Shown here piece after piece: positions 1 to 64,000 of a stretch of 64,000 bases of DNA. The position numbers were made by a program, and so were the translations under genes. This DNA comes from Gammaproteobacteria bacterium (GTDB lineage Bacteria > Pseudomonadota > Gammaproteobacteria > Xanthomonadales > Marinicellaceae). Positions within the stretch are counted from its first letter, which is position 1. Every line of letters begins with the position of its first letter. Below the pieces are notes generated by a model that saw nothing but the letters and a program-made list of their open reading frames with translations, did not search any database and had not been told where the DNA came from. The stretch covers positions 1-64,000 of the forward strand of contig JAUIGR010000003.1 in NCBI GenBank assembly GCA_030430025.1, read 5' to 3'.

Positions 1-399
1 AAAAGACATTTCAGAGAAGATGAAGCAGAGATCAACATCACTCCTATGTTGGATGTGGTATTTATTATGTTGATTTTCTTTATCGTAACCACTTCATTTG
101 TGAAAGAAACGGGTGTTGATATTTCCAGACCCTCTAATTCAAATGCAAAACAAGTGAAAAAAGGTAACATTTTGGTTGCTATCAAAGATGATGGAGCGAT
201 CTGGATTAATAAGCAAGAAGTTGATCTCCGTGCAGTTCGTTCTCGTGTAGAAAAGATGCATGCTGAAAACCCTGAGGCCAGTGCTGTGATTATCGCTGAT
301 AGAGGTTCGCGAACAGGTGATTTAGTGCAAGTAATGGACCAAATCAAGTCTGCAGGAGTCGAAAGTATTTCAATAGCTGCCGAAAAAGATAAAGGTTAG
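1..399 (+). CDS. exbD: ExbD/TolR-family biopolymer transport protein, 5' partial
   Basis: The reading frame is open from the first base, so the true start lies outside the window and only the C-terminal 132 codons are seen. The N-terminal part shows the ExbD hallmark 'EINITPMLDVVFIMLIFF', a short cytoplasmic stretch leading into the single membrane helix with the proton-coupling Asp (in 'MLDVV'). A periplasmic alpha/beta domain follows. ExbD works with ExbB to pass proton-motive force to TonB for outer-membrane transport. It lies 4 nt upstream of a TonB-family gene, so exbB is expected just outside the window. An internal ATG at 46 would cut into the membrane segment and is not a credible start. 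Confidence 0.93.
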   Translation, partial: KRHFREDEAEINITPMLDVVFIMLIFFIVTTSFVKETGVDISRPSNSNAKQVKKGNILVAIKDDGAIWINKQEVDLRAVRSRVEKMHAENPEASAVIIADRGSRTGDLVQVMDQIKSAGVESISIAAEKDKG

Positions 400-403
400 T
401 TTT

Positions 404-1039
404 ATGAGTTTACCTCGTTACTTAATGGTTGGTGTTTTTGCGGCGTTGATAACGGTAGCGCTGTACATGGTTATGCATTATTTGGTTAGTCAAGCTGCCA
501 ATAACAGAAATATGGAGGATGATCTTCCATCTATTGACTTTACCAAGGTGAAGTTGGAAGAAGATGTTCGTCAACGTTCTCGTCGCATTCCTAAGAAGCC
601 GCCTCCGCCTAAAGAACCGCCTCCCCCTCCGAAATTGAATGTATCTCAACAGCAGCAAGTGGTTAATAATATGCCAACTTTGAATGTTCCTAACTTGGAT
701 GTTCTTGCTGGCGGAGATGGTCCATTTTTAGGCCAACTTGGTTCTGTTGATATGAACCAAGAAGGTGGAGTGATACCTATCGTGAGGATTGCGCCTCAGT
801 ATCCTCGCAAAGCTTTGATGGCCAAGATTGAAGGATGGGTTAAGGTTCAATTTACTATTACTGCTGCAGGTACTGTTTCTAACCCGGTGGTTGTTGATGC
901 TAAACCGAAACGAATTTTTGACCGGGAGGCCATCAGAGCTATTCTGAAATTTAAGTTCAAGCCTAAGGTTGTCGATGGTCAACCGGTCACACAAGTAGCT
1001 ACCCAGACTATCGAATTTGAGTTGCCGGATGGTCAATAG
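404..1039 (+). CDS. tonB: TonB-family energy transducer
   Basis: A 211-aa protein with one N-terminal membrane helix (about residues 5-28), a proline-rich periplasmic spacer ('KKPPPPKEPPPPPK', about residues 64-78) and a C-terminal TonB domain (about 125-208) containing 'APQYPRKALMAKIEGWVKV' and the 'FDREAIRAILKFKFKP' segment. This is the standard layout for the protein that carries inner-membrane energy to TonB-dependent receptors. It starts 4 nt after the exbD stop and is followed after 11 nt by a TPR gene, so the three form an operon. The specific receptor served cannot be told from the sequence. Confidence 0.92.
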   Translation: MSLPRYLMVGVFAALITVALYMVMHYLVSQAANNRNMEDDLPSIDFTKVKLEEDVRQRSRRIPKKPPPPKEPPPPPKLNVSQQQQVVNNMPTLNVPNLDVLAGGDGPFLGQLGSVDMNQEGGVIPIVRIAPQYPRKALMAKIEGWVKVQFTITAAGTVSNPVVVDAKPKRIFDREAIRAILKFKFKPKVVDGQPVTQVATQTIEFELPDGQ

Positions 1040-1050
1040 GGAGTAATATT

Positions 1051-2301
1051 ATGAGAAAAATCACTACAATCAGTGTTTTACTTTTGCTTTCAGCTATATC
1101 GCTGGCAGGTTCTTTGAAAACTGATAACCCGCCTCGTAAGCCGAAAACGCAGGTGTTAATGACCGAAGCTCAAAGTAATCGAATCACCAAGTTAAATGAA
1201 TTTTTGGCAGATGAAAAATATACAGAAGCAAAGTCCGGTTTGGAGGCTATGTTAGCAAAAACCAATTCTCGTGATGCTTATGTGCAGTCAGTGATACATC
1301 AGTTATTGGGTTTTGTTGCATCAGGACGAGGTGACTATAAAGCCACTGCTTTTCATTTCCAAAAGTCTATAGATTTAGATGCCATGCCTAATCCGACTCA
1401 TTTTGGAATGATGTTACAACTGGCTCAGATTAAGATGGCAGATCAGGATTATCGTGGAGCGCTAAAAGATTTGGACGAATATTTTTCTGTTGTTGATGAA
1501 ATTCCAGATCGTGCTTTTGCTATCAAGGCCAATAGTCACGCACAATTAGAAGAGTATAGGGAGGCGCAAAAGGCAATTAAGCAGGCAATTGCATTGGCTG
1601 ATAAGCCAAACGAGTCATGGTATCAGCTTTTATTATCCACTCATTCTGCCCTTTCAGAGTACACTGAGATGGTTGATGTGCTTAAAATTTTGATTGGTTT
1701 AGCACCAAATAAGAAAATTTATTGGAAACAGCTTTCTTCGGTTTATTTTACATTAAAGAAAGATAAAGATTCTTTAGCAGTATTGGTTTTAGCTGAAGAG
1801 AAGGGGTTGTTGACGGAAGAAAGTGAGCATATGCAATTGTTTAAAATGTATTCCTATAACAATGTTCCTTACAAAGCAGCTAAGTTCTTACAAACAGCAC
1901 TAGAGAATAAGATTGTAGAGTCCAATTTTAAAAATTGGAAACAACTGGGGCAAACTTGGTATGCAGCTCGTGAATTAGAACAGTCCTTAGCGGCCTATGA
2001 TAGAGCAAGTAACTATGCGACAGATGGGGAGATAGATTATACCAGGGCATATTTATATTTAGATCAGGAAGATTGGCAAAAGGCGATTACTTCTATTCAA
2101 TCTGCGATCCAAAAGGGTGGGCTGTCTGATGATAAAGTTGGTAATGCTTGGTTAATGCTGGGTATGAGTCAGGCTAATGTCAAACAGTTTAAAAGTGCCC
2201 GTCAATCTTTGAACAATGCATTAAAATATGATAAGTCCAAAGCAAATGCCAGGCAGTGGTTGAATCATTTGACTACATTAGAGGAAAAAGAGTCAGCATA
2301 G
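1051..2301 (+). CDS. Tetratricopeptide-repeat periplasmic protein of the TonB operon
   Basis: A 416-aa protein with a signal peptide (hydrophobic residues 5-20, cut near 'SLAGS') and a body made of TPR-like helical pairs from about residue 45 to the C-terminus, for example 'ALKDLDEYFSVVDEIPDRAF' and 'LEQSLAAYDRASNYATDGEI'. TPR proteins of this kind often follow ExbB-ExbD-TonB genes in gammaproteobacteria and are thought to be accessory to the TonB system; the exact role is not established. The start is preceded by 'gggag' at normal spacing. No enzymatic motif is visible. Confidence 0.85.
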   Translation: MRKITTISVLLLLSAISLAGSLKTDNPPRKPKTQVLMTEAQSNRITKLNEFLADEKYTEAKSGLEAMLAKTNSRDAYVQSVIHQLLGFVASGRGDYKATAFHFQKSIDLDAMPNPTHFGMMLQLAQIKMADQDYRGALKDLDEYFSVVDEIPDRAFAIKANSHAQLEEYREAQKAIKQAIALADKPNESWYQLLLSTHSALSEYTEMVDVLKILIGLAPNKKIYWKQLSSVYFTLKKDKDSLAVLVLAEEKGLLTEESEHMQLFKMYSYNNVPYKAAKFLQTALENKIVESNFKNWKQLGQTWYAARELEQSLAAYDRASNYATDGEIDYTRAYLYLDQEDWQKAITSIQSAIQKGGLSDDKVGNAWLMLGMSQANVKQFKSARQSLNNALKYDKSKANARQWLNHLTTLEEKESA

Positions 2302-2441
2302 AGAGACTTAAATGAACCTATATATTTAGGATGTGGTTTGGTTTAAGGTCTTGGCTAACTTGGATCTGCCGTTTAGTTTTGTTTAAATTTTGAACCTCTG
2401 CACAGTCAGGGAGTCGAAGTTAATTTTGAAGGAAAGATATA

Positions 2442-3176
2442 ATGAATAAAGTAATGATTTCACTGTTGTTGGTAGTAACCCTGCAGGTGGCGGCGTCTGA
2501 TATAGAAGAATATACTGAAGTTATGCGGAAGATATCTTCACCCTTAGCAGAAGTTAAGTCGGTGGCAGATACACCCATTGATGGGATCAAGGAGATTCTT
2601 GTGGATATGGGGCGAGGGTCAGAAGTAATGTATATTTCAACTGATGGTAAGTATCTAGTGAGTGGTTCTTTATTTGATATTGAGAATCGTGTTGATCTTA
2701 CCGAAGCTAAGAAGACAGAAATGCGGACTGAAGTCATGAAACAATTTGGAGAGGGTCAGCGCATTAACTTTTATCCAGAAAAAGATAAAATGAAGCATCA
2801 TGTGACCGTGTTTACTGATATTGATTGTGGTTATTGCCGCAAGTTGCATTCAGAGGTGGAACAATACAATGAGAAGGGTATTGGCATATCTTATTTGTTT
2901 TTCCCACGAGCTGGTTTGAAGTCAGGTTCATTTGATAAAGCAGTTAATGTATGGTGTGCTGATGATCAGCAAGAGGCCATGACTTTAGCAAAAGCTGGAG
3001 AAACTGTACCACCTAAACAATGTGATAACCCGATTGAATCTCAGTATAAAGCAGGTATTGCAGCGGGTGTTAATGGAACACCTGCTTTAGTGTTAGATGA
3101 TGGGACGATGATGCCAGGATATGTTTCACCTGATCAATTGAGCCAAAGGTTAGAATTGATTGCTTCAAAAAAATAA
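2442..3176 (+). CDS. dsbC: Thiol:disulfide isomerase DsbC
   Basis: A 244-aa periplasmic protein with a signal peptide (residues 1-18, 'LLLVVTLQVAAS'), an N-terminal dimerisation domain and a C-terminal thioredoxin fold. The active site is 'DIDCGYCRKLH' (CGYC, near residue 129), the cis-proline motif is 'NGTPALV' (about 205-211), and a second cysteine pair (about 168 and 187) matches the structural disulfide of DsbC/DsbG. DsbC reshuffles wrong disulfides in exported proteins. This suits a genome region rich in cysteine-bearing secreted proteins and a type II secretion system. The ATG has 'gaaggaaag' upstream and the gene is closed by a hairpin terminator. Confidence 0.94.
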   Translation: MNKVMISLLLVVTLQVAASDIEEYTEVMRKISSPLAEVKSVADTPIDGIKEILVDMGRGSEVMYISTDGKYLVSGSLFDIENRVDLTEAKKTEMRTEVMKQFGEGQRINFYPEKDKMKHHVTVFTDIDCGYCRKLHSEVEQYNEKGIGISYLFFPRAGLKSGSFDKAVNVWCADDQQEAMTLAKAGETVPPKQCDNPIESQYKAGIAAGVNGTPALVLDDGTMMPGYVSPDQLSQRLELIASKK

Positions 3177-3197
3177 GTCAAACTTAGACTAATGTAT

Positions 3198-3226
3198 AAA
3201 AGCCGCTTTGTAAGCGGCTTTTTTGT
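3198..3226 (+). terminator. Rho-independent terminator after dsbC
   Basis: An 11-bp perfect stem (AAAAGCCGCTT / AAGCGGCTTTT) with a 3-nt loop, running into a T-rich tail. It sits 22 nt after the dsbC stop and before purL. Confidence 0.9.
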
Positions 3227-3299
3227 ATATATGAAAAACGGTTATTGTTAGATTTGATGTAAAATGTTGTCTCTTTGATACCTTGTGACCAGATAACTT

Positions 3300-6200
3300 A
3301 TGGCTGTAAAAAAATATACGTTTTTAGGCGCAGAAAGCCATTCAGTATTTCGTCTAGGTAAGATCAATGAGTATTTAAAAAATCATGTCGCATCAGCACA
3401 TCATGTGTATGTACTTGAGGCACCGCCATTATCAAGTGAAAGTATAATCATGATTGAAAAATTGTTGCGTGCGAAAAGGAAAGGCATTCCATTTGATCAA
3501 AAGCATGTCGTTATTTTTCCTCGTATGGGTACTATTTCTCCTTGGTCAACTAAGGCAGTGGATATATTTCATCATTGTGGATTGGATGAAGTGAAAAGGG
3601 TTGAGGCTGGTGTGTTATTTACATTAGCTCAGGGCAGTACAGAGGTGCCACCGATATTGTATGATCGGATGACGGAGCAAGTTTTGGTGTCTGATAGTCA
3701 ATTAAATTCTTTGTTCGATCATGCTAAACCGAAGCCATTAATAACAATTGATCTATCGTCTGGGAAATCTAAATTGGTGACACTCAATGTTGAAATGGGT
3801 TTAGCCTTATCAGAAGATGAAATAGATTATTTGTTTGATGCCTATAAAAAGCTCGATAAATCTCCGACTGATGCTGAGTTGATGATGTTTGCACAAGCTA
3901 ATTCAGAGCATTGTCGTCATAAGATATTTAATGCCGAGTGGATAATTGATGGTCACTTTCAGACCAGAAGCTTGTTCCAAATGATCAAAAACACAGAAAG
4001 CCAGGCATCGTTACCAGCTAAATCAGCTTACAAAGATAATGCGGCTGTTTTTTCTGGAGGAGATGGTATGCGTTTAATAAATGAAAATGAACGAAATATA
4101 TACCAATATGAACAGCAGAAAATTGATGTATTGATAAAAGTAGAAACGCATAACCATCCCACAGGAATTGAACCTTTTGCTGGAGCTGCTACCGGCTCAG
4201 GAGGTGAAATAAGAGATGAGGCAGCAACTGGCCAAGGAGCTAAGCCCAAGGCTGGATTATGTGGTTTCTCAGTCAGTCATTTGCATATACCCGGCGCTTC
4301 ACAAGTGTGGGAAAGTGAATCTCCAGGCACACCAGCGAGAATGGCCAGTTCATTTGAGATTATGCAAAAAGGACCCATTGGCGCTGCCGCATTCAATAAT
4401 GAATTTGGTCGTCCAAACATATGCGGTTATTTTAGGAGTTTTGAAATGCCGTCTGGTGACAATCAATGGCGAGGATATCATAAACCTATCATGTTGGCAG
4501 GCGGTTTGGGCAATATCAACAGTGTACATGTTGCTAAGCAAGATACCCAAACGGGAGATTTTATAGTGATACTGGGTGGCCCGGCCATGTTGATAGGTCT
4601 GGGTGGTGGTGCTGCTAGTTCGATTACCAGTGGTGATGGCCAAGTAGATCTCGATTATGCTTCAGTGCAAAGAGGCAATCCTGAAATGGAGCGCCGATGT
4701 CAGGAAGTGATTGATCGTTGTTGGCAGCAGCGTCTGAATAGTCCAATACGTTCAATCCACGATGTTGGTGCAGGCGGACTGTCCAATGCCATTCCAGAAA
4801 TTTTGGATGATGCAGCCAAAGGGGGGAAAATAGAATTGAGACGGTTGCAGATTGATCATGTATCTATGTCACCAATGGAAATATGGTGTAATGAATCTCA
4901 AGAACGGTATGTGTTGTCGATCAAACCAGAAAGATTAGAAGCGTTTAAGTCACTGTGTCAGCGAGAGCGTTGCCCTTATGCAATCATGGGTCGTGCCACA
5001 CAGTCTCAATATTTGAAGGTAAATGATGAGTTGTTTGGCAATGCGCCAATTGACATTCCTATGAACCTGTTATTTGGTAAAACACCAAAAACAGAAATAA
5101 AAATCAAGCGTCAACAACCGATGACAAAGGCATTTGTCAATCAAATAAATGATTTGAAAATAGCGGCAGAACAGGTACTGTCTTTTCCCACAGTGGCATC
5201 AAAGAAATACCTCATTACCATTGGGGACAGAACAGTTTCTGGTCTGATACACAGAGATCAAATGGTGGGTCCCTGGCAAGTGCCCGTCGCAGACTGCGGG
5301 ATTACTTTAAGAGATTATGAGGGTGTGGCTGGTGAAGTTATGAGTATGGGTGAGAGAACACCTGTGGCGCTGATTAATCCGGCAGCATCAGCGCGCTTGG
5401 CAGTCACTGAAGCCATCACTAACATGGCTTCAGTCTGTGTTGATACTATGAGTGAGATTAAATTGTCAGCTAACTGGATGGCAGCTAGCGCTCAACCAGG
5501 TGAATATCAAGCTTTGTATGAAGCTGTGGAGGCTATTGGGATGTCATTATGCCCCAAAATAGATGTTGGAATCCCTGTTGGCAAAGACTCAATGTCAATG
5601 CATACTCAATGGGATGATGAAGGTGTTGAAAAATCTGTGACTGCACCGATGTCATTGATTATTTCAGCCTTTGCACCAGTGACTGATGTGACTCGACATG
5701 TAACACCACAGTTGTCAGGGAGAAATGGTAACAGCTTGTTTTTGATTGATTTGTCAATGGGTAAAAACAGACTAGGGGGATCAATTTATTACCAAACTCA
5801 AAAACAAATGGGTGTTGAGTCAGCTGATTTAGATATTCCGGAACTGTTAATAAGTTTTTTCCAGTTGATACAAAGAGCACATCAAAATAAAGCATTGATT
5901 GCCTATCATGATCGTTCAGATGGTGGTTTATTCACAACATTAGCTGAGATGGCTTTTGCTGGTCACTGTGGGTTGGATATTTATTTAACAGGTGATGATG
6001 TTAGGGGACAATTGTTTGCAGAGGAACCAGGTGCGGTGATCGAGCTGGATGCATGTCAAGTAGAAGTATTTAAGCAGTGGGTTGATGAGTTTGGACTCAA
6101 AAGTTGTTTTACTGAAGTAGCTACCATCAATAACAGAGACACCTTAACACTAAAAACATCAGAGGATACTATTGTCTGGAGGTTATCGGAGTTAGAAAAA

Positions 6201-7118
6201 ATTTGGTCCAAGCCTAGTTATTTGATGGCCCGTCATCGGGATAACCCACAGTTAGCCGATAAAGAGTTTGAGCTGCTATCTAATGACAACCCAGGTATCA
6301 AACCATTAACTAAGTTTGATTATAGTCCGTTACAAATCAAACCCTATATTAACAAGAGTAAACCTCAATTAGCTGTTATACGTGAACAAGGTGTCAATGG
6401 GCAAAATGAAATGGCAGCAGCATTTATGCGAGCTGGCTTTGACTGTGTTGATGTCCATATGTCTGATTTGTTAAGCGGTCAAAAAGACTTAGTTAATTAT
6501 CAGGGTTTGGTAGCTTGTGGTGGTTTTTCATACGGTGATGTTTTGGGTGCAGGTCTCGGTTGGGCTAAAACAATCCTATACAATGCTGTTCTAAGAAAAC
6601 AATTTTCTGCGTTTTTTGAAGCTGACAGCAAATTTGCATTGGGTGTTTGTAATGGTTGCCAAATGCTTTCAGGGCTAAGGGAGTTGATTCCTGGAACTGC
6701 GCATTGGCCAGATTTTGTGCGCAATCAATCCGAACAGTTTGAGGCCCGATTTTCTCAACTAGAGATAGTTGCAGGAAACAGTTTGTTTTTTGAAGGTATG
6801 GCCGGTGCTCGTATACCTGTAGCCATCGCTCATGGTGAAGGATGTGCCGATTTTGGGGGAAGATCAGTCAGTCCGACGGTGATTGCAGCACAGTATATTG
6901 ATAATCATGGGCAAGCCACACAGAACTACCCTTACAACCCCAATGGTTCACAACAAGCCGTTGCAGCTGTTGTCAGTGATTCAGGTCGAGTGATGGCCAT
7001 GATGCCACATCCTGAACGTGTGTTTAGGACAGTCCAAATGTCATGGGCTCCAGCTGAATGGGGTGAAAACTCTCCATGGATGCGAATGTTTTATAACGCC
7101 AGAAAATTTATCGGATGA
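3300..7118 (+). CDS. purL: Phosphoribosylformylglycinamidine synthase (large single-chain PurL)
   Basis: A 1272-aa enzyme of de novo purine synthesis that converts FGAR to FGAM with ATP and glutamine. Length matches the gammaproteobacterial single-chain form. The FGAM synthetase core carries '[19 protein letters not shown]' near residue 282 and a second half-domain from about residue 640. The C-terminal class I glutamine amidotransferase domain (about 1020-1272) has the catalytic Cys in '[10 protein letters not shown]' and the His/Glu pair in '[10 protein letters not shown]'. It follows the dsbC terminator, so it should have its own promoter in the 70 bp upstream, although no clear -35/-10 pair is seen. 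Its stop overlaps the next gene by 4 nt. Confidence 0.98.
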
Positions 7119-7753
7119 TACAATCTAAAATTAAACAATTAATTATCAGTGCATTGTTTTATTTGCCGCTGTGTTTTTTTGTCTGGTTTTATTGTGCAAC
7201 GGTTTTCGTCATACCTGTCAAATGGCTAGTTAATATGGCGTTGCAATGGTGGCAACCCGACTTGTTTAATGGCATTGTTCAGCAGGGTTTTTTACTTAAT
7301 GTTGAAACATTAATATTATTGTCTCAGGTGATCCCTGCTGCTGAAGATAAAGTTGCTGTACTAGATTTGGTTATCAACCCAATGATTTATGGTTACGGTT
7401 TGGCTGTTTTTTCTGGACTGGTGTTGTCTGTACCTGATTTGCGTTGGCAGCAAAGGTTATTACAACTCATCGTCTGTTACGCATTTGTTGTGTTGATTCA
7501 GGCCTTCGGTTGTTTCTGGAGTATCATCAAGATTTTGATGGTGGATGCTGGTCAGAATGCACAACAGGCGATTTTGGAGACAGGAATGACTGCTGATTTG
7601 GTGGCAGTAATGTATCAACTGTCCTATTTGATATTACCGGCAGTGATACCTATTATATTGTGGATACTTATGAACAGAAAATTTGTAGAAGCATTGACCC
7701 ATTTAACCGAACAGAGAGAAAATAAAGAACTTTCATCAGACGATTCGGTCTGA
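7115..7753 (+). CDS. Membrane protein resembling exosortase-H-associated family
   Basis: A 212-aa protein with three to four hydrophobic helices (about residues 8-40, 88-108, 112-140 and 172-192). It resembles the small membrane proteins annotated as exosortase H (XrtH)-associated: an N-terminal 'PLCFFVWFY' helix, a central '[19 protein letters not shown]' segment, and a C-terminal '[14 protein letters not shown]' helix. This is recognition from memory of the family pattern, not an alignment. It overlaps the purL stop by ATGA and precedes gspE by 24 nt, so it may be co-transcribed with the T2SS genes. No exosortase is in this window. Otherwise it would be an unassigned inner-membrane protein. 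Confidence 0.6.
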
Positions 7754-7777
7754 AAGGCTGAAGTTTTAGGAAATGAT

Positions 7778-9526
7778 ATGTCGGAAATGACTGAGAATAC
7801 AACTAAAGAAAATATGATGCAAGACGAGGTGGTTTTGATGCCTCAAAGTTTTGAAAGTCACTTGTGTGAGTATTTAGTTGAAAAATCACGAATCAAAGAA
7901 GAGGACTTGCAACGTGGAGTGCGTTTGCATAAAGAGAGTTTTGGAGGTTCTTTGATTCCTCTTTTGGTGCGATTAGGCTTGGCGTCAGAACGTGATGTGG
8001 CATTAAGTTTGCATGAGCTCCTGGAGCTGCCATTAATGGACATCAAAGACATGCCAGAAACAGTGGTTGTTGGCACCGAGTTTCCTATTCGATTTATGCG
8101 AGAAAGTCAATTTGTACCTATAGGTGAAGATGATGATAGCTTGTCAGTGGTGATGGTATATCCTTATGAGGAATATACTACCAAAGCCATCAGAATGGCT
8201 TCACAAAAAGAGCTGAAAATCAAGATAGGTATGCCTTCTGATGTTGAGAATGCCATTGAGAAATTTTTCGGTGGAGGTAAGTCAGCAATGGGTCAGATTG
8301 TTGAAGGTCTGACAGATCAAGGTGGTCAAGAAGAAGATGTTGAACATTTAAAAGACTTAGCATCTGAGGCGCCAGTAATTCGATTGGTCAATATGATCAT
8401 GCAACGTGCTGTTGAATCCAGAGCTTCAGACATACATATTGAGCCATTTGAGAACAGGCTGAAAGTACGATATCGTGTTGATGGCGTTTTACATGAGGTG
8501 GAATCACCACCAGCACGGTCTACAGCTGCTGTGATCTCAAGGCTTAAAATCATGGCTAAATTGAATATTGCCGAACGTCGACTTCCACAGGATGGTCGAA
8601 TCATGTTGCGCGTTCAAGGTAAGGAACTGGATTTACGTGTGTCAACAGTGCCTACTTCGTATGGTGAAAGTGTAGTAATGCGTATTCTTGATCGTGAGAG
8701 TATTGTATTTGACTTTCATCAACTAGGCTTCCGTGATAATACATTGAAACCTTTTTTGAAGGTGTTAGAAATGCCGCATGGTATTTTATTGGTAACGGGT
8801 CCAACGGGGAGTGGTAAGACCACCACTTTATATACGGCATTGCAACGCCTCAATACTGAGGATCGAAAAATCATCACAGTTGAAGATCCTGTTGAATACC
8901 AGCTCACAGGAATCAACCAAATTCAGGCTAAGGCATCGATTGGTTTGGATTTTTCAAGCGCTTTACGGGCTATTGTTCGTCAAGACCCAGATATTATCAT
9001 GATCGGTGAGATGCGTGATTTGGAAACAGCAAGAATTGCTATTCAGTCTGCCCTGACTGGTCACTTGGTGTTATCAACAATACATACTAATTCCGCTGCT
9101 GGGGGTATCACGCGTTTGATTGATATGGGGGTTGAGGATTATTTATTGACATCGACCATTAATGGTTTACTGGCTCAACGATTGACCCGGCGTTTGGATA
9201 AAAGCAGTATGGAGCGTTATCAGGTGATGCCAGAGATGGCTGAAGAATTGAAGTTGCATGAAATTTGCGGTGATCAAGAATTTTTCTTTTATCGGCCACA
9301 ACCTTCGGATGAAAATCCCACTGGTTATTCTGGTCGTTTATCAATTTTGGAATGTTTAACGATGAGTGAAGAAATCAGACGATTGGTGATGAAAGGTGCT
9401 ACAGCAGGGGAACTTCAGCGTCAAGCGCAGTCCGAAGGAATGTTAACTATGTATCAAGATGGTTTATTGAAATGTTTGGCTGGTGATACCAGCTTTGAAG
9501 AAGTCATTAGGGTGTCACACGAGTAA
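7778..9526 (+). CDS. gspE: Type II secretion ATPase GspE
   Basis: A 582-aa cytoplasmic ATPase that powers pseudopilus assembly. An N-terminal T2SSE_N/MshEN-type region (about residues 30-170) is followed by the secretion ATPase domain (about 200-560) with Walker A 'GPTGSGKTT' (about 340-348), Asp-box 'TVEDPVEY', Walker B region 'IMIGEMRDLET' and His-box 'LVLSTIHTN'. Between the Walker B region and the C-terminus, the CxxC...CxxC zinc motif present in many GspE proteins is not seen; only scattered single cysteines are found. The ATG is preceded by 'aggaaa'. The stop overlaps the gspF start (TAATG). Confidence 0.96.
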   Translation: MSEMTENTTKENMMQDEVVLMPQSFESHLCEYLVEKSRIKEEDLQRGVRLHKESFGGSLIPLLVRLGLASERDVALSLHELLELPLMDIKDMPETVVVGTEFPIRFMRESQFVPIGEDDDSLSVVMVYPYEEYTTKAIRMASQKELKIKIGMPSDVENAIEKFFGGGKSAMGQIVEGLTDQGGQEEDVEHLKDLASEAPVIRLVNMIMQRAVESRASDIHIEPFENRLKVRYRVDGVLHEVESPPARSTAAVISRLKIMAKLNIAERRLPQDGRIMLRVQGKELDLRVSTVPTSYGESVVMRILDRESIVFDFHQLGFRDNTLKPFLKVLEMPHGILLVTGPTGSGKTTTLYTALQRLNTEDRKIITVEDPVEYQLTGINQIQAKASIGLDFSSALRAIVRQDPDIIMIGEMRDLETARIAIQSALTGHLVLSTIHTNSAAGGITRLIDMGVEDYLLTSTINGLLAQRLTRRLDKSSMERYQVMPEMAEELKLHEICGDQEFFFYRPQPSDENPTGYSGRLSILECLTMSEEIRRLVMKGATAGELQRQAQSEGMLTMYQDGLLKCLAGDTSFEEVIRVSHE

Positions 9527-10737
9527 TGGCTCAATTTATTTACAAAGCAATCACCCCAACAGGTGAGCAATTGGAAGGACATATTGAAGCCAACTCCGAG
9601 GCTGAAGTCATCGCTAGAATTCAGGAGGCTGGTAATATTCCGGTTCAAGCTAAGCAACTGAAAGCTGGTTTTTCATTTGAAAATTTGATGGCTCGTCGCA
9701 ACAAAATTTCTCAGAAACAAGTAGGTTTCTTTACTGACCAATTAGCTACTTTATTGAACTCAGGTATGCCTTTGGATCGTTCCTTATCTGTGATGATTGA
9801 CTTGTCTGATGATGAGCGGATTAGAAATATGGTGGAGCAGGTCCGTGATAAAGTTCGTGGTGGTGGCTCTCTTTCAGATGCGCTAGAAGACCAGCATGGT
9901 GTTTTTTCCACCATGTACACCAATATGGTGCGTGCCGGTGAAATGGGAGGTACTTTAGAACTATCATTACAGCGACTGAGTGACTATTTGCAATCTTCTA
10001 AAGAGTTGCGAGACTCAGTCATTTCAGCAATGATTTATCCGGCTATTTTGTTGGTGTTGGCGGTGGGATCATTGTTTATTTTGTTGGGTAAGGTAGTGCC
10101 TAAATTTAAACCACTGTTTGAGGATGCTGATATTGAACTACCAATTATCACTCAGGTTGTGTTTGCTGGTGCTGAATTGGTACAAAGTTTCTGGTGGATC
10201 TTTATCTTATTGATTATTGCCACAGTGGCAGTATTTAAACAACAGTTGAAAGATCCAAAATTTAGATATAAGTTTGATCAAAAACTGTTAAGTTTACCTC
10301 TTTTTGGTGAGCTTATTACTCGCGTGGAAACAGCCAAATTTACCCGTACTCTGGGGACGTTGGCAGACAGTGGAGTACCACTGTTAGCTGGATTGGGTGT
10401 GGCTAAAAAAGTGATTAATAACTCGGTGTTACTGAAAGCTATCAGCAATGCATCTGAAGCGGTCAAGCACGGCACGCCATTGTCAGAGGCTTTAGCGAAA
10501 GAGGAGTCATTCCCCCGTTTGGCACAGCAGTTGTTGAGTGTAGGTGAAGAAACAGGTAATCTCGATGAGATGCTGGTTAGAACATCAGATACTTATGATG
10601 GTGAAGTGAAAAACACCATTGATCGTATGTTGTCAGTTTTGGTACCGGTGTTGGTACTGGTGCTGGCTTCATTAATATTTGTTATTGTGTTTGCCATCCT
10701 GATGCCGATGATGAACATGAGTGAAATTGTAGGATGA
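9526..10737 (+). CDS. gspF: Type II secretion inner-membrane platform protein GspF
   Basis: A 403-aa polytopic protein with two T2SSF domains (about residues 70-190 and 270-395) and three hydrophobic segments (about 168-190, 216-240 and 372-397). Typical motifs are 'FFTDQLATLLNSGMPLDRSL' in the first half and the related 'FTRTLGTLADSGVPLLAGL' in the second. It forms the inner-membrane platform contacted by GspE. The start codon shares bases with the gspE stop, which indicates translational coupling. Confidence 0.96.
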   Translation: MAQFIYKAITPTGEQLEGHIEANSEAEVIARIQEAGNIPVQAKQLKAGFSFENLMARRNKISQKQVGFFTDQLATLLNSGMPLDRSLSVMIDLSDDERIRNMVEQVRDKVRGGGSLSDALEDQHGVFSTMYTNMVRAGEMGGTLELSLQRLSDYLQSSKELRDSVISAMIYPAILLVLAVGSLFILLGKVVPKFKPLFEDADIELPIITQVVFAGAELVQSFWWIFILLIIATVAVFKQQLKDPKFRYKFDQKLLSLPLFGELITRVETAKFTRTLGTLADSGVPLLAGLGVAKKVINNSVLLKAISNASEAVKHGTPLSEALAKEESFPRLAQQLLSVGEETGNLDEMLVRTSDTYDGEVKNTIDRMLSVLVPVLVLVLASLIFVIVFAILMPMMNMSEIVG

Positions 10738-10748
10738 TAGGTGAAAAT

Positions 10749-11159
10749 ATGAATAACCGAAAAAAACAACAAGGTTTTAGTTTAATTGAGGTTTTAGTGG
10801 TGATGACCATTTTAGCCATTATTTTTGGCATGGTGGTTCGTAATGTTACTGGCGGTCAAGATAAAGCAAAGTATAAAGAAGCTCAAATTATGGTTAAAAA
10901 AATTGACCAGGCTGTTCAGGAGTTTAATCTCGATACGGGTAATTTGCCTGACTCTTTAGAAGAGTTGGTTAGCGATAATGGTGATTCTATGTGGATGGGA
11001 CCTTATTTAAAAGAAAAAGAACTGAAGGATCCATGGGGTGAACCTTACCAATACTCGACTAATTCACAACATGGCATGAGCTATGATATCTATTCGTATG
11101 CCAAAGATAAAAATCCTGGCGGCGAAAAATTAGCTGCTGATGTGGGTAATTGGCAGTAA
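10749..11159 (+). CDS. gspG: Major pseudopilin GspG
   Basis: The protein begins with a type IV prepilin leader 'MNNRKKQQG', cut before 'FSLIEVLVVM' with Glu at +5. The C-terminal region has 'DPWGEPYQY' and the aspartate-bearing loop typical of the calcium site of GspG ('YAKDKNPGGEK'). It polymerises into the T2SS pseudopilus. The start at 10749 is preferred because 'aggtga' lies 4 nt upstream and gives a normal leader; an in-frame ATG at 10734 would add five residues and has little room for a ribosome site. It follows gspF directly. Confidence 0.95.
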   Translation: MNNRKKQQGFSLIEVLVVMTILAIIFGMVVRNVTGGQDKAKYKEAQIMVKKIDQAVQEFNLDTGNLPDSLEELVSDNGDSMWMGPYLKEKELKDPWGEPYQYSTNSQHGMSYDIYSYAKDKNPGGEKLAADVGNWQ

Positions 11160-11163
11160 CTGA

Positions 11164-11610
11164 ATGAAACGTGATGGTTTTACATTGATAGAGGTATTGG
11201 TTGTGATGGTGATGTTGGCAATCATTGCTGGTACCGTTGCGTTTAATATGTCAGGATCTTTGAAGGCCAGTAAAATTCGAGCCGCCAGTAAAGACTTGGT
11301 GGCAGCTTTGCGTTACACTCGGTCACAAGCGGTTGTTAAGCACAAAGAGCAGCGTTTATTTATTGATGTTGAAAAAAAAGCATACCAAGCGCCAGGTAAA
11401 GAAAAAGTGATGTTTCCAGAGGGCATGGAACTGAAGGTGTTTGCAGCGGAATCTGAAATACCTTCAGATACACAGGCCGGTTTCCGTTTTTTTTCCGATG
11501 GTTCATCAACAGGTGGTCGAGTCACATTGATTTATGGGGAGCGATTCTGGCGAATTAATGTCGCCTGGCTGACAGGTGAAATACGCTTATTTCAGGACAC
11601 TGAAATCTGA
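11164..11610 (+). CDS. gspH: Minor pseudopilin GspH
   Basis: A 148-aa protein with a short leader 'MKRDG', cut before 'FTLIEVLVVM'. A beta-rich globular domain follows the N-terminal helix, containing 'ALRYTRSQAVVKHKEQRLFI', which is characteristic of the GspH/FimT family. It is part of the pseudopilus tip or assembly complex. It starts 4 nt after gspG and overlaps gspI by one base (TGATG). Confidence 0.92.
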   Translation: MKRDGFTLIEVLVVMVMLAIIAGTVAFNMSGSLKASKIRAASKDLVAALRYTRSQAVVKHKEQRLFIDVEKKAYQAPGKEKVMFPEGMELKVFAAESEIPSDTQAGFRFFSDGSSTGGRVTLIYGERFWRINVAWLTGEIRLFQDTEI

Positions 11611-12035
11611 TGCGTGTGGAGAGTCAACAGGGTTTCACTTTAATCGAGGTGATTGCTTCATTCACCATTCTGGCTATGACTTTTGCGGTGATTTTAGAAA
11701 TATTGTCACATTCGTCAAGAAACACATTAAAGTCTTCTGAGCAAACTCAAATAGCCTTGTTAGCGCAAAGTAAAATGGATGAAGTGGGTATCTTAATTCC
11801 GATTGAAGAAAGTACCCTCAGTGGTGAATTTGATGATAAAAATAGCTGGTCAATCACTATTGCACCTTATGAGCTGGCTTATGAAGGTGACGTGAAGATG
11901 GGATTTGCGCCAGTTGAGCTATTTAAGGTTGATTTGGTGGTCAGTTGGTTTGATGGTCGTGGTCAGAGTAGAGAGGCTGTGTTCACGACATTGAAAGCCA
12001 TGAGCCCTGATTTTGAAAGAGGTCCGGGTGGTTAA
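11610..12035 (+). CDS. gspI: Minor pseudopilin GspI
   Basis: A 141-aa pseudopilin with leader 'MRVESQQG' before 'FTLIEVIASFTILAM', then the helix-turn region 'ALLAQSKMDEVG' typical of GspI and a short beta domain. GspI nucleates the I-J-K tip complex of the pseudopilus. The gene overlaps gspH by one base and its tail overlaps the start region of gspJ. Confidence 0.92.
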   Translation: MRVESQQGFTLIEVIASFTILAMTFAVILEILSHSSRNTLKSSEQTQIALLAQSKMDEVGILIPIEESTLSGEFDDKNSWSITIAPYELAYEGDVKMGFAPVELFKVDLVVSWFDGRGQSREAVFTTLKAMSPDFERGPGG

Positions 12036-12735
12036 TCAAAGACAACAAGGTTTTACATTGTTAGAAGTGATTGTTGTTTTCACTTTACTGGCGATGATTT
12101 TTGCAATGATTTTTTCGGGACTGGACTCAGGTCGGCGTACAGCTGAAAAAGGGGAAAAACGTATTACTTCGATTAATGAAATGAGGGTGATCCAGAATTT
12201 GATACGACGACAAGTTTCGCGAGCAATGGCCATTGGTATAGAGGAAAATGATAAAGGACAGATAGCCAAATTTTATGGAGACAGTAATGGCATCACCTTT
12301 ATTTCGATGATGCCGGGCTATCTAGGCAACTCTGGACCTCATATACAACGGATAGAACTGGCTGATGATAAAGATGGAAGGTTTTTGCAATATAAGCATG
12401 GCGTGTACAGCAATTTTGATGATGAAGATGAACATAATGGTTTTGATGATGCTGAACCTATTGTGTTAATGGAACATATTGAAGATGGCCAATTTGCTTT
12501 TGTTGAAATGGGTGAAGATGGAGAGCCCACTGAGTGGGTAAGTGAAATAGAAAACACTCAAACTATGCCACTGATGGTTCAGCTTGATATAAAAATGGAT
12601 CAAGAGGCGAAGGAATCTTGGCCATTACTGCAAATAGCTTTGCAGGTAGATGCTGATAGTTCTTATGGTAGAAGGCGAGGTGTTCGTAACTTGATTAATA
12701 ACAGCAGGGAAATCCAGGGTAAGGAGAAACAGTGA
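12028..12735 (+). CDS. gspJ: Minor pseudopilin GspJ
   Basis: A pseudopilin with leader 'VNQRQQG' before 'FTLLEVIVVFTLLAM' and a long globular domain including 'MRVIQNLIRRQVSRAM', typical of GspJ. The GTG at 12028 is preferred as start: 'gaaagaggt' lies at good spacing upstream and gives a normal short leader. A TTG at 12013 is the alternative and would add five residues. It overlaps gspI by 8 nt. It forms the tip complex with GspI and GspK. Confidence 0.9.
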   Translation: MVNQRQQGFTLLEVIVVFTLLAMIFAMIFSGLDSGRRTAEKGEKRITSINEMRVIQNLIRRQVSRAMAIGIEENDKGQIAKFYGDSNGITFISMMPGYLGNSGPHIQRIELADDKDGRFLQYKHGVYSNFDDEDEHNGFDDAEPIVLMEHIEDGQFAFVEMGEDGEPTEWVSEIENTQTMPLMVQLDIKMDQEAKESWPLLQIALQVDADSSYGRRRGVRNLINNSREIQGKEKQ

Positions 12736-13625
12736 GTAGAGGACTATACTATCAAAAGGGTGTTGCTCTGGTATTGGTGTTGTGGATTGCACTATTGATG
12801 AGTGTTATTGCAGGTAGCTATGCATTGTCTGCCAGAACCGAATATGTGCAAGCACGAATGGAATTTGGTAGAGCGCAAGCACGATTTATGGCTGAAGCGG
12901 GGTTGAACCGTGCGGTGTTTGAAATGAGAAATCCAGATCCTGAAACACGCTGGATTGCAGACGGACGACCCTACAAAATGCAGTTAGATGAAGCCGAAAT
13001 AGAGATTAAAATTACTGATGAGTCTGGAAAAATAGACCTCAATCAGGCGTCCGAGGAACTTTTGGTTGGATTATTTGCCTCAGTTGGCATAGAGTTTGAT
13101 GAGGCATTTGAGTTTGTTGATAAAATCATGGACTGGAAAGATGCTGATGAAGAAGTGAGGCTCAATGGTGCAGAAGATGGTGATTATTTTTCCGCCGGAT
13201 ATGCATATGGTGCCAAAGACGCACCTTTTGATACGGTACCTGAATTGGTTCAGGTTATGGACATTGACTATGACTTGTATTTAAAATTAGAGCCTGCCAT
13301 CACAGTTTATTCTGGACGGAACAACATCAATTTAGCATTTGCTCCCAAACAGGCTTTGATGGCTATAGAGGGTGTTTCAGAAGAAATCGCTGATGACTAT
13401 ATCAATCAAAGACGTGACATCGATGATGTCAGTACCGAGCTCCCTTTTTTGGCGGAAGGATATTCAGGACAATTACGGGGTGGTGGTACTACCTTCTCAA
13501 TAGTAAGTACAGCGACTCTTAGCAATGGCCAAACGGCACAGTTAGATGCAACCATAAGAATGGGTGGCAGTTTGAATGGTAAACCCTTCCGGGTTGTCCG
13601 TTGGAGAGATAACGAACACAAATGA
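12732..13625 (+). CDS. gspK: Minor pseudopilin GspK
   Basis: A 297-aa protein starting at GTG with the strong ribosome site 'aaggaga'. The leader 'MSRGLYYQKG' is cut before 'VALVLVLWIALLM'; as usual for GspK, the conserved +5 Glu of other pseudopilins is absent. The large domain includes 'MAEAGLNRAVFEMRNPDP' and 'DESGKIDLNQASEELL', both typical of GspK with its helical insertion. It caps the pseudopilus. The stop overlaps gspL by ATGA. Confidence 0.93.
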   Translation: MSRGLYYQKGVALVLVLWIALLMSVIAGSYALSARTEYVQARMEFGRAQARFMAEAGLNRAVFEMRNPDPETRWIADGRPYKMQLDEAEIEIKITDESGKIDLNQASEELLVGLFASVGIEFDEAFEFVDKIMDWKDADEEVRLNGAEDGDYFSAGYAYGAKDAPFDTVPELVQVMDIDYDLYLKLEPAITVYSGRNNINLAFAPKQALMAIEGVSEEIADDYINQRRDIDDVSTELPFLAEGYSGQLRGGGTTFSIVSTATLSNGQTAQLDATIRMGGSLNGKPFRVVRWRDNEHK

Positions 13626-14755
13626 CAACATTTGCAGAAAAAATCATCAATCCATTAAGTGAATGGTATCGGACTTCCGTTGTTAAGTCGTTTTGGGAGT
13701 GGTGGACAAGTTCGCTTTTAGAGTGGGTGCCAGAAAATAAAAGGAAGTTATTGTTTCCAAACACAGAACAAATTTATATTTTACCTGATGGTGATGATGC
13801 CAAGTTATGGATAAAACAGGACTCTAAAGTCACAATTTTGCCTAATAATGAGGTTGTTGAATCGCATTGGTGGCATCAGTTAAATCACCATGTTCGGTCG
13901 ACTGATATCAAGTCAATGGTTAGTTATTTACTTTCACCAGAAGATGTGCTGATTAGAGAAATTACATTGCCGGCTGCTGCTGCTGGAAACATTGGTTCTG
14001 TATTGCAATATGAGCTGGATAAATACATTCCCTTTAATAAAGAAGACGTGATTTTTTCATATCAAAGTTTGTCCGATGCAGAAAATGCTGAAAAAATTCC
14101 AGTTACTTTGGTAGTTGTCCAAAAATCGTTAATAGAAAAAATTGAGCAAGAGATTAGCAATAAAAGTTTACAGTTGGCGGCTATTGATGTGAATGTCAGT
14201 GATGAAAAGACTCCAAAAGCCATGGGTGTGAATTTATTGACGGAATCTTTGCGGATAAAAAAAGATTGGACCAAAGTCAAAGTCAATTTGGTGTTTTTTA
14301 TTGTCCTTTGTTTAATGGTATGGTTTGTGATGTTCAACTCGTTGGAAAATAAAAATCAGAAAATTGAACGCTTAGAGGTGCTTGCTGATCAGTTAAGAGG
14401 TCAGGCACGAAGGGCTAAGCTATTAGAAACGGAATTAGAGCAGTCAATCAGTGCGGCTAATTTTTTAGGTCACAAAAAAACTGATACTGTCAGTCCAGTA
14501 ATTATTATCAATGAATTGACACGGCTTATACCAAAAAACAGTTATTTAACCAGAATTATATTAGATGATGAGAAGGTGGAAATAGTAGGTCAGTCAGATA
14601 ATGCCAATGCTTTGGTACCCATTTTGAACCAATCCAAACTGTGGTTTGAGCCAAGCATTGTTGGTCAAGTCATGCCAGATGCCCGAACAGGTAAAGAAAA
14701 ATTTACCATCAAGGCTGACCTTAAACTGTCAGAAGAGGTCAATGATGAAGCTTGA
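13622..14755 (+). CDS. gspL: Type II secretion assembly protein GspL
   Basis: A 377-aa bitopic protein. An actin-like cytoplasmic domain (to about residue 215, with 'LPAAAAGNIGSVLQYELDKY', typical of the GspL/PilM-like fold) is followed by a membrane helix (about 218-238, 'VNLVFFIVLCLMVWFVMF') and a periplasmic coiled-coil plus ferredoxin-like domain. Length is like XpsL of Xanthomonas. It links GspE to GspM in the inner-membrane platform. The stop lies just after the gspM start. Confidence 0.88.
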   Translation: MTTFAEKIINPLSEWYRTSVVKSFWEWWTSSLLEWVPENKRKLLFPNTEQIYILPDGDDAKLWIKQDSKVTILPNNEVVESHWWHQLNHHVRSTDIKSMVSYLLSPEDVLIREITLPAAAAGNIGSVLQYELDKYIPFNKEDVIFSYQSLSDAENAEKIPVTLVVVQKSLIEKIEQEISNKSLQLAAIDVNVSDEKTPKAMGVNLLTESLRIKKDWTKVKVNLVFFIVLCLMVWFVMFNSLENKNQKIERLEVLADQLRGQARRAKLLETELEQSISAANFLGHKKTDTVSPVIIINELTRLIPKNSYLTRIILDDEKVEIVGQSDNANALVPILNQSKLWFEPSIVGQVMPDARTGKEKFTIKADLKLSEEVNDEA

Positions 14756-15380
14756 TCAAAGGCTCAACCGTTGGACTGCACTTATGGTCTTGGTACTGAT
14801 ACTGGTAATAGTGTACTTTTTGATGTTTCATCAGTTTTTTGTATCTCATTCTGGTTTGAATGAGACAATTAATGACTTGGATGTTTCAAGACAAAAATAT
14901 ATTAATCAAGCAGTAAAAACGCCAGATCTTAAAGAGAAGCTTCGTAAGGTCAAGGCGATGGTTGGTGATAATGAAGAGTTCTTGAAAGCAGAAACTACAA
15001 ACCTTGGTAATGCAGAGATTACCTCGATACTTAAGCAGATTGTTAATGAACAGATTGTTAATGAACAGGGTGTGGAGAGTTCTGAGTGTCAAATCGTTAG
15101 TCAACAGCCATCCCAAGATCGTAACCCTGATCAATTTGAAAAAGTATTACTGCGTGTTAGAATGCGCTGCCAATTCGAAATTTTCTCAAAAATACTGTCT
15201 CGAATTGAAGAAAACATACCTTTATTGTTTGTTAAAGATTTGCGTATCGAGGCGCAAAATATCAGCCGATATAGACGCAACAAAAACAAAGATGCTAAAC
15301 AGGCTCCTGGTAATTTGGAAATTAGGTTTGAACTTTATGCATACTTAAAGAATGCGATAGAGAAAGAGGATGAAAAATAA
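14745..15380 (+). CDS. gspM: Type II secretion assembly protein GspM
   Basis: A 211-aa inner-membrane protein with one helix near the N-terminus (about residues 12-32) and a periplasmic ferredoxin-like domain. Start 14745 is chosen because 'agagg' lies 6 nt upstream and the product begins 'MKLDQRLNRW', a normal GspM-type N-terminus; longer in-frame starts run back into gspL. It carries an in-frame 15-bp tandem duplication (15036-15065) giving 'QIVNEQIVNEQ'. Assignment rests on position between gspL and gspN/gspD and on topology. Confidence 0.85.
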   Translation: MKLDQRLNRWTALMVLVLILVIVYFLMFHQFFVSHSGLNETINDLDVSRQKYINQAVKTPDLKEKLRKVKAMVGDNEEFLKAETTNLGNAEITSILKQIVNEQIVNEQGVESSECQIVSQQPSQDRNPDQFEKVLLRVRMRCQFEIFSKILSRIEENIPLLFVKDLRIEAQNISRYRRNKNKDAKQAPGNLEIRFELYAYLKNAIEKEDEK

Positions 15381-16077
15381 TTTCATTGCAAATGTGTTGT
15401 TTACATTGATTGGACTGTTTATGTTGGTTGCTGCTGGGCAATTGATGGGTTTGGGTCAGTCAATCAGTGAGTTAAGCGCGGAAACTTTTGATGTTGATGA
15501 ATTGTCAATATTAACTGAGCAGTCTGAGCAAGTGGTTATTGATTCTGATGTTCGAGAACAGAAGATAGAAGAAATGATTGCTGCTCCACTTTTTAACAGC
15601 ACCCGAGAGCCTTATATTGCTGATGAAGAACCTGAGGATCAAGAAATAATTGAAGAGCCAGCTTCGCCTTTGAATGCTCAAGTAACGAGTATCGTCATTA
15701 CTGACGAAAGCAGTTATGTGATGATTAAGGATAATGTCAGCAAAGAACGATTGACATTATCTCAAGGTATGCCATTGGTTGGTGAACAAGGGATTTGGGT
15801 TGTGGCGGCTATTGAGCCAAGAAAGGTCAGATTTGAAGCAGAAGGAATGGAGTCAGTTGAGTTGGAGTTAGAAGTTTTTGGTGGAGAGTTAAGAGGCGGT
15901 GGAGTCAGCGAGAGTAGCAAAAAAGCGCAGCGGAATAAAGCTGAAAGTCGACTAACCAGGGAGCTAAAAAACGAACAAGATGAGCGTAACAATAGTGCGG
16001 AAGAAATACGCAAAAAAATAGCTGAACGGCGTGCAGAGATGCGCAAAAAAGAAGCCGAAAAAAACCAAGAGAAATAA
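15370..16077 (+). CDS. gspN: Type II secretion protein GspN (XpsN-like)
   Basis: A 235-aa bitopic protein with a membrane helix (about residues 5-27) and a periplasmic part. The 'APLFNSTREPY' motif (about 74-84) is followed by a small beta domain (about 98-165) resembling the homology region of GspC. The tail is a highly charged Lys/Glu/Arg helix (about 185-235). In Xanthomonas Xps the gene between M and D is xpsN, which links the platform to the secretin, and the same order occurs here. It overlaps gspM by 11 nt and gspD by one base. It could equally be called a GspC-like protein. Confidence 0.75.
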   Translation: MKNNFIANVLFTLIGLFMLVAAGQLMGLGQSISELSAETFDVDELSILTEQSEQVVIDSDVREQKIEEMIAAPLFNSTREPYIADEEPEDQEIIEEPASPLNAQVTSIVITDESSYVMIKDNVSKERLTLSQGMPLVGEQGIWVVAAIEPRKVRFEAEGMESVELELEVFGGELRGGGVSESSKKAQRNKAESRLTRELKNEQDERNNSAEEIRKKIAERRAEMRKKEAEKNQEK

Positions 16078-18218
16078 TGAACATATATAGTTTTAAAAAA
16101 ATTGCCGTTGGTGCAGCCCTTGCCTCATTATTGGCATGTGCTAGCAATCGGTCAGATTTGCATAAACAACTAGAAAACTCTGATTATCTGGATGGTCTTG
16201 ATTCTGGTAATTATTCTGGTAATGTTTATAAGGTTGATGACCAAGATGATGTCCAAAAAGAGCATGAAATCTATCCGGGTAGCGGCGAATTCATCAACAT
16301 GGAGGCGGCCAAAAAGATTACCAAGGCGATGACAGAGGATGGTGAAGTGACTTTCAACTTTGAAGGCGAACCCTTGCAAGCAGTCGTTCATCTGATTTTG
16401 GGAGAAATACTTAAAGAAAACTATGTGGTTGCTCCTGGGATATCTGGAGAAGTGTCATTTGCTACAGCTAGACCAGTAGCTAAAGATCAAGTATTGCCTA
16501 TTTTAGAAATGCTACTGAGTTGGAATAAAGCTGCATTGGTTGAAGTCGATGGTCGTTTTCATGTGCTCCCACAAGAGCAAGCGATCAAGGGACATTTGAC
16601 ACCAAGAGTGGGTACGGTTGATGCGAAACAGGGATACCAGGTACTGGCTGTGCCATTGACTTATGTTTCTCCAACCGAAATGGAAAAAATATTGGAACCA
16701 TACGCTAAAGATGGCGCCATCGTGAAAGCTGATAACGCACGCAATATCTTATTTCTTTCAGGTACTAACCGTGAATTAAATAATTATATTGATACCATCA
16801 ATATATTTGATGTGGATTGGTTGGCGGGCATGTCAACCGGTATTTTTTACTTGGAGAGAACTGATACGGCAGATATTATTGTCGAACTTGAAGCTTTGTT
16901 TGGTGACAGTGCGGAAACACCATTGGCCGGTATGTTTCGTTTTGTTCCATTGGAACGGTTGAATGGTATTTTAGTGATTACGCCCCAAGAAGATTATCTA
17001 TATCAAGCAAGGCAATGGATAGAACGTTTGGATCGTGCTGATCTTGAAGGTGGTGCTAATTTATACGTATATAGTGTTAAAAATATCAAAGCTGTTGATT
17101 TGGCAGATTATCTGAATGATGTTTTTGGTGGTGGCAGTGGTTCTTCTTCTCGGAAAGCATCATCGAGTAGTACGGCACCTGGTGCTAATGGGAGAGAAGT
17201 CTCATCTCAAGGTGCAAAAAACACAAAAACCAATCAGCGCAGAACAAGCAACAATAATAACAATGATATTCAAATTACTGCTATAGAAGAATCTAACCAG
17301 CTACTTATTAAGGCCGATGTGGGTGATTATGATAAGATCATGTCAGCTATTAAGCGTTTAGATATTGTGCCTTTACAAGTGTTAGTTGAGTTGAAGATTA
17401 TTGAGGTGACTCTGAATGATAGTTTGGAGTATGGGATGGAGTTATTTTTTGGTTCAGCAGTAGGTAGTGATTCAGGTGACAATGGAGGAAGTGGTGATAC
17501 AGGAGATGGTGATACAGGAACAACAAAAGGTTACAATTGGTTTACTGATGCGGCTAGTTCTGGTGCGGGTGGGCTTAATTATAATTTTTTTGGCAGAGAG
17601 GCTGAAGCTCGATTGAGCCTTTTAGAAGGTGAAGGTCGTGTGTCTTTGTTGTCAGCGCCTAGCGTCATGGTCATGAACAATAAAAATGCCACCATAAATG
17701 TAGGTAATCAAGAACCTACAGTGTCGACTCAAGTTGGAGCTATCAACAATAGCGATTTAAGAACAAACACTGTGCGTTACATACAAACAGGTGTCCAAGT
17801 GGATATCACTCCTAGAGTGAATCCTGGAGGATTGGTTTTTATGGAGATTACACAAGATGTTAGCGAAGCAGGGGAACCTCGAGCAGGCAGTGATAACCCA
17901 CCCATTTCAAAACGCGAAATTACCACTGAGATTGCAGTAAAAAGTGGTCAGACCATCATTATGGGTGGTTTAATTAGGGATAGTAACAAGCAAGGAAGGG
18001 ATGGTGTGCCATTTTTAAGTCGTATCCCATTGATTGGTGGTGCGTTTGGCAAAAAGACTAAAAGCAGTTCAAAAACTGAGTTAATGGTGTTGATCACCCC
18101 GACAGTGATAGAAAACCCAGAACAAGCGCGCAGAGCCACTTTAGAATATGCTAAGAAATTTGAAGGACTGAGACCTATTGAACAAAAAGAAAAAGACAGT
18201 GGAGAGGAAAAGGAATGA
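16077..18218 (+). CDS. gspD: Type II secretion outer-membrane secretin GspD
   Basis: A 713-aa secretin with a lipoprotein signal peptide (lipobox 'SLLAC', Cys at about residue 21), so it is probably a self-piloting lipidated secretin like XpsD. Periplasmic N0-N3 ring domains (about 85-430) precede the secretin channel domain (about 440-695), which has 'VGNQEPTVSTQV' and 'AVKSGQTIIMGGLI'. A Gly/Ser/Asn-rich low-complexity insert (about residues 353-400) lies before or within N3, and an acidic Gly/Asp stretch lies near 465-485. It is the final large gene of the operon; the stop overlaps the next lipoprotein gene by ATGA. Confidence 0.96.
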   Translation: MNIYSFKKIAVGAALASLLACASNRSDLHKQLENSDYLDGLDSGNYSGNVYKVDDQDDVQKEHEIYPGSGEFINMEAAKKITKAMTEDGEVTFNFEGEPLQAVVHLILGEILKENYVVAPGISGEVSFATARPVAKDQVLPILEMLLSWNKAALVEVDGRFHVLPQEQAIKGHLTPRVGTVDAKQGYQVLAVPLTYVSPTEMEKILEPYAKDGAIVKADNARNILFLSGTNRELNNYIDTINIFDVDWLAGMSTGIFYLERTDTADIIVELEALFGDSAETPLAGMFRFVPLERLNGILVITPQEDYLYQARQWIERLDRADLEGGANLYVYSVKNIKAVDLADYLNDVFGGGSGSSSRKASSSSTAPGANGREVSSQGAKNTKTNQRRTSNNNNNDIQITAIEESNQLLIKADVGDYDKIMSAIKRLDIVPLQVLVELKIIEVTLNDSLEYGMELFFGSAVGSDSGDNGGSGDTGDGDTGTTKGYNWFTDAASSGAGGLNYNFFGREAEARLSLLEGEGRVSLLSAPSVMVMNNKNATINVGNQEPTVSTQVGAINNSDLRTNTVRYIQTGVQVDITPRVNPGGLVFMEITQDVSEAGEPRAGSDNPPISKREITTEIAVKSGQTIIMGGLIRDSNKQGRDGVPFLSRIPLIGGAFGKKTKSSSKTELMVLITPTVIENPEQARRATLEYAKKFEGLRPIEQKEKDSGEEKE

Positions 18219-18607
18219 GGTTTTTAATTATTATTTTGCTGGTTACCAGTCTTGTTGCTTGCCAATCAGAAAAGCCCATTGAAGAAAGTGCTGTTGATCG
18301 TTGGCAGGCCATTATAGATGGAGATTATGAAACAGCTTATGATTATTTGGTTCCTTCTTATCAGGAGATAGAAACTTTACAGTCATATTCTATTAGATTG
18401 GAAACTGCAAAAATCCATACACAATGGAAGAAAGCTGAATTTGTTTCGAAAGATTGTGAAAAAGAAGTGTGTGATGTGACATTGAAAATTCATTTTGAGT
18501 ATAGCTTTCCTAGGAAGAGTATGGGGAAGACTGAAATGTTTTCACGTCTGCATGAAAAGTGGTTAAATAAAGACGGTAGCTGGTATCATGTGCCTGATAA
18601 GCTTTAA
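18215..18607 (+). CDS. Small lipoprotein at end of T2SS operon
   Basis: A 130-aa protein with a lipoprotein signal (lipobox 'SLVAC', Cys16) and a compact alpha+beta body. 'VDRWQAIIDGDYETAYDYL' resembles NTF2-like or DUF4878-type folds, in which the first helix begins with 'a ... G d y ... a y ... l s'. Two cysteines in 'KDCEKEVCDV' could form a disulfide. It overlaps gspD by ATGA, so it is co-translated with the secretin. A role as accessory lipoprotein for secretin assembly is only a guess from position. Confidence 0.75.
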   Translation: MRFLIIILLVTSLVACQSEKPIEESAVDRWQAIIDGDYETAYDYLVPSYQEIETLQSYSIRLETAKIHTQWKKAEFVSKDCEKEVCDVTLKIHFEYSFPRKSMGKTEMFSRLHEKWLNKDGSWYHVPDKL

Positions 18608-18642
18608 ACAAGTAGAAGGCTTGATGTTCTTTTTTAAGATTT

Positions 18643-18735
18643 AGGGCTTGTTTATTTGAGAGTTATGAGATAAGATTTGCCGTGCTATCTTGGATAGCTT
18701 CGTTCATATGAGCGGGGATATTAGAAAATAGCCCT
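18643..18735 (+). other. Possible structured leader upstream of secreted-protein gene
   Basis: The intergenic segment contains an outer inverted repeat (TTAGGGCT at 18641-18648 with AGCCCTGA at 18730-18737, one G-U pair) enclosing a short hairpin GCTATC-TTG-GATAGC (18684-18698). It lies just ahead of the ribosome site 'ggag' of the next gene, so it may be a folded 5' untranslated region. No known riboswitch class is recognised. Confidence 0.3.
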
Positions 18736-18761
18736 GATATTTAATTAAATTGGAGTTAGAA

Positions 18762-20225
18762 ATGAAAAAAAATAAACTAACTACTGCAGTTGTTGCGGGT
18801 TTAGCCGGTGTTGCTGGCATGTCCAATGCGGCTGTACACCTTAGTGATGAGGGTGTTGGTCAAGTTTTGATCTTCCCTTATTACACTGTGAATAATGGTT
18901 TGGTTACCGGTTATTCTATTGTTAATACGACTCGTGATTCTAAAGCAGTTAAAGTTCGTTTCTTAGAGGGTGATCACTCTTTAGAGGTGCTTGACTTTAA
19001 CGTCTATATGTCTCCTTTTGACGTATGGACTGGCGGTATTATCTCTGTTGATTCAACTATTAAAAACGGTGAGCTTGATCATACTGGTGAGCCTTCTGGT
19101 GCTCATATCTCTTTTGATACGACTTGTGCTCCAGGTTTGAGTAAAGATGGTCAGGAGTTCTTGCCTTACGAGATTGAGCTTGATTTGGCTGATACTAATA
19201 AGAGTATGGAGCGTGCGACTCAAGGACACTTTGAGGTGCTTGAAATGGGTACACTGACCGATGGTGGTTTGTATGACACTGCTGCTGACCATGGCAACGA
19301 TGGCATCCCTGCTGACTGCGGTGCTTTTCAAGAAGCTTGGGTTGGTAATGGTGACTGGGTTGTAGATCCATCTTTTGAAATTGAAGACGTAACTGGTGGT
19401 CTATTTGGTTCTGCGAGTTTAGTGAATGTTGCTGAAGGTTTGGCGATGACTTATGATGCAGTTGCAATTGATGATTTTTGGACACTGAATGCAGGTAATC
19501 ACACTGATCCAGGTTCTCTGGCGCCTTCTTTGTCTGAAGCTGACTTGTTGAGTTCTGTGTTTGTTGATGGTGAAGCAGAATTTTCTATATGGCCGTCTGG
19601 CTTCGAATCTGTGTCTGCTCTGTTCATGAGAAAGTCTATTTATAATGAATATGCTTTTGATTCAGGTATTGCTGCTAAGTCAGAGTGGGTTGTTACTTTC
19701 CCAACAAAGAATTTCCACGTGTCTCCTGATCCAGCAGTTCAACCTTTTGTAAACTCTTGGAATGGTCTTACTGCATGTGAAGATGTTTTGATCACTATTT
19801 GGGATCGTGAAGAACAAGTCGATGGTCCAGGGGATTTGCTGATTTCTCCACAGCCACCACAAGGTTCTAGCCCTCAAATTTGTCAAGAAGCTAATGTCAT
19901 TCAGTTTCTTGCTCCAGGTGAAGCGGCAGGCGGTGCTTCTGAGATCTTAGGTTCTACTAACCTGACTACTATCTCTGGTGTGCAAGTTCCTCATGCGACT
20001 GAAAATGGTTGGGCTCGTATGACGTTTAATGGAACCGAAGTTAATAATGTACTATATGATCATATCATGGTTCCTGATTTGGGTACAGCTTTTGAAGGTT
20101 TGCCTGTGACTGGTTTCATGGTGCAGCAGTACACTAATGCACAGGCTCAGCCTGGTTTGTTAGCACAGTATGCTGGCTTGTTCCAACATAAAGGTGATAT
20201 CTTAGTTTCTGTTCTTGGACCTTAA
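18762..20225 (+). CDS. Secreted protein of unknown function (abundant-type export signal)
   Basis: An approximately 487-aa protein with a classical signal peptide ('LTTAVVAGLAGVAGMSNA', cut before 'AVHLSD'). The mature start 'GVGQVLIFPYYTVNNGLVTG' followed by 'SIVNTTRDSKAVKVRF' is a pattern I recall from uncharacterised secreted proteins of marine gammaproteobacteria. A few cysteines (in 'DTTCAPG', 'PADCGAF', 'LTACEDV', 'PQICQE') could pair. Start 18762 is chosen because 'ggag' lies 6 nt upstream; a TTG at 18750 overlaps that site. The gene stands alone between a structured leader and a strong terminator, which suggests high independent expression. Function unknown. Confidence 0.85.
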   Translation: MKKNKLTTAVVAGLAGVAGMSNAAVHLSDEGVGQVLIFPYYTVNNGLVTGYSIVNTTRDSKAVKVRFLEGDHSLEVLDFNVYMSPFDVWTGGIISVDSTIKNGELDHTGEPSGAHISFDTTCAPGLSKDGQEFLPYEIELDLADTNKSMERATQGHFEVLEMGTLTDGGLYDTAADHGNDGIPADCGAFQEAWVGNGDWVVDPSFEIEDVTGGLFGSASLVNVAEGLAMTYDAVAIDDFWTLNAGNHTDPGSLAPSLSEADLLSSVFVDGEAEFSIWPSGFESVSALFMRKSIYNEYAFDSGIAAKSEWVVTFPTKNFHVSPDPAVQPFVNSWNGLTACEDVLITIWDREEQVDGPGDLLISPQPPQGSSPQICQEANVIQFLAPGEAAGGASEILGSTNLTTISGVQVPHATENGWARMTFNGTEVNNVLYDHIMVPDLGTAFEGLPVTGFMVQQYTNAQAQPGLLAQYAGLFQHKGDILVSVLGP

Positions 20226-20256
20226 TAAATATCCATTTTTTTAGGAAGATAGAAAC

Positions 20257-20293
20257 AAAAAGGGCAAGACTTTGTAGTCTTGCCCTTTTTTTT
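20257..20293 (+). terminator. Strong rho-independent terminator
   Basis: A 15-bp perfect stem beginning AAAAAGGGCAAGACT, with a TTGT loop, and a run of eight T at its 3' end. It lies 32 nt after the stop of the secreted-protein gene. Confidence 0.95.
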
Positions 20294-20355
20294 AAAGAAA
20301 ATTTAACGAAAATAAGCGTATAATTGGACTTAACCAGTTTTAATGAGAAAGACAA

Positions 20356-21633
20356 GTGAAAAAGATATTGTTAATTAGCGTTCTAGTGGCCACTGTTGGC
20401 TATGCTGAAAAAGTTAGGTTTGAATATGGTAATCCTGTGAAGGATCAATCTGTGGAAATTACGGGGGTGTCTTCTATAGATATTTTATCTGGAGATATTA
20501 AGGTTGTTCCTGCAGATGATGTGTTCATTGTACCGAGTCAGCCTGCTGTCATTGGTATCAATGCAGACAGTTATCAAGCTGAAGTTGGTGATACAATCAA
20601 TGTTAATTGGGAAGTAGCGTTTGCTGATTCTTGCACAGGAACTGTGTCACAAGGTTCAGTATCGGGTTGGGCCGGCACACTTTCCCATTCGATTGGCTTG
20701 CATTCGAAAAATGTAGTGGTGAATAGTTTGCCAGCTACTTTACGGATAAGTTGTAGTAATTTGGATGCTTATACTGCAGGTCAGGTTGTTATTAAAGATC
20801 TAGACATTGAGCTTGTTCAGGAAGTTGTTCAAAATCCGCCTGACGACCCTTACATTAACTATTTTAAAGCCAATGGAGCGAGCAACTCAACTTCGATTCA
20901 GAGTCCGGGTGCTGTTTCTATAACATGGAGTGTAAGTAATGCGGATAGCTGTACAGCTACATCTTCTCCAGTTAATGGGGCTTGGAATCATACCTTTAAT
21001 CCGAATAACTCCAGTTCTAAGCAAGTGAACATATCGCAAACTACAACGCTGAGTTTATTGTGTGGTAATTCCAGCAGAAATGTGCAGGTGATTTTGAATG
21101 AAAATAATGATCCTGATCCACCACCAGGTTGTACGACAAATGTATATCCAGGCCCAGGCCTTGCGATTAAGAATTATAATTATGCAACTTTGAAAGATGG
21201 TAACGAATTTGGTACGACAACCAGTGGTAATGTGGCAATAACTATAAATAATACTAACTTTGCAAGCGTAGAGTTTACTACACCAAATATACAACCATTC
21301 AGTAGGCGAATAAATTTTGTTACTGCGCCTCTTCATATAGGTAATAAGGCTGATAAGACCTCGTTTTCTATTAGTAGTTGTCCTGGCGATTATTCTCAGA
21401 ATGCTGAATGTGTCGTGACTGTTAATAACAATGGTGGTAATGTCAAAATCACTACACTTTCTGGTTATGATGGTGTAGCTGGTTATTGTGTGTTGGATCC
21501 AAACACAACTTACTATATGAATTTTGTCAATAAGGAAAATCCATATGTGGGTTCACCGCAATGTTTAGATCCAGGTGATGCTGTTTGTACGCCCTTTTTC
21601 TCAGAGGGTGAACTAGAATTAGTACCATTTTAA
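20356..21633 (+). CDS. Secreted protein with two Ig-like modules
   Basis: A 425-aa protein starting at GTG ('gagaaag' upstream) with a short signal peptide ('LLISVLVATVGYA'). Two related modules (about residues 65-150 and 165-250) share the pattern of a Trp in 'VNWEV' or 'ITWSV', then 'ADSC' and later 'LRISC' or 'LSLLC', which fits disulfide-bearing Ig-like strands. The C-terminal third (about 255-425) has four or more further cysteines and no recognised domain. The next gene, a parvulin foldase, starts 4 nt after its stop, so the two may be co-expressed and this protein could be a folding client. Substrate or binding role unknown. Confidence 0.8.
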   Translation: MKKILLISVLVATVGYAEKVRFEYGNPVKDQSVEITGVSSIDILSGDIKVVPADDVFIVPSQPAVIGINADSYQAEVGDTINVNWEVAFADSCTGTVSQGSVSGWAGTLSHSIGLHSKNVVVNSLPATLRISCSNLDAYTAGQVVIKDLDIELVQEVVQNPPDDPYINYFKANGASNSTSIQSPGAVSITWSVSNADSCTATSSPVNGAWNHTFNPNNSSSKQVNISQTTTLSLLCGNSSRNVQVILNENNDPDPPPGCTTNVYPGPGLAIKNYNYATLKDGNEFGTTTSGNVAITINNTNFASVEFTTPNIQPFSRRINFVTAPLHIGNKADKTSFSISSCPGDYSQNAECVVTVNNNGGNVKITTLSGYDGVAGYCVLDPNTTYYMNFVNKENPYVGSPQCLDPGDAVCTPFFSEGELELVPF

Positions 21634-21637
21634 TTAA

Positions 21638-22588
21638 ATGTTAAAACTATTTCTTTTATTTGTGGTACTACTGTTCGACCAGGATACTTCCCTGGTCGAA
21701 CAGCATAATGTTCAGGCTTATTTATATGACTTGGATTCTTATGTACATGGATTGAGTCCTGAGAAAAGATATGGCTTTGCAGAAGATAAGGTTCAAATAG
21801 AAAAAAATATTCTTACTATTTTAAATATGAACTTTGTTTATGATTATATTACCCAAAACAAGCTTGATGAGGATCAAGCTTTTGTTAATGGAAAGATAGC
21901 CATTGATGAATTGGACTTGGATATTGATCAAAATTTTATTGGTACGTTAAATCTTGATCATGCTGTCTTTGAAAAGCATTTAAAACATTTTTTGCTGAAA
22001 AAAGAATTTTTTGCGAGGATGCGTTATTGGCTAAAGGATGAGGCGAGACAAAGTTTAGAAAAAGATTTTGCCTACGATTATTTTTTAGCTCATCGTTCAC
22101 AGTATGAGGTTCCTGAAAAAAGACATCTCGGGATGATCACCCTAGATCAAGCACAGACATCAAGTGATGAGGCGATCGCTTTATTAGAAAGACTACTGGA
22201 TGGTGCGTCTTTTTCCAAAATGGCTGTTCAGCATTCGATAGATCAATCAGTAAATCTGAATTTGGGTGATATAAAAACCTATTCGGAAAAACAATTCAAA
22301 TATCCATTTTCTGACAAGGTTTTTGCAAGTGATGTAGGAATTATTCCCACACTGTTTAGCTATGATGATAAGTACTACTTAGTCGAAGTTAAAAAAATAA
22401 TACCAAAAAGAGGGGCGGACTTTAAAGATCATAAAGATCGCATTATTGATGAATTGGTTGAAGAGGTTGCACAAGAAAAAATGCAGACAATTATTGACTC
22501 ATATGTTTCTGCTGATTCTATTAGTATGAATAAGGATGCCATAGAGATGGTTATGGACCGTTATTTGGTTTTTGAAAAAGACAAATAA
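21638..22588 (+). CDS. Periplasmic parvulin-type peptidyl-prolyl isomerase
   Basis: A 316-aa protein with an N-terminal hydrophobic segment (residues 1-13), a helical chaperone-like region (about 20-155) and a parvulin domain (about 160-255). The latter shows the family pattern 'VPEKRHLGMITLDQ', 'LLDGASFSKMAVQHSIDQ' and 'FSDKVFASDVG...YYLVEVKKIIP'. PpiC/SurA-type foldases assist exported proteins. It lies directly between the Ig-like secreted protein and the ABC permease gene, which starts on the next base after its stop, so it is the first enzyme gene of the export operon. The hydrophobic start is short, so it could be membrane-anchored rather than soluble. Confidence 0.8.
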   Translation: MLKLFLLFVVLLFDQDTSLVEQHNVQAYLYDLDSYVHGLSPEKRYGFAEDKVQIEKNILTILNMNFVYDYITQNKLDEDQAFVNGKIAIDELDLDIDQNFIGTLNLDHAVFEKHLKHFLLKKEFFARMRYWLKDEARQSLEKDFAYDYFLAHRSQYEVPEKRHLGMITLDQAQTSSDEAIALLERLLDGASFSKMAVQHSIDQSVNLNLGDIKTYSEKQFKYPFSDKVFASDVGIIPTLFSYDDKYYLVEVKKIIPKRGADFKDHKDRIIDELVEEVAQEKMQTIIDSYVSADSISMNKDAIEMVMDRYLVFEKDK

Positions 22589-23344
22589 ATGTATAAATAT
22601 TTCCTGAGGCGGGAAGTTTCCGATCGGTTTATTGGAAACTCTTCCGCCTTTTTTTGGCTATTGTTTCAGCCCATTGCCACACTGGCTGTTTATTACTTGG
22701 TTTTTGGAATGATCTTTAAAGCCAGAGTACCTGACCTACCTTCAGAGTTATTTGTTGTCTACTTGTCCGCTGGACTTTGGCCTTGGATGGCATTTTCAGA
22801 ATCAGTACTCAGTGCCGCACAGCTGATCATTAATAAGAAGGATTTGATTGGAAAAGTTAAAGTAGATCTTAAAGTGTTACTAGTTAGTCACGTATTGGTA
22901 TCATTCGCGCTACATTTTATTGGACTTATTGCTGTTACGATAATCTTAATCCTGTTGGGACTTGTAGAGATCAATTGGATGTTGTTAATATTGCCCATTC
23001 CCATGTTAACTTTGTTTTTCTTGACATTGACATTGTCATTTATATTTTCTGCTTTACAAGTTTTTAACAGGGATATAAAAAATATTCTGTATGCCGTATT
23101 TCCTCTGTGGTTTTTTCTCACTCCTATCATATATGACGATGGCTTGTTGCCTGATAATCTACATGGTTTTTTGTCATATAACCCAATCTTTTGGGTCATT
23201 GAATCTACACAAAGTATTATGTTGTCAACAAATTCTGTTCCTTGGACCTCATTGGGGATATTAAGTGTTATGGTATTTGTGCTGTTGTATTTTTCTATCC
23301 GTTTTTTTGACAAATTATCCACAGTTTTTGATGATTATTTATGA
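22589..23344 (+). CDS. ABC-2 type exporter permease (polysaccharide export, Wzm/TagG-like)
   Basis: A 251-aa membrane protein with about six helices and the ABC-2 layout of O-antigen or teichoic-acid exporters. Its N-terminal segment 'RREVSDRFIGNSSAFFWLL' and 'LSAGLWPWMAFSESV' match the family pattern of 'l rr d l ... r y r g s ... g ... w'. It forms the channel half of an exporter whose ATPase is the next gene, overlapping by 4 nt (ATGA). Substrates of this family are lipid-linked glycans. A large minus-strand ORF over this gene is a shadow. Confidence 0.9.
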   Translation: MYKYFLRREVSDRFIGNSSAFFWLLFQPIATLAVYYLVFGMIFKARVPDLPSELFVVYLSAGLWPWMAFSESVLSAAQLIINKKDLIGKVKVDLKVLLVSHVLVSFALHFIGLIAVTIILILLGLVEINWMLLILPIPMLTLFFLTLTLSFIFSALQVFNRDIKNILYAVFPLWFFLTPIIYDDGLLPDNLHGFLSYNPIFWVIESTQSIMLSTNSVPWTSLGILSVMVFVLLYFSIRFFDKLSTVFDDYL

Positions 23345-24507
23345 CCAAACCTTTGTTAAAGATCAGTGGTTTAAAAAAATCTTTCCCCTATATTGAAAAT
23401 AATCGTGATCGGATGAGAGGGATGTGGGCTACGTTGAGAGGTCGTGTCAATGATGGTGGCCATGTGGTTTTGAATGGTATTGATTTTACTATTAATAGAG
23501 GTGAATCACTTGCCATTGTTGGCAAGAATGGTGCTGGGAAAAGTACGCTGCTTAAAATTATATCTGGTGTTTTACAACCCACTGAGGGCGTAGTTCAAGT
23601 CAATGGAAGTATAGGAGCTTTACTTGAATTAGGGTCGGGCTTTGATCCTGAATATACTGGGTATGAGAACTTAAAAATGGCGGCAGCTTTGGCTGGCATA
23701 AAAGATAATTTGATTGATAAGTTGAATCGAATGGTTCAGTTTGCCGATATTGGTGATTATTTGCATGAACCAGTTAAAACATATTCATCAGGCATGGTGG
23801 TTCGATTAGGATTTTCTGTGATCACTGAAACACGGCCAGATTTGTTGATTACAGATGAGATTTTGGCGGTTGGTGATGAAGCTTTCCAAATTAAATGCTT
23901 AGCATGGGTTGACAATTACCTTAAAACAGGTGGGACATTATTACTGGTGTCTCATAGCATGTATCATATTCAAACCATATGTAAACATGCACTTTGGTTG
24001 GAAAAAGGGACCGTCAAGCTGCAGGGTGATGCACATAAAGTATCTAAAGCTTATCAACATGAAATTTTAGGTCAACTGGAAAAACTCCAGTATCATCAAG
24101 ATGTTAACACATACCATGTGGCAGGTGTTCAAATCTTGGTTGCTGGGGAGGTGGTGACTGATAATAAAATTAAGATGGGACAGTCATTTGATATCAGCGT
24201 TAAAATCTTTACTCCTGATGGACTTAAACCGGGTTTAAGTATGGGTATAGCAGAATACGATGATCGTGGTATATATGGAACATACTCCAGCGAGTATCAA
24301 TGTCAGCCTCAATGGCTTGACGATCATCATGTTGTTTTTAACATTAAAGTGTTAAAAAATCCGTTGTTACCTGGAGAGTATCGATTGAAACTACACACGA
24401 TGACTCCTGATCAATTACAAATGGTTGATACATTTTTAATTGAACTCCGTGTCGAAGGGAAAACTCGTGAGATGGGTTATTGCCGGATAGAAACAGAGTG
24501 GTCTTAA
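23341..24507 (+). CDS. ABC exporter ATPase with Wzt-like C-terminal domain
   Basis: A 388-aa protein. The nucleotide-binding domain (about residues 5-235) has Walker A 'GKNGAGKST' (about 61-69), signature 'YSSGMVVRLGF' (near 148), Walker B 'DLLITDEILAVGDE' and the switch His in 'LLVSHSMYH'. The C-terminal part (about 245-388) is a beta-sandwich like the carbohydrate-recognition domain of Wzt proteins, which bind the modified end of an O-antigen chain before export. It pairs with the upstream permease (4-nt overlap). A methyltransferase two genes on would fit a chain-terminating modification. Confidence 0.92.
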   Translation: MTKPLLKISGLKKSFPYIENNRDRMRGMWATLRGRVNDGGHVVLNGIDFTINRGESLAIVGKNGAGKSTLLKIISGVLQPTEGVVQVNGSIGALLELGSGFDPEYTGYENLKMAAALAGIKDNLIDKLNRMVQFADIGDYLHEPVKTYSSGMVVRLGFSVITETRPDLLITDEILAVGDEAFQIKCLAWVDNYLKTGGTLLLVSHSMYHIQTICKHALWLEKGTVKLQGDAHKVSKAYQHEILGQLEKLQYHQDVNTYHVAGVQILVAGEVVTDNKIKMGQSFDISVKIFTPDGLKPGLSMGIAEYDDRGIYGTYSSEYQCQPQWLDDHHVVFNIKVLKNPLLPGEYRLKLHTMTPDQLQMVDTFLIELRVEGKTREMGYCRIETEWS

Positions 24508-25311
24508 ATGCAAATCATTGTTCCTGTATATAACGCTTATGATGCGCTGAAAGATTGTGTTCAGTCTCTATTAAAACATAACGCACATGATAAGGTGACA
24601 TTCATTAATGATGGATCAACAGACTCAAAGGTGTCATTACTTTTGCAAAATATTTGTGAAAGAGTGACTACTTGGGATTTGCTAACAAATAAAACCAATT
24701 TGGGTTTTGTCAAAACGGCAAACAGAGGTTTACTCCTTACTGATCAAGATACAGTTTTATTGAATTCTGACACTCTGGTTACAACGGGATGGTTTGATGG
24801 ATTGAAGTGGGCAGCTAAAGAGGTCAAAGAATTGGGAACGGCAACACCATGGTCCAATCATGCAGAAATTTGTTCGTTTCCTGAGACGCTAAAGGAAAAT
24901 AATTTGCCGCTAAATATCGATGCTTTTGCAAAACAATTACAAGAAAAACATCGAGCCACTTACCCAGATATTCCAACAGCAGTTGGTTTTTGTATGCTGA
25001 TTACAGCGGCAGCAAAAAATCGCGTGGGTGTATTTGATGAGCAGACTTTTGGACATGGATATGGAGAAGAAAATGATTTCTCACTTCGAGTCACAGAGGC
25101 AGGGTTACGTAATGTGTTATGTGATAATGTTTATGTTGGACATGTTGGAAACCAGTCATTTCAGGATTTGAACTTGAGACCCAGTGAAGCGACAATGAAA
25201 AGGCTGTTGGTTAAGCACCCTAATTATGATCATCTAGTTGCTCAATTTATTGAAAACGACCCTTTGGCTTCACTCAGACAATCAATCATTGATAAAATAC
25301 CGGGTTTTTAG
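24508..25311 (+). CDS. Family 2 glycosyltransferase
   Basis: A 267-aa GT-A enzyme starting on the base after the ATPase stop. It has the N-terminal 'IIVPVYNAYDALKDCVQSLL', 'FINDGSTD' for nucleotide binding, 'NLGFVKTANRGL' and the DxD-like 'LLNSDTLV' (near residue 88). A later 'GHGYGEENDFSLRVTEAGL' holds the likely acceptor-side ED pair. It is cytoplasmic and transfers a sugar from a nucleotide donor; the specific sugar cannot be told. Confidence 0.9.
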   Translation: MQIIVPVYNAYDALKDCVQSLLKHNAHDKVTFINDGSTDSKVSLLLQNICERVTTWDLLTNKTNLGFVKTANRGLLLTDQDTVLLNSDTLVTTGWFDGLKWAAKEVKELGTATPWSNHAEICSFPETLKENNLPLNIDAFAKQLQEKHRATYPDIPTAVGFCMLITAAAKNRVGVFDEQTFGHGYGEENDFSLRVTEAGLRNVLCDNVYVGHVGNQSFQDLNLRPSEATMKRLLVKHPNYDHLVAQFIENDPLASLRQSIIDKIPGF

Positions 25312-25323
25312 TGACACTTTGCT

Positions 25324-26205
25324 ATGTCAAATGATCAATCTTTAGTATTCACAGGTGAGCGTTTTTTGCCTGAATGTCAGCGTGAAATATGGTATGAACA
25401 TTATCATAGATATCAAATGGTTGCTGATTGGGTAAACAATAAGGTAGTACTTGATGCAGCATGTGGTGAAGGTTATGGCAGTTTTTTGATGGCAAAGAGT
25501 GCTGCGCGAGTATTGGGCGTGGATATTGCTGATGAAGCAATAGAACATGCGAAAAAAACATATCAAAGAAGTAATTTACGTTTTATGCAAGGTGATGTGT
25601 TGAATCTTGATTTGCCGGATAACAGTGTTGATGTAGTGGTTTCTTTTGAAACCATTGAACATTTGGCTGATCACCAATTGTTATTGAAACAATTCAAACG
25701 TGTACTAAAAACGGATGGTTTATTAATTATCAGTACACCTGATAAAGCAGAATACAGCGACAAGACTGGATTTGAGAATGAATATCATGTCAGAGAGTTG
25801 TATCAAAATGAGTTTGCTGAATTGATTGGTAAAGCATTCAAATATACCGAATGGATGGGTCAAAAATTAATGTTTCAATCGGCCATATGGCGAATAAACA
25901 AAGATTTGCATGAAATGAAAATCCATGCTCAAGTCTCCAATCAAGAGACGATGGTCAATAGAATGCCATTTCCACCCTTGTATTTTATTGTTTTGGCTTC
26001 AAATCAACCCATTGAGACTACACATATCAAAGATTGCTATGGTTTCACAGATAAGGCAGAAGCAGTTTATGACCATTACAATGAAATGATTCGAGAATAT
26101 ATATCAGTAGCGAAAAAATTCATGAAACTTAATGACCAACGGGATAAGTGGCAAAAACATCCGGTGATTGGTCGCGTTATTCGTTGGTTTGATAAGGAGG
26201 CATAA
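25324..26205 (+). CDS. Class I SAM-dependent methyltransferase
   Basis: A 293-aa protein. The SAM-binding motif I 'VLDAACGEGYGSFLMA' is at about residues 41-56, with acidic motif II 'VLGVDIADEAIEHA', and motifs 'DNSVDVVVSFETIEHL' and 'RVLKTDGLLIISTPD', typical of glycan or lipid methyltransferases. The C-terminal part (about 215-293) is less conserved. It lies in the glycan export operon, where it may modify a sugar or cap a chain; that role is inferred from position. The stop overlaps the next gene (TAATG). Confidence 0.88.
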   Translation: MSNDQSLVFTGERFLPECQREIWYEHYHRYQMVADWVNNKVVLDAACGEGYGSFLMAKSAARVLGVDIADEAIEHAKKTYQRSNLRFMQGDVLNLDLPDNSVDVVVSFETIEHLADHQLLLKQFKRVLKTDGLLIISTPDKAEYSDKTGFENEYHVRELYQNEFAELIGKAFKYTEWMGQKLMFQSAIWRINKDLHEMKIHAQVSNQETMVNRMPFPPLYFIVLASNQPIETTHIKDCYGFTDKAEAVYDHYNEMIREYISVAKKFMKLNDQRDKWQKHPVIGRVIRWFDKEA

Positions 26206-28004
26206 TGGAATTTGAATTCAATTTCGGTAATCAAACCATTGCACATCCAGAACCTCAGGACATGACACTCTATGCCTCAGTTGAGGGTATTGCTTTACCT
26301 TTGTCTGAAGAAGAGTTGGTGTTTTTACAGTCTGACACTGGATTGAATCATATGATGAGTATGCAAGTTCTTCAAGCCATGAGTTTAACCCAGGTATTTC
26401 AGCCGATGCATCAGCATATTGCAGCGATAGAACATGCCATTCCACAATTGAGAGGACAACGTCAAGCAATTGAAAAAGTCTTGAGTTTCATGAAAAACAA
26501 AGGTTTGTTACGCAGTGCTGATGAGTGGTTGGAAACGCTTAAGAGCAGCCAGCATAACTCGGACAGTAAGTATGGTGGAATGGTGGTAAGAACCTGTCAT
26601 AGACCAGATCAACTGAGTCGTTTACTTGAGTCTGTTGAACAATATCAATCGCTTCATGATTTGAAAGAAGAAGTTTCGGTGTTTGATGATTCGTCAGATG
26701 ATAAAGCACAGAAGGAAAATGAGCGTATATGTCAACAGTCTCCTCTAAAAGTCACATATTATGGTCAAAGTTGGCAACAGCAGTTTGTCGCTATGTTAAT
26801 AGAAGAGTTTCCACAGTATCAACAGGAAATTAGATGGCTGTTGTCTGCCAGAGAAGGGTTTACAGGTGGACGTGTATGGAATTTAGCTTTATTGGCGTTA
26901 GCAGGTAAAAAATTCAGTTTTTTTGATGATGATTTTTTAATACAGCCACGTATTAAAAGTGATAGTAGCTTAAACGACATTGAGCTATTGACAAAAGGTG
27001 AGCTAGGCGTAGGTTTTGGTTTGAATGTTCGCGAAATCAAATCAAATTCCGAGGTTTATTCGGATGATATGCTTAGCCAGTTAAAAGAAGCTTGTGGTAT
27101 GAGTTTGGGTGCTTGGTTGACAGTACACCCAGAAATCAGTGCCAGTAGCCTAGCCGGTGTCAAGTTGAGGGATTTGATTCGTTTGGGCCCAAAAACTCGA
27201 ATCAAATGCACCAATAACGGTACTTGGGGCAGCCCAAGAGCTGAGAGTAACTATTGGCTGTATCAGTTAAAAGGAGAACAAAGACACGCATTCTGGCAAG
27301 ATCGAGAGACCTACCTGGACAATATCGAGGCCTCACATTTATTGCATTATCCCAGCCAATATCAAGCTTTGACTTTGGGTTATTTTGCGCCATCAATGAT
27401 AGATAATGGTCAGATGACACCATTCGCTATGCCCATCAATAAAAATGAAGATCATTTTTTTAACTCTGCAGTGGCAGGTTGTTACCCTGATGATGTGGTG
27501 TTGCATTTTCCGATGATGATGGGTCATCTGCAAGACAGCAAGCGAGATAGAAGCTCAACCAATCACATAGCCCAACGTCCTAATTTCAATCGATTCTTAG
27601 GAGATTATGTACAGTCGGTAGCAGGTCGTTTGCTTTCCAAAGAACCCGCTGCACGACTGAAGGCATTTTCTGCGTTGGTTGAAGATCTGGCGACAACAGA
27701 TGATCAATCTTTAGAGAATTGTCTAAGGGAGTATATGACAAAAATTCGGTCTGATTTGGTGAATCAGTTACAAGCCATTTTAGCTGAGGAGCCGGAAGCG
27801 CCAATTTACTGGCAAGCTGATGTCAGAGAATTGCTTCAAACCAATGGTAAGGCGGTCAAAGAAAACGAGGTACCTGTATTAAATGGCTGGCCGGAAGATA
27901 TGGATATACAAGCTTGTTTAGCAAAAGCGCGTTTCGATTTACAAGAAGTGGCGAGCGCAATGCGTGTTTGGCCTGAGTTATGGCAGTTTTGTCAAACGCA
28001 GTAA
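26205..28004 (+). CDS. Unrecognised 599-aa protein with GT-A-like centre
   Basis: No family is recognised with confidence. Three parts are visible. Residues 1-115 are mostly helical, and 'MHQHIAAIEHAIPQLRGQRQ...VLSFMKNKGLL' resembles a winged-helix or PqqD-like fold. A central region (about 122-330) begins 'YGGMVVRTCHRPDQLSRLLE', continues with 'SVFDDSSDD' and contains 'FSFFDDDFLIQPR' (Asp triplet near 240), as expected for a nucleotide-sugar-binding GT-A fold. The C-terminal 270 residues are unassigned, rich in helices, with 'MMMGHLQDSKRDRSS'. It overlaps the methyltransferase by one base and the next glycosyltransferase by 25 nt, so it belongs to the glycan operon. A glycosyltransferase is likely but unproven. 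Confidence 0.7.
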   Translation: MEFEFNFGNQTIAHPEPQDMTLYASVEGIALPLSEEELVFLQSDTGLNHMMSMQVLQAMSLTQVFQPMHQHIAAIEHAIPQLRGQRQAIEKVLSFMKNKGLLRSADEWLETLKSSQHNSDSKYGGMVVRTCHRPDQLSRLLESVEQYQSLHDLKEEVSVFDDSSDDKAQKENERICQQSPLKVTYYGQSWQQQFVAMLIEEFPQYQQEIRWLLSAREGFTGGRVWNLALLALAGKKFSFFDDDFLIQPRIKSDSSLNDIELLTKGELGVGFGLNVREIKSNSEVYSDDMLSQLKEACGMSLGAWLTVHPEISASSLAGVKLRDLIRLGPKTRIKCTNNGTWGSPRAESNYWLYQLKGEQRHAFWQDRETYLDNIEASHLLHYPSQYQALTLGYFAPSMIDNGQMTPFAMPINKNEDHFFNSAVAGCYPDDVVLHFPMMMGHLQDSKRDRSSTNHIAQRPNFNRFLGDYVQSVAGRLLSKEPAARLKAFSALVEDLATTDDQSLENCLREYMTKIRSDLVNQLQAILAEEPEAPIYWQADVRELLQTNGKAVKENEVPVLNGWPEDMDIQACLAKARFDLQEVASAMRVWPELWQFCQTQ

Positions 28005-28768
28005 AGAAAATTGATGTGGTGGTGGTCAACTATAATGGTGGAGACTACATCAAATCCTTAGTGACGTCGTTGGTCCAAGATCAAAATATTTACATGACTG
28101 TTGTTGATAATGCCTCTTCAGACCACTCAATGGCAAAAATAGACGCTTTATCTAACAAGTGTATCTATAATAATGAGAATGTTGGGTTTGCGACAGCTTG
28201 CAACCAGGGAGCAGCCTGTGGCCATGCTGATGTCATTGCGTTCATCAACCCTGATTGTCAAATTGATATTCAACAGCTGTACCAGCTTTATGATCAGTTG
28301 ATACGATCACAGCATGTATTAATGGGTTGTCATGTGACCAATTTTGATGGTGGATTGCAGCGTGGTACTTGGCGCAGGTTACCCAATTTGTTGAGAGTTT
28401 TAGTTACTGTAACTGGTCTCGAACGTTTGGGTTTGCAAGGGGTGAATTTAACATCTCCAGCAAATCACATTACAGCAGTCAATGGGGCGTGTTTTATTGT
28501 TAAGAGATCAGCATTTGAATCGGTCAATGGTTATGATTCGGCTTTTCCATTACATTTTGAAGATTTAGACTTGTTTCAACGACTGCTCAACCAGGGGTAT
28601 ACATTAGGCTATGCAGCTGATGTCAAGGTCAAGCATATAAAAGGCCAGGCCAGTAGTGATGACCAGCAAGTGACGCTATGGAAGCGTCAAGGATTGATTC
28701 GATATTTTGAAAAACATCGACCTCGTTGGGAACAATTTATTTTACGTCTTTTGTTAAAGCTAAAATAA
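27980..28768 (+). CDS. Family 2 glycosyltransferase (rhamnosyltransferase-like)
   Basis: A 262-aa GT-A enzyme with 'VVVVNYNGGDYIKSLVTSL', 'VVDNASSD', 'NVGFATACNQGA', 'AFINPDCQ' (DxD-equivalent) and, later, 'HFEDLDLFQRLLNQGY' carrying the acidic catalytic pair. This pattern matches GT2 members often annotated as rhamnosyltransferases. The start at 27980 overlaps the previous gene by 25 nt; no later start keeps the first beta strand. The last 32 nt overlap the end of rsmI on the opposite strand. Confidence 0.88.
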   Translation: MAVLSNAVKKIDVVVVNYNGGDYIKSLVTSLVQDQNIYMTVVDNASSDHSMAKIDALSNKCIYNNENVGFATACNQGAACGHADVIAFINPDCQIDIQQLYQLYDQLIRSQHVLMGCHVTNFDGGLQRGTWRRLPNLLRVLVTVTGLERLGLQGVNLTSPANHITAVNGACFIVKRSAFESVNGYDSAFPLHFEDLDLFQRLLNQGYTLGYAADVKVKHIKGQASSDDQQVTLWKRQGLIRYFEKHRPRWEQFILRLLLKLK

Positions 28769-29597
28769 ATTGGTATATAGTTTTTTTCTCACAACAATGG
28801 TGTTCAGCAACAATTTTGGCAGCTTGTTTAGGTGGTAATACAGGCTGCAGCATCACTGCCAGTGACTGAGCTTCAACAGAAAGCTCCGTGTTCTGGATTT
28901 CCGAGACAGCATCAATGGCTATCACAAACTCACCTTTTTGCTCTACTGGGTTATCATGTAACTGGGTTGATACAGATTCAATAGTGCTATGGTAGATAGT
29001 TTCGAAAGTCTTGGTTAGTTCACGGCCAACGACAATGAGATGGTCACCACCCCAGATATCAGCCATGTCATCCAAACAGGCTAAAATTCTATGGGAAGAT
29101 TCGTAGAGCACTGTTGTTTGCTTGTTTGGGTGAAGCTTGGATAACGCTTTGTGTCTTTGAGTTGACTTATTCGGTAAAAAACCATAGAAACAAAACTGAC
29201 TGGTATCAAGACCAGCTACTGAAAGCAAGGTGATGATAGCGGATGGTCCAGGAATAGGTATCACTCGAATTCCTGCTTTATGTGCTTTTTCTACCAGTAC
29301 ATATCCTGGGTCACTGATTAGTGGTGTGCCTGCGTCTGACACGAGGGCTACACAAGCCCCTGATTGTAATTGTTCAATAATTTGTCTACCAGCACTTTGT
29401 TCATTATGCTGGTGGTATGATGTCAGTGTTGTATCTATATTGTGGTGTTGACACAATCGTTTACTGTGTCTTGTGTCTTCACAAGCAATGATGTCACATT
29501 GTTTTAATGTGTCGATTGCTCGAAAACAGATGTCATCAAGATTGCCGATGGGTGTGGCGACAACGTATAGGGTGCCAAAGTCAGCGGAGTGGGGCAT
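28737..29597 (-). CDS. rsmI: 16S rRNA (cytidine-2'-O)-methyltransferase RsmI
   Basis: A 286-aa tetrapyrrole-methylase-fold enzyme that methylates the ribose of C1402 in 16S rRNA. Signature segments are 'LYVVATPIGNLDDICFRAI', 'EDTRHSKRLCQHH', 'LVSDAGTPLISDPGYVLV' and 'PIPGPSAIITLLS'. It is encoded divergently from lpoA, as in E. coli (yraL/yraM). Its 3' end overlaps the convergent glycosyltransferase gene by 32 nt, which is unusual for a conserved gene. Confidence 0.96.
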   Translation of the reverse strand: MPHSADFGTLYVVATPIGNLDDICFRAIDTLKQCDIIACEDTRHSKRLCQHHNIDTTLTSYHQHNEQSAGRQIIEQLQSGACVALVSDAGTPLISDPGYVLVEKAHKAGIRVIPIPGPSAIITLLSVAGLDTSQFCFYGFLPNKSTQRHKALSKLHPNKQTTVLYESSHRILACLDDMADIWGGDHLIVVGRELTKTFETIYHSTIESVSTQLHDNPVEQKGEFVIAIDAVSEIQNTELSVEAQSLAVMLQPVLPPKQAAKIVAEHHCCEKKTIYQFILALTKDVK

Positions 29598-29670
29598 GGT
29601 ATATCACGAGATCAGAATTGTTGACATTTTACTTCATTTTAGAACACTGATTCGGGTTACAATTTGACTC

Positions 29671-31416
29671 ATGAATATCAATGTAATGAAAAATATATGG
29701 GTTACCATTATATGTCTTGGTATGCTAGTTGCTTGTGGTGGGACAGTGAACCAGCGTCCTGGGGTGGCCAGTAAAGGTCTGGATTTGTATGATCAGCGGT
29801 TGTATTTCAAAGCCATACCTTTGCTGGAACAGGAAGTAGATGTTAAGCCAACAGTGGAAGTATTGTTAGCTTTGGCTGATGCCTATCATCAAGTAGGGGA
29901 AGTGGTTAAAAATTATTCGTTGATTAACCATCCATTATTAGAAGGTGTTCCAGAGCGTGTTGTGATTAGCGCCCGTCTTTACCAAAATGCGGATGATTGT
30001 CAAACCTCGTTGAAAGAGCTCGAAGGTATCAATGCGAAGGAACTGAGAGATGGTTGGTATGCCGGGTTGTGGCAATTGCGAGTTGAATGTGGCAAAGCCA
30101 CAGGAAGATTTCTGGTTGTTGCGCATGCTTATATGAAAATGAGTCAGCTCAGCGAGGATCCTGTGCCATTCTGGGATGACATGGTTGGTGCCTTGTTACA
30201 GGTCGAGGATACAGCATTAATTCAACATTTGGCGGAGGCTGAAGAAGCAGAGTGGCGTGGGTGGCTAGAGGCAGCTTTCATTCAATTTGGAGCTGATGGT
30301 GAATCTGGGGAGTTGTGGCTGAATCAGTGGGGGCAACATCCAGCGGCAGCTTATTTCTTGAATAACAATCCCGTTAGCAGAAAATTTAAGGTGGCGGTTT
30401 TATTACCTTTCAGTGGCCGGTTTGAGGCGGTAGCAAAAGCTGTTCAGAAAGGATTGTTGGCTGCTGCTTTGAGCCAAAGACAAGCTGTTGAGTTGGTTTT
30501 TTATGACACAGGCAGTGATGGAGAGAGGCTGTTAGATGCTTGGTACGATATCCAGGAAATGGGAGCAGACTTTATTATCGGTCCGATTGATAAACAGTCC
30601 ATATCTGCTCTCGAGTTATTGCCAGAGTCAACCATACCTATGTTGTTGTTGAACCAATCTGAGACTAATAGGCCTCAGTTTACTTTATCCCCAGAAGGAG
30701 AGGCAACTGATATCGCAGAGACTATTTATAGCAAGGGGCACAGACAAGTCATGATTATGGCTGAGAACAATCCTTGGGGTGAACGCATGACTATGGCTTT
30801 TGCTCAACGTTTTGTTGATTTGGGGGGCAGTGTCATTAAAAATCAATATTTTGATACTGATCAGCATGACTTCTCAGATCAGTTGCGACAGATGTTGGGT
30901 TTGGTAGAAAGTACGCTGCGAGCGAAAAATTTGCAGAGTTATTTAAAGCTTCCAATTAACGCAGAAGAGGTGGTGCGAGCTGACATAGATGCCATCTTTT
31001 TGGTTGCTCAACCTGCTTTTGCAAGACTGATGGTGCCACAGTTGAAATTTCATCATGCAGCTAAAGTACCTGTTTATGCCAGTTCAGATGTTTTTGTTGG
31101 GCTATTCAATGAACAACATAACAAGGACCTGGAGGGCGTTCAGTTTTCACTGGCGCCATTGCAGTTACAAACAAGTGAATTGCTTGAACTATTGCCGTTT
31201 GATGTGACGAATTTGAAAGATGTTGATTTGAAATTATTTGCTTTAGGCTATGATGCCATAGGGCTGTCAACGAGATTGGAGTGGATGAGCCGGTTCAGCA
31301 GTGGCCGAATGTCAGGACTTTCTGGTGAACTTTATATGGATGCTTTGGGTCACATTAAAAGAAAGATGCAATGGGCATTTTATACTGGTGGCGAAATTTA
31401 CGCCGTAGAAGATTAA
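29671..31416 (+). CDS. lpoA: Penicillin-binding protein activator LpoA
   Basis: A 581-aa outer-membrane lipoprotein (lipobox 'MLVAC', Cys near residue 22). A TPR-like helical N-terminal domain (about 35-230) precedes a periplasmic-binding-protein-like domain (about 240-575) that starts 'KVAVLLPFSGRFEAVAKAVQ' and contains 'DFIIGPIDKQSI'. LpoA activates PBP1A in peptidoglycan synthesis. The start could be the ATG at 29671 or the one at 29686; neither has a clear ribosome site. The gene order rsmI-lpoA-yraN-dolP supports the call. It overlaps yraN by 46 nt. Confidence 0.9.
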   Translation: MNINVMKNIWVTIICLGMLVACGGTVNQRPGVASKGLDLYDQRLYFKAIPLLEQEVDVKPTVEVLLALADAYHQVGEVVKNYSLINHPLLEGVPERVVISARLYQNADDCQTSLKELEGINAKELRDGWYAGLWQLRVECGKATGRFLVVAHAYMKMSQLSEDPVPFWDDMVGALLQVEDTALIQHLAEAEEAEWRGWLEAAFIQFGADGESGELWLNQWGQHPAAAYFLNNNPVSRKFKVAVLLPFSGRFEAVAKAVQKGLLAAALSQRQAVELVFYDTGSDGERLLDAWYDIQEMGADFIIGPIDKQSISALELLPESTIPMLLLNQSETNRPQFTLSPEGEATDIAETIYSKGHRQVMIMAENNPWGERMTMAFAQRFVDLGGSVIKNQYFDTDQHDFSDQLRQMLGLVESTLRAKNLQSYLKLPINAEEVVRADIDAIFLVAQPAFARLMVPQLKFHHAAKVPVYASSDVFVGLFNEQHNKDLEGVQFSLAPLQLQTSELLELLPFDVTNLKDVDLKLFALGYDAIGLSTRLEWMSRFSSGRMSGLSGELYMDALGHIKRKMQWAFYTGGEIYAVED

Positions 31417-31763
31417 CACCCGGCGAATACTGGGAACGTCAAGCTGAGAGGTATTTAAAGGCTTTCGGCCTAAAGACGTTATATAGAAATCATCGCACGA
31501 TCGCTGGCGAGATTGATCTTGTGATGCGTGATGGTAAGTCAACGGTGGTGTTTGTCGAAGTCAGGTATCGACACCATGGCCAGAGGGCCAATGCACTGGA
31601 GTCAGTGACTTGGCATAAACAACAAAAAATCATTAAAGCAACCAAGCAATTAATGTGTCAAAAAAAATGGCACAATCGCTATCATGCACGCTTTGATGTG
31701 GTTGCCATTCAGGGCACCAAAGAAAATCCCACCATTGAGTGGATAAAAAATGCATTTGATTGA
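31371..31763 (+). CDS. UPF0102 (YraN) family endonuclease-like protein
   Basis: A 130-aa protein with the YraN pattern: 'GEYWERQAERYLKAFGLKTL', 'RNHRTIAGEIDLVMRDG' and 'TVVFVEVRYR'. The fold is of the restriction-endonuclease type; the usual E-x-K of this motif reads 'EVR' here. Function in the cell is not established. It starts inside the 3' end of lpoA (46-nt overlap), so translation is probably coupled. Confidence 0.9.
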   Translation: MGILYWWRNLRRRRLTPGEYWERQAERYLKAFGLKTLYRNHRTIAGEIDLVMRDGKSTVVFVEVRYRHHGQRANALESVTWHKQQKIIKATKQLMCQKKWHNRYHARFDVVAIQGTKENPTIEWIKNAFD

Positions 31764-31772
31764 GGCTTTGAT

Positions 31773-32345
31773 ATGAAAAAAATTGGATCAATACTGTTAT
31801 TTATTTTGCTGTTGTCTGCCTGTGCTCCGGTAATTGTGGGTGGTGCTTTGGTAACAGCTGTGAATGTAGTCCATGACAGGCGTTCATCAGGCCAAGTGAT
31901 GGATGATGGGGTCATTACTGTTAGTGTAAAAAATGAAATACGTAAGAGTTTGCAAGATGACAGTCGCATTAAGGTAAAAACCTATAATGGTGTTGTTTTG
32001 CTGGCAGGCGAAGTGAAAAGTCAACAGGACAAAATACTTGCAGAGGATGCTGCAGCCATTAAAGAAGGAGTCATGAAGGTTGTTAATGAATTGAAATTAG
32101 TTGATGAAGTATCTTTGTTGGCTAGAAGAACGAAAGATAAATACATCAGCAGCAAGGCAAAAGCCAGTTTATTTAACATCGATGTTAAAGGTTTTGATCC
32201 AACACGTGTTTCCATTACCACTGCCAATCATGAGGTGTTCTTGATGGGGCTAGTCACTCGAGAAGAGGCACATAGTGTAGTTGAGCGTATTCGCCGCTTA
32301 AAACATGTTGAGCGAGTCGTCAAAATATTTGAATACATAGACTGA
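31773..32345 (+). CDS. dolP: BON-domain lipoprotein DolP (YraP)
   Basis: A 190-aa outer-membrane lipoprotein (lipobox 'LLSAC', Cys17) with two BON domains, about 45-115 ('IRKSLQDDSRIKVKTYNGVV', 'LAGEVKSQQD') and 120-190 ('VSITTANHEVFLMGLV', 'VERIRRLKHVERVVK'). DolP binds anionic phospholipid and supports outer-membrane integrity. It follows yraN after 9 nt; the E. coli gene diaA that normally sits between them is missing. Confidence 0.92.
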   Translation: MKKIGSILLFILLLSACAPVIVGGALVTAVNVVHDRRSSGQVMDDGVITVSVKNEIRKSLQDDSRIKVKTYNGVVLLAGEVKSQQDKILAEDAAAIKEGVMKVVNELKLVDEVSLLARRTKDKYISSKAKASLFNIDVKGFDPTRVSITTANHEVFLMGLVTREEAHSVVERIRRLKHVERVVKIFEYID

Positions 32346-32477
32346 CCTGTCCAATAACTGATAACAAAGCAGAGACCTCTTGTCTATCAATCGATAAGGC
32401 AATAATTTTTCGTGTTGTTGTAATGAATGAACACAACAGGCATTGAATCAGCTTACTGTTCTGGTGCTCAAGTCACT

Positions 32478-32897
32478 TCACGTTAACTGATCCAGTTTGT
32501 TAATTAAGTATTGTAGCTGCTTTTGTTCTTCATCGCTGAGTTGCTTGAGTAACTTTTTTTCGTAACGTATGGCATCAGGAATAACAATATCCATCAGTTC
32601 TTCACCTTTTTTTTCTAGTTCATAGATACGGGACCGGGCGTCAGTTGGATCCTTGATTTGTGAGATGTAGCTTTTTTGTAATAATGATTTGACAGTGCGA
32701 CTGATACGCACTTTGTCCATTTGGCTAAGATGGGCAATTTCAGTGGCATTAATTCTTGGGTTTTTATAGAGAATAACCAATATTCGCCATTCGGATATAC
32801 TGATGCCAAATCGGTTTTCATAATGTTTGGCGATGCCTTTGGACACCTTCAAACTCAGAATGGATAGGCGGTAGGGTAGAAAATTGTTCAATTCCAT
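32478..32897 (-). CDS. MarR-family regulator, probably of tyrosine catabolism
   Basis: A 139-aa winged-helix protein with the MarR pattern: 'ENRFGISISEWRILVILYKN', 'NATEIAHLSQMDKVRISRTV' (recognition helix) and 'DARSRIYELEKKGEELMDIV' (wing). It is divergently transcribed from hppD-hmgA-fahA across a 108-bp gap holding two inverted repeats. MarR-type repressors control homogentisate and related aromatic pathways in other bacteria, so control of this operon is likely but not shown. Confidence 0.85.
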   Translation of the reverse strand: MELNNFLPYRLSILSLKVSKGIAKHYENRFGISISEWRILVILYKNPRINATEIAHLSQMDKVRISRTVKSLLQKSYISQIKDPTDARSRIYELEKKGEELMDIVIPDAIRYEKKLLKQLSDEEQKQLQYLINKLDQLT

Positions 32898-32921
32898 GGC
32901 GCTATTTTAACTGTATTTTCG

Positions 32922-32954
32922 ATGAAATTTCATTTTATTTGTTTCAAATGAAAC
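32922..32954. promoter_or_regulatory. Inverted repeats, candidate MarR operators
   Basis: Between the divergent MarR gene and hppD lie a perfect 12-bp palindrome ATGAAATTTCAT (32922-32933) and, 7 bp on, GTTTCAAATGAAAC (32941-32954; 5-bp arms around AAAT). Both share TTTCA/TGAAA half-sites. A -10-like TAAAAT lies at 32965-32970, which would place the second site over the -35 region of the hppD promoter, as expected for a repressor. Confidence 0.5.
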
Positions 32955-33005
32955 TAAATGTCGTTAAAATGTTCTGCAATCAATAATTGATATAAGAGGA
33001 TTGCT

Positions 33006-34037
33006 ATGCCAGTCAGCATCAATGGTTTTGGTTTCATTGAGTTTGCCGCCAATAACAACGCTTCAGGTTTGCATCAACTGTTCAGAAAAATGGGCTTTGC
33101 TGCTATAAAGAAACACAAAGAAAAACCCATTACTCTGTACCGACAAAATAGTATTGATTTGTTTGTTAATGAGGGTAGGAAAGGCTTTGCCTATGACTTC
33201 AGTGATGTCCATGGGCCATGTGCCTGCGGGTTTTCAATTTTTTTTGATGATGCTGAAAAAGCCTTGGAGCATTCTTTGCAAGGAGGTTCGGAACAAATCA
33301 CTGTTGAGAATGGTTTAAATTTTCCAGCTATTAAGGGTATTGGTGATGCCGCTTTGTATTTATTGACAACTGAAAGTTATGCTGATGGTTTGGTGGCTGA
33401 ATTTGATGACATTGTAGGAGCAAATCAAAATCCAACTGGTTTTGGTTTGACCTTTATTGATCATCTGACCCACAATGTCTATTTCGGTAATATGGAAAAA
33501 TGGAGCAAATATTATGAAGATTTGTTTGATTTTTCTGAAATTCGCTACTTTGACATCAAGGGTCAACAAACTGGTTTGGTTTCCAAAGCGATGACAAGCC
33601 CTAATGGCTCGGTTAAAATTCCTTTAAACGAGTCGGGAGATCCCAAATCTCAAATTAATGAGTATCTTGATGAATATCAAGGTGAAGGTATTCAGCATAT
33701 CGCTTTATATACCGAAAATATTTATGAGTCAGTAGAGTCTATGCGTGCTTGTGGTGTTGAGTTTTTAGAAACGCCTGAAACCTATTACAGCATTATAGAT
33801 CGTCGTGTTCCCAAGCATAATGAAGATGTTGAGCGGATGCAAAAAAATCATATTTTGATTGATGCTGATCAGGAAACAGGTGAACAACAGTTACTACAGA
33901 TTTTTACCCAAACTAATATCGGGCCAATTTTTTTTGAAGTCATTCAACGTAAGGGTAATGAAGGTTTTGGTGAAGGTAATTTTCAAGCATTATTTGAATC
34001 CATTGAACTGGACCAGAAAAAACGTGGATATTTATGA
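33006..34037 (+). CDS. hppD: 4-hydroxyphenylpyruvate dioxygenase
   Basis: A 343-aa non-haem Fe(II) enzyme with two VOC-type halves that makes homogentisate from 4-hydroxyphenylpyruvate. The metal ligands appear as His in 'FIDHLTHNV' (about residue 153), His in 'GIQHIALYT' (about 231) and Glu in 'IFFEVIQRKGNEGFGEGNF' (about 311); the latter also carries the C-terminal substrate-gating helix. The ribosome site 'agagga' is upstream. It is the first gene of a tyrosine/phenylalanine degradation operon; the stop overlaps hmgA. Confidence 0.96.
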   Translation: MPVSINGFGFIEFAANNNASGLHQLFRKMGFAAIKKHKEKPITLYRQNSIDLFVNEGRKGFAYDFSDVHGPCACGFSIFFDDAEKALEHSLQGGSEQITVENGLNFPAIKGIGDAALYLLTTESYADGLVAEFDDIVGANQNPTGFGLTFIDHLTHNVYFGNMEKWSKYYEDLFDFSEIRYFDIKGQQTGLVSKAMTSPNGSVKIPLNESGDPKSQINEYLDEYQGEGIQHIALYTENIYESVESMRACGVEFLETPETYYSIIDRRVPKHNEDVERMQKNHILIDADQETGEQQLLQIFTQTNIGPIFFEVIQRKGNEGFGEGNFQALFESIELDQKKRGYL

Positions 34038-35164
34038 TGAACGGACAGTGGTTCAAATTATTTAAAAAACAGGGCAAGGTCGCTAAACAGGCTCATTTTG
34101 GCTTTCCTGAAGGAAGCTACGAGCGAGAGATGGGTAAAGAAGGTTTTTTTGGTCCGGTGACACACTTTTATCATCGGCACAAGCATACTGGCTGGACACA
34201 TTTTGAAGGTGATAACAGACCACGGGCTTTTGATACTAATGAACTGAAAACATCACATCATATGCCATGGGATGCTGCTGTTTTGTTAAAGAATAACAAT
34301 GTCAAGATTCGTTTTTATGAGATCAATGAGTCAATGAATCATTTGGTGCGAAATGCCGATGGTGATGATTTGTTGTTTTTTCATAAAGGTACGGCTGATT
34401 TGTATTGTGACTTTGGTCATTTGATCGTTGGTGAAGGTGATTATTTGATGTTACCCAAAGGTACGATGTGGCGGTTAGCAGTTCAAAATCCTTGCCGGGT
34501 ACTGATGATTGAAGCCACTAATGGTCATTATACCTCCCCAGATAAAGGTTTATTAGGCCCTAATGCAATTGTTGATACTGCAGTGTATCGTGTGCCTGAA
34601 ATCAATGAGGCATTTAAGGCACAATATAGTGAAGATGAAACCACCGTTGTGGTGAAACGCTTACAGAAATTATCCCATATTGTTTATCCGTTTAATCCAC
34701 TGGATGCTATGGGCTGGCAAGGTGATTTGATGCCAGTTGCTTTGAATTGGCGTGATATATCCCCTGTGATGAGTCATAAGTATCACGTGCCACCATCAGC
34801 TCATACCACTTTTTTGGGGCACCGTTTTGTGGTTTGTACTTTCGTTCCACGCTTGTTTGAAACCCATCCAGACGCATTGAAAGTGCCGTTCTATCATAAT
34901 AATGATGACTATGATGAGGTGTTGTTTTATCATGCAGGAAACTTTTTTTCTCGTGATAACATTCACCCAGGCATGATTACATTACATCCAACTGGTTTTA
35001 CTCACGGACCACACCCTAAGGCAATGAGTGCCGCTTTTGAACAGAAAAATGCCATGACCGAAGAGGTTGCGGTGATGATTGATACCAGAGACCCATTGGA
35101 AGTATGTCAAGCTTCCAAAGAGCTTGAGTGGACTGATTATGTTAATTCTTGGCAAGAAGGATAA
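34034..35164 (+). CDS. hmgA: Homogentisate 1,2-dioxygenase (short form)
   Basis: A 376-aa cupin-type dioxygenase, shorter than the 430-440-aa enzyme of many proteobacteria. An N-terminal half with 'DDLLFFHKGTADLYCDFGHL' and 'GEGDYLMLPKGTMWRL' is followed by the active-site half, with candidate iron ligands in 'FETHPDALKVPFYHNNDDYD' and 'TGFTHGPHP'. The acidic 'YDEVLFYHAG' segment fits the family. It opens the homogentisate ring to maleylacetoacetate. It overlaps hppD by 4 nt. Confidence 0.9.
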   Translation: MMNGQWFKLFKKQGKVAKQAHFGFPEGSYEREMGKEGFFGPVTHFYHRHKHTGWTHFEGDNRPRAFDTNELKTSHHMPWDAAVLLKNNNVKIRFYEINESMNHLVRNADGDDLLFFHKGTADLYCDFGHLIVGEGDYLMLPKGTMWRLAVQNPCRVLMIEATNGHYTSPDKGLLGPNAIVDTAVYRVPEINEAFKAQYSEDETTVVVKRLQKLSHIVYPFNPLDAMGWQGDLMPVALNWRDISPVMSHKYHVPPSAHTTFLGHRFVVCTFVPRLFETHPDALKVPFYHNNDDYDEVLFYHAGNFFSRDNIHPGMITLHPTGFTHGPHPKAMSAAFEQKNAMTEEVAVMIDTRDPLEVCQASKELEWTDYVNSWQEG

Positions 35165-35205
35165 TCATTCAGATAACCTGCCTGGGCGATAATAATGTGA
35201 GAGAC

Positions 35206-35228
35206 AAGCTCCCTGAATAATGGGGCTT
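35206..35228 (+). other. Small hairpin between hmgA and fahA
   Basis: A 7-bp stem (AAGCTCC / GGGGCTT, one G-U pair) with a 9-nt loop lies between the hmgA stop and the fahA ribosome site. It has no T-run, so it could be a processing or attenuation element, or be without function. Confidence 0.25.
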
Positions 35229-35248
35229 TGTATTTGAAGGAAAACAAT

Positions 35249-36229
35249 ATGAAACTAGCAACGATAAATAACCAAACACGTGATGGCCATTTGATTGTGG
35301 TTAATCAAAGGGGTACACAAGCTGTGAAAGTACCACAAATTGCAACAACTATGCAGGCCGCTTTGGATGATTGGAATAATTTAGCACCTCAGTTAAATAC
35401 AGTTTACCAACATTTAAATGAGGGTGGTTTGAATGATGCCTTTGATTTGGATTTGAATGATGTGTTGGCTCCTTTACCCCGTGCTTTTCAGTTTCTCGAT
35501 TGCAGTGCTTATTTGGCTCATGTTGAACGTGTTCGAAAGGCAAGGGGTGCTCAAATGCCACCGAGCTTTTTGGAAGATCCTTTGATGTACCAGGCGGTCA
35601 GTGATGGTTTTTTAGCTCATAATCAGGACATTGAAGTGGTTAGTGAAGATTATGGTATTGATTTTGAAGCTGAAGCAGCAGTGATTACGTCAGATGTGCC
35701 CATGCATGTTTCTGCCGAAGAAGCGGGTCAATACATTCAATTGGTTTGTATTTTAAACGATGTGTCACTGAGGAATTTAATCCCTGCAGAGCTAGCTAAG
35801 GGTTTTGGTTTCATGCAGTCTAAACCACGGACTGCGCTTTCTCCATTTTTTGTTACCCCAGATGAGCTAGGAGATGCTTGGAAAGACAATAAAATTCATT
35901 TGCCGATGAGAACCTGGCTGAATGATCAGTGGTTTGGTGAACCAAATTGTGGTATTGATATGCAGTTTGATTTTGCTCAATTGATTGCTCATGCTGCGAA
36001 AACTCGGCCGTTGGCGGCTGGGACCATTATTGGTTCAGGCACCATTGCCAACCATGACATCTCCAAGGGTTCGACCTGTTTGGCAGAGAAGCGAGTGTTG
36101 GAAGTGATAGCTGATGGTACACCCTCAACGCCTTTTATGAGTTTTGATGACGATGTGAAAATTGAAATCATTGATAAAAATGGTCACAATATTTTTGGTA
36201 CCATTCACCAAAAAGTAGTGAAATACTGA
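35249..36229 (+). CDS. fahA: Fumarylacetoacetate hydrolase family protein
   Basis: A 326-aa protein with the FAH fold. Metal and catalytic residues lie in 'EDYGIDFEAEAAVIT' and 'LNDVSLRNLIPAELAKGFGF', then 'KPRTALSPFFVTPDELGDAW' and 'GSGTIANHDISKGSTCLAEK'. In this operon it would split fumarylacetoacetate to fumarate and acetoacetate. Start 35249 is preferred ('gaagg' 8 nt upstream); a TTG at 35228 falls inside the intergenic hairpin. No maleylacetoacetate isomerase gene is next to it. Confidence 0.92.
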   Translation: MKLATINNQTRDGHLIVVNQRGTQAVKVPQIATTMQAALDDWNNLAPQLNTVYQHLNEGGLNDAFDLDLNDVLAPLPRAFQFLDCSAYLAHVERVRKARGAQMPPSFLEDPLMYQAVSDGFLAHNQDIEVVSEDYGIDFEAEAAVITSDVPMHVSAEEAGQYIQLVCILNDVSLRNLIPAELAKGFGFMQSKPRTALSPFFVTPDELGDAWKDNKIHLPMRTWLNDQWFGEPNCGIDMQFDFAQLIAHAAKTRPLAAGTIIGSGTIANHDISKGSTCLAEKRVLEVIADGTPSTPFMSFDDDVKIEIIDKNGHNIFGTIHQKVVKY

Positions 36230-36247
36230 GCGCCATTACCTGCTATT

Positions 36248-36279
36248 AAAAAGTCAAACCTAAGTCGGACTTTTTAATG
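36248..36279 (+). terminator. Weak terminator after fahA
   Basis: Inverted repeat AAAAAGTC / GACTTTTT with a 12-nt loop, ending in a T-rich stretch, 18 nt after the fahA stop. The stem is AT-rich, so termination may be partial. Confidence 0.45.
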
Positions 36280-36326
36280 TCTTAAATCAATGGCATAATG
36301 CATGTCTTTTGTAATTATTATCTTCC

Positions 36327-38588
36327 ATGAGTGAACATTTTTCCAGTCAATCAACAGAATCATTTCAACAACTGCTCACTCTTGGTCAATGTAATTTATT
36401 GGTTACTACCTACCAGGCAGGTCAACTGGTTATGGTGCGACCTCAACAGAAAGGAATAAACACTCACTTTATGGCCTTTGAAAGGCCAATGGGTATTGCC
36501 AAAAGAGCGAACGAGTTTGCTGTCGGTGGAGCGGCTTCAATTACCACATTTAGAAATTTAGCAGCTGTTGGCCCTAAAACGGGTCAAGGAGATCAGGTAG
36601 ATGCCTGCTATTTGCCGAGGAAAAATCACATTACAGGTGCTATAGATATTCATGAAATGGGGTATGATAAATCAGATAAACTGTGGTTTATTAATACCAA
36701 AATGTCTTGTTTGTGTATTTTGGACCAAGACCATAGCTTCAAACCGGTTTGGCGACCTCCTTTCATTACCGCCTATGATTTAACCGATCGGTGTCACTTG
36801 AATGGATTGGGTTTTCGAGATGGCTTGCCCCGCTATGTGACGATGTTAGGTGCTACGGATGAACCCGGTGGCTGGCGTAACAATAAAATATCCGGTGGCC
36901 AAATCATGGATATCAACACCGATGATGTCTTGGTAGATGGTTTATGTATGCCGCATTCACCCAGATGGTATAAAGATACTTTGTGGTTTTTGTCATCTGG
37001 CTCAGGTCAATTGATGAAAATGGAGCTGGGTAAGTCACCAGAAGTGGTCGCTGAATTGCCTGGCTTTTGTCGAGGATTGGATTTCATTGATCGTTATGCC
37101 ATCATCGGATTATCACAAGTACGAGAGTCGGCGGTATTTGCCGGTTTACCATTGACTAAGCGTGTTGATGATCGACAAAGTGGTGTTTGGGTTGTCGATA
37201 CCACTAACGGTGAGGTTGTTGCTTTTCTGGTGTTTACTGGTAATGTTCAGGAAGTCTTTGAGGTCAAAGTGTTACCGCATCGCTTTGCAGCCATTTTGGA
37301 TCAGCAAAGCCCATTTTTAGCGCAGTCTTATGAACTGTCTAGTGAAGTATTGTCTAATTTAGCACCCGTGGATCCTGCTCAAGGTATTATTGATGAGGCA
37401 ACCCGAGCACATGTTAATGGTGATTTAGATGCGGCCTTAGAGTTTTATCAGCAAGGCGTCAAGCAGTTCCTTGACCACCCTCAACTCAATCACCAGTATG
37501 GTTTGTGTTTAGTCGATGCTAAAAAATGGCAGCCAGCCATTGTTCAACTTGAAAAAGCTTTGACTATTAACCCGGACAATGCCGAAACGATGAACAGTTT
37601 GGGTATTGTTCATATGCATTTGGGTGATGATGTTCATGCCATGGACTGGTTTGACCAATCATTAGAAAAAGACAGTCAGTTTGCAATGGCACATATGAAC
37701 AAAGGTGTGTTATTGCTCAAACAAAAACAATATAAAGCGGGTTGGAAAGAATATGCTTGGCGTTGGCAGACACCGCAATTTGTTCCCTTTCAGTGCCAAA
37801 AGCCACAATGGCAGGGTGAGGATATTTCTGACAAGGTTTTGTTGGTACATTCGGAGCAGGGTATGGGTGATCAAATGATGTTTTGGCAGTTCCTGCCAAA
37901 ATTGGCGGAACGTTGTCAGAAACTCATTTATTTTGGTCCCGAAACATTGGCTCCATTAGTGGCAGAAGTTGATGGTGTTGCAGAAAGTCGGATCCCAGGT
38001 TCTTTGAGTAGTGACTTATTTGATGTTTATGTGCCATTGATGGATGTGGCAATGCATTTGTCGGTAGAAGTGGATCAATTGCCAATGGCCCGTAACTACA
38101 TTAAAGTACCTAAACAGGTAGTGGTCAGTGAATTGTCAGGTGATTTCAAGATTGGTTTGTCTTGGACGGGATCTCCTGCTCATCATAACAACACCGCCCG
38201 CTCTGTCTCATTGGACGAAATGCTTAAAATAGTGGACGGTGTGGATGCTTCGTTTTATAGTTTGCAAATGCCGCTTTCTGCTGAGGAGCGAGAGCAGTTA
38301 CAACAGGCTGGTGTGACGGACTTGGAAGCTGAATTACCAGGCTTCGCCAGAACGGCTGCTCTGGTTGACCAACTGGATTTAGTGATCACTATTGACTCCG
38401 CTACAGCTCACCTTGCTGGTGCGATGGGTAAAAAGACATGGGTGTTGTTAGGAGATCACCCTGATTGGAGATGGCATGGTGAAGGCCTGGAAAGTGAATG
38501 GTACCCGACGGTGAAGCTTTTCAGGAAGAAAGATTACGCAAACTGGCAACAGTTATTAGTTGATGTGAAAAAACAGATACCTCATTAA
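36327..38588 (+). CDS. TIGR03032-like / TPR / glycosyltransferase-like fusion protein
   Basis: A 753-aa protein with three parts. Residues 1-340 fit the TIGR03032 conserved family, a probable beta-propeller ('NLLVTTYQAGQLVMVRP', 'FERPMGIA', 'CYLPRKNHITGAIDIHEMGY', 'MPHSPRWYKDTLWFLSSGSG'). Residues about 365-485 are TPR repeats ('AIVQLEKALTINPDNAETMN', 'HAMDWFDQSLEKDSQFAMAH'). Residues about 510-753 look like the glycosyltransferase-9-like domain that often follows TPRs ('VLLVHSEQGMGDQMMFWQFL', 'SLSWTG'-type strand 'KIGLSWTGSPAHH', 'VITIDSATAHLAGAMGKKTW'). No signal peptide is seen, so it is cytoplasmic. Target and chemistry unknown. Confidence 0.8.
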   Translation: MSEHFSSQSTESFQQLLTLGQCNLLVTTYQAGQLVMVRPQQKGINTHFMAFERPMGIAKRANEFAVGGAASITTFRNLAAVGPKTGQGDQVDACYLPRKNHITGAIDIHEMGYDKSDKLWFINTKMSCLCILDQDHSFKPVWRPPFITAYDLTDRCHLNGLGFRDGLPRYVTMLGATDEPGGWRNNKISGGQIMDINTDDVLVDGLCMPHSPRWYKDTLWFLSSGSGQLMKMELGKSPEVVAELPGFCRGLDFIDRYAIIGLSQVRESAVFAGLPLTKRVDDRQSGVWVVDTTNGEVVAFLVFTGNVQEVFEVKVLPHRFAAILDQQSPFLAQSYELSSEVLSNLAPVDPAQGIIDEATRAHVNGDLDAALEFYQQGVKQFLDHPQLNHQYGLCLVDAKKWQPAIVQLEKALTINPDNAETMNSLGIVHMHLGDDVHAMDWFDQSLEKDSQFAMAHMNKGVLLLKQKQYKAGWKEYAWRWQTPQFVPFQCQKPQWQGEDISDKVLLVHSEQGMGDQMMFWQFLPKLAERCQKLIYFGPETLAPLVAEVDGVAESRIPGSLSSDLFDVYVPLMDVAMHLSVEVDQLPMARNYIKVPKQVVVSELSGDFKIGLSWTGSPAHHNNTARSVSLDEMLKIVDGVDASFYSLQMPLSAEEREQLQQAGVTDLEAELPGFARTAALVDQLDLVITIDSATAHLAGAMGKKTWVLLGDHPDWRWHGEGLESEWYPTVKLFRKKDYANWQQLLVDVKKQIPH

Positions 38589-39103
38589 CGAATCTAAATA
38601 GTCAACCCTGAAAAAGTCCATCCTGGCCTTTTCCAGCATTGGCCAAAAAAACACTTAAGCGCAAAAGTGTGATTTTGCTGATGTTTTTTGACCTCACTTG
38701 AGCCTGATGGCTCAAGGTGGCACCTCCATGTGCCGCACCATCGACCATAAAAAAGTTTCTGGAAAACTTTTTCACGTTAGCCTGAGAGCCGCATGGAAGC
38801 GGCGAGTAAAAAAGCATTGAAACACTTGTTTTCTGGTCGAAAAAATGTGCAAAATTGAAATAACTCTGTATATTTAACAATAAGTTATGCATTTTTCAGG
38901 TTCGACTAAGTATGAAGTTGGATGAAAGACTTGTTAGTATATCTGTGTTACCTTTTTTGTCATTGAACTTCGATCATAAGCACAGTATTTTTCTAAAAAA
39001 ACGATTCACCAATCACTGATAGCACATCAGTAAAGGTGGCAATAGAGATTCTTTATAGCATTTGGTGCTTGGATCTCATTTATATATTGGTTCGGATGAA
39101 TAA
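38589..39103. other. Gene-free interval holding a dispersed repeat
   Basis: The 515 bp between the TIGR03032-like gene and the beta-helix remnant hold a long hairpin-rich repeat (38604-38845). The rest (38846-39103) is AT-rich; its last about 40 bp look like a decayed extension of the beta-helix remnant. No promoter or gene is recognised. Confidence 0.6.
38604..38845 (-). repeat. Dispersed hairpin-rich repeat, long copy
   Basis: Read on the minus strand, this copy ends in CTGGAAAAGGCCAGGATGGA followed by CTTTTTCAGG. The same end block, plus CAGCAAAATCNCACTTTTGC and an end resembling CGACCAGAAAACA, recurs on the plus strand at 58503-58593. Several inverted repeats lie inside: CTTGAGCC/GGCTCAAG, GGCAC/GTGCC and GCCGC/GCGGC. 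A 96-codon minus-strand ORF over the element is probably not a gene. It may be a non-autonomous mobile element or a REP/BIME-like unit. Confidence 0.65.
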
Positions 39104-39412
39104 CTCAATAGTGCTGTTGGTCTAGTAGGAGTTACTCTGGGTGCCTCTGATATGGTACCTGAAGCCAATTTATCTGCTATTATCGATGTCAATTTGGCTG
39201 ATCATGGAGGGTCGACAATGACCCATGCTTTATATCTGTTGGGTCCAGCAGTGGATGCGATAGCTGGTGTTGATTGTCTCTTGTCTACAGACCAAACTGG
39301 AAAATCCAGACCAATTGATGGCGATTCAGATGGTAATGCAGATTGTGATATCGGTGCTTATGAAAATAATGAATTTGTTGATGTTATTTTTGAAGATGGA
39401 TTTGATATGTAA
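39104..39412 (+). pseudogene. Remnant of a beta-helix secreted protein gene (C-terminal part only)
   Basis: The open frame matches only the last approximately 100 residues of the two intact beta-helix proteins downstream: 'GLVGVTLGASDMVPEANL', 'LLGPAVDAIAG', 'DQTGKSRPIDGDSDGNADCD' and the tail 'FVDVIFEDGFDM'. There is no signal peptide and the beta-helix body is gone, while an in-frame stop sits at 39101. It is followed by the same kind of GCCCGG terminator as the intact genes, so it is the 3' end of a decayed third copy. An ATG at 39152 could start an 86-aa peptide, but nothing supports its use. Confidence 0.75.
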
Positions 39413-39434
39413 AATTGATCATTCCGGTCATAAC

Positions 39435-39460
39435 AAAGGCCCGGCCAGTTCTGGGCTTTT
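39435..39460 (+). terminator. Terminator of the decayed beta-helix copy
   Basis: The AAAGGCCCGGCCAGTTCTGG region followed by GCTTTT is a slightly decayed form of the AAAGCCCGG-CCAGTT-CCGGGCTTT hairpin found after the two intact paralogues (41123, 42748). Confidence 0.65.
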
Positions 39461-39520
39461 GATATTTGTCAGTAAAAGTAAAACATTGAATTCAGAAGAT
39501 CTGATCGCTTAGATTATACA

Positions 39521-39555
39521 CTTAAAGGCACCTCTATTAATGAGGTGCCTTTAAG
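39521..39555. repeat. Perfect 14-bp hairpin with loop shared elsewhere in the window
   Basis: CTTAAAGGCACCTC, a 7-nt loop TATTAAT, then the exact complement. There is no T-run, so a simple terminator is unlikely. The 19 nt at 39528-39546 recur in reverse orientation at 61564-61582, including the loop, so this may be a small dispersed palindromic element. Confidence 0.6.
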
Positions 39556-39584
39556 GTATTGCTTGTCGTTAGTTTGTTTTTGTG

Positions 39585-39839
39585 TTATTTTGTCCAAGCT
39601 TAATTAACCGAGATTTCTATATAGCTCACCATTCAAGTTATTAAGATTAGCGTACTTTTTTGTGATCGAAGGATGTCGTAATCGATGATTTTTTTCATTT
39701 TCGGGATTTTAAGCATCTCGTTTAATGTTCTGAATCTATTGGTCGGATGTTTTTCAGTTCCTTCAATTCAAAGAGGTGGCTTAGATTTTTCTTATGCTCT
39801 GGGCTTATGTTGGAGTCTCTTCTAACCAAGGGGAGTCGA
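39585..39839 (+). repeat. Duplicated leader, copy A
   Basis: About 250 bp upstream of the first intact beta-helix gene, similar along its length to 41243-41489. Shared blocks include AATTAACCGAGATTTCTAT, a TCGAAGGATG block, CTGAATCTATTGGT, TTTTTCTTATG and TCTCTTCTAACCAAG next to the ribosome site. It shows that the duplication covers gene plus upstream region; conservation may also reflect a shared promoter or leader RNA. Confidence 0.75.
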
Positions 39840-41099
39840 ATGAAAGACAAACAATTGAAAAAAACGGCCTTAATTTCTGCTTTGTTGCTTGAAATGGGGT
39901 TTTCCGCACACGCAGCAACCATTAATGTTGATGGTAATACTTGTACACTAGCAGATGCGATCACTGCTGCCAATTCTGATGCAGTGGCTGGTGGGTGCGC
40001 AGCTGGATCAGGTGATGACGTACTTGAGCTGGATAGTAATGGCAGTCCATTTACACAAGTGACACAACTTCCTACGCTGTCATCAAATATAACCATTAAT
40101 GGTAATGGCTCGATTGTAGAAAGAGATTTAAATGCACCCGAGTTCCGAGTACTTTATATTGACGGAGGTACCACAGTCCTCAACGATTTGACGGTTACTG
40201 GTGGTAGTATCAGTCCTAACAATTTTGGAGCAGGTGTTGTTGTAAGAGCTGGAACTAGTTTAGTAATGAATCGCTGCATTGTTTCAGGAAATAAGGGTGG
40301 TGCTGTTTGGTTTTATAACTCTGCTCCATCAAATATCAATGATTCGGTTATTGAGAATAATACCAGTAACGCAGGGCAATATTATAATGGTGGTGTGTCT
40401 ATCAATGGTGGCATTTTAGATATTAACAATACCACGATCGCTGGTAATAGCAATATTGCTACATCTGCTGGGGGTGGTGGTTTGTATGTCACCGACTTTG
40501 CTGCTGCTGTTACAGTGGGTGTGACCAATTCGACTATTACCGGTAATGATGCTCAACTTTCAGGTGGGGGGATCGCCAGTATTGCTTTTGGTAATGGTAT
40601 AGAGCTTAATTTAAACAACACTACCGTCACTTTGAATACAACAGCAGAGAGTGGGGGAGGAATGGCAAATTCTGGAGTCACTACTAATGTTGCTGTATCA
40701 CAATCATTACTATCTGGTAATACGGCAGTGATTTTAGCTAGTCAATGGATTGTTAATGGTTCTAATGTTACCGTCGATAATTACAATATGTTTGGTGAAA
40801 GTTCAAATGCAGGTTTATCCGGTGTTGTGCCAGGAGCCAGTGACCTTGTTCCAAAAGAGACAGCAGCTGGTATTTTTGATGCTACTCTGGCAAACAATGG
40901 TGGATTGACACCGACACATGCATTGGTATCAGGGGGTCCAGCTGTTGATGCTGTTCCTGCCGGTTCTTGCTTATTGGTAACGGATCAAACAGGTAAATCC
41001 AGACCGATTGATGGTAATGTAGACGGCTCTGCTGATTGTGATGTGGGTGCATTTGAGAACATCAACCCAGATATCATCTTTGAGGATGGATTCGAATGA
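39840..41099 (+). CDS. Secreted right-handed beta-helix protein, paralogue 1
   Basis: A 419-aa protein with signal peptide 'LISALLLEMGFSAHA' cut before 'ATINVDGN'. The N-terminal block 'CTLADAITAANSDAVAGGC' is the cysteine-bearing cap common in such proteins. Residues about 95-320 are short Asn/Thr/Ser/Gly-rich repeats of a parallel beta-helix ('GGGLYVTDF', 'NSTITGNDAQLSGGGIAS', 'NNTTVTLNTTAESGGGM'). The C-terminal block 'DQTGKSRPIDGNVDGSADCD' resembles choice-of-anchor Q domains. The last residues are 'NPDIIFEDGFE'. Start 39840 follows 'gggag'; a longer in-frame start at 39747 lies in the duplicated leader. Probably exported and surface-bound or released; function unknown. Confidence 0.88.
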   Translation: MKDKQLKKTALISALLLEMGFSAHAATINVDGNTCTLADAITAANSDAVAGGCAAGSGDDVLELDSNGSPFTQVTQLPTLSSNITINGNGSIVERDLNAPEFRVLYIDGGTTVLNDLTVTGGSISPNNFGAGVVVRAGTSLVMNRCIVSGNKGGAVWFYNSAPSNINDSVIENNTSNAGQYYNGGVSINGGILDINNTTIAGNSNIATSAGGGGLYVTDFAAAVTVGVTNSTITGNDAQLSGGGIASIAFGNGIELNLNNTTVTLNTTAESGGGMANSGVTTNVAVSQSLLSGNTAVILASQWIVNGSNVTVDNYNMFGESSNAGLSGVVPGASDLVPKETAAGIFDATLANNGGLTPTHALVSGGPAVDAVPAGSCLLVTDQTGKSRPIDGNVDGSADCDVGAFENINPDIIFEDGFE

Positions 41100-41122
41100 C
41101 AAATTAATCAACTTAACGTTTC

Positions 41123-41149
41123 AAAGCCCGGCCAGTTCCGGGCTTTTTT
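41123..41149 (+). terminator. Terminator of beta-helix paralogue 1
   Basis: AAAGCCCGG (41123-41131), loop CCAGTT, CCGGGCTTT (41138-41146) then TTT. It is identical in stem and loop to the one at 42748. Confidence 0.93.
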
Positions 41150-41242
41150 GTATACAATAAAAGTGAATGTTATTGATTCCATCAGATGTTGTGGGTTGGA
41201 TTATGTTCTTACAATAATACTTGTTGTTGCATTATTATTATG

Positions 41243-41489
41243 CTATTTTGCCTATATTCAATTAACCGAGATTTCTATAATTGCTCACCAGTCAGATTTA
41301 AAAGATTAACGTACTTTTTTTGTGGTCGAAGGATGTTGATAATCGATAGTTTCTTTCATTTTCATGTGGTGTAAATTTCTCGTTAGTGATCTGAATCTAT
41401 TGGTTCGACAATTCGGTTCGCAAAGGTGGTTTATTTTTTTCTTATGACCTGCGGTTATCCGGGAATCTCTTCTAACCAAGAGGAGTCTA
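41243..41489 (+). repeat. Duplicated leader, copy B
   Basis: This is the counterpart of 39585-39839 with the same blocks in the same order (AATTAACCGAG at 41260, the TCGAAGGATG block, TCTCTTCTAACCAAG before the ribosome site). Differences are scattered single bases and small indels, as in an old tandem duplication. Confidence 0.75.
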
Positions 41490-42725
41490 ATGAAAAGTAG
41501 TCAATTAAAAAGAACAACCCTAATTTCTGCTTTATTGCTTGAGATGGGTTTTTCCGCACACGCGGCCACTATTAATGTTGATGGTAATATTTGTAACTTT
41601 AATGATGCCGTTGATGCAGCAAATACAGATTTAGTGGTTGGTGGTTGCGCAGCAGGATCTGGTGCTGATATTCTTGAATTACCGCAAGGTGTTGTACTTA
41701 GTTTAACCAATACAGCTGAAATCACATCAGAAATCACTATTAACGGTAATGACAGTACTTTAGATGGCGGTGGGTCATTTAGGGTCTTAAGAGTCATTGC
41801 CCCAGGCAGATTATCACTCAATAATTCAACTGTCAGCTACGGTTACGAATCGGATAATTTCGGTGGCGGAATTCGTGTGTATGACAGCGATTTGAAAATT
41901 AACAATTGTACATTCACCAATAATATCGGAGGGGCTATCATTTTCACTCGTTCAACGGGTAACATCTATGATAGTGTCATAGATAGCAATATTGGTGCTT
42001 CTGGTAACTATTATGGTGGTGGTGTTTCTGTGGCATCAAGTGATGTGGTCATTGCTAATTCGACCATTAGCAATAACTCCACGCAGTCTGCTAATGTTGG
42101 TGGCGGCGGGATCTATGTTGGAAATTATTTCGCTGTCTCAGAACTGACGATCAGCAACACAACACTTTCAGGTAATTCATCTACTTTGAGAGGGGGCGGG
42201 TTGTCAGCCTGGGATTATGGTCCAGGAAATATCGTGACTTTGACTAACACAACCATCGTTAATAACAGTACGAGTGATGTCGGTGGCGGGATAGCCACCG
42301 ACAGTACTGCCATCACTTTGTCCCAATCGTTGATCTCAGGTAATATTGGAAATGGTGGCCCTGAAGTCAACACATCAGGTGGCACAGTTACAGTTGACGA
42401 CTACAATTTATTTGGTCTGAACAATAACCCTGGTGTTGCTGGTGTGACCGTAGGAGGCTCAGATATAACACCGACAGAAGCCAATTTGGCTGACATTATT
42501 AACATCAATTTAGTGGGTAATGGAGGTCTTACACCTACCCACGCTTTAAATCCAACTGGACCTGCTGTTGATGCCATACCTTTCGGGAGTTGTGCAATTC
42601 TGGAAGACCAAACAGGTAAGTCCAGGCCTATTGATGGTAATGTAGATGGAATTGCTGACTGTGACATTGGCGCATTCGAAAATCCAAATCCAGACATCAT
42701 TTTTGAAGATGATTTTGATGGTTGA
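41490..42725 (+). CDS. Secreted right-handed beta-helix protein, paralogue 2
   Basis: A 411-aa paralogue of the preceding gene with a nearly identical signal peptide ('LISALLLEMGFSAHA'). It has the cap block 'CNFNDAVDAANTDLVVGGC', beta-helix repeats over about residues 85-310 ('NSTISNNSTQSANVGGGGIY', 'NTTLSGNSSTLRGGGLSAW') and the C-terminal block 'DQTGKSRPIDGNVDGIADCD'. The tail 'NPDIIFEDDFDG' is a variant of the tag in paralogue 1. 'gaggag' lies ahead of the ATG. The proteins have diverged most in the helix coils, which would be the exposed face. Confidence 0.88.
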   Translation: MKSSQLKRTTLISALLLEMGFSAHAATINVDGNICNFNDAVDAANTDLVVGGCAAGSGADILELPQGVVLSLTNTAEITSEITINGNDSTLDGGGSFRVLRVIAPGRLSLNNSTVSYGYESDNFGGGIRVYDSDLKINNCTFTNNIGGAIIFTRSTGNIYDSVIDSNIGASGNYYGGGVSVASSDVVIANSTISNNSTQSANVGGGGIYVGNYFAVSELTISNTTLSGNSSTLRGGGLSAWDYGPGNIVTLTNTTIVNNSTSDVGGGIATDSTAITLSQSLISGNIGNGGPEVNTSGGTVTVDDYNLFGLNNNPGVAGVTVGGSDITPTEANLADIININLVGNGGLTPTHALNPTGPAVDAIPFGSCAILEDQTGKSRPIDGNVDGIADCDIGAFENPNPDIIFEDDFDG

Positions 42726-42747
42726 TTTAGTGTTACATTAGCGTGTC

Positions 42748-42774
42748 AAAGCCCGGCCAGTTCCGGGCTTTTTT
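42748..42774 (+). terminator. Terminator of beta-helix paralogue 2
   Basis: AAAGCCCGG-CCAGTT-CCGGGCTTT followed by TTT, the same hairpin as at 41123. Confidence 0.93.
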
Positions 42775-42839
42775 AATGGGATTTTAGCTTTAAAAACGTT
42801 AAAATCCCTGAAAGTTTAAGTCATCCATAGGGAATCAAC

Positions 42840-45428
42840 ATGAACTCGCAACATCGCAAGCCATTACCTGGTACCAACCTTGAATTTTATGATGCCCGAG
42901 GGGTGATTGATGGCATTCAACCTAATACTTATGATCAGTTACCATACACCTCAAAGGTATTGGCTGAAAACCTGGTACGTCGTTGCCCACCAGAAAATTT
43001 AACAGCTTCATTACAACAAATCATAGAGCGCAAGCGTGACTTGGATTTTCCCTGGTTTCCAGCGCGGGTGGTTTGTCATGATATTTTGGGTCAAACAGCT
43101 TTTGTTGATTTGGCTGGTTTACGCGATGCGATTGCTGACAAAGGAGGAGATCCTTCACAGATCAATCCTGTGGTACCCACTCAATTGATTGTTGACCATT
43201 CGTTGGCTGTTGAACATGCTGGTTTTGAGAAAGATGCATTTGAAAAAAATCGTGAAATTGAAGACCGTCGCAATGCCGATCGTTTTCGCTTCATCAATTG
43301 GTGCAAAAACGCATTCAAAAACGTCAATGTGGTGCCACCAGGTAACGGCATCATGCACCAAATCAATCTTGAGCGTATGTCACCCGTGGTGCAAAAAGTC
43401 GATGGTGTGGCCTTTCCTGACACCTTAGTGGGTACCGATTCACATACGCCCATGGTCGATGCTTTGGGTGTGATTTCTGTTGGTGTGGGTGGTTTGGAAG
43501 CCGAAAGTGTTATGTTGGGACGTGCATCTTACATGCGCCTGCCAGATATCATTGGTGTTGAAATGATGGGTACACCGCAAGCGGGCATCACCAGTACCGA
43601 TATTGTATTGGCTTTGACTGAGTTTTTACGCAAGGAGCGTGTGGTATCCAGTTATTTAGAATTCTACGGTGAAGGTGCCAATGCACTGACTTTGGGCGAT
43701 CGTGCCACCATTTCAAACATGACCCCGGAATTTGGTGCGACGGCAGCGATGTTTTATATCGATCAACAAACCCTGGACTATTTAACCCTGACTGGGCGTG
43801 ATGCCGATCAGGTTAAGTTGGTTGAACAGTATGCCAAACAAACCGGTTTGTGGGCCGATGATATGACCGGTGCTGAATATGAACGGGTATTGAAGTTTGA
43901 TTTGGGTGCAGTGGGTCGTAATATTGCCGGTCCATCCAATCCTCATGCGCGAGTTTCTGTCAATGACTTACAAGCCAAAGGATTAACCGGAGATTACCAG
44001 TCTCATGATGGTTTGATGCCAGATGGCGCTTGTATCATCGCCGCCATTACCTCGTGTACTAACACGTCTAATCCGAAAAACATGATTGCCGCTGGGTTGA
44101 TTGCGCGCAATGCCAACAAGCTTGGATTAACCCGCAAGCCCTGGGTTAAAACCTCATTGGCACCGGGCTCCAAAGCCGTGACTTTGTATTTAGAAGAGTC
44201 TGGATTGTTGCCTGAATTGGAAAACCTGGGTTTTGGTGTGGTCGCCTATGCCTGTACCTCATGTAACGGTATGAGTGGTGCTTTGAAACCTGAAATCAAA
44301 CAGGAAATCCTGGACAGAAAGCTCTATGCCACCGCTGTATTGTCAGGTAACCGCAATTTTGATGGTCGTATTCACCCACATGCCAGTGAAGCCTTTTTGG
44401 CCTCACCGCCATTGGTGGTGGCTTATGCCATTGCCGGTTCAATTCGATTTGATATTGAAAAAGATGTCTTAGGTCTCGATAAAGACGGTAACGAAATACG
44501 CTTGAAAGATATTTGGCCGACTGATGAAGAAATCAATCAAGTCATTGCAGAAAGCGTTAAACCTGAACATTTCAAACAGGTTTATGAGCCGATGTTCAAT
44601 ATTCAGGACATCATCGCCAAACACACCAGTCCGCTGTATGATTGGGATCCAAAATCAACCTATATTCAACGTCCACCCTATTGGGAAGGGGCTTTAGCCA
44701 AACCTCGCACCATGCAAGGCATGCGACCATTGGCTGTGTTGGGTGATAACATCACTACCGACCACTTGTCGCCATCCAATGCAATTCAAGCCTCCAGCGC
44801 TGCTGGTGAATACCTGGCCAAAATGGGCTTGCCGGAAGAAGACTTTAACTCTTACGCCACACACCGTGGTGATCACTTAACGGCACAACGTGCCACCTTT
44901 GCCAATCCAAAATTGCTCAATGAAATGGTCTTGGATGAGAAAGGTGAAATCATTCAGGGCTCTTTGGCCCGCCTTGAACCAGAAGGCAAGCAAATGCGTA
45001 TGTGGGAAACCATTGAAACTTACATGAACCGAGAACAACCTTTAATCATCATCGCTGGTGCTGATTATGGCCAGGGCTCTTCACGTGACTGGGCCGCTAA
45101 AGGCGTGCGCTTGGCCGGTGTTGAAGTGATTGTGGCCGAAGGCTTTGAACGCATTCACCGCACCAATTTAATTGGCATGGGTGTCTTACCTTTGGAGTTC
45201 ACCAACGGTGAAACCCGCAAAACATACAACATCGATGGCACCGAAACTTATGATGTTCAAGGAGACATCGCACCAGGCGCTGACATGCAAGTGGTGATGA
45301 CCCGTAAAAACGGCGAACAAGTCACCATTCCAGTGAAGTCCAGACTGGATACTGCTGAAGAAGTGTCCATTTATGAAGCGGGCGGGGTGCTGCAGCGTTT
45401 TGCCAATGATTTTTTGGCCGGAAACTAA
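42840..45428 (+). CDS. acnD: Fe/S-dependent 2-methylcitrate dehydratase AcnD
   Basis: An 862-aa aconitase-superfamily enzyme. The N-terminus ('RKPLPGTNLEFYDAR', 'LPYTSKVLAENLVRRCPPE', 'DFPWFPARVVCHDILGQTA') matches the AcnD type rather than AcnA. Cluster cysteines lie in 'AITSCTNTSNP' and 'AYACTSCNGMSG', and the swivel domain has 'ADYGQGSSRDWAAKG'. AcnD dehydrates 2-methylcitrate in propionate catabolism and normally works with PrpF. Here prpF is present only as broken copies from 46338 on, with foreign-looking genes in between. The gene has 'aggga' upstream and follows the beta-helix terminator. Confidence 0.93.
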   Translation: MNSQHRKPLPGTNLEFYDARGVIDGIQPNTYDQLPYTSKVLAENLVRRCPPENLTASLQQIIERKRDLDFPWFPARVVCHDILGQTAFVDLAGLRDAIADKGGDPSQINPVVPTQLIVDHSLAVEHAGFEKDAFEKNREIEDRRNADRFRFINWCKNAFKNVNVVPPGNGIMHQINLERMSPVVQKVDGVAFPDTLVGTDSHTPMVDALGVISVGVGGLEAESVMLGRASYMRLPDIIGVEMMGTPQAGITSTDIVLALTEFLRKERVVSSYLEFYGEGANALTLGDRATISNMTPEFGATAAMFYIDQQTLDYLTLTGRDADQVKLVEQYAKQTGLWADDMTGAEYERVLKFDLGAVGRNIAGPSNPHARVSVNDLQAKGLTGDYQSHDGLMPDGACIIAAITSCTNTSNPKNMIAAGLIARNANKLGLTRKPWVKTSLAPGSKAVTLYLEESGLLPELENLGFGVVAYACTSCNGMSGALKPEIKQEILDRKLYATAVLSGNRNFDGRIHPHASEAFLASPPLVVAYAIAGSIRFDIEKDVLGLDKDGNEIRLKDIWPTDEEINQVIAESVKPEHFKQVYEPMFNIQDIIAKHTSPLYDWDPKSTYIQRPPYWEGALAKPRTMQGMRPLAVLGDNITTDHLSPSNAIQASSAAGEYLAKMGLPEEDFNSYATHRGDHLTAQRATFANPKLLNEMVLDEKGEIIQGSLARLEPEGKQMRMWETIETYMNREQPLIIIAGADYGQGSSRDWAAKGVRLAGVEVIVAEGFERIHRTNLIGMGVLPLEFTNGETRKTYNIDGTETYDVQGDIAPGADMQVVMTRKNGEQVTIPVKSRLDTAEEVSIYEAGGVLQRFANDFLAGN

Positions 45429-45432
45429 AAAG

Positions 45433-46290
45433 ATGGAAGAACCATCATTTATTACTACTCCAGTAAAACTTTTCAAACTCGGAGAATTAGTTTCAACTGG
45501 CACTGGTTTTTTTGTTGGTCACAAATATGGTAGTAAAGGAATAATATTTCTTGTAACAAATTATCATGTAATTACTGGTAACAGTCCTCAAGATGGTAAA
45601 ACACCAATAGGAGATAATATTGAAATATTTATGCACGAATCTAAAAGTCATCCAGGGAAAGTTAGAAGTTTATTAATTCCATTATATGATGAAAGGATGA
45701 TTCCATTATGGATTCAAAGTAAGGATGATAAAGAAGCTGACCTGGCGATAATTCCCCTTGAAATTGATATGTTGAAGGGGCTAAAAGAGTTTTTCGCTAT
45801 TAATCAAAATTGGTCAACTAATGAATTAAAAGTTAGTGTTTCATCAAAAGTCTCAGTAATTGGATATCCTTATAACTTTAGAGATGAGGTTAATTTCCTA
45901 CCTATCTGGAAAACAGGTAGTATTGCAAGTGAGCCAAGCACCTCTTTTAATGGTAAAGATTTAATAATTATAGATATTTCTGCATTTCCTGGAATGTCTG
46001 GAGCTCCTGTATTTGCGAATGCTAATGGCTCATATGAAACATTAAATGGAGAGGTGAAATTTGGAAATGTAAAAAAATTGGTTGGGATTTATGCAAGTAT
46101 GCAAATGTTCAATGAATTCAAATATTTGGAACAGATAAACAATAATTCAAATTATGGAATTTTACAGTCTCAATCACTCCAATTAGGACATGTATGGAAA
46201 GCTTCAATCATATTTGAATTATTAAATAATTTTAATGTTAATCAGTATGAAAAGTTACATAACAAGAAACTAATGGTAAATCTTTTCTAG
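45433..46290 (+). CDS. Trypsin-like serine protease domain protein
   Basis: A 285-aa protein with the chymotrypsin-type triad: His in 'LVTNYHVITG', Asp in 'KEADLAIIPLE' and Ser in 'AFPGMSGAPVF'. No signal peptide is evident, so it is probably cytoplasmic. The start at 45433 is 4 nt after the acnD stop; a longer in-frame start at 45373 lies inside acnD. The gene is markedly more AT-rich than acnD and uses different codons (many AAT, ATA and AGA), which suggests recent transfer. It sits where prpF would be expected. It may be a stand-alone stress or defence protease; no partner is recognised. Confidence 0.82.
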   Translation: MEEPSFITTPVKLFKLGELVSTGTGFFVGHKYGSKGIIFLVTNYHVITGNSPQDGKTPIGDNIEIFMHESKSHPGKVRSLLIPLYDERMIPLWIQSKDDKEADLAIIPLEIDMLKGLKEFFAINQNWSTNELKVSVSSKVSVIGYPYNFRDEVNFLPIWKTGSIASEPSTSFNGKDLIIIDISAFPGMSGAPVFANANGSYETLNGEVKFGNVKKLVGIYASMQMFNEFKYLEQINNNSNYGILQSQSLQLGHVWKASIIFELLNNFNVNQYEKLHNKKLMVNLF

Positions 46291-46337
46291 ACTTTTCATA
46301 TTATGAAAAAAACTTAAACTTTATATTCATATTGATA

Positions 46338-46528
46338 ATGACACACAAACCACAAATTAAAATCCTCGCCACTTATATGCGGGGTGGTGCGTCCAAGGGC
46401 GTGTTTTTTTAAGCTCACTGATTTTCTTGAATAGGCTCAGGTGCTTGGTGAATACCGGGATAAGCTGTTGCTGCTGATGATTGTCAGTGCTGATTCCTAT
46501 GGTTATCAACCATTTATGGGTTGAGGGG
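46338..46528 (+). pseudogene. prpF: Broken prpF fragment, copy 1
   Basis: It starts like PrpF ('THKPQIKILATYMRGGASKG'), hits an in-frame stop after 'VFF', then continues in a shifted frame with further stops while the DNA still aligns with copy 2 at 47160 (for example 'gataagct.ttgct.c', 'tcctatggt'). Similarity fades around 46528. It is clearly non-functional. PrpF isomerises 2-methylaconitate after AcnD action. Confidence 0.85.
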
Positions 46529-46567
46529 ATTACCGTTAAATCTCACTTTGACACGAAAATCCAAGAA

Positions 46568-46586
46568 ACAACATTTGTTGTATGAT
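46568..46586 (+). promoter_or_regulatory. Candidate operator and -10 box of the toxin-antitoxin pair
   Basis: Inverted repeat ACAACA-TT-TGTTGT (46568-46581) abuts TATGAT (46581-46586), 28 nt ahead of the GTG chosen as antitoxin start. Antitoxins of this type usually repress their own promoter through such repeats. A matching -35 box is not clear. Confidence 0.4.
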
Positions 46587-46613
46587 ATCTTCAGTTCCAA
46601 CTGGTATTTTACT

Positions 46614-46856
46614 GTGCGACTCTCTATCGAAATTACACCCGAACAACACCAATTACTGAAAGTGGCAGCGGCTTTGCAAGGCGAGTCCATTAAAAACTAT
46701 GTGCTCAAAAGGGCTTTGCCAGATATTGATGAAAATGAAGCTTTGGCACATTTGGAATCATTTCTGAAGCCAAGAGTCACTGCGGCGAAAGAAGGCAAAT
46801 TCAGCAATAAAACGGTCTCTGAAATTTTTAAAACGGTATTAGATGGAACAAAATAA
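46614..46856 (+). CDS. Ribbon-helix-helix antitoxin (ParD/RelB-like)
   Basis: An 80-aa protein whose N-terminus 'VRLSIEITPEQHQLLKVAAA' is a ribbon-helix-helix DNA-binding fold, followed by 'LQGESIKNYVLKRALPDIDE' and a C-terminal toxin-binding region. The GTG at 46614 is preferred. A longer frame opens at a TTG (46521), but its first 31 codons cover the prpF remnant and the promoter palindrome. It overlaps the toxin gene by 14 nt, as usual for such pairs. Confidence 0.8.
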   Translation: MRLSIEITPEQHQLLKVAAALQGESIKNYVLKRALPDIDENEALAHLESFLKPRVTAAKEGKFSNKTVSEIFKTVLDGTK

Positions 46857-47163
46857 AAGCTTTTATTTGCTGACCAGCGATGCAGAAAGTGACTTGTTTG
46901 AAATTGCCGAATATACCTTGAAGAACTGGGGAATAGATGCGCTGCATCGATACCAAAAAGAATTAACTTTTGCTTTTGAGTCAATTGCAAATGGTACGGC
47001 CTTGAATCGACAGCCTTTCACTCAGTTGCCTGAAGTGCATATCAGTAAAAGTCAGAAGCATTTTATTTTTTATATTTTTTAAGAGAAGATTCCTGTCATT
47101 ATTGCTGTTATTCATGAGCAAAGGGACGTGGTAGCTCTTTTAACCTCAAAATTAACATCATGA
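46843..47163 (+). pseudogene. ParE/RelE-family toxin gene with in-frame stop
   Basis: The first 79 codons ('DAESDLFEIAEYTLKNWGID', 'RYQKELTFAFESIANG', 'PEVHISKSQKHFIFYIF') match the ParE fold, then a TAA stands at 47080-47082. The same frame continues past it without another stop for 26 codons reading 'EKIPVIIAVIHEQRDVVALL', which is the usual final strand and helix of this family, up to a TGA at 47161-47163. The simplest reading is a nonsense mutation (probably in a Glu codon). The product of 46843-47082 would lack the last strand and is probably inactive. Confidence 0.75.
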
Positions 47164-47518
47164 CAAACAAACCACAAATAAAGATCCTCGCCACATATAT
47201 GCGGGGTGGTACGTCCAAGGGCGTTTTTTTTAAATTGACTGATTTACCTGAAAAGGCGCAAGTGCCTGGTGAATGCCGCGATAAGCTATTGCTACGGGTG
47301 ATTGGCAGCCCTGATCCTTATGGTAAGCAGACCGATGGCATGGGTGGGGCGACTTCTAGTACGTCTAAAACAGTGATTTTATCGAAAAGTGATGAAGCTG
47401 GGCATGATGTCGATTATTTGTTTGGGCAAGTGGCTATTGATAAAGTCTTTGTTGATTGGAGTGGTGATTGTCAGATTAAGTCTGAACTTCTACAGGTAAT
47501 TTAACCACAGCGGTGGGT
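47160..47518 (+). pseudogene. prpF: Broken prpF fragment, copy 2
   Basis: The first 104 codons match PrpF well ('LATYMRGGTSKGVFFKLTDL', 'RVIGSPDPYGKQTDGMGGAT', 'DYLFGQVAIDKVFVDWSGDC'). Then a 23-nt insertion (47472-47494) shifts the frame and the ORF stops at 47504. After the insertion the DNA again encodes the PrpF block 'GNLTAAVG' (47495-47518) in the new frame, then similarity ends. Full PrpF is near 390 aa, so about 70% is missing. The ATG overlaps the former end of the toxin gene. Confidence 0.88.
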
Positions 47519-47530
47519 TGCCAATGGTGG

Positions 47531-48100
47531 CTAGTCCATATGAGCTTTTAGAAACGCTCTGGCTGTCCTTAAAGATCTTTTGATGGAGCTTTCTGAGCAT
47601 CCATAACTATTAGCTAATTCTTGTAGTTCGAACCCACCATAAAAGCGCATGACAATCAGTTCACTCAATGCAGGATCCATTGCGGTCAATGCTTCTATGG
47701 CATTATCCATCGCAAGGATTTCAGATGCGCTCATTGCAGAAGATGAATCTTCGCTTGCATCTAGCTGAGTGATGTTAACTTGTTGTAAATGACCACCGTT
47801 TTTATCATTATGATATTTTCGTAAATGATCGATAACCATATGACGCATGATCCTTGACATCAGTGAGTAAAAATGGCTTCTACTAGCAAAGTGGAGAGAT
47901 TTTTTTTGGTAGATTTTAATGATTGCTTCATGCACAACAGCACTGGTATCCAGTGTTGCACTTCTTGATGATGCTTGTAATGCTGATCGTGCAAGCTTGG
48001 TGAGTTCCTGATAGAGTTCTTCAGGTAGTTCATTGACTAAATTGTTGTTAATTATCTCTGTTAGATTGTTTGGTTCCACCCACCCACCTTTAATATACAC
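47531..48100 (-). CDS. ECF-type sigma factor (TIGR02999-like)
   Basis: A 189-aa sigma-70-family protein. Region 2 ('LYQELTKLARSALQASSRSA', 'TLDTSAVVHEAIIKIY', 'FYSLMSRIMRHMVIDHLRKY') and region 4 ('LIVMRFYGGFELQELANSYG', 'CSESSIKRSLRTARAFLKAH') follow the pattern of the TIGR02999 ECF subgroup. No anti-sigma gene is adjacent on its strand. Its 3' end lies 12 nt from the end of the prpF remnant, so the remnant's truncation point coincides with this gene's edge. Confidence 0.88.
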   Translation of the reverse strand: MYIKGGWVEPNNLTEIINNNLVNELPEELYQELTKLARSALQASSRSATLDTSAVVHEAIIKIYQKKSLHFASRSHFYSLMSRIMRHMVIDHLRKYHNDKNGGHLQQVNITQLDASEDSSSAMSASEILAMDNAIEALTAMDPALSELIVMRFYGGFELQELANSYGCSESSIKRSLRTARAFLKAHMD

Positions 48101-48423
48101 CTATACAACTCCCGGGTTTTGCCATCTTAACATAAGTACACAAGATGCTTGTTGTAGGTCTCTACTCATTTGTTTGTCAATGTATCAAAAATATGATGTA
48201 TCTTTCTATATTTTTACAAGCTTGACATAACTAGTATTAAAAAAGTGTTTTTTTAGAAAGAAATACAGCTGTTCAGGTAATCTGTATGCGAATTTAGCAA
48301 TCAAATTGGCCATCTAACAAGAATGTTGGTGCGGCTGCCCAATAATGGGCAATTCTGACATAAGTTATTAGACACAGGTTCAGTCTTTTATTGTCTGGTG
48401 TTTTTTGCTTACAAATATCTAAC
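48101..48423. other. Gene-free interval between two minus-strand regulatory genes
   Basis: The 323 bp upstream of the TIGR02999-like sigma gene must contain its promoter. A small inverted repeat TGCCCA-ATAA-TGGGCA lies at 48336-48351. No gene or clear terminator is recognised. Confidence 0.6.
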
Positions 48424-49119
48424 TCAATTAAGTCTTTGAAGATTCTTTTTGAGAGAAGCTTCAATTTTCGCTGTTTCTTCATATGGGCGAGCAATGATAG
48501 CAGCAGAACCTTTGTCCAGTGCGATCACTTTACCCTTATAACCTTTCATTTGCAGTTGAATGCTTTTTTCTATGGGAGAGTTGGGCATGTATAAAACAGT
48601 GATAGGTTGGCTATAATCGTTCATAAACACCATGCGTGCACCGGTTCCATCAAGTGTTGAACATAGTTTCATGAAATGAATATTCCCCAATTGTTCATTG
48701 GCTTGAGCGCCCAAACTGGTGAATAAGGGTTGTAACTCCTGGTATGGTATTTCATCTTCAGACATATATACTGCTGGCTCTAGAATTAGGGCCTCATTGA
48801 TAAAATCTTCGAGGTCTGAAGTGGGCCGTGGACCAAAGAACAGTAAACTAATGGTTGTGATAACAAATACAGTAGCAGCTAGGCTCCAATATTGTTTTTT
48901 ACTGATTTTATCGTTACTAAAGTTTTGGCTGAATATAATGGCTGACTTTTGTAATTCTGGTACGGGAATATTGATGGCTTCGAGTAACAGTTTTTCTTGC
49001 TTCATCGCTTTTTTATAGGCAGCACAGCAGATGGGGTCATTTTTTTTAGCTTCCAGAAATTGAGGGTCTTTAGAGTATGGATTGGTATCAAGCAATCGTT
49101 TGAAATCTTCGAAGTTCAT
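48424..49119 (-). CDS. DUF3379-type membrane protein, putative anti-sigma factor
   Basis: A 231-aa protein starting 'MNFEDFKRLLDTNPYSKDPQ', followed by a short cytoplasmic domain, one membrane helix (about residues 81-99, 'WSLAATVFVITTISLLFF') and a periplasmic domain with 'VYMSEDEIPYQELQPLFTSL' and 'MVFMNDYSQPITVLYMPN'. This matches DUF3379 proteins, which sit beside ECF sigma genes and are likely anti-sigma factors. The longer frame to 49239 lies in the sigma gene and is not used. It overlaps the sigma gene by 4 nt. Confidence 0.85.
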   Translation of the reverse strand: MNFEDFKRLLDTNPYSKDPQFLEAKKNDPICCAAYKKAMKQEKLLLEAINIPVPELQKSAIIFSQNFSNDKISKKQYWSLAATVFVITTISLLFFGPRPTSDLEDFINEALILEPAVYMSEDEIPYQELQPLFTSLGAQANEQLGNIHFMKLCSTLDGTGARMVFMNDYSQPITVLYMPNSPIEKSIQLQMKGYKGKVIALDKGSAAIIARPYEETAKIEASLKKNLQRLN

Positions 49120-49631
49120 GCTTTGGCCCCTATTTGGCTGGTCTTTTTGAGTTTGTTTTTGAGTTGTTCCCTCGCTCGAAACAGTTGTGTCATCACTGCA
49201 TTTGTTGAAATGCCTAATTGTGTCGCAATTTCTTCGCAACTGAACCCACCAATGATTTGCAGCAATAACGGTTCTGCATATTTAGGTTCCAGAGACATCA
49301 TGGCTTGTCGAGTGATTTTAATCTCCATGATTTGGTCTGGTGTTCGATGCTTGATGTCTTCGATATCGACTTCCATTTCATCGAGACTTTGTGTGTTGAG
49401 TTTCTTTTTCTCGAATTGACGTGCAAACTCTCTTCTTAATATAGTAAATATCCAGCTTTTGGCGGCTTTCTCATCTTTCAGTTTTGTGATTGAACGCCAG
49501 GCTCTTAAATAGGTTTCTTGAACTAAATCACCTGCTATCTGTTCATCTTTACTTAACCAGTAAGCGAATCGATACAAATCCTCGTAGAGGTGGCTGATCA
49601 ATGCATCGAATTTTCTTTGTTTGGTGCTCAT
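49116..49631 (-). CDS. RNA polymerase ECF sigma factor
   Basis: A 171-aa ECF sigma factor. Region 2 is 'LYRFAYWLSKDEQIAGDLVQ' with 'TYLRAWRSI', and region 4 is 'EPLLLQIIGGFSCEEIATQL' with 'GISTNAVMTQLFRAREQLK'. The 3' end overlaps the DUF3379 gene (ATGA), giving a sigma/anti-sigma pair. It is divergent from the oligopeptidase B gene across 87 bp. Confidence 0.93.
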   Translation of the reverse strand: MSTKQRKFDALISHLYEDLYRFAYWLSKDEQIAGDLVQETYLRAWRSITKLKDEKAAKSWIFTILRREFARQFEKKKLNTQSLDEMEVDIEDIKHRTPDQIMEIKITRQAMMSLEPKYAEPLLLQIIGGFSCEEIATQLGISTNAVMTQLFRAREQLKNKLKKTSQIGAKA

Positions 49632-49679
49632 GTGATATAAAGACCTGAATATCTCAATTTTATTTCAAAATGCAGAGAA

Positions 49680-49707
49680 TTGTTGTAATCTCTGCTTTTT
49701 TTATATT
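49680..49707 (+). promoter_or_regulatory. Candidate promoter overlapping a terminator-like hairpin
   Basis: TTGTTG (49680-49685), 16 bp, TATATT (49702-49707) would start transcription about 5 nt before the ptrB ATG, so the mRNA would be nearly leaderless; no ribosome site is seen ahead of the ATG. The same DNA forms GCAGAGA (49672-49678) / TCTCTGC (49689-49695) followed by seven T, an alternative reading as an intrinsic terminator. Confidence 0.35.
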
Positions 49708-49718
49708 CAGTCCAGACT

Positions 49719-51905
49719 ATGAAACTTGTTTTAGCCAGTTTGGTTATCATGTCATTATTGGCTTGTAATGGAGATAATCAAGCCATACCTGGAGTGATTG
49801 AACGAATTCAAACCAGTAAAGATAATATCCTTATGAAACCTTTTGATGGCAGTATTGTTGAACCCAAAGCAAAAAAAATTGAACATGTTTGGAAACAACA
49901 TGGTCACCAGCGCGTTGACCATTATCACTGGCTCAGGGACGACACCAGAAAAGATGAAGAAGTGCTCGGTTATTTGAATACTGAAAACGATTATTACCAG
50001 GCACAATTATCAAATCAGGATCATTTAACAGATAAAATTTTCAAGGAAATCACTGGGCGAATTGTTCAGAATGATGAGTCAGTGCCTTACCGGTTGGGTG
50101 AATATTGGTATTATTCACGTTTTATGGCAGGTCAAGAATATCCAGTTTATGCTCGTAAAAAAGGAAGTTTGGAAGACAGTGAAGAAGTGATTTTGGACGT
50201 TAACTTGTTGGCCAGTGGGCATGCTTATTATCAAAGTAATAATCAAAAGGTCAGCCCCAATCATCAGATTCTGGCGTATTCTGAAGATACTGTGTCAAGG
50301 CGTCAGTACAAGTTATTCTTTAAAAATTTGACTACAGGTGAGTTGCTGCCTGATGTGATTGAAAACACCACGGGCTCTGTGGCATGGGCTAAAGACAATA
50401 AAACAATGTTTTATACTCGTAAACACCCCACCACCTTGTTGCCGTATCAGGTTTATCGACATGTTTTGGGTACACCTATCAGTGATGATGTGCTGGTGTA
50501 TGAAGAGCCTGATAACACATTTTATATTGCCTGTTATACCTCACGTTCTGGTGATTACATCATGATTCAATCTAGTGCGACCACCCTGTCAGAGGTTCGT
50601 TATTTGGCTGCAGACAATCCAAGTGGCGAATTTAAACCGGTGTTATTAAGAGAAAAAGATCACGAATATGAAGTGGAAGATTTCAATGGCGATTTTATTA
50701 TGACTACCAATTGGAACGCCAAAAACTTTCGCATCATGAAAGTATCTATTGGAGAGAGTGCTAATAAAGACAACTGGCAGGAAGTGGTTGCCCATGACGA
50801 TGAAACTCTGATTTATGGTGTTGAGACTTTTAAAGACTGGTTGGTGGTTGATCAGCGCGCTGGTGGTTTGAAACATATTAAGGCTGTTAATTGGAAAACG
50901 GGTGAAAGTAAGGTGCTGGATTCGGATGAAGCAGCCTATACCATGTGGACTGGTTATAATCCAGAGCAAAATCACAATAAACTGAGATATACCTATGACA
51001 GTTTAACTCAGTTAGGAAGTGATTATGAAATAGACTTGAATACTGATGAAAGAACATTACTCAAACAGGATAAAATTAATGGTCAATATGATCCATCTCA
51101 GTACCGATCTGAGCGTTTTGAAATTGTAGCCAGAGATGGTGCTTTGGTTCCTGTTTCATTGGTTTATCGGAAGGATGCGGGTGAGTTGAATAAACTGCCA
51201 CTGTTGGTTTATGGCTATGGCTCTTATGGAGCATCAATTGACCCGAGATTTTCATTCAGTCGATTGTCTTTGCTTGATCGAGGGTTTATTTTCGCCATTG
51301 CCCATATTCGTGGTTCCCAGGCCAAGGGACGTGGTTGGTATGAAGACGGTAAAATGTTCAATAAGAAAAATACCTTTACTGATTTCATAGATGTGACAAA
51401 GGGGTTGTTGATTAAGGGTTATGGTGACGATCAACGTGTTTATGGTTGGGGTGGTTCGGCCGGAGGCCTGTTGATTGGTGCTGTGGCTAATATGAATGGT
51501 ATGTTGTATCACGGCTTAATTGCTGATGTACCTTTTGTTGATGTGGTGACCACTATGTTGGATGAAGACATTCCACTCACTACCGGTGAATTTGATGAGT
51601 GGGGTAACCCCCAAAATAAAGATTCTTATGATTATATGTTGTCTTATTCTCCTTATGACCAGGTGAAAGCACAGGATTATCCTCATATGTTGATCACCAC
51701 TGGTTTACATGATTCGCAGGTACAGTATTGGGAACCAGCCAAATGGGCGGCCAAGCTGCGTGAATTGAAGACCGACAACAATGTATTGTTGCTTCGTACC
51801 AATATGGAGACTGGGCATGGGGGGGCTTCGGGACGATTTGCGATTCATAAAGAAACGGCTCAGGATTATACTTTCCTATTGAAATTGGCTGGTATCACCG
51901 AATAA
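49719..51905 (+). CDS. ptrB: Oligopeptidase B-like S9 peptidase, lipoprotein
   Basis: A 728-aa protein with a lipoprotein signal (lipobox 'SLLAC', Cys16), so it is probably in the periplasm or outer membrane rather than cytosolic like E. coli PtrB. The beta-propeller region (about 110-450) begins after 'HYHWLRDDTRKDEEVLGYL'. The alpha/beta-hydrolase domain (about 470-728) carries Ser in 'YGWGGSAGGLLIG' (about 580), Asp in 'TGLHDSQVQYWEP' (about 665) and His in 'METGHGGASGRF' (about 700). It cuts peptides after basic residues in characterised relatives. It converges on the metalloprotease gene. Confidence 0.93.
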   Translation: MKLVLASLVIMSLLACNGDNQAIPGVIERIQTSKDNILMKPFDGSIVEPKAKKIEHVWKQHGHQRVDHYHWLRDDTRKDEEVLGYLNTENDYYQAQLSNQDHLTDKIFKEITGRIVQNDESVPYRLGEYWYYSRFMAGQEYPVYARKKGSLEDSEEVILDVNLLASGHAYYQSNNQKVSPNHQILAYSEDTVSRRQYKLFFKNLTTGELLPDVIENTTGSVAWAKDNKTMFYTRKHPTTLLPYQVYRHVLGTPISDDVLVYEEPDNTFYIACYTSRSGDYIMIQSSATTLSEVRYLAADNPSGEFKPVLLREKDHEYEVEDFNGDFIMTTNWNAKNFRIMKVSIGESANKDNWQEVVAHDDETLIYGVETFKDWLVVDQRAGGLKHIKAVNWKTGESKVLDSDEAAYTMWTGYNPEQNHNKLRYTYDSLTQLGSDYEIDLNTDERTLLKQDKINGQYDPSQYRSERFEIVARDGALVPVSLVYRKDAGELNKLPLLVYGYGSYGASIDPRFSFSRLSLLDRGFIFAIAHIRGSQAKGRGWYEDGKMFNKKNTFTDFIDVTKGLLIKGYGDDQRVYGWGGSAGGLLIGAVANMNGMLYHGLIADVPFVDVVTTMLDEDIPLTTGEFDEWGNPQNKDSYDYMLSYSPYDQVKAQDYPHMLITTGLHDSQVQYWEPAKWAAKLRELKTDNNVLLLRTNMETGHGGASGRFAIHKETAQDYTFLLKLAGITE

Positions 51906-51928
51906 ACAAAACGGTTCCGTAGGGTGCA

Positions 51929-51982
51929 AAAAACCTAGCCCAAATATTTCATCAATCAACGAAATTTTGGACTAGGGTTTTT
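51929..51982. terminator. Bidirectional terminator between two convergent peptidase genes
   Basis: An imperfect long inverted repeat (AAAAACCTAGCCCAAA...TTTC pairing with GAAATTTTGGACTAGGGTTT) with A-rich and T-rich ends, serving ptrB on plus and the metalloprotease on minus. Confidence 0.75.
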
Positions 51983-51983
51983 A

Positions 51984-54900
51984 TTATCTGGGGCGAACAG
52001 GTTCGGAGGAAAATCGCATCAAGGGAACATCATTGAGCTGCCAGCTACCGGACAATGGTGCTGGCCAGTTAATCATGCTGTCCCAATCACCGCTGGCACT
52101 GAAGTTCATATCCATAAAGCCAGTTGTTGTGATATCGAAACTAGATACATCACCACAACCAGGACATAAGGTGTCGCTGGTCACGTAGAGCATATTGAAA
52201 TGCAAAGGTGATGCGCCAATGACAGGTTCACTGGCGATCCAGCGAGGTATGCCATTGTTGTCGTAAAGAAAAGCGATGGCGACAGATGTTTCGCCCACTG
52301 TGGCCAGGCTGATTCCCCAACCAGGACCATCAGCTCGACCCCATAGACCAGTATAATTATTGATTTCAGGGTCACCGTTGAAGGGGTGCCATTGAATCAA
52401 TTCTTCACCGCTGACATTATTAATTGTCCAGAACACTTGAGCTTGTCTTTCATTGAGGAAATTAATATTGAGTGTGCCGACTTCGGTAATAACAACCGAA
52501 TCAATATTTATCTGTGTTGTTTTTAGTAATATCGACTGGTATTGAAAACCATTTAAATCACCGGAACTGCCATACCAAGTAGGAAGGCCATGATCATCAA
52601 AAGTGTACCAGATAATGTTCAATCTATTGCCCACAATTTCTATATCAAAGCCACGGCCAATGGTTTCGCTGGCATACCACTGTCCTGCATTGGGCTGCAT
52701 AACTTTCGCCTCATCGTGGTGAAAGCGGTCTTGAAGACTGGGAATGGCCAATAGCTTATGGGGCTGATTCAAACCCTGACCATCGATGAGAACACCTGTG
52801 TATGCTCCTGTGACTGAATCAAATTTGTGAATTTTATCATCATTTTGTGTCGCTACGTAAAGGTGTTCGTCGATGAGTGTCATGCCAGTGGGGTTACCGA
52901 GGTTCAGCAATCTGAGGTCAACAAATATAGATTGAAAATGTCCAGAAGCATCATATTTCAGTAATTGCTTTCTTTGGTAGTCAGAAATCAAAATGGAATC
53001 ATCTGCTAATATTTGCATGTCCAATGCTTCCTTCAATCCAGGATTTCCTGGTTGACTGATGGATGTGAAACCACCCTCAAAGTCGCCGCGATACAGTCGC
53101 CCATTTAATCCTAATAGCAGATAGTCATCTGAATATTCAATGTCAATTAATGATTCTATCAGGTCTTCATCTACTGTTACTTGGATGTCTCCAGTATGTA
53201 TGATCTTTAATGGATTTTGGTCATCAAAAAGACTGAGTTTTCCTTGATCAAATATTGAAACAACTAATTCTGCTGAATGTCTTTTAAATATTGCGGTAGG
53301 AAATCCAGTACCCAAAACCGTTTGGTCTGAGTGAAAAGGAGGTTCTGCATAGGGCGGAATTAGCATCCTTGAACCATTCCTTTGCATCATGTTTTTACGT
53401 TTTACCCCACTGCTTGATGTGTAATACAGCAAGTGCCGGTCTTTATCGTAACTGAGATCAGTTTGGAAAGTAATGAGTCCATCACTGGGTAATACTTCCA
53501 TACCCAATGAACGACCTGTTTGTGCATCAAAACGCAAAATGCGATTGTCTCCTGTATTGACCACCAAAAGGTCATAAGCTTGGCTGACATCAGTATAGCC
53601 GTCATTGTCATCGTCTTGATCACTGAAATCACCCATGCCATCGCCATCATAGTCTTGCTGTTCACTGGCATCATCAGGAAAGGCATCAGTATGATCACCT
53701 ACCCCATCAAAATCTCCATCTGCATATTCACTTTGATCATATGGAAATGCATCATTTTCATCTGAAACAAGGTCATCGTCGTCGTCGTTGTCCGTGTTGT
53801 TACCCACACCATCTGAATCATGATCAAATTGTTCATTTGGGTTGTTAGGGAAGGCATCTGTGTTATCACCGACACCATCACCATCACTATCTTGTTGTTC
53901 ATTGGCATCAAATGGGAAGGCATCCTCCCAATCAATGACGCCATCATCATCAAAGTCACGCTGGCTGCGTTGATAACTGTCAGGGTGGGGCGCAGAACTG
54001 ATACTCGGTTGGTAAGCTGAGACAATGGGTATAACTGACTGAATGACGAAAGTATTGTTGCTGGGCTCATCACCTGTGGCAGTGCCGCAGGCGTAACCAC
54101 CACAGGTTAATGATGGATTAGAAAACATAGGTAGACGTTTGCTGCGGTTATCTTGTCCTGTTCCAAAAGAACCCATCACTGTATTGAATTGATACAGTTT
54201 AACAAATGCAGATCCTTGAGATAGGAATGAGCCACCTCCTTGTCCATATTGATGTGCAGCACCTAAATTATGGCCGATTTCGTGCACAAAAACCTGATCA
54301 GAGCATAAAGACCAACTACTCATCCCATCAGAAACCATATTGATGCCGTACGATGAATCAAAACCTTGTTCAGCAGCTGGATAGTAAGCTAAGCCGCAGT
54401 TACCGCGTGTCTCAATGTCATGTGGACGAATGGCTATGACGAGGTCAGCACCCAGTTCTGCTCTGAGTTGTGGTAAATTTTGTAAGCCTGAAATGGTTTC
54501 TATTCCTGACAGTGTCGATTGGATATGACCTAACATTTCGCTGTTGGCGTTATTCAAATTGTAGGAAACTTCATCTATGCCTACTATGCGAACAGCCAGA
54601 TCTAATCCAGAATTGGCGAAAGTTTGGTTGGCAACGTGAGCGTAATGGTCCATTCGATCAGTCATCAAGGTGCCAGGATAACGCAGGGCCAAAGCCCGGT
54701 CATGGATGATCAGGACATTAAGGGTGTTGCTTGCTGATTTGGTATTCGGCTGCGTGTTAAATGGGGTAATTGAGTTGGCATGATTGGTTCCACAGCGATC
54801 AGTTATCAAGTGCTCTTTGGGCAACTCGATCAACCACATGCCACTGGCTTCAGTTGTTAAACGGTAGTGTTTGCCTTGATGATGCCAGTCACCAAAAATA

Positions 54901-55160
54901 CTGTTTTGGCCCAAGGTGACATTCAAGTAACCATAGTCATTCTGGGTTTCAAAGCTGATGTTTTGAGGTGTTTTTTTTGCGGTCGTAGGAATGTCAAATA
55001 CCGCTTGGTTAATCGGCAGCGATAGCTGTTGTGGTGACGACTTAAGTGAGTTAATCGATAATGAATGGTATGAGGTTTCGGGTAAACCTGGATACGATTG
55101 GAGTTTCAGTCCCCAAGCACTCCCAGGAACAAGTACTAACATAATCAACAATATTAACAT
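51984..55160 (-). CDS. Secreted reprolysin-like metalloprotease with thrombospondin-3 repeats
   Basis: A 1058-aa exported protein with a signal peptide (residues 1-17). The metalloprotease domain (about 145-390) has zinc site 'HEIGHNLGAAH' (about 292-302). Asp-rich thrombospondin type 3 repeats (about 395-520, 'DSDGDGVGDNTDAFPNNPNE' and relatives) should bind calcium. A region of about 540-835 looks like a propeller ('LLVVNTGDNRILRFDAQTG', 'LYVATQNDDKIHKFDSVTGA'). The C-terminal two repeats (about 845-950 and 950-1050) share 'G.WY/W......G.G....' and 'P.WY/WI' ('GQWYASETIGRGFDIEI', 'GLWGRADGPGWGISLA'). It is a likely T2SS cargo, though that is inferred. Confidence 0.9.
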   Translation of the reverse strand: MLILLIMLVLVPGSAWGLKLQSYPGLPETSYHSLSINSLKSSPQQLSLPINQAVFDIPTTAKKTPQNISFETQNDYGYLNVTLGQNSIFGDWHHQGKHYRLTTEASGMWLIELPKEHLITDRCGTNHANSITPFNTQPNTKSASNTLNVLIIHDRALALRYPGTLMTDRMDHYAHVANQTFANSGLDLAVRIVGIDEVSYNLNNANSEMLGHIQSTLSGIETISGLQNLPQLRAELGADLVIAIRPHDIETRGNCGLAYYPAAEQGFDSSYGINMVSDGMSSWSLCSDQVFVHEIGHNLGAAHQYGQGGGSFLSQGSAFVKLYQFNTVMGSFGTGQDNRSKRLPMFSNPSLTCGGYACGTATGDEPSNNTFVIQSVIPIVSAYQPSISSAPHPDSYQRSQRDFDDDGVIDWEDAFPFDANEQQDSDGDGVGDNTDAFPNNPNEQFDHDSDGVGNNTDNDDDDDLVSDENDAFPYDQSEYADGDFDGVGDHTDAFPDDASEQQDYDGDGMGDFSDQDDDNDGYTDVSQAYDLLVVNTGDNRILRFDAQTGRSLGMEVLPSDGLITFQTDLSYDKDRHLLYYTSSSGVKRKNMMQRNGSRMLIPPYAEPPFHSDQTVLGTGFPTAIFKRHSAELVVSIFDQGKLSLFDDQNPLKIIHTGDIQVTVDEDLIESLIDIEYSDDYLLLGLNGRLYRGDFEGGFTSISQPGNPGLKEALDMQILADDSILISDYQRKQLLKYDASGHFQSIFVDLRLLNLGNPTGMTLIDEHLYVATQNDDKIHKFDSVTGAYTGVLIDGQGLNQPHKLLAIPSLQDRFHHDEAKVMQPNAGQWYASETIGRGFDIEIVGNRLNIIWYTFDDHGLPTWYGSSGDLNGFQYQSILLKTTQINIDSVVITEVGTLNINFLNERQAQVFWTINNVSGEELIQWHPFNGDPEINNYTGLWGRADGPGWGISLATVGETSVAIAFLYDNNGIPRWIASEPVIGASPLHFNMLYVTSDTLCPGCGDVSSFDITTTGFMDMNFSASGDWDSMINWPAPLSGSWQLNDVPLMRFSSEPVRPR

Positions 55161-55221
55161 GCAGTGAACTCCGAATTTTTAATCATTTTATCAAAACTCA
55201 AGACTGAATTCATCGCAATGG

Positions 55222-55250
55222 TTCCTATAGCCATAGGGCTTTTGTATAAT
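55222..55250 (+). promoter_or_regulatory. Candidate promoter of glyQS
   Basis: A consensus -10 TATAAT stands at 55245-55250 with a weak -35 TTCCTA at 55222-55227 (17-bp spacing), 26 nt ahead of the glyQ ATG. Confidence 0.5.
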
Positions 55251-55275
55251 CGCAGCTTTTATCTGCCGGTTGATT

Positions 55276-56184
55276 ATGGATAACGATGACAAACTGCTCA
55301 CATTTCAAGAGCTGATATTAAAATTACAACAATTTTGGGCCGAAAATGGCTGTGTCATTATTCAACCTCTTGATTTGGAAGTCGGTGCTGGTACCTTCCA
55401 TCCTGCTACTTTTCTTCGTTCTATTGGCCCTGAACCCTGGAACAGTGCTTATGTACAGCCATGCCGTAGACCCACTGATGGTAGATATGGCGAGAATCCT
55501 AACCGCTTGCAACATTATTATCAGTTTCAAGTGGTACTGAAACCTTCACCAGATAACATCCAGCAGTTGTACCTGGAATCCCTGAGAGCCATCGGTATTG
55601 ATACCCTTGAGCATGACGTTCGATTCATCGAGGACAACTGGGAATCACCAACCCTCGGTGCCTGGGGACTGGGTTGGGAAGTGTGGCTGAATGGTATGGA
55701 AGTGACGCAATTTACTTACTTTCAGCAAGTTGGCGGTTTGGAATGCAAACCGGTGATGGGTGAGATCACTTACGGTTTGGAGCGTTTAGCGATGTATTTA
55801 CAGAATAAGGACAGTATTTTTGATTTGGTATGGGCTGAAACCCCTAATGGTATAGTTACTTATGGTGATGTTTATCACCAAAATGAAGTGGAGCAGTCGG
55901 CTTATAACTTTGAACATGCCAATTTACCCGAATTATTCAGAGCGTTTAATGAAGCCGAGCAAGATTGTTTGGATTTGATTGACAAAAAATTACCTTTGCC
56001 AGCTTATGAAAAAGCGTTGAAAGCATCACATTTATTTAACTTGCTTGATGCTCGTAAAGCCATCAGTGTAACAGAGCGTCAACAGTTTATCCTGAAGGTC
56101 AGAAATATGTCTAAGTTGGTGGCAGATATGTATTATCAATCACGAGAAGCGCTGGGTTTTCCAGGTTGTCAGGAGTCGGAGTAA
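55276..56184 (+). CDS. glyQ: Glycine--tRNA ligase alpha subunit
   Basis: A 302-aa class II synthetase alpha subunit. Near-universal blocks include '[20 protein letters not shown]', '[20 protein letters not shown]', '[16 protein letters not shown]' and '[13 protein letters not shown]'. It charges tRNA-Gly as an alpha2-beta2 complex with GlyS. The ATG at 55276 is preferred over a TTG two codons earlier. glyS begins 3 nt after its stop. Confidence 0.98.
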
Positions 56185-56187
56185 AGC

Positions 56188-58275
56188 ATGGCAGATATAT
56201 TATTTGAATTGGGCTGTGAAGAGCTACCTCCCAAAGCATTGTACGGATTATCTAAAGCCTTGTTTGATGAGGTTTGTGCTCAACTGAGTGAAAAAGGCTT
56301 TGCTTTTGCTGAAGATTCTCGTTGGTATGCTTCACCACGACGTTTGGCTTTCATATTGCGTGATATTAGTGAGCAACTGCCCGATCAGCAGGTGGAGAAA
56401 CGCGGACCCTCAGTTCAAGCAGCTTTTGATGATTTAGGCCAGCCGAAACCAGCGGCCATTGGTTTTGCTCGTTCAGTGGGTGCCGAAGTTGGCGATTTAC
56501 AAACACTCAGCACAGAAAAAGGAGATTATCTGGTTTATCAGGTTGTCGAGAAAGGGCTGAATATTAATGCCTTGTTACCTGAAATTATTGGTCGGTCAAT
56601 CAAAAAAATGCCCATTCCCAAGCCAATGCGCTGGGGGCGCAATGAATTTGCTTTTATCAGACCTGTCCATTGGTTGGTGTTGATGAATGGTGATGTTGTA
56701 ATACCTATGGGCCTGTTTGGTCATGACAGTGGCCGACGCACTCGAGGACATAGGTTTCACAATAATAATTGGCATGATATCCCGACAGCACTGGATTATC
56801 AGATTGTGTTACAGCAGGCCGATATCATGGTTGATCATTTAGAACGAGAGTTATTGATAAAAGAACAAGTACAGACCGCTGCAGCCCAAGTAGGAGGTAA
56901 GGCTTTGATCAATTCAGATCTGTTACAGGAAGTGGCCAGCATCACTGAAAAACCTGTGGCTGTTTTAGGTGATTTCTCAACTGATTTCTTGGAGGTGCCG
57001 AGAGAAGCCTTGATTTCCTCGATGGAAAAACATCAAAAATACTTTGCTATTGAAAATGAGCAAGGTCAATTGATGCCGCATTTTGTGGCTATGGCTAATA
57101 TCAATTCATCGAACCCCAGTGCGGTGAAACAAGGTTTCGAAAAAGTCATCACGCCACGCCTGGCTGATGCCCGTTTTTTCTGGGACAAAGATCGGGCCAG
57201 AAGTTTAGAGAAAAATATTCCCTTGTTGGAAAAAATGATCTTTGAAAAATCATTGGGAACCATTGCTGATAAGACCAAACGCATCGCCAAATTGATGCAA
57301 TGGCTGCAGCCCCAACTGGGTTTTGATGTTGATGAGGCTGAGCGTGCTGCCAAGTTGATGAAGTCAGATTTGATGAGTGATATGGTCGATGAATTTCCGG
57401 ATTTGCAGGGCTTGATGGGTGGTTATTATGCTGCAGCACAAGGGGAATCTGAAGAAGTGGCCATTGCCATTCGCGATCAGTATTTACCGAAGTTTGTTGG
57501 TGATGCATTACCAGAAACTGTATTAGGTCAGGCGCTGTCAATTGCCGACAAAATGGATACCTTGTGTGGTATTTTCGCGGTAGGTAAGAAGCCCTCGGGT
57601 TCGAAAGACCCTTTTGCCTTACGCCGAGCTGCTTTGGGTGTGATTCATATTCTTAAAGATAAATCACTGCCTTTGAATTATGATGATCTGATTGAAAAAG
57701 CCATTGAAGGTATCGAAAAAAATTGCAATATGACAATTGCGGATGAAGTAAGGGTAGATGTGCGTATGTTTTTTACTGAAAGGCTGCGCAACCAGTTTAT
57801 CAAGATGGGGTATTCACATGATGTATTCAGTGCTGTAAAGACATTGGCTGTCAGAATCATAGCTGATATTGAACCACGTTTGTTAGCTACGGAAAAGTTT
57901 AAAAAACAACCGTATGCCAGATCTTTGATTGAAGCTGAAAAACGAGCCATGAATATTGTCGGAAAGGCTAATCTTGAGCACAACCCATGTGAAATGAATG
58001 TTGATCCTGAGTTGTTTACGTCAGATTATGAACATAATTTATATCAGCAACTGACACAAATTTCAGATCAGTTTGCTCAATTGGTTAAAAATCAAGAATA
58101 TGATGAAGGATATCGTTTATTGTCGAGATTGGCAGCACCTTTGGATGAGTATTTTGAAAATGTAATGGTTAACACTGATGATGAGAACATTCGTCTCAAC
58201 AGGCTTGTTCAGCTGGCGAATTTCAGTAAATTAACAGCTTCGATTGCTGAATTATCTAATTTAGTTATAAACTGA
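56188..58275 (+). CDS. glyS: Glycine--tRNA ligase beta subunit
   Basis: A 695-aa protein that begins with the family start 'DILFELGCEELPPKALYGLS'. It contains 'RWYASPRRLAFILRD', 'PIPKPMRWGRNEFAFIRPVH', the HD-like block 'GEYYA'-type 'MGGYYAAAQGESEEVA' and 'KKPSGSKDPFALRRAALG', plus a C-terminal anticodon-binding region. Length matches the family. It is translationally linked to glyQ. Confidence 0.98.
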   Translation: MADILFELGCEELPPKALYGLSKALFDEVCAQLSEKGFAFAEDSRWYASPRRLAFILRDISEQLPDQQVEKRGPSVQAAFDDLGQPKPAAIGFARSVGAEVGDLQTLSTEKGDYLVYQVVEKGLNINALLPEIIGRSIKKMPIPKPMRWGRNEFAFIRPVHWLVLMNGDVVIPMGLFGHDSGRRTRGHRFHNNNWHDIPTALDYQIVLQQADIMVDHLERELLIKEQVQTAAAQVGGKALINSDLLQEVASITEKPVAVLGDFSTDFLEVPREALISSMEKHQKYFAIENEQGQLMPHFVAMANINSSNPSAVKQGFEKVITPRLADARFFWDKDRARSLEKNIPLLEKMIFEKSLGTIADKTKRIAKLMQWLQPQLGFDVDEAERAAKLMKSDLMSDMVDEFPDLQGLMGGYYAAAQGESEEVAIAIRDQYLPKFVGDALPETVLGQALSIADKMDTLCGIFAVGKKPSGSKDPFALRRAALGVIHILKDKSLPLNYDDLIEKAIEGIEKNCNMTIADEVRVDVRMFFTERLRNQFIKMGYSHDVFSAVKTLAVRIIADIEPRLLATEKFKKQPYARSLIEAEKRAMNIVGKANLEHNPCEMNVDPELFTSDYEHNLYQQLTQISDQFAQLVKNQEYDEGYRLLSRLAAPLDEYFENVMVNTDDENIRLNRLVQLANFSKLTASIAELSNLVIN

Positions 58276-58755
58276 CAAATACTGTATTTACCGAGTTGGT
58301 TTTGAAAGATTATCCTGAGTGTCCGGCGACATCATCAAAATCTCTCACATCGTATGGTTTTGTGGTTTTTAGTTCGCTATATCATATAGAGTGACTTTTC
58401 GCTCATCATTTAAGCTCTCATGATTCTGGTGCGTTTTTGTCATTTTTTCCTAAATGCACCAAGGGTTAGGTAATATAAATTTATTACAGGTTATATCAGT
58501 TGTCGGCCAGAAAACACCAGCAAAATCGCACTTTTGCGGTTAAGTTTTATTTGACCGAATCTGAAAAAGGCCAGGATGGACTTTTTCAGGATTGATTAAA
58601 TATTTTTTGTTGTCCAGTAGTGTTTAATTTCCTTTTAATATCAGTTATTTAAGTAATTTCATTTATAGATGGGCCAAATTTTAGTTAATTTTTTTTAATT
58701 TTTTTGAACCATTTCACAAAAAAAATACGATTGTATAAATAACAGGGGGAAAAAT
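58276..58755. other. Gene-free interval after glyS with dispersed repeat
   Basis: The 480 bp hold a weak hairpin (GGTGCGTTT at 58428-58436 with AAATGCACC at 58452-58460), the short copy of the dispersed repeat (58503-58593), and an AT-rich stretch ahead of the EAL gene. No ORF of interest is seen. Confidence 0.65.
58503..58593 (+). repeat. Dispersed hairpin-rich repeat, short copy
   Basis: This matches both ends of the element at 38604-38845 (opposite strand) but lacks its middle approximately 140 bp. Shared blocks are CGGCCAGAAAACA, CAGCAAAATCGCACTTTTGCG and CTGAAAAAGGCCAGGATGGA followed by CTTTTTCAGG. The final block is itself a hairpin (CTGAAAAAG / CTTTTTCAG) and could act as a terminator. 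Confidence 0.65.
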
Positions 58756-59472
58756 ATGATTATGCTACAAAAAAACAAACTAACATTTGACGATTTTATT
58801 TTCCAGAAGATTGTTAACTTTCAAGGTGAGCAAGACTGGGTGGAAATGCTTTATCGCCCAGTAAATAAGGAAAATTTTTCAGCTGAAACTTTTTTCAAAA
58901 AAATGTCCAGTAATGATCAATTACTTTTTGATATCGCAGCGCTAAAAATTGTAGCGAAGAAACAAAAAGCATCACCCGAAGTCCTGGTCAGTGTTAATAT
59001 TTCACCAGAAACGCTAAGCAATAACTTATTTTGGAATAAGGCTTATGAGTTGGTTTCCTGTGGGGATCTCAATCCAAGTAAATTATGTGTAGAAGTATTA
59101 GAAAGTGGTAGTTTGAGGGATCTAACTTCTTATCAAATCAAAGCCATTTCGTCATTAAGAGCTCAAGGTATGAAACTAGCCCTTGATGATTTTGGTAATG
59201 GTGTTGCTCACTGGGAATTGTTGAAGCATGATTTAGTTGACATTGTTAAAATTCCCAACAACAAAGTTAATAATGAGACTGCTTTAACCTCAAGTCCACA
59301 GAAATTTTTGACATCGTTGGTTACTTTTGCTGATTCGTTGGGTCTGACCACTGTTCTGGAAGGGATAGAAACCCATGATGACTTGGAAGAGGGAGTACAG
59401 TTTGGTTGTCACAATTTCCAAGGTTTTTTGTTTTCAGGATCATCTGAGAGGCAATCGGTAGACAGTTTTTAA
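58756..59472 (+). CDS. EAL-domain protein (cyclic-di-GMP phosphodiesterase or sensor)
   Basis: A 238-aa stand-alone EAL domain. Motifs in order are 'WVEMLYRP' (EAL position reads EML), 'VSVNISPETL' (metal Asn), 'LCVEVLES' (metal Glu), 'LALDDFGNG' (DDFG), 'VKIPNNK' (canonical KID reads KIP), 'VLEGIETHDDL' (EGVE-like) and 'QGFLFS'. Most metal-binding and catalytic residues are kept, so activity is possible. There is no sensory domain or membrane segment. 'ggggg' lies 6 nt ahead of the ATG. It appears monocistronic. Confidence 0.88.
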   Translation: MIMLQKNKLTFDDFIFQKIVNFQGEQDWVEMLYRPVNKENFSAETFFKKMSSNDQLLFDIAALKIVAKKQKASPEVLVSVNISPETLSNNLFWNKAYELVSCGDLNPSKLCVEVLESGSLRDLTSYQIKAISSLRAQGMKLALDDFGNGVAHWELLKHDLVDIVKIPNNKVNNETALTSSPQKFLTSLVTFADSLGLTTVLEGIETHDDLEEGVQFGCHNFQGFLFSGSSERQSVDSF

Positions 59473-59905
59473 TTTACTAAATAATTGAATAGAACTTGAT
59501 TTCATTGATTACCATCTTCAATAACCGATCAGTCGTCAGTAAAGATTTCTGATAATCGGTAAAGGTTTGCCCCATCCACCTTCGCAAAGTATAGCCCCTT
59601 TAATAAAGAACAAGAAAGGTATTCTTTTTTTATTCAGCAATCTGTTTAATTTTTTTAATGACTTAGGACGATGTAAAAGGTTGATGCTGTTTTTATAACC
59701 ATCAGTACATTTCTTGACTATTATTGTTGACCTTTACCCTAAAAACAGCCTGATGACAAGGATGAGATTTCTAGGAGTCGAAAACAGCATCTAAGCTATA
59801 AATCTTGATGACTTTCACATTTTTGCATTTCATATGTTCAGTAAAAGTAAATCACAAGCCACTATCATATGACGCACACTTTAATAATTTATTTAGGAGA
59901 ATACA
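59473..59905. other. Gene-free interval downstream of the EAL gene
   Basis: The 433 bp are AT-rich. An imperfect inverted repeat (ACCGAT at 59523 with ATCGGT at about 59560) could be a weak terminator. No gene, repeat copy or clear promoter is seen, although the promoter of the next gene should lie here. Confidence 0.5.
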
Positions 59906-60310
59906 GTGTTAGGTATTATTATTTCGATCATCGGCGGGATTGCCGCTTCTGCGTCATTAATCATTAAATTCAAGCCAGAGAGTAAGGAATTAATTGAAAA
60001 ATTAACGCCTTTTCAAGGTGTCATTGGTTTGGTGCTTTTAGGTTGGGGAGTATATAACCTGATTGATTTAATCAGAATACTCGTGCATGGTGTTTTTGAT
60101 GTGGTTTCTATTGCTACCGTAGCGGCTCAATTGGTCGTTGGATTTTTATTAAGTTTTGGTCTTCTAAGTCAGTTTCTTTTTTCAAAATCGAAAGAAGCGC
60201 AGGAAAAAGGTGAAGCCATCAGGTCTAAGCTTGCTGGATATCAAGGTATCTTAGGTTTGGCGCTGATTGGTTTGAGTATTTGGACTTTGATCAGATATCT
60301 ATCAATTTAA
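59906..60310 (+). CDS. Small four-helix membrane protein, unknown
   Basis: A 134-aa hydrophobic protein starting at GTG ('aggaga' 5 nt upstream) with about four membrane helices. Two segments repeat: 'KLTPFQGVIGLVLLGWGVYN' (about residues 32-51) and 'KLAGYQGILGLALIGLSIWT' (about 110-129), each 'KL..(F/Y)QG(V/I)(I/L)GL.L.G....', which suggests an internal duplication. No family is recognised. It is followed by a lipoprotein gene after 40 nt. Confidence 0.75.
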   Translation: MLGIIISIIGGIAASASLIIKFKPESKELIEKLTPFQGVIGLVLLGWGVYNLIDLIRILVHGVFDVVSIATVAAQLVVGFLLSFGLLSQFLFSKSKEAQEKGEAIRSKLAGYQGILGLALIGLSIWTLIRYLSI

Positions 60311-60350
60311 GACTTAGGATAAGCTATATCTATATTTTAGGAGAAAATAA

Positions 60351-60629
60351 ATGAATACAAAAATGAAACTTTTTGGTTTTTTGGTTGTTAGCTTAACAAT
60401 GACTGCTTGTTCAGACGAAGCGGGAAAACTTAAAAAGCAAGCATTAGAAGCTTGTGAGGTTTCGGCGCAGCAAATGCCAGAAAATATGAGAGAAGAGACT
60501 TTGAAGGTATGCCAATGTACTGTTGAAAAAACAGATTACCAAGCTGCTGTCGCTGGCGATGCAGCTAAATTACAAGCTGATGCCATTAAAAACGCTGAAG
60601 CATGTGCTAAAGAATTAGGAAGCATGTGA
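60351..60629 (+). CDS. Small lipoprotein with three extra cysteines
   Basis: A 92-aa protein with a lipoprotein signal (lipobox 'TMTAC', Cys20). The mature part is helical and has four cysteines besides the lipidated one ('LEACEV', 'KVCQC', 'AEACAKE'), resembling short disulfide-bonded coiled proteins of unknown function. 'aggaga' precedes the ATG. No known family. Confidence 0.7.
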   Translation: MNTKMKLFGFLVVSLTMTACSDEAGKLKKQALEACEVSAQQMPENMREETLKVCQCTVEKTDYQAAVAGDAAKLQADAIKNAEACAKELGSM

Positions 60630-60783
60630 CTTTGGCAAGAGGTTAGTAAGATAGCCAGGGACGGCACTTTTAACAATGGTACTGATGTTTTAAGTATTTT
60701 TGAATATCCGAAAAGTCTATCCATGGCTTTGATTCTGATTAGATCAATGATGAATTTGTTTTGGTGAAGTGACGATAAAATTC

Positions 60784-61137
60784 TTATATGTTCACCAATA
60801 CATCAAACCCACCATATATCAAACGTTTGGCGTCAAAAGGCATGGGGTTGAGTGCTTCGCTACAGCGTGGGTCTTTCATCACTTTTGGCATGGCTTCATC
60901 TCTGGTAGTTTTATCTGGCCATATGATCCATGAAAACACGACGGTTTCATCTGCTTGACAGCGAACAGCTTGAGGCATTGATGTCAGTTTGCCTTCTGGT
61001 ACTTCATTGCCCCAGCATTCAACAACAGCCAAGGCGCCGAATTCTTTAAAAACTTCACCTGCCTGTTCGGCATGTATTCGATATTTTTCTTTATTGGCAG
61101 TAGGCACAGCTGCCACAAAGCCATCTACAAATGACAT
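60784..61137 (-). CDS. DUF1428 domain protein
   Basis: A 117-aa protein matching DUF1428 (YbaA-like): 'MSFVDGFVAAVPTANKEKY', 'FKEFGALAVVECWGNEVPEG', 'FSWIIWPDKTTRD', 'MPFDAKRLIYGGFDVLV'. It has a dimeric ferredoxin-like fold in the family; function is unknown. It lies 11 nt downstream of a VOC protein gene on the same strand, so the two are co-transcribed. Confidence 0.92.
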   Translation of the reverse strand: MSFVDGFVAAVPTANKEKYRIHAEQAGEVFKEFGALAVVECWGNEVPEGKLTSMPQAVRCQADETVVFSWIIWPDKTTRDEAMPKVMKDPRCSEALNPMPFDAKRLIYGGFDVLVNI

Positions 61138-61148
61138 CAGAACACCAT

Positions 61149-61529
61149 TTATTTGCTTGAGAATAAACCAATCATATTTTCTTCACTGTCAAAGGCGAGG
61201 ACAATGAAACCATATTCTCCCACTGCCATTTTAGGTTGCTGGATTGTGCCACCATTTTGCTCTATACGTTGAGCCTCAACTGCACAGTCTTCACAATTAA
61301 AATAGACCAATGTACCACCACCGGGATTAGGCATGCCTTCAGTTTTGATCAGTGCGCCGGATGCTCCAGGACCCTCCATGTCTTGAGGAAATTGCCACAT
61401 TTCTATGGGTGCATCTGGCATAATGATTTCATTCAATTCAATTTGAAAAACCGTTTGATAAAAGTTTTTAGCACGTGGCATGTCTTTGACATAAATTTCA
61501 AACCAGCCAATAGGATTAATTTGATTCAT
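61149..61529 (-). CDS. VOC-family (glyoxalase-like) protein
   Basis: A 126-aa single-domain protein of the vicinal-oxygen-chelate fold: 'GWFEIYVKDMPRAKNFYQTV' at the start and 'LVYFNCEDCAVEAQRIEQNG' and 'AFDSEENMIGLFS' in the second half. Such proteins are enzymes or resistance proteins; the substrate is not predictable. It is the first gene of a pair with the DUF1428 gene. Confidence 0.9.
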   Translation of the reverse strand: MNQINPIGWFEIYVKDMPRAKNFYQTVFQIELNEIIMPDAPIEMWQFPQDMEGPGASGALIKTEGMPNPGGGTLVYFNCEDCAVEAQRIEQNGGTIQQPKMAVGEYGFIVLAFDSEENMIGLFSSK

Positions 61530-61563
61530 ATGGAACCTCTTTAGTTGGGTTAGTTGTTAAGAT

Positions 61564-61582
61564 ACCTCATTAATAGAGGTGC
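61564..61582 (+). repeat. Short hairpin identical to part of the 39521 element
   Basis: ACCTC-ATTAATA-GAGGT followed by GC. The 19 nt equal the reverse complement of 39528-39546. It lies in the gap upstream of the VOC gene and downstream of the membrane-TPR gene (both on minus). Confidence 0.5.
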
Positions 61583-61630
61583 TCTTCAGATAATCTCTGG
61601 CAGTTTATCATATTCGTTTTCATTGCGAGT

Positions 61631-62881
61631 TCATGTTTTTCCCATTTTTTGTAATCCTTGGTAATAGGAACGGAGTGCTTTAGTATCTGCTTTGTCGCTG
61701 TATTTTTTGATCATCGATTGCAGAATTTTGACAGCTTGTTCAGTTTGCTTGTTTTGATAAAGCGCTTGGGCCGCTAGATAAAAGCAATCAACAATCAATT
61801 GAGGTTCATTGGGATACTGTTTATCCAGACCTTTGATCAGCGTTAACATGGGTTTTTGTTGTTTCTTTTGGTGACAGTACATGATCAACTGTTGTATATG
61901 TTCTGGTTTTGGTGTCAGTCGGTGACCATCATCATAGTAATCCAGCCAAAATTTTAATGCACTGGACATATCCTGACGTGTAATCATTTGGCACAGTTGA
62001 TCTTTGGGGCTCATTCTTTGTGAAATTTGCAAGGCATTTTGAGCTTGGTGTGCCAATGCTTGTAAATCATCACGGCCTTCTTTTTGTAAATCAGTGATCA
62101 TCGCCATGGCTGTTTGTGCATCACCTTCAGCCAACAGTGTTTCGATTCTTTTGCGAATGGGGTCATCATGATCTAAAGGGTCTTTTCCCCGTATGTCCTC
62201 GATGTCATGCGGTGTATGATCAAGTTCATCGGCATGATGATAAATGACATAGCCCATGGCTAGAAAAGAAAAAATCAGCAGATAATACAAAATAAATGAA
62301 AGTACCACGTTTTCTAACCACAGTGGCATGGTATTTACCAGGACATTCTGCAATAGCATATTAAGCCCGCCTAGCATAGCCATGAATATGAACAATAGCC
62401 AATAATCCACTCCCAATCGTTTAACAATTTCAAGCAAATCAATAGGATTCAGTGCTGATAAGACATGATCTGTTTGTGATAGTAACATCAAAAAAGCAGG
62501 AGTCAAAAACAGTGTGACCAATAACAATGATGTTGATAAGGCAGGCTCGCTTTTACTGAGAAAAATGACAATCAATAATTGAATGATGGGCATGGTCATG
62601 GCCTTGAAGCCAATCATTTCACTCAGCCCAAAACTGTATTTGTCTTGATATGCAAAGTGTCCGTCTGCTACATCCAGCATCACTTCAAATGCGACCTTAT
62701 AAGCGGCTAAAAATAACAGGACAGCAATCAAATAACTCAAAATAGCTGAGGGCAGCATTTCTAGAATGCTGGCGACTGCCAATCCCGTAATCAAGAAAAA
62801 CAGCTTGTTACTGCCCATATAACTGATAAAGAAGGGTATTTCAAAAATAAATCGCCGGTTTTGGTGGGGTAGTTGACTCAT
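61631..62881 (-). CDS. Membrane protein with C-terminal TPR-like region
   Basis: A 416-aa protein. The N-terminal half (about residues 15-215) has five to six membrane helices. After a linker with 'DELDHTPHDIEDIRGKDP', the C-terminal half is soluble and TPR/Sel1-like ('AMAMITDLQKEGRDDLQALA', 'ALYQNKQTEQAVKILQSMIK'). No enzyme motif. It overlaps the deoxynucleoside kinase gene by 4 nt, so they share an operon with the M61-type peptidase gene. Function unknown. Confidence 0.8.
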   Translation of the reverse strand: MSQLPHQNRRFIFEIPFFISYMGSNKLFFLITGLAVASILEMLPSAILSYLIAVLLFLAAYKVAFEVMLDVADGHFAYQDKYSFGLSEMIGFKAMTMPIIQLLIVIFLSKSEPALSTSLLLVTLFLTPAFLMLLSQTDHVLSALNPIDLLEIVKRLGVDYWLLFIFMAMLGGLNMLLQNVLVNTMPLWLENVVLSFILYYLLIFSFLAMGYVIYHHADELDHTPHDIEDIRGKDPLDHDDPIRKRIETLLAEGDAQTAMAMITDLQKEGRDDLQALAHQAQNALQISQRMSPKDQLCQMITRQDMSSALKFWLDYYDDGHRLTPKPEHIQQLIMYCHQKKQQKPMLTLIKGLDKQYPNEPQLIVDCFYLAAQALYQNKQTEQAVKILQSMIKKYSDKADTKALRSYYQGLQKMGKT

Positions 62882-63510
62882 GTGTTTCTCGAGATTTTCA
62901 TTAGAGACTCAATGCTTTCCATTAGTTCGATCTGGTCAATTAAATCATTAACATAATCAAGCCGATCAGTTTCTATGGTCAGGACTTTACTGGCAGTGTA
63001 GTGATTAATCCAAGTGGCATATAGTTTTTCCAATCTTTTTAGATAAGCCAGCGGAATGTCTTGCTCCATCGATCGTCCACGGAGCTTAATGCGTTTTCTC
63101 ATGGTGCGAACAGAGCATTTAAGGTAAATCATTAGGTCAGGTGGTTTAATGGCTTTTTTGATGCTTTGGTACAGACCTTGGTAAGTTTGCCAGTCACGCG
63201 CATTGATTTTACCCATTTGTTGTAACGCAGTGGCAAAAATTTCGACATCTTCGAATAGCGTCCTATCCTGAATGACCACACCGGGTGTATTGTCCAGTTG
63301 CTGATGAATTTTAAATTTGCTGCTGAGAAAATACAGTTGTGAGTGAAAGCCCCAGGCAGTCATGTCCTGATAAAAATCATCAAGATATGGGTTATCATCA
63401 TTGGGTTCATAAAATGGCGTGATGTCATAGGTGCAGGTTAAAAACTCTACTAATGAAGTTTTGCCGACGCCGATGTTACCGGCGATACCAATGATCTTTT
63501 GTTCAGTCAT
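62878..63510 (-). CDS. Deoxynucleoside kinase family protein
   Basis: A 210-aa P-loop kinase with Walker A 'GIAGNIGVGKTSLVEFL' at the N-terminus, the 'VVIQDRTLFEDVEIFA' DRS-type motif, 'PPDLMIYLKCSVRTMRKRIK' and the LID 'RGRSMEQDIPLAYL'. This fits the dNK family that phosphorylates deoxyadenosine, deoxyguanosine or related nucleosides. It overlaps the upstream peptidase gene by 8 nt and the downstream membrane gene by 4 nt. Confidence 0.92.
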   Translation of the reverse strand: MTEQKIIGIAGNIGVGKTSLVEFLTCTYDITPFYEPNDDNPYLDDFYQDMTAWGFHSQLYFLSSKFKIHQQLDNTPGVVIQDRTLFEDVEIFATALQQMGKINARDWQTYQGLYQSIKKAIKPPDLMIYLKCSVRTMRKRIKLRGRSMEQDIPLAYLKRLEKLYATWINHYTASKVLTIETDRLDYVNDLIDQIELMESIESLMKISRNT

Positions 63511-64000
63511 GCGTCATGGCATGTCCTGTCCAAGATTCGAAAATGGCTTTTTGTTTCTTAGAGGGCTTATTGATCGGTTCTATGCTCACCGCTGGCAACT
63601 GTTTTTCACCTACAGTGATGGTGGTTTCTTTGATGACACTGCCACTGGCAAATAATACAACCAAGTCAGTATTATTAACAGCTGATTCCAGTTGTTTCGA
63701 CCACTGATGTGGTTTCAATCTCAGTCCATTCAGTGCAATCAATTCATCACCAGCACTGATCCCTGCCTGCCAGGCAGGACTGTTTTTATCAACCGTGCTA
63801 ACATGTTCATTATCCACAACTAACCCAATCCAGGGTTTGGGATCTTTGTTTTCAGCTTTTTGTAAACCGTAGTACTTCAGCATATCATCGAATGGTAAAC
63901 TTTCAGTACCTTCAATGTATTGTTCCCATTGTTTACTGAAGTCATGACCAGTGATGTCTTTAATCAGATTCACGACATCAGATTGATCATACCCTTGGTC
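63503..64000 (-). CDS. M61-type peptidase with PDZ domain, 5' partial
   Basis: Only the C-terminal 165 codons are in the window and the frame is open to the edge. A segment 'FSKQWEQYIEGTESLPFDDM' and 'LKYYGL' is followed by a PDZ domain ('WIGLVVDNEHVSTVDKNSPA', 'WQAGISAGDELIALNGLRL'), as at the end of M61 glycyl aminopeptidase-type proteins. The catalytic domain would lie outside. The end overlaps the kinase gene by 8 nt. Confidence 0.8.
   Translation of the reverse strand, partial: DQGYDQSDVVNLIKDITGHDFSKQWEQYIEGTESLPFDDMLKYYGLQKAENKDPKPWIGLVVDNEHVSTVDKNSPAWQAGISAGDELIALNGLRLKPHQWSKQLESAVNNTDLVVLFASGSVIKETTITVGEKQLPAVSIEPINKPSKKQKAIFESWTGHAMTHD

Follow-up and report, generated by a model that had tools for sequence, protein, structure and literature searches.

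Secreted proteins of Porphyromonas are anchored to A-LPS. Among the described systems that come closest to the locus reported here are the A-LPS and type IX secretion of Porphyromonas (PMC3684754), the dedicated membrane-associated chaperones of the type II secretion system (T2SS) in Acinetobacter (PMC4713064), GlyGly-CTERM and rhombosortase with the T2SS in Vibrio cholerae (PMC6219818), and PEP-CTERM/EpsH, a C-terminal signal linked to exopolysaccharide that was derived from phylogenetic profiles against gene families (PMC1569441). Also relevant are the NDP-pyranose mutases of family GT75, with MtdL and the plant UAM as members and MtdL being glycosylated at Arg159 (PMC9937993), as well as a Wenzhouxiangella strain in which proteolytic activity was cell-bound and absent from the medium and for which the authors supposed outer-membrane anchoring and considered the T2SS to be possibly involved (PMC7691419). 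Here we describe a gene cluster of Lysobacterales that follows a T2SS operon, and we consider it quite possible, while holding this reading tentatively, that it is a T2SS-attached surface-protein display locus with an exported glycan of its own.

The window, i.e., the whole stretch of 64,000 nucleotides that was analysed, carries on its plus strand a type II secretion operon GspE-F-G-H-I-J-K-L-M-N/C-D (7778..18218), in which the names besides GspD are our reading of the sequences. GspD, the secretin and last T2SS gene (16077-18218), matches the Pfam families Secretin (2.4e-47) and type_II_gspD_N0 (4.5e-8). Directly after gspD lie, on the same strand, a small lipoprotein-like gene (18215..18607) and a gene termed sec (18762..20225), whose product has a signal-like N-terminus and matched no family in Pfam and NCBIfam scans. 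A strong terminator-like hairpin (20264..20293) marks the boundary to the next unit; the terminator scan lists it on the minus strand, while its run of eight T is read on the plus strand. Beyond it follow eight co-directional open reading frames on the plus strand (20356-28768), coding for an Ig-like, cysteine-rich protein with a GTG start and a signal-like N-terminus (20356..21633), a parvulin-family protein with a hydrophobic N-terminus (21638..22588; Rotamase_3 4.7e-9), a Wzm-like ABC-2 permease (22589..23344; ABC2_membrane 1.9e-7), a Wzt-like ATPase with a C-terminal domain (23341..24507; ABC_tran 5.5e-21, Wzt_C below cut-off), a first GT2 glycosyltransferase (24508..25311; Glycos_transf_2), a class I methyltransferase (25324..26205; Methyltransf_11 4.5e-25), a protein of 599 amino acids (26205..28004) and a last GT2 glycosyltransferase (27980..28768; Glycos_transf_2). 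From the Ig gene to the last GT2 gene the spacing is a gap of 4, 0, an overlap of 4, 0, a gap of 12, an overlap of 1 and an overlap of 25. These frames and their spacing are as given in a preliminary description of the DNA, and the Pfam matches agree with the identities it proposed for permease, ATPase, both GT2 enzymes, methyltransferase and parvulin. It had also called the operon parvulin-headed, which has to be corrected: since the hairpin parts the Ig gene from sec, the Ig gene heads the unit. The adjacent T2SS operon and the C-terminal tag treated below were both absent from that description.

On the glycan side, an ABC-2 permease with an ABC2_membrane match above cut-off is paired with a polysaccharide-type ATPase, for which the best-scoring models describe exporters of teichoic acid and galactan, none of them reaching its equivalog cut-off. 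Wzt_C reaches 17.3 bits in the window's ATPase against a cut-off of 30.4, and among seven relatives one lies above the cut-off, three below it, and three have no listed match. The protein of 599 amino acids, previously said to be of unclear family, has, according to its predicted model, a GT-A fold closest to the GT75 NDP-sugar mutases: residues 118-599 of the model match 8cid (VIA Z 20.5, rmsd 4.1, 315 residues aligned) and 7xps (Z 19.6, rmsd 3.8, 306 aligned), other structural families reach Z 14.2 and below, and the GT75-like overall fold comprises the GT-A part, the core and the C-terminal helices. Its DDD motif (D241-D243) is invariant in 11 close sequences and lost in several of 22, and no Arg is invariant at 244-366, where the counterpart of MtdL Arg159 would be expected from spacing. 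Sequence comparison of the 22-member family gave weak glycosyltransferase and chance matches in the Pfam scan and nothing below E 0.19 in a search of PDB sequences; the N-terminus is suggestive of PqqD by eye, with an hhalign probability of 19.8%. The GT-A gene is missing between the methyltransferase and last GT2 genes in the eight loci of families f7/f8/f9 that were read.

Gene order was counted in those named Lysobacterales loci whose upstream sequence reaches 10 kb, 40 in all, out of 62 loci found. The order sec-Ig-parvulin-Wzm-Wzt-last GT2 is identical in all 40, and the cluster is therefore more than chance or a local accident. GspD lies upstream of sec in 38 of these loci and the small lipoprotein-like gene is present in 39, while the first GT2 gene was not found in 23; the same gene set is seen in other families of the order. 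The question raised beforehand, whether the Ig-like and parvulin genes are conserved with the exporter in relatives, is thus answered positively for every named locus counted. Three genomes show the cluster divided: in G035 T2SS-sec-Ig-parvulin stands at one site and Wzm-Wzt-GT at another, in G060 the cluster is also split in two, and in G158 the glycan half stands alone, with no sec, Ig or parvulin gene in about 24 kb upstream. In families f2/f12, sec and the GT-A gene are present in the same 6 of 68 genomes; G111, the only one of 35 genomes in f2 with both genes, has the full locus and 20 matches to the tag described below.

Co-divergence of the genes was measured beyond slow core genes with 2000 permutations in two clades. 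In Marinicella (n=11) the values are 0.74 for sec-Ig, 0.75 for Ig-parvulin and 0.66 for sec-parvulin, and on the Dokdonella side (n=22) 0.69, 0.46 and 0.48, respectively, each reached in 0 of 2000 permutations. Wzm against sec, Ig and parvulin gave -0.07 to 0.16 in the same two sets; when G006, which has no sec, was added (n=12), Wzm-Ig rose to 0.31 and Wzm-parvulin to 0.37, values matched or exceeded in 154 and 118 of 2000 permutations, respectively. The remaining glycan genes show no co-divergence with the sec, Ig and parvulin genes. Because the three protein genes diverge together, with little or no parallel divergence of the glycan genes, the parvulin has the look of a chaperone dedicated to the proteins encoded next to it. 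As sec, Ig and parvulin are neighbours, joint replacement by recombination could also have occurred. The earlier proposal of a link between a foldase and glycan export is supported in one half, the tie of the foldase to specific exported proteins; the link from folding to glycan export is suggested by the conserved order alone, against which stand the weak or absent co-divergence of the glycan genes and the separated halves.

The parvulin domain itself is clear (Rotamase_3 37.2 bits against a cut-off of 22.5), with matches to the Campylobacter cell-binding factor 2 (3rfw, 1.4e-11) and HP_0175 (6.2e-10). The two catalytic positions are both occupied by His in 2 of 2 generic parvulin references and in 40 of 52 other members of the order, and this falls to 2 of 7 in other Marinicellaceae and to 0 of 12 in Marinicella, the window's parvulin having M and Y instead. 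In Marinicella the catalytic His pair is lost and the gene is kept. The sec gene has nine matches in the window's own genome, is multi-copy with adjoining paralogues in some genomes and has a single match in several others. The Ig-like protein gave no Pfam or NCBIfam match up to E 0.1; its predicted model is mostly beta, and its PDB matches listed by Foldseek are largely Ig-type domains, which together with eight Cys invariant across 20 aligned members bears out its earlier portrayal as cysteine-rich and Ig-like. Some of the structure matches are domains of a clostridial toxin. No function was assigned to the fold, since the matches of the predicted model (best VIA Z 8.7) are beta arrangements too common for that purpose.

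A further set of proteins, which co-occurs with the locus, shares the short C-terminus FxDGFE, preceded by D[LI]I (D[LI]IFxDGFE). At least two matches occur in 66 of 123 sec-positive and in 3 of 77 sec-negative genomes, all three of the latter being incomplete, and at a completeness of at least 90% in 52 of 96 and 0 of 67 genomes, respectively; Fisher values for these counts overstate independence, the genomes being related. Of 364 genomes from outside the order, eight contain a single match and none contains two; one of the eight matches ends in TGG with no stop. Among 37 tagged proteins, residues beyond the search pattern are biased as well (D/E at -9 in 32, I/L/V/M at -7 in all 37), the tag runs right up to the stop codon, and a hydrophobic 19-mer lies within the last 60 residues of only one. 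The 42 of 123 sec-positive genomes without a match comprise 38 of the 58 in f8/f9 plus G020, G028, G060 and G079, and within the scanned loci no locus protein ends in the tag. The GT-A protein was considered as the factor tracking the tag and rejected, as G038, G048, G089, G101 and G180 have at least two tag matches and no GT-A match. Choice-of-anchor domains sit before varied anchors. In the window, outside the locus, one protein on the plus strand (39747..41099) ends in PDIIFEDGFE, its tag following a choice-of-anchor Q domain. Our literature search found no description of DGFE as a C-terminal motif and nothing on protein sorting in Rhodanobacteraceae. That tag and locus tend to occur in the same genomes may point to a system for surface display.

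These observations can be accounted for in several ways. It is possible, if somewhat doubtful, that the glycan genes make an ordinary O-antigen, or a similar polysaccharide, for export by an ABC transporter, and that their cluster was fixed by descent after the T2SS operon, with Ig and parvulin belonging to the T2SS side and unrelated to the glycan. The ordinary nature of its components, the weak or absent co-divergence of glycan with protein genes and the three divided genomes fit this explanation; the order held in every locus counted, also in other families, the presence of sec and GT-A gene in the same few f2/f12 genomes and the abutting parvulin and Wzm genes of the window do not. A narrower explanation, which gives the parvulin no role beyond that of a T2SS chaperone specific to the substrates sec and Ig, as in the Acinetobacter pairs, and treats tag and glycan as separate matters, would leave the co-occurrence of tag and locus without explanation and has to cope with a parvulin gene that abuts Wzm inside an Ig-headed unit. 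We regard it as distinctly unlikely, even though it agrees with the co-divergence of the protein genes, with their position after gspD and with the retention of a parvulin gene despite its lost catalytic residues.

S-layers secreted by a T2SS or held by O-antigen occur in Aeromonas and Caulobacter. That sec is such an S-layer protein, T2SS-secreted and O-antigen-held, appears improbable: its presence at all 40 loci counted and its adjoining paralogues would suit an S-layer, against which stand the lack of any family match and the genomes with one sec match.

For the surface-display locus that we prefer, the following course can be proposed. The sec and Ig-like proteins would traverse the inner membrane via Sec, would there be folded by the neighbouring parvulin-family protein or kept in its hold, and would exit through the adjacent T2SS. 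The GT-A protein and the GT2 enzymes would make the glycan, which Wzm/Wzt would export; the methyltransferase perhaps caps it, and the C-terminal domain of Wzt may read its end. The sec and Ig-like proteins and the larger tagged set would then be retained at the surface, on or within the glycan. In its most far-reaching form, which we consider rather unlikely, D[LI]IFxDGFE serves as the address in a so far unrecognised surface-sorting system of Lysobacterales, whose tagged proteins leave by the adjacent T2SS and are fixed to the Wzm/Wzt-exported glycan, with sec, Ig and parvulin as dedicated machinery. If true, Gram-negative bacteria would have, besides their known means of retaining secreted proteins on the cell, a T2SS-to-glycan route, and a short tag would become usable for predicting surface proteins. 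Even with an unrelated tag, the co-diverging trio of sec, Ig and parvulin offers a set of substrates and chaperone that can be put to the test.

Compared with the known systems, the locus resembles the Acinetobacter T2SS in having a candidate chaperone specific to T2SS substrates; it differs in that the candidate is encoded in a glycan-export unit, and may differ in the parvulin fold of the candidate. With GlyGly-CTERM it would share a C-terminal tag on T2SS-handled proteins and, by inference, surface retention; however, FxDGFE is terminal and 36 of 37 tagged proteins have no hydrophobic 19-mer, whereas GlyGly-CTERM has three parts, among them a hydrophobic region and positively charged residues. 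More generally, the tag departs from the PEP-, GlyGly- and MYXO-CTERM layout of motif, hydrophobic segment and basic tail, and from PEP-CTERM/EpsH also in that no exosortase match was found among the nine cluster proteins scanned. Secreted proteins might be anchored on an exported glycan as on the A-LPS of Porphyromonas, but a T2SS rather than a T9SS stands beside the locus and the same nine proteins include no match to a sortase family. The predicted fold of the protein of 599 amino acids and its DDD motif, followed by a D and an H at comparable distances, recall MtdL and UAM, in contrast to its extra N-terminal domain, the lack of an invariant Arg where spacing would place Arg159 and the loss of DDD in distant members. 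Finally, the permease and ATPase pair is like that of Wzm/Wzt export, with Wzt_C above cut-off in one of eight members scanned; unlike usual Wzm/Wzt loci, the cluster here sits with a T2SS, secreted proteins and a parvulin.

The eight genes of the preliminary description lie where it placed them, all on the forward strand, and match the families it named: an Ig-like Cys-rich protein (Ig, 20356-21633), a parvulin (21638-22588), Wzm (22589-23344), Wzt (23341-24507), a first GT2 (24508-25311), a methyltransferase (25324-26205), a 599-aa protein (26205-28004) and a last GT2 (27980-28768), with gaps of 4, 0, -4, 0, 12, -1 and -25 nt. The unit had been called parvulin-headed, which needs correction, as its first gene is Ig. 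Upstream lies sec (18762-20225), encoding a protein with a signal-like N-terminus from a family without a name. The gap between sec and Ig holds a hairpin rich in GC, with a run of eight T after it on the forward strand (a terminator scan reports this hairpin on the reverse strand), which separates the two genes, and the unit therefore starts at Ig and not at the parvulin gene. A small lipoprotein-like gene is located between gspD and sec, and GspD is the last gene of an upstream operon read as a type II secretion system (T2SS). The source genome is Marinicella or a close relative in the order Lysobacterales; among named species the 599-aa protein is nearest to Marinicella (58-61% identity), and one MAG is closer (69%). 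Sequence reading of the window also revealed consecutive HPPD-, homogentisate dioxygenase- and FAH-like genes of tyrosine breakdown (33006-36229).

Single-sequence searches of 61 genomes, the own genome and 60 relatives, matched the 599-aa protein in 50, sec in 55, the parvulin in 43, a count that includes many other parvulins, and Ig in 19. Ig and parvulin are missed by such searches because both evolve fast, and cluster-derived profiles detect them throughout the order. Among 62 named loci, from holders including Marinicella, Dokdonella, Tahibacter and Pseudofulvimonas, counts were restricted to the 40 with 10 kb upstream. The proposed association of the Ig-like and parvulin genes with the exporter is conserved: all 40 contain sec, Ig, parvulin, Wzm, Wzt and last GT2 in this order, spanning 9.5-12.7 kb, together with the lipoprotein gene in 39, GspD in 38 (the available sequence or contig of L147 and L153 stops near the expected GspD site), the methyltransferase in 38 and the first GT2 in 17. 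The gene of the 599-aa protein is absent from all eight loci read in families f7, f8 and f9. In families f2 and f12, presumably Xanthomonadaceae and Rhodanobacteraceae, six genomes out of 68 (G043, G060, G079, G111, G126, G158) score above 600 bits with its profile, and the same six hold sec.

Many kinds of proteins end in a C-terminal tag, FxDGFE, which was searched for with a following stop written TRR, so that TGG was accepted too. At least one match occurs in 87 of 200 genomes of the order, and at least two in 66/123 sec-positive and 3/77 sec-negative genomes, or 52/96 and 0/67 at a completeness of at least 90%; as the genomes are related, P values for this association are descriptive only. 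The three sec-negative genomes are 67-84% complete (G026, which holds the 599-aa protein, G099, which holds fragments of it, and G072), and three further ones have a single match (G114, G151, G182). G111, the sole sec holder among 35 f2 genomes, is also the sole f2 genome with more than one match (20). In the class outside the order, 8 of 364 genomes have one match (one ending TGG) and none has two. Conversely, the search finds no tag in 42 of the 123 genomes that hold sec, namely 38 of 58 in f8/f9 plus G020, G028, G060 and G079.

The own genome has 11 matches, all with a true stop: six full ORFs with a signal-like N-terminus, as judged by a crude hydropathy rule, one cut at a contig end and four short or broken ORFs. 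We read 40 distinct true-stop tagged ORFs, taken from a single place in each of 30 genomes and from the set of the own genome; 37 have at least 100 aa, and beyond the searched letters D/E stands at -9 in 32/37 and a hydrophobic residue at -7 in 37/37, some being paralogues. The window protein at 39747-41099 ends IIFEDGFE and carries before the tag an NCBIfam choice-of-anchor Q domain (55.7 bits, cut-off 25), which scores 22.8, under the cut-off, in a second tagged protein and has no NCBIfam match in a third. A related protein (41490-42725), likewise with a signal-like N-terminus, ends IIFEDDFDG, possibly a decayed or variant tag to judge from its letters. A large protein on the reverse strand (51984-55160), read as metalloprotease-like with repeated D-rich segments, does not end in the tag. 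In the scanned loci the tag is absent from the ORF ends of sec, Ig, parvulin and lipoprotein, and it ends 2 of 7873 stop-to-stop ORFs, both in locus L164 downstream of the locus genes. There, ORFs of 879 and 876 residues (15037-17673 and 17763-20390, forward strand) end IFRDGFE just past these genes.

Within the genus (12 Marinicella genomes), parvulin and Ig have mean identities of 31% and 33%, the last GT2 has 47% and sec 57%, compared with 58-63% for Wzt, first GT2, methyltransferase and the 599-aa protein. After removal of the slow-gene trend (linear and quadratic; 2000 permutations), distances of sec-Ig, Ig-parvulin and sec-parvulin correlate at 0.74, 0.75 and 0.66 in Marinicella (n=11) and at 0.69, 0.46 and 0.48 in the Dokdonella-side clade (n=22), with 0/2000 permutations each. 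Wzm, the parvulin's neighbour, gives -0.07 to 0.16 with these three in both sets; addition of G006, a genome whose contig is without sec (n=12), yields 0.31 for Wzm-Ig and 0.37 for Wzm-parvulin (154 and 118 of 2000 permutations). The last GT2 correlates negatively throughout. For the lipoprotein gene, Marinicella gives coefficients of 0.62 against sec, 0.41 against Ig and 0.31 against parvulin, and the Dokdonella-side clade gives negative ones. Part of the co-divergence of sec, Ig and parvulin could be due to joint replacement through recombination. In the G006 locus, Wzt, methyltransferase and 599-aa protein are 66-70% identical to those of the window and Ig and parvulin just 26-27%, so that the latter two seem to have been exchanged together. 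Relatives of the Ig C-terminal part (49-54% identity) occur in separate proteins of the own genome (contigs C37 and C20; L217, L216), and this domain therefore recurs in the genome.

The closest solved relatives of the parvulin by sequence are Campylobacter cell-binding factor 2 and HP_0175. Two histidine positions were scored, which we take to be the active site; both are present in 0/12 Marinicella, 2/7 other Marinicellaceae, 40/52 proteins from the rest of the order and 2/2 generic references. Since the gene is retained while active-site residues are lost, the Marinicella parvulin appears more likely to be a chaperone than an isomerase.

The AlphaFold2 model of the 599-aa protein (pLDDT 90.4) resembles over residues 118-599 the rice protein UAM2 (Z 20.5), followed by MtdL at Z 19.0-19.6, other GT-A enzymes reaching at most 14.2. 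GT75 enzymes interconvert NDP-pyranose and NDP-furanose; their described features are a DDD motif, a metal-binding His and an Arg that is glycosylated (PMC9937993). D241-D243, D416 and H441, invariant in 11 close sequences, correspond by spacing to Asp109-111, Asp260 and His287 of MtdL; these sequences have no invariant Arg at the place expected, by spacing, for MtdL Arg159, and the DDD motif is lost in distant members. Based on the model, we call it a GT75-like GT-A protein and a candidate transferase or mutase. Profile comparison did not establish a PqqD-like reading of residues ~20-118.

Gene order is conserved, and sec, Ig and parvulin co-diverge. The account we tentatively favour, while considering it somewhat short of an even chance, is a locus for surface-protein display: proteins would exit by the T2SS, a chaperone of the locus's own would act inside and a glycan of its own outside. 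We infer that the exported proteins are held by this glycan and addressed by the tag; that the tag is the address of a surface-sorting system built on this locus is rather doubtful. The chief rival, itself plausible, is an ordinary exported polysaccharide fixed beside the T2SS by descent, for which the weak co-divergence of glycan with protein genes argues, as do three divided loci. The cluster is split in two pieces in G060 and G035, and the glycan half of G158 has no sec, Ig or parvulin within ~24 kb upstream, its other half not being located; because this third case was found, our confidence was lowered both in the display locus and in the tag as its address. The divided loci of these three genomes (L085, L086, L209, L212, L231, L275) are useful for telling the roles of the two halves apart. 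Among the papers listed by the library searches, none presents this arrangement in its title or at the beginning of its abstract, although such a publication may exist, and no processing enzyme was recognised in the cluster. The known tag systems compared have a hydrophobic segment, and in this they differ from the tag described here.
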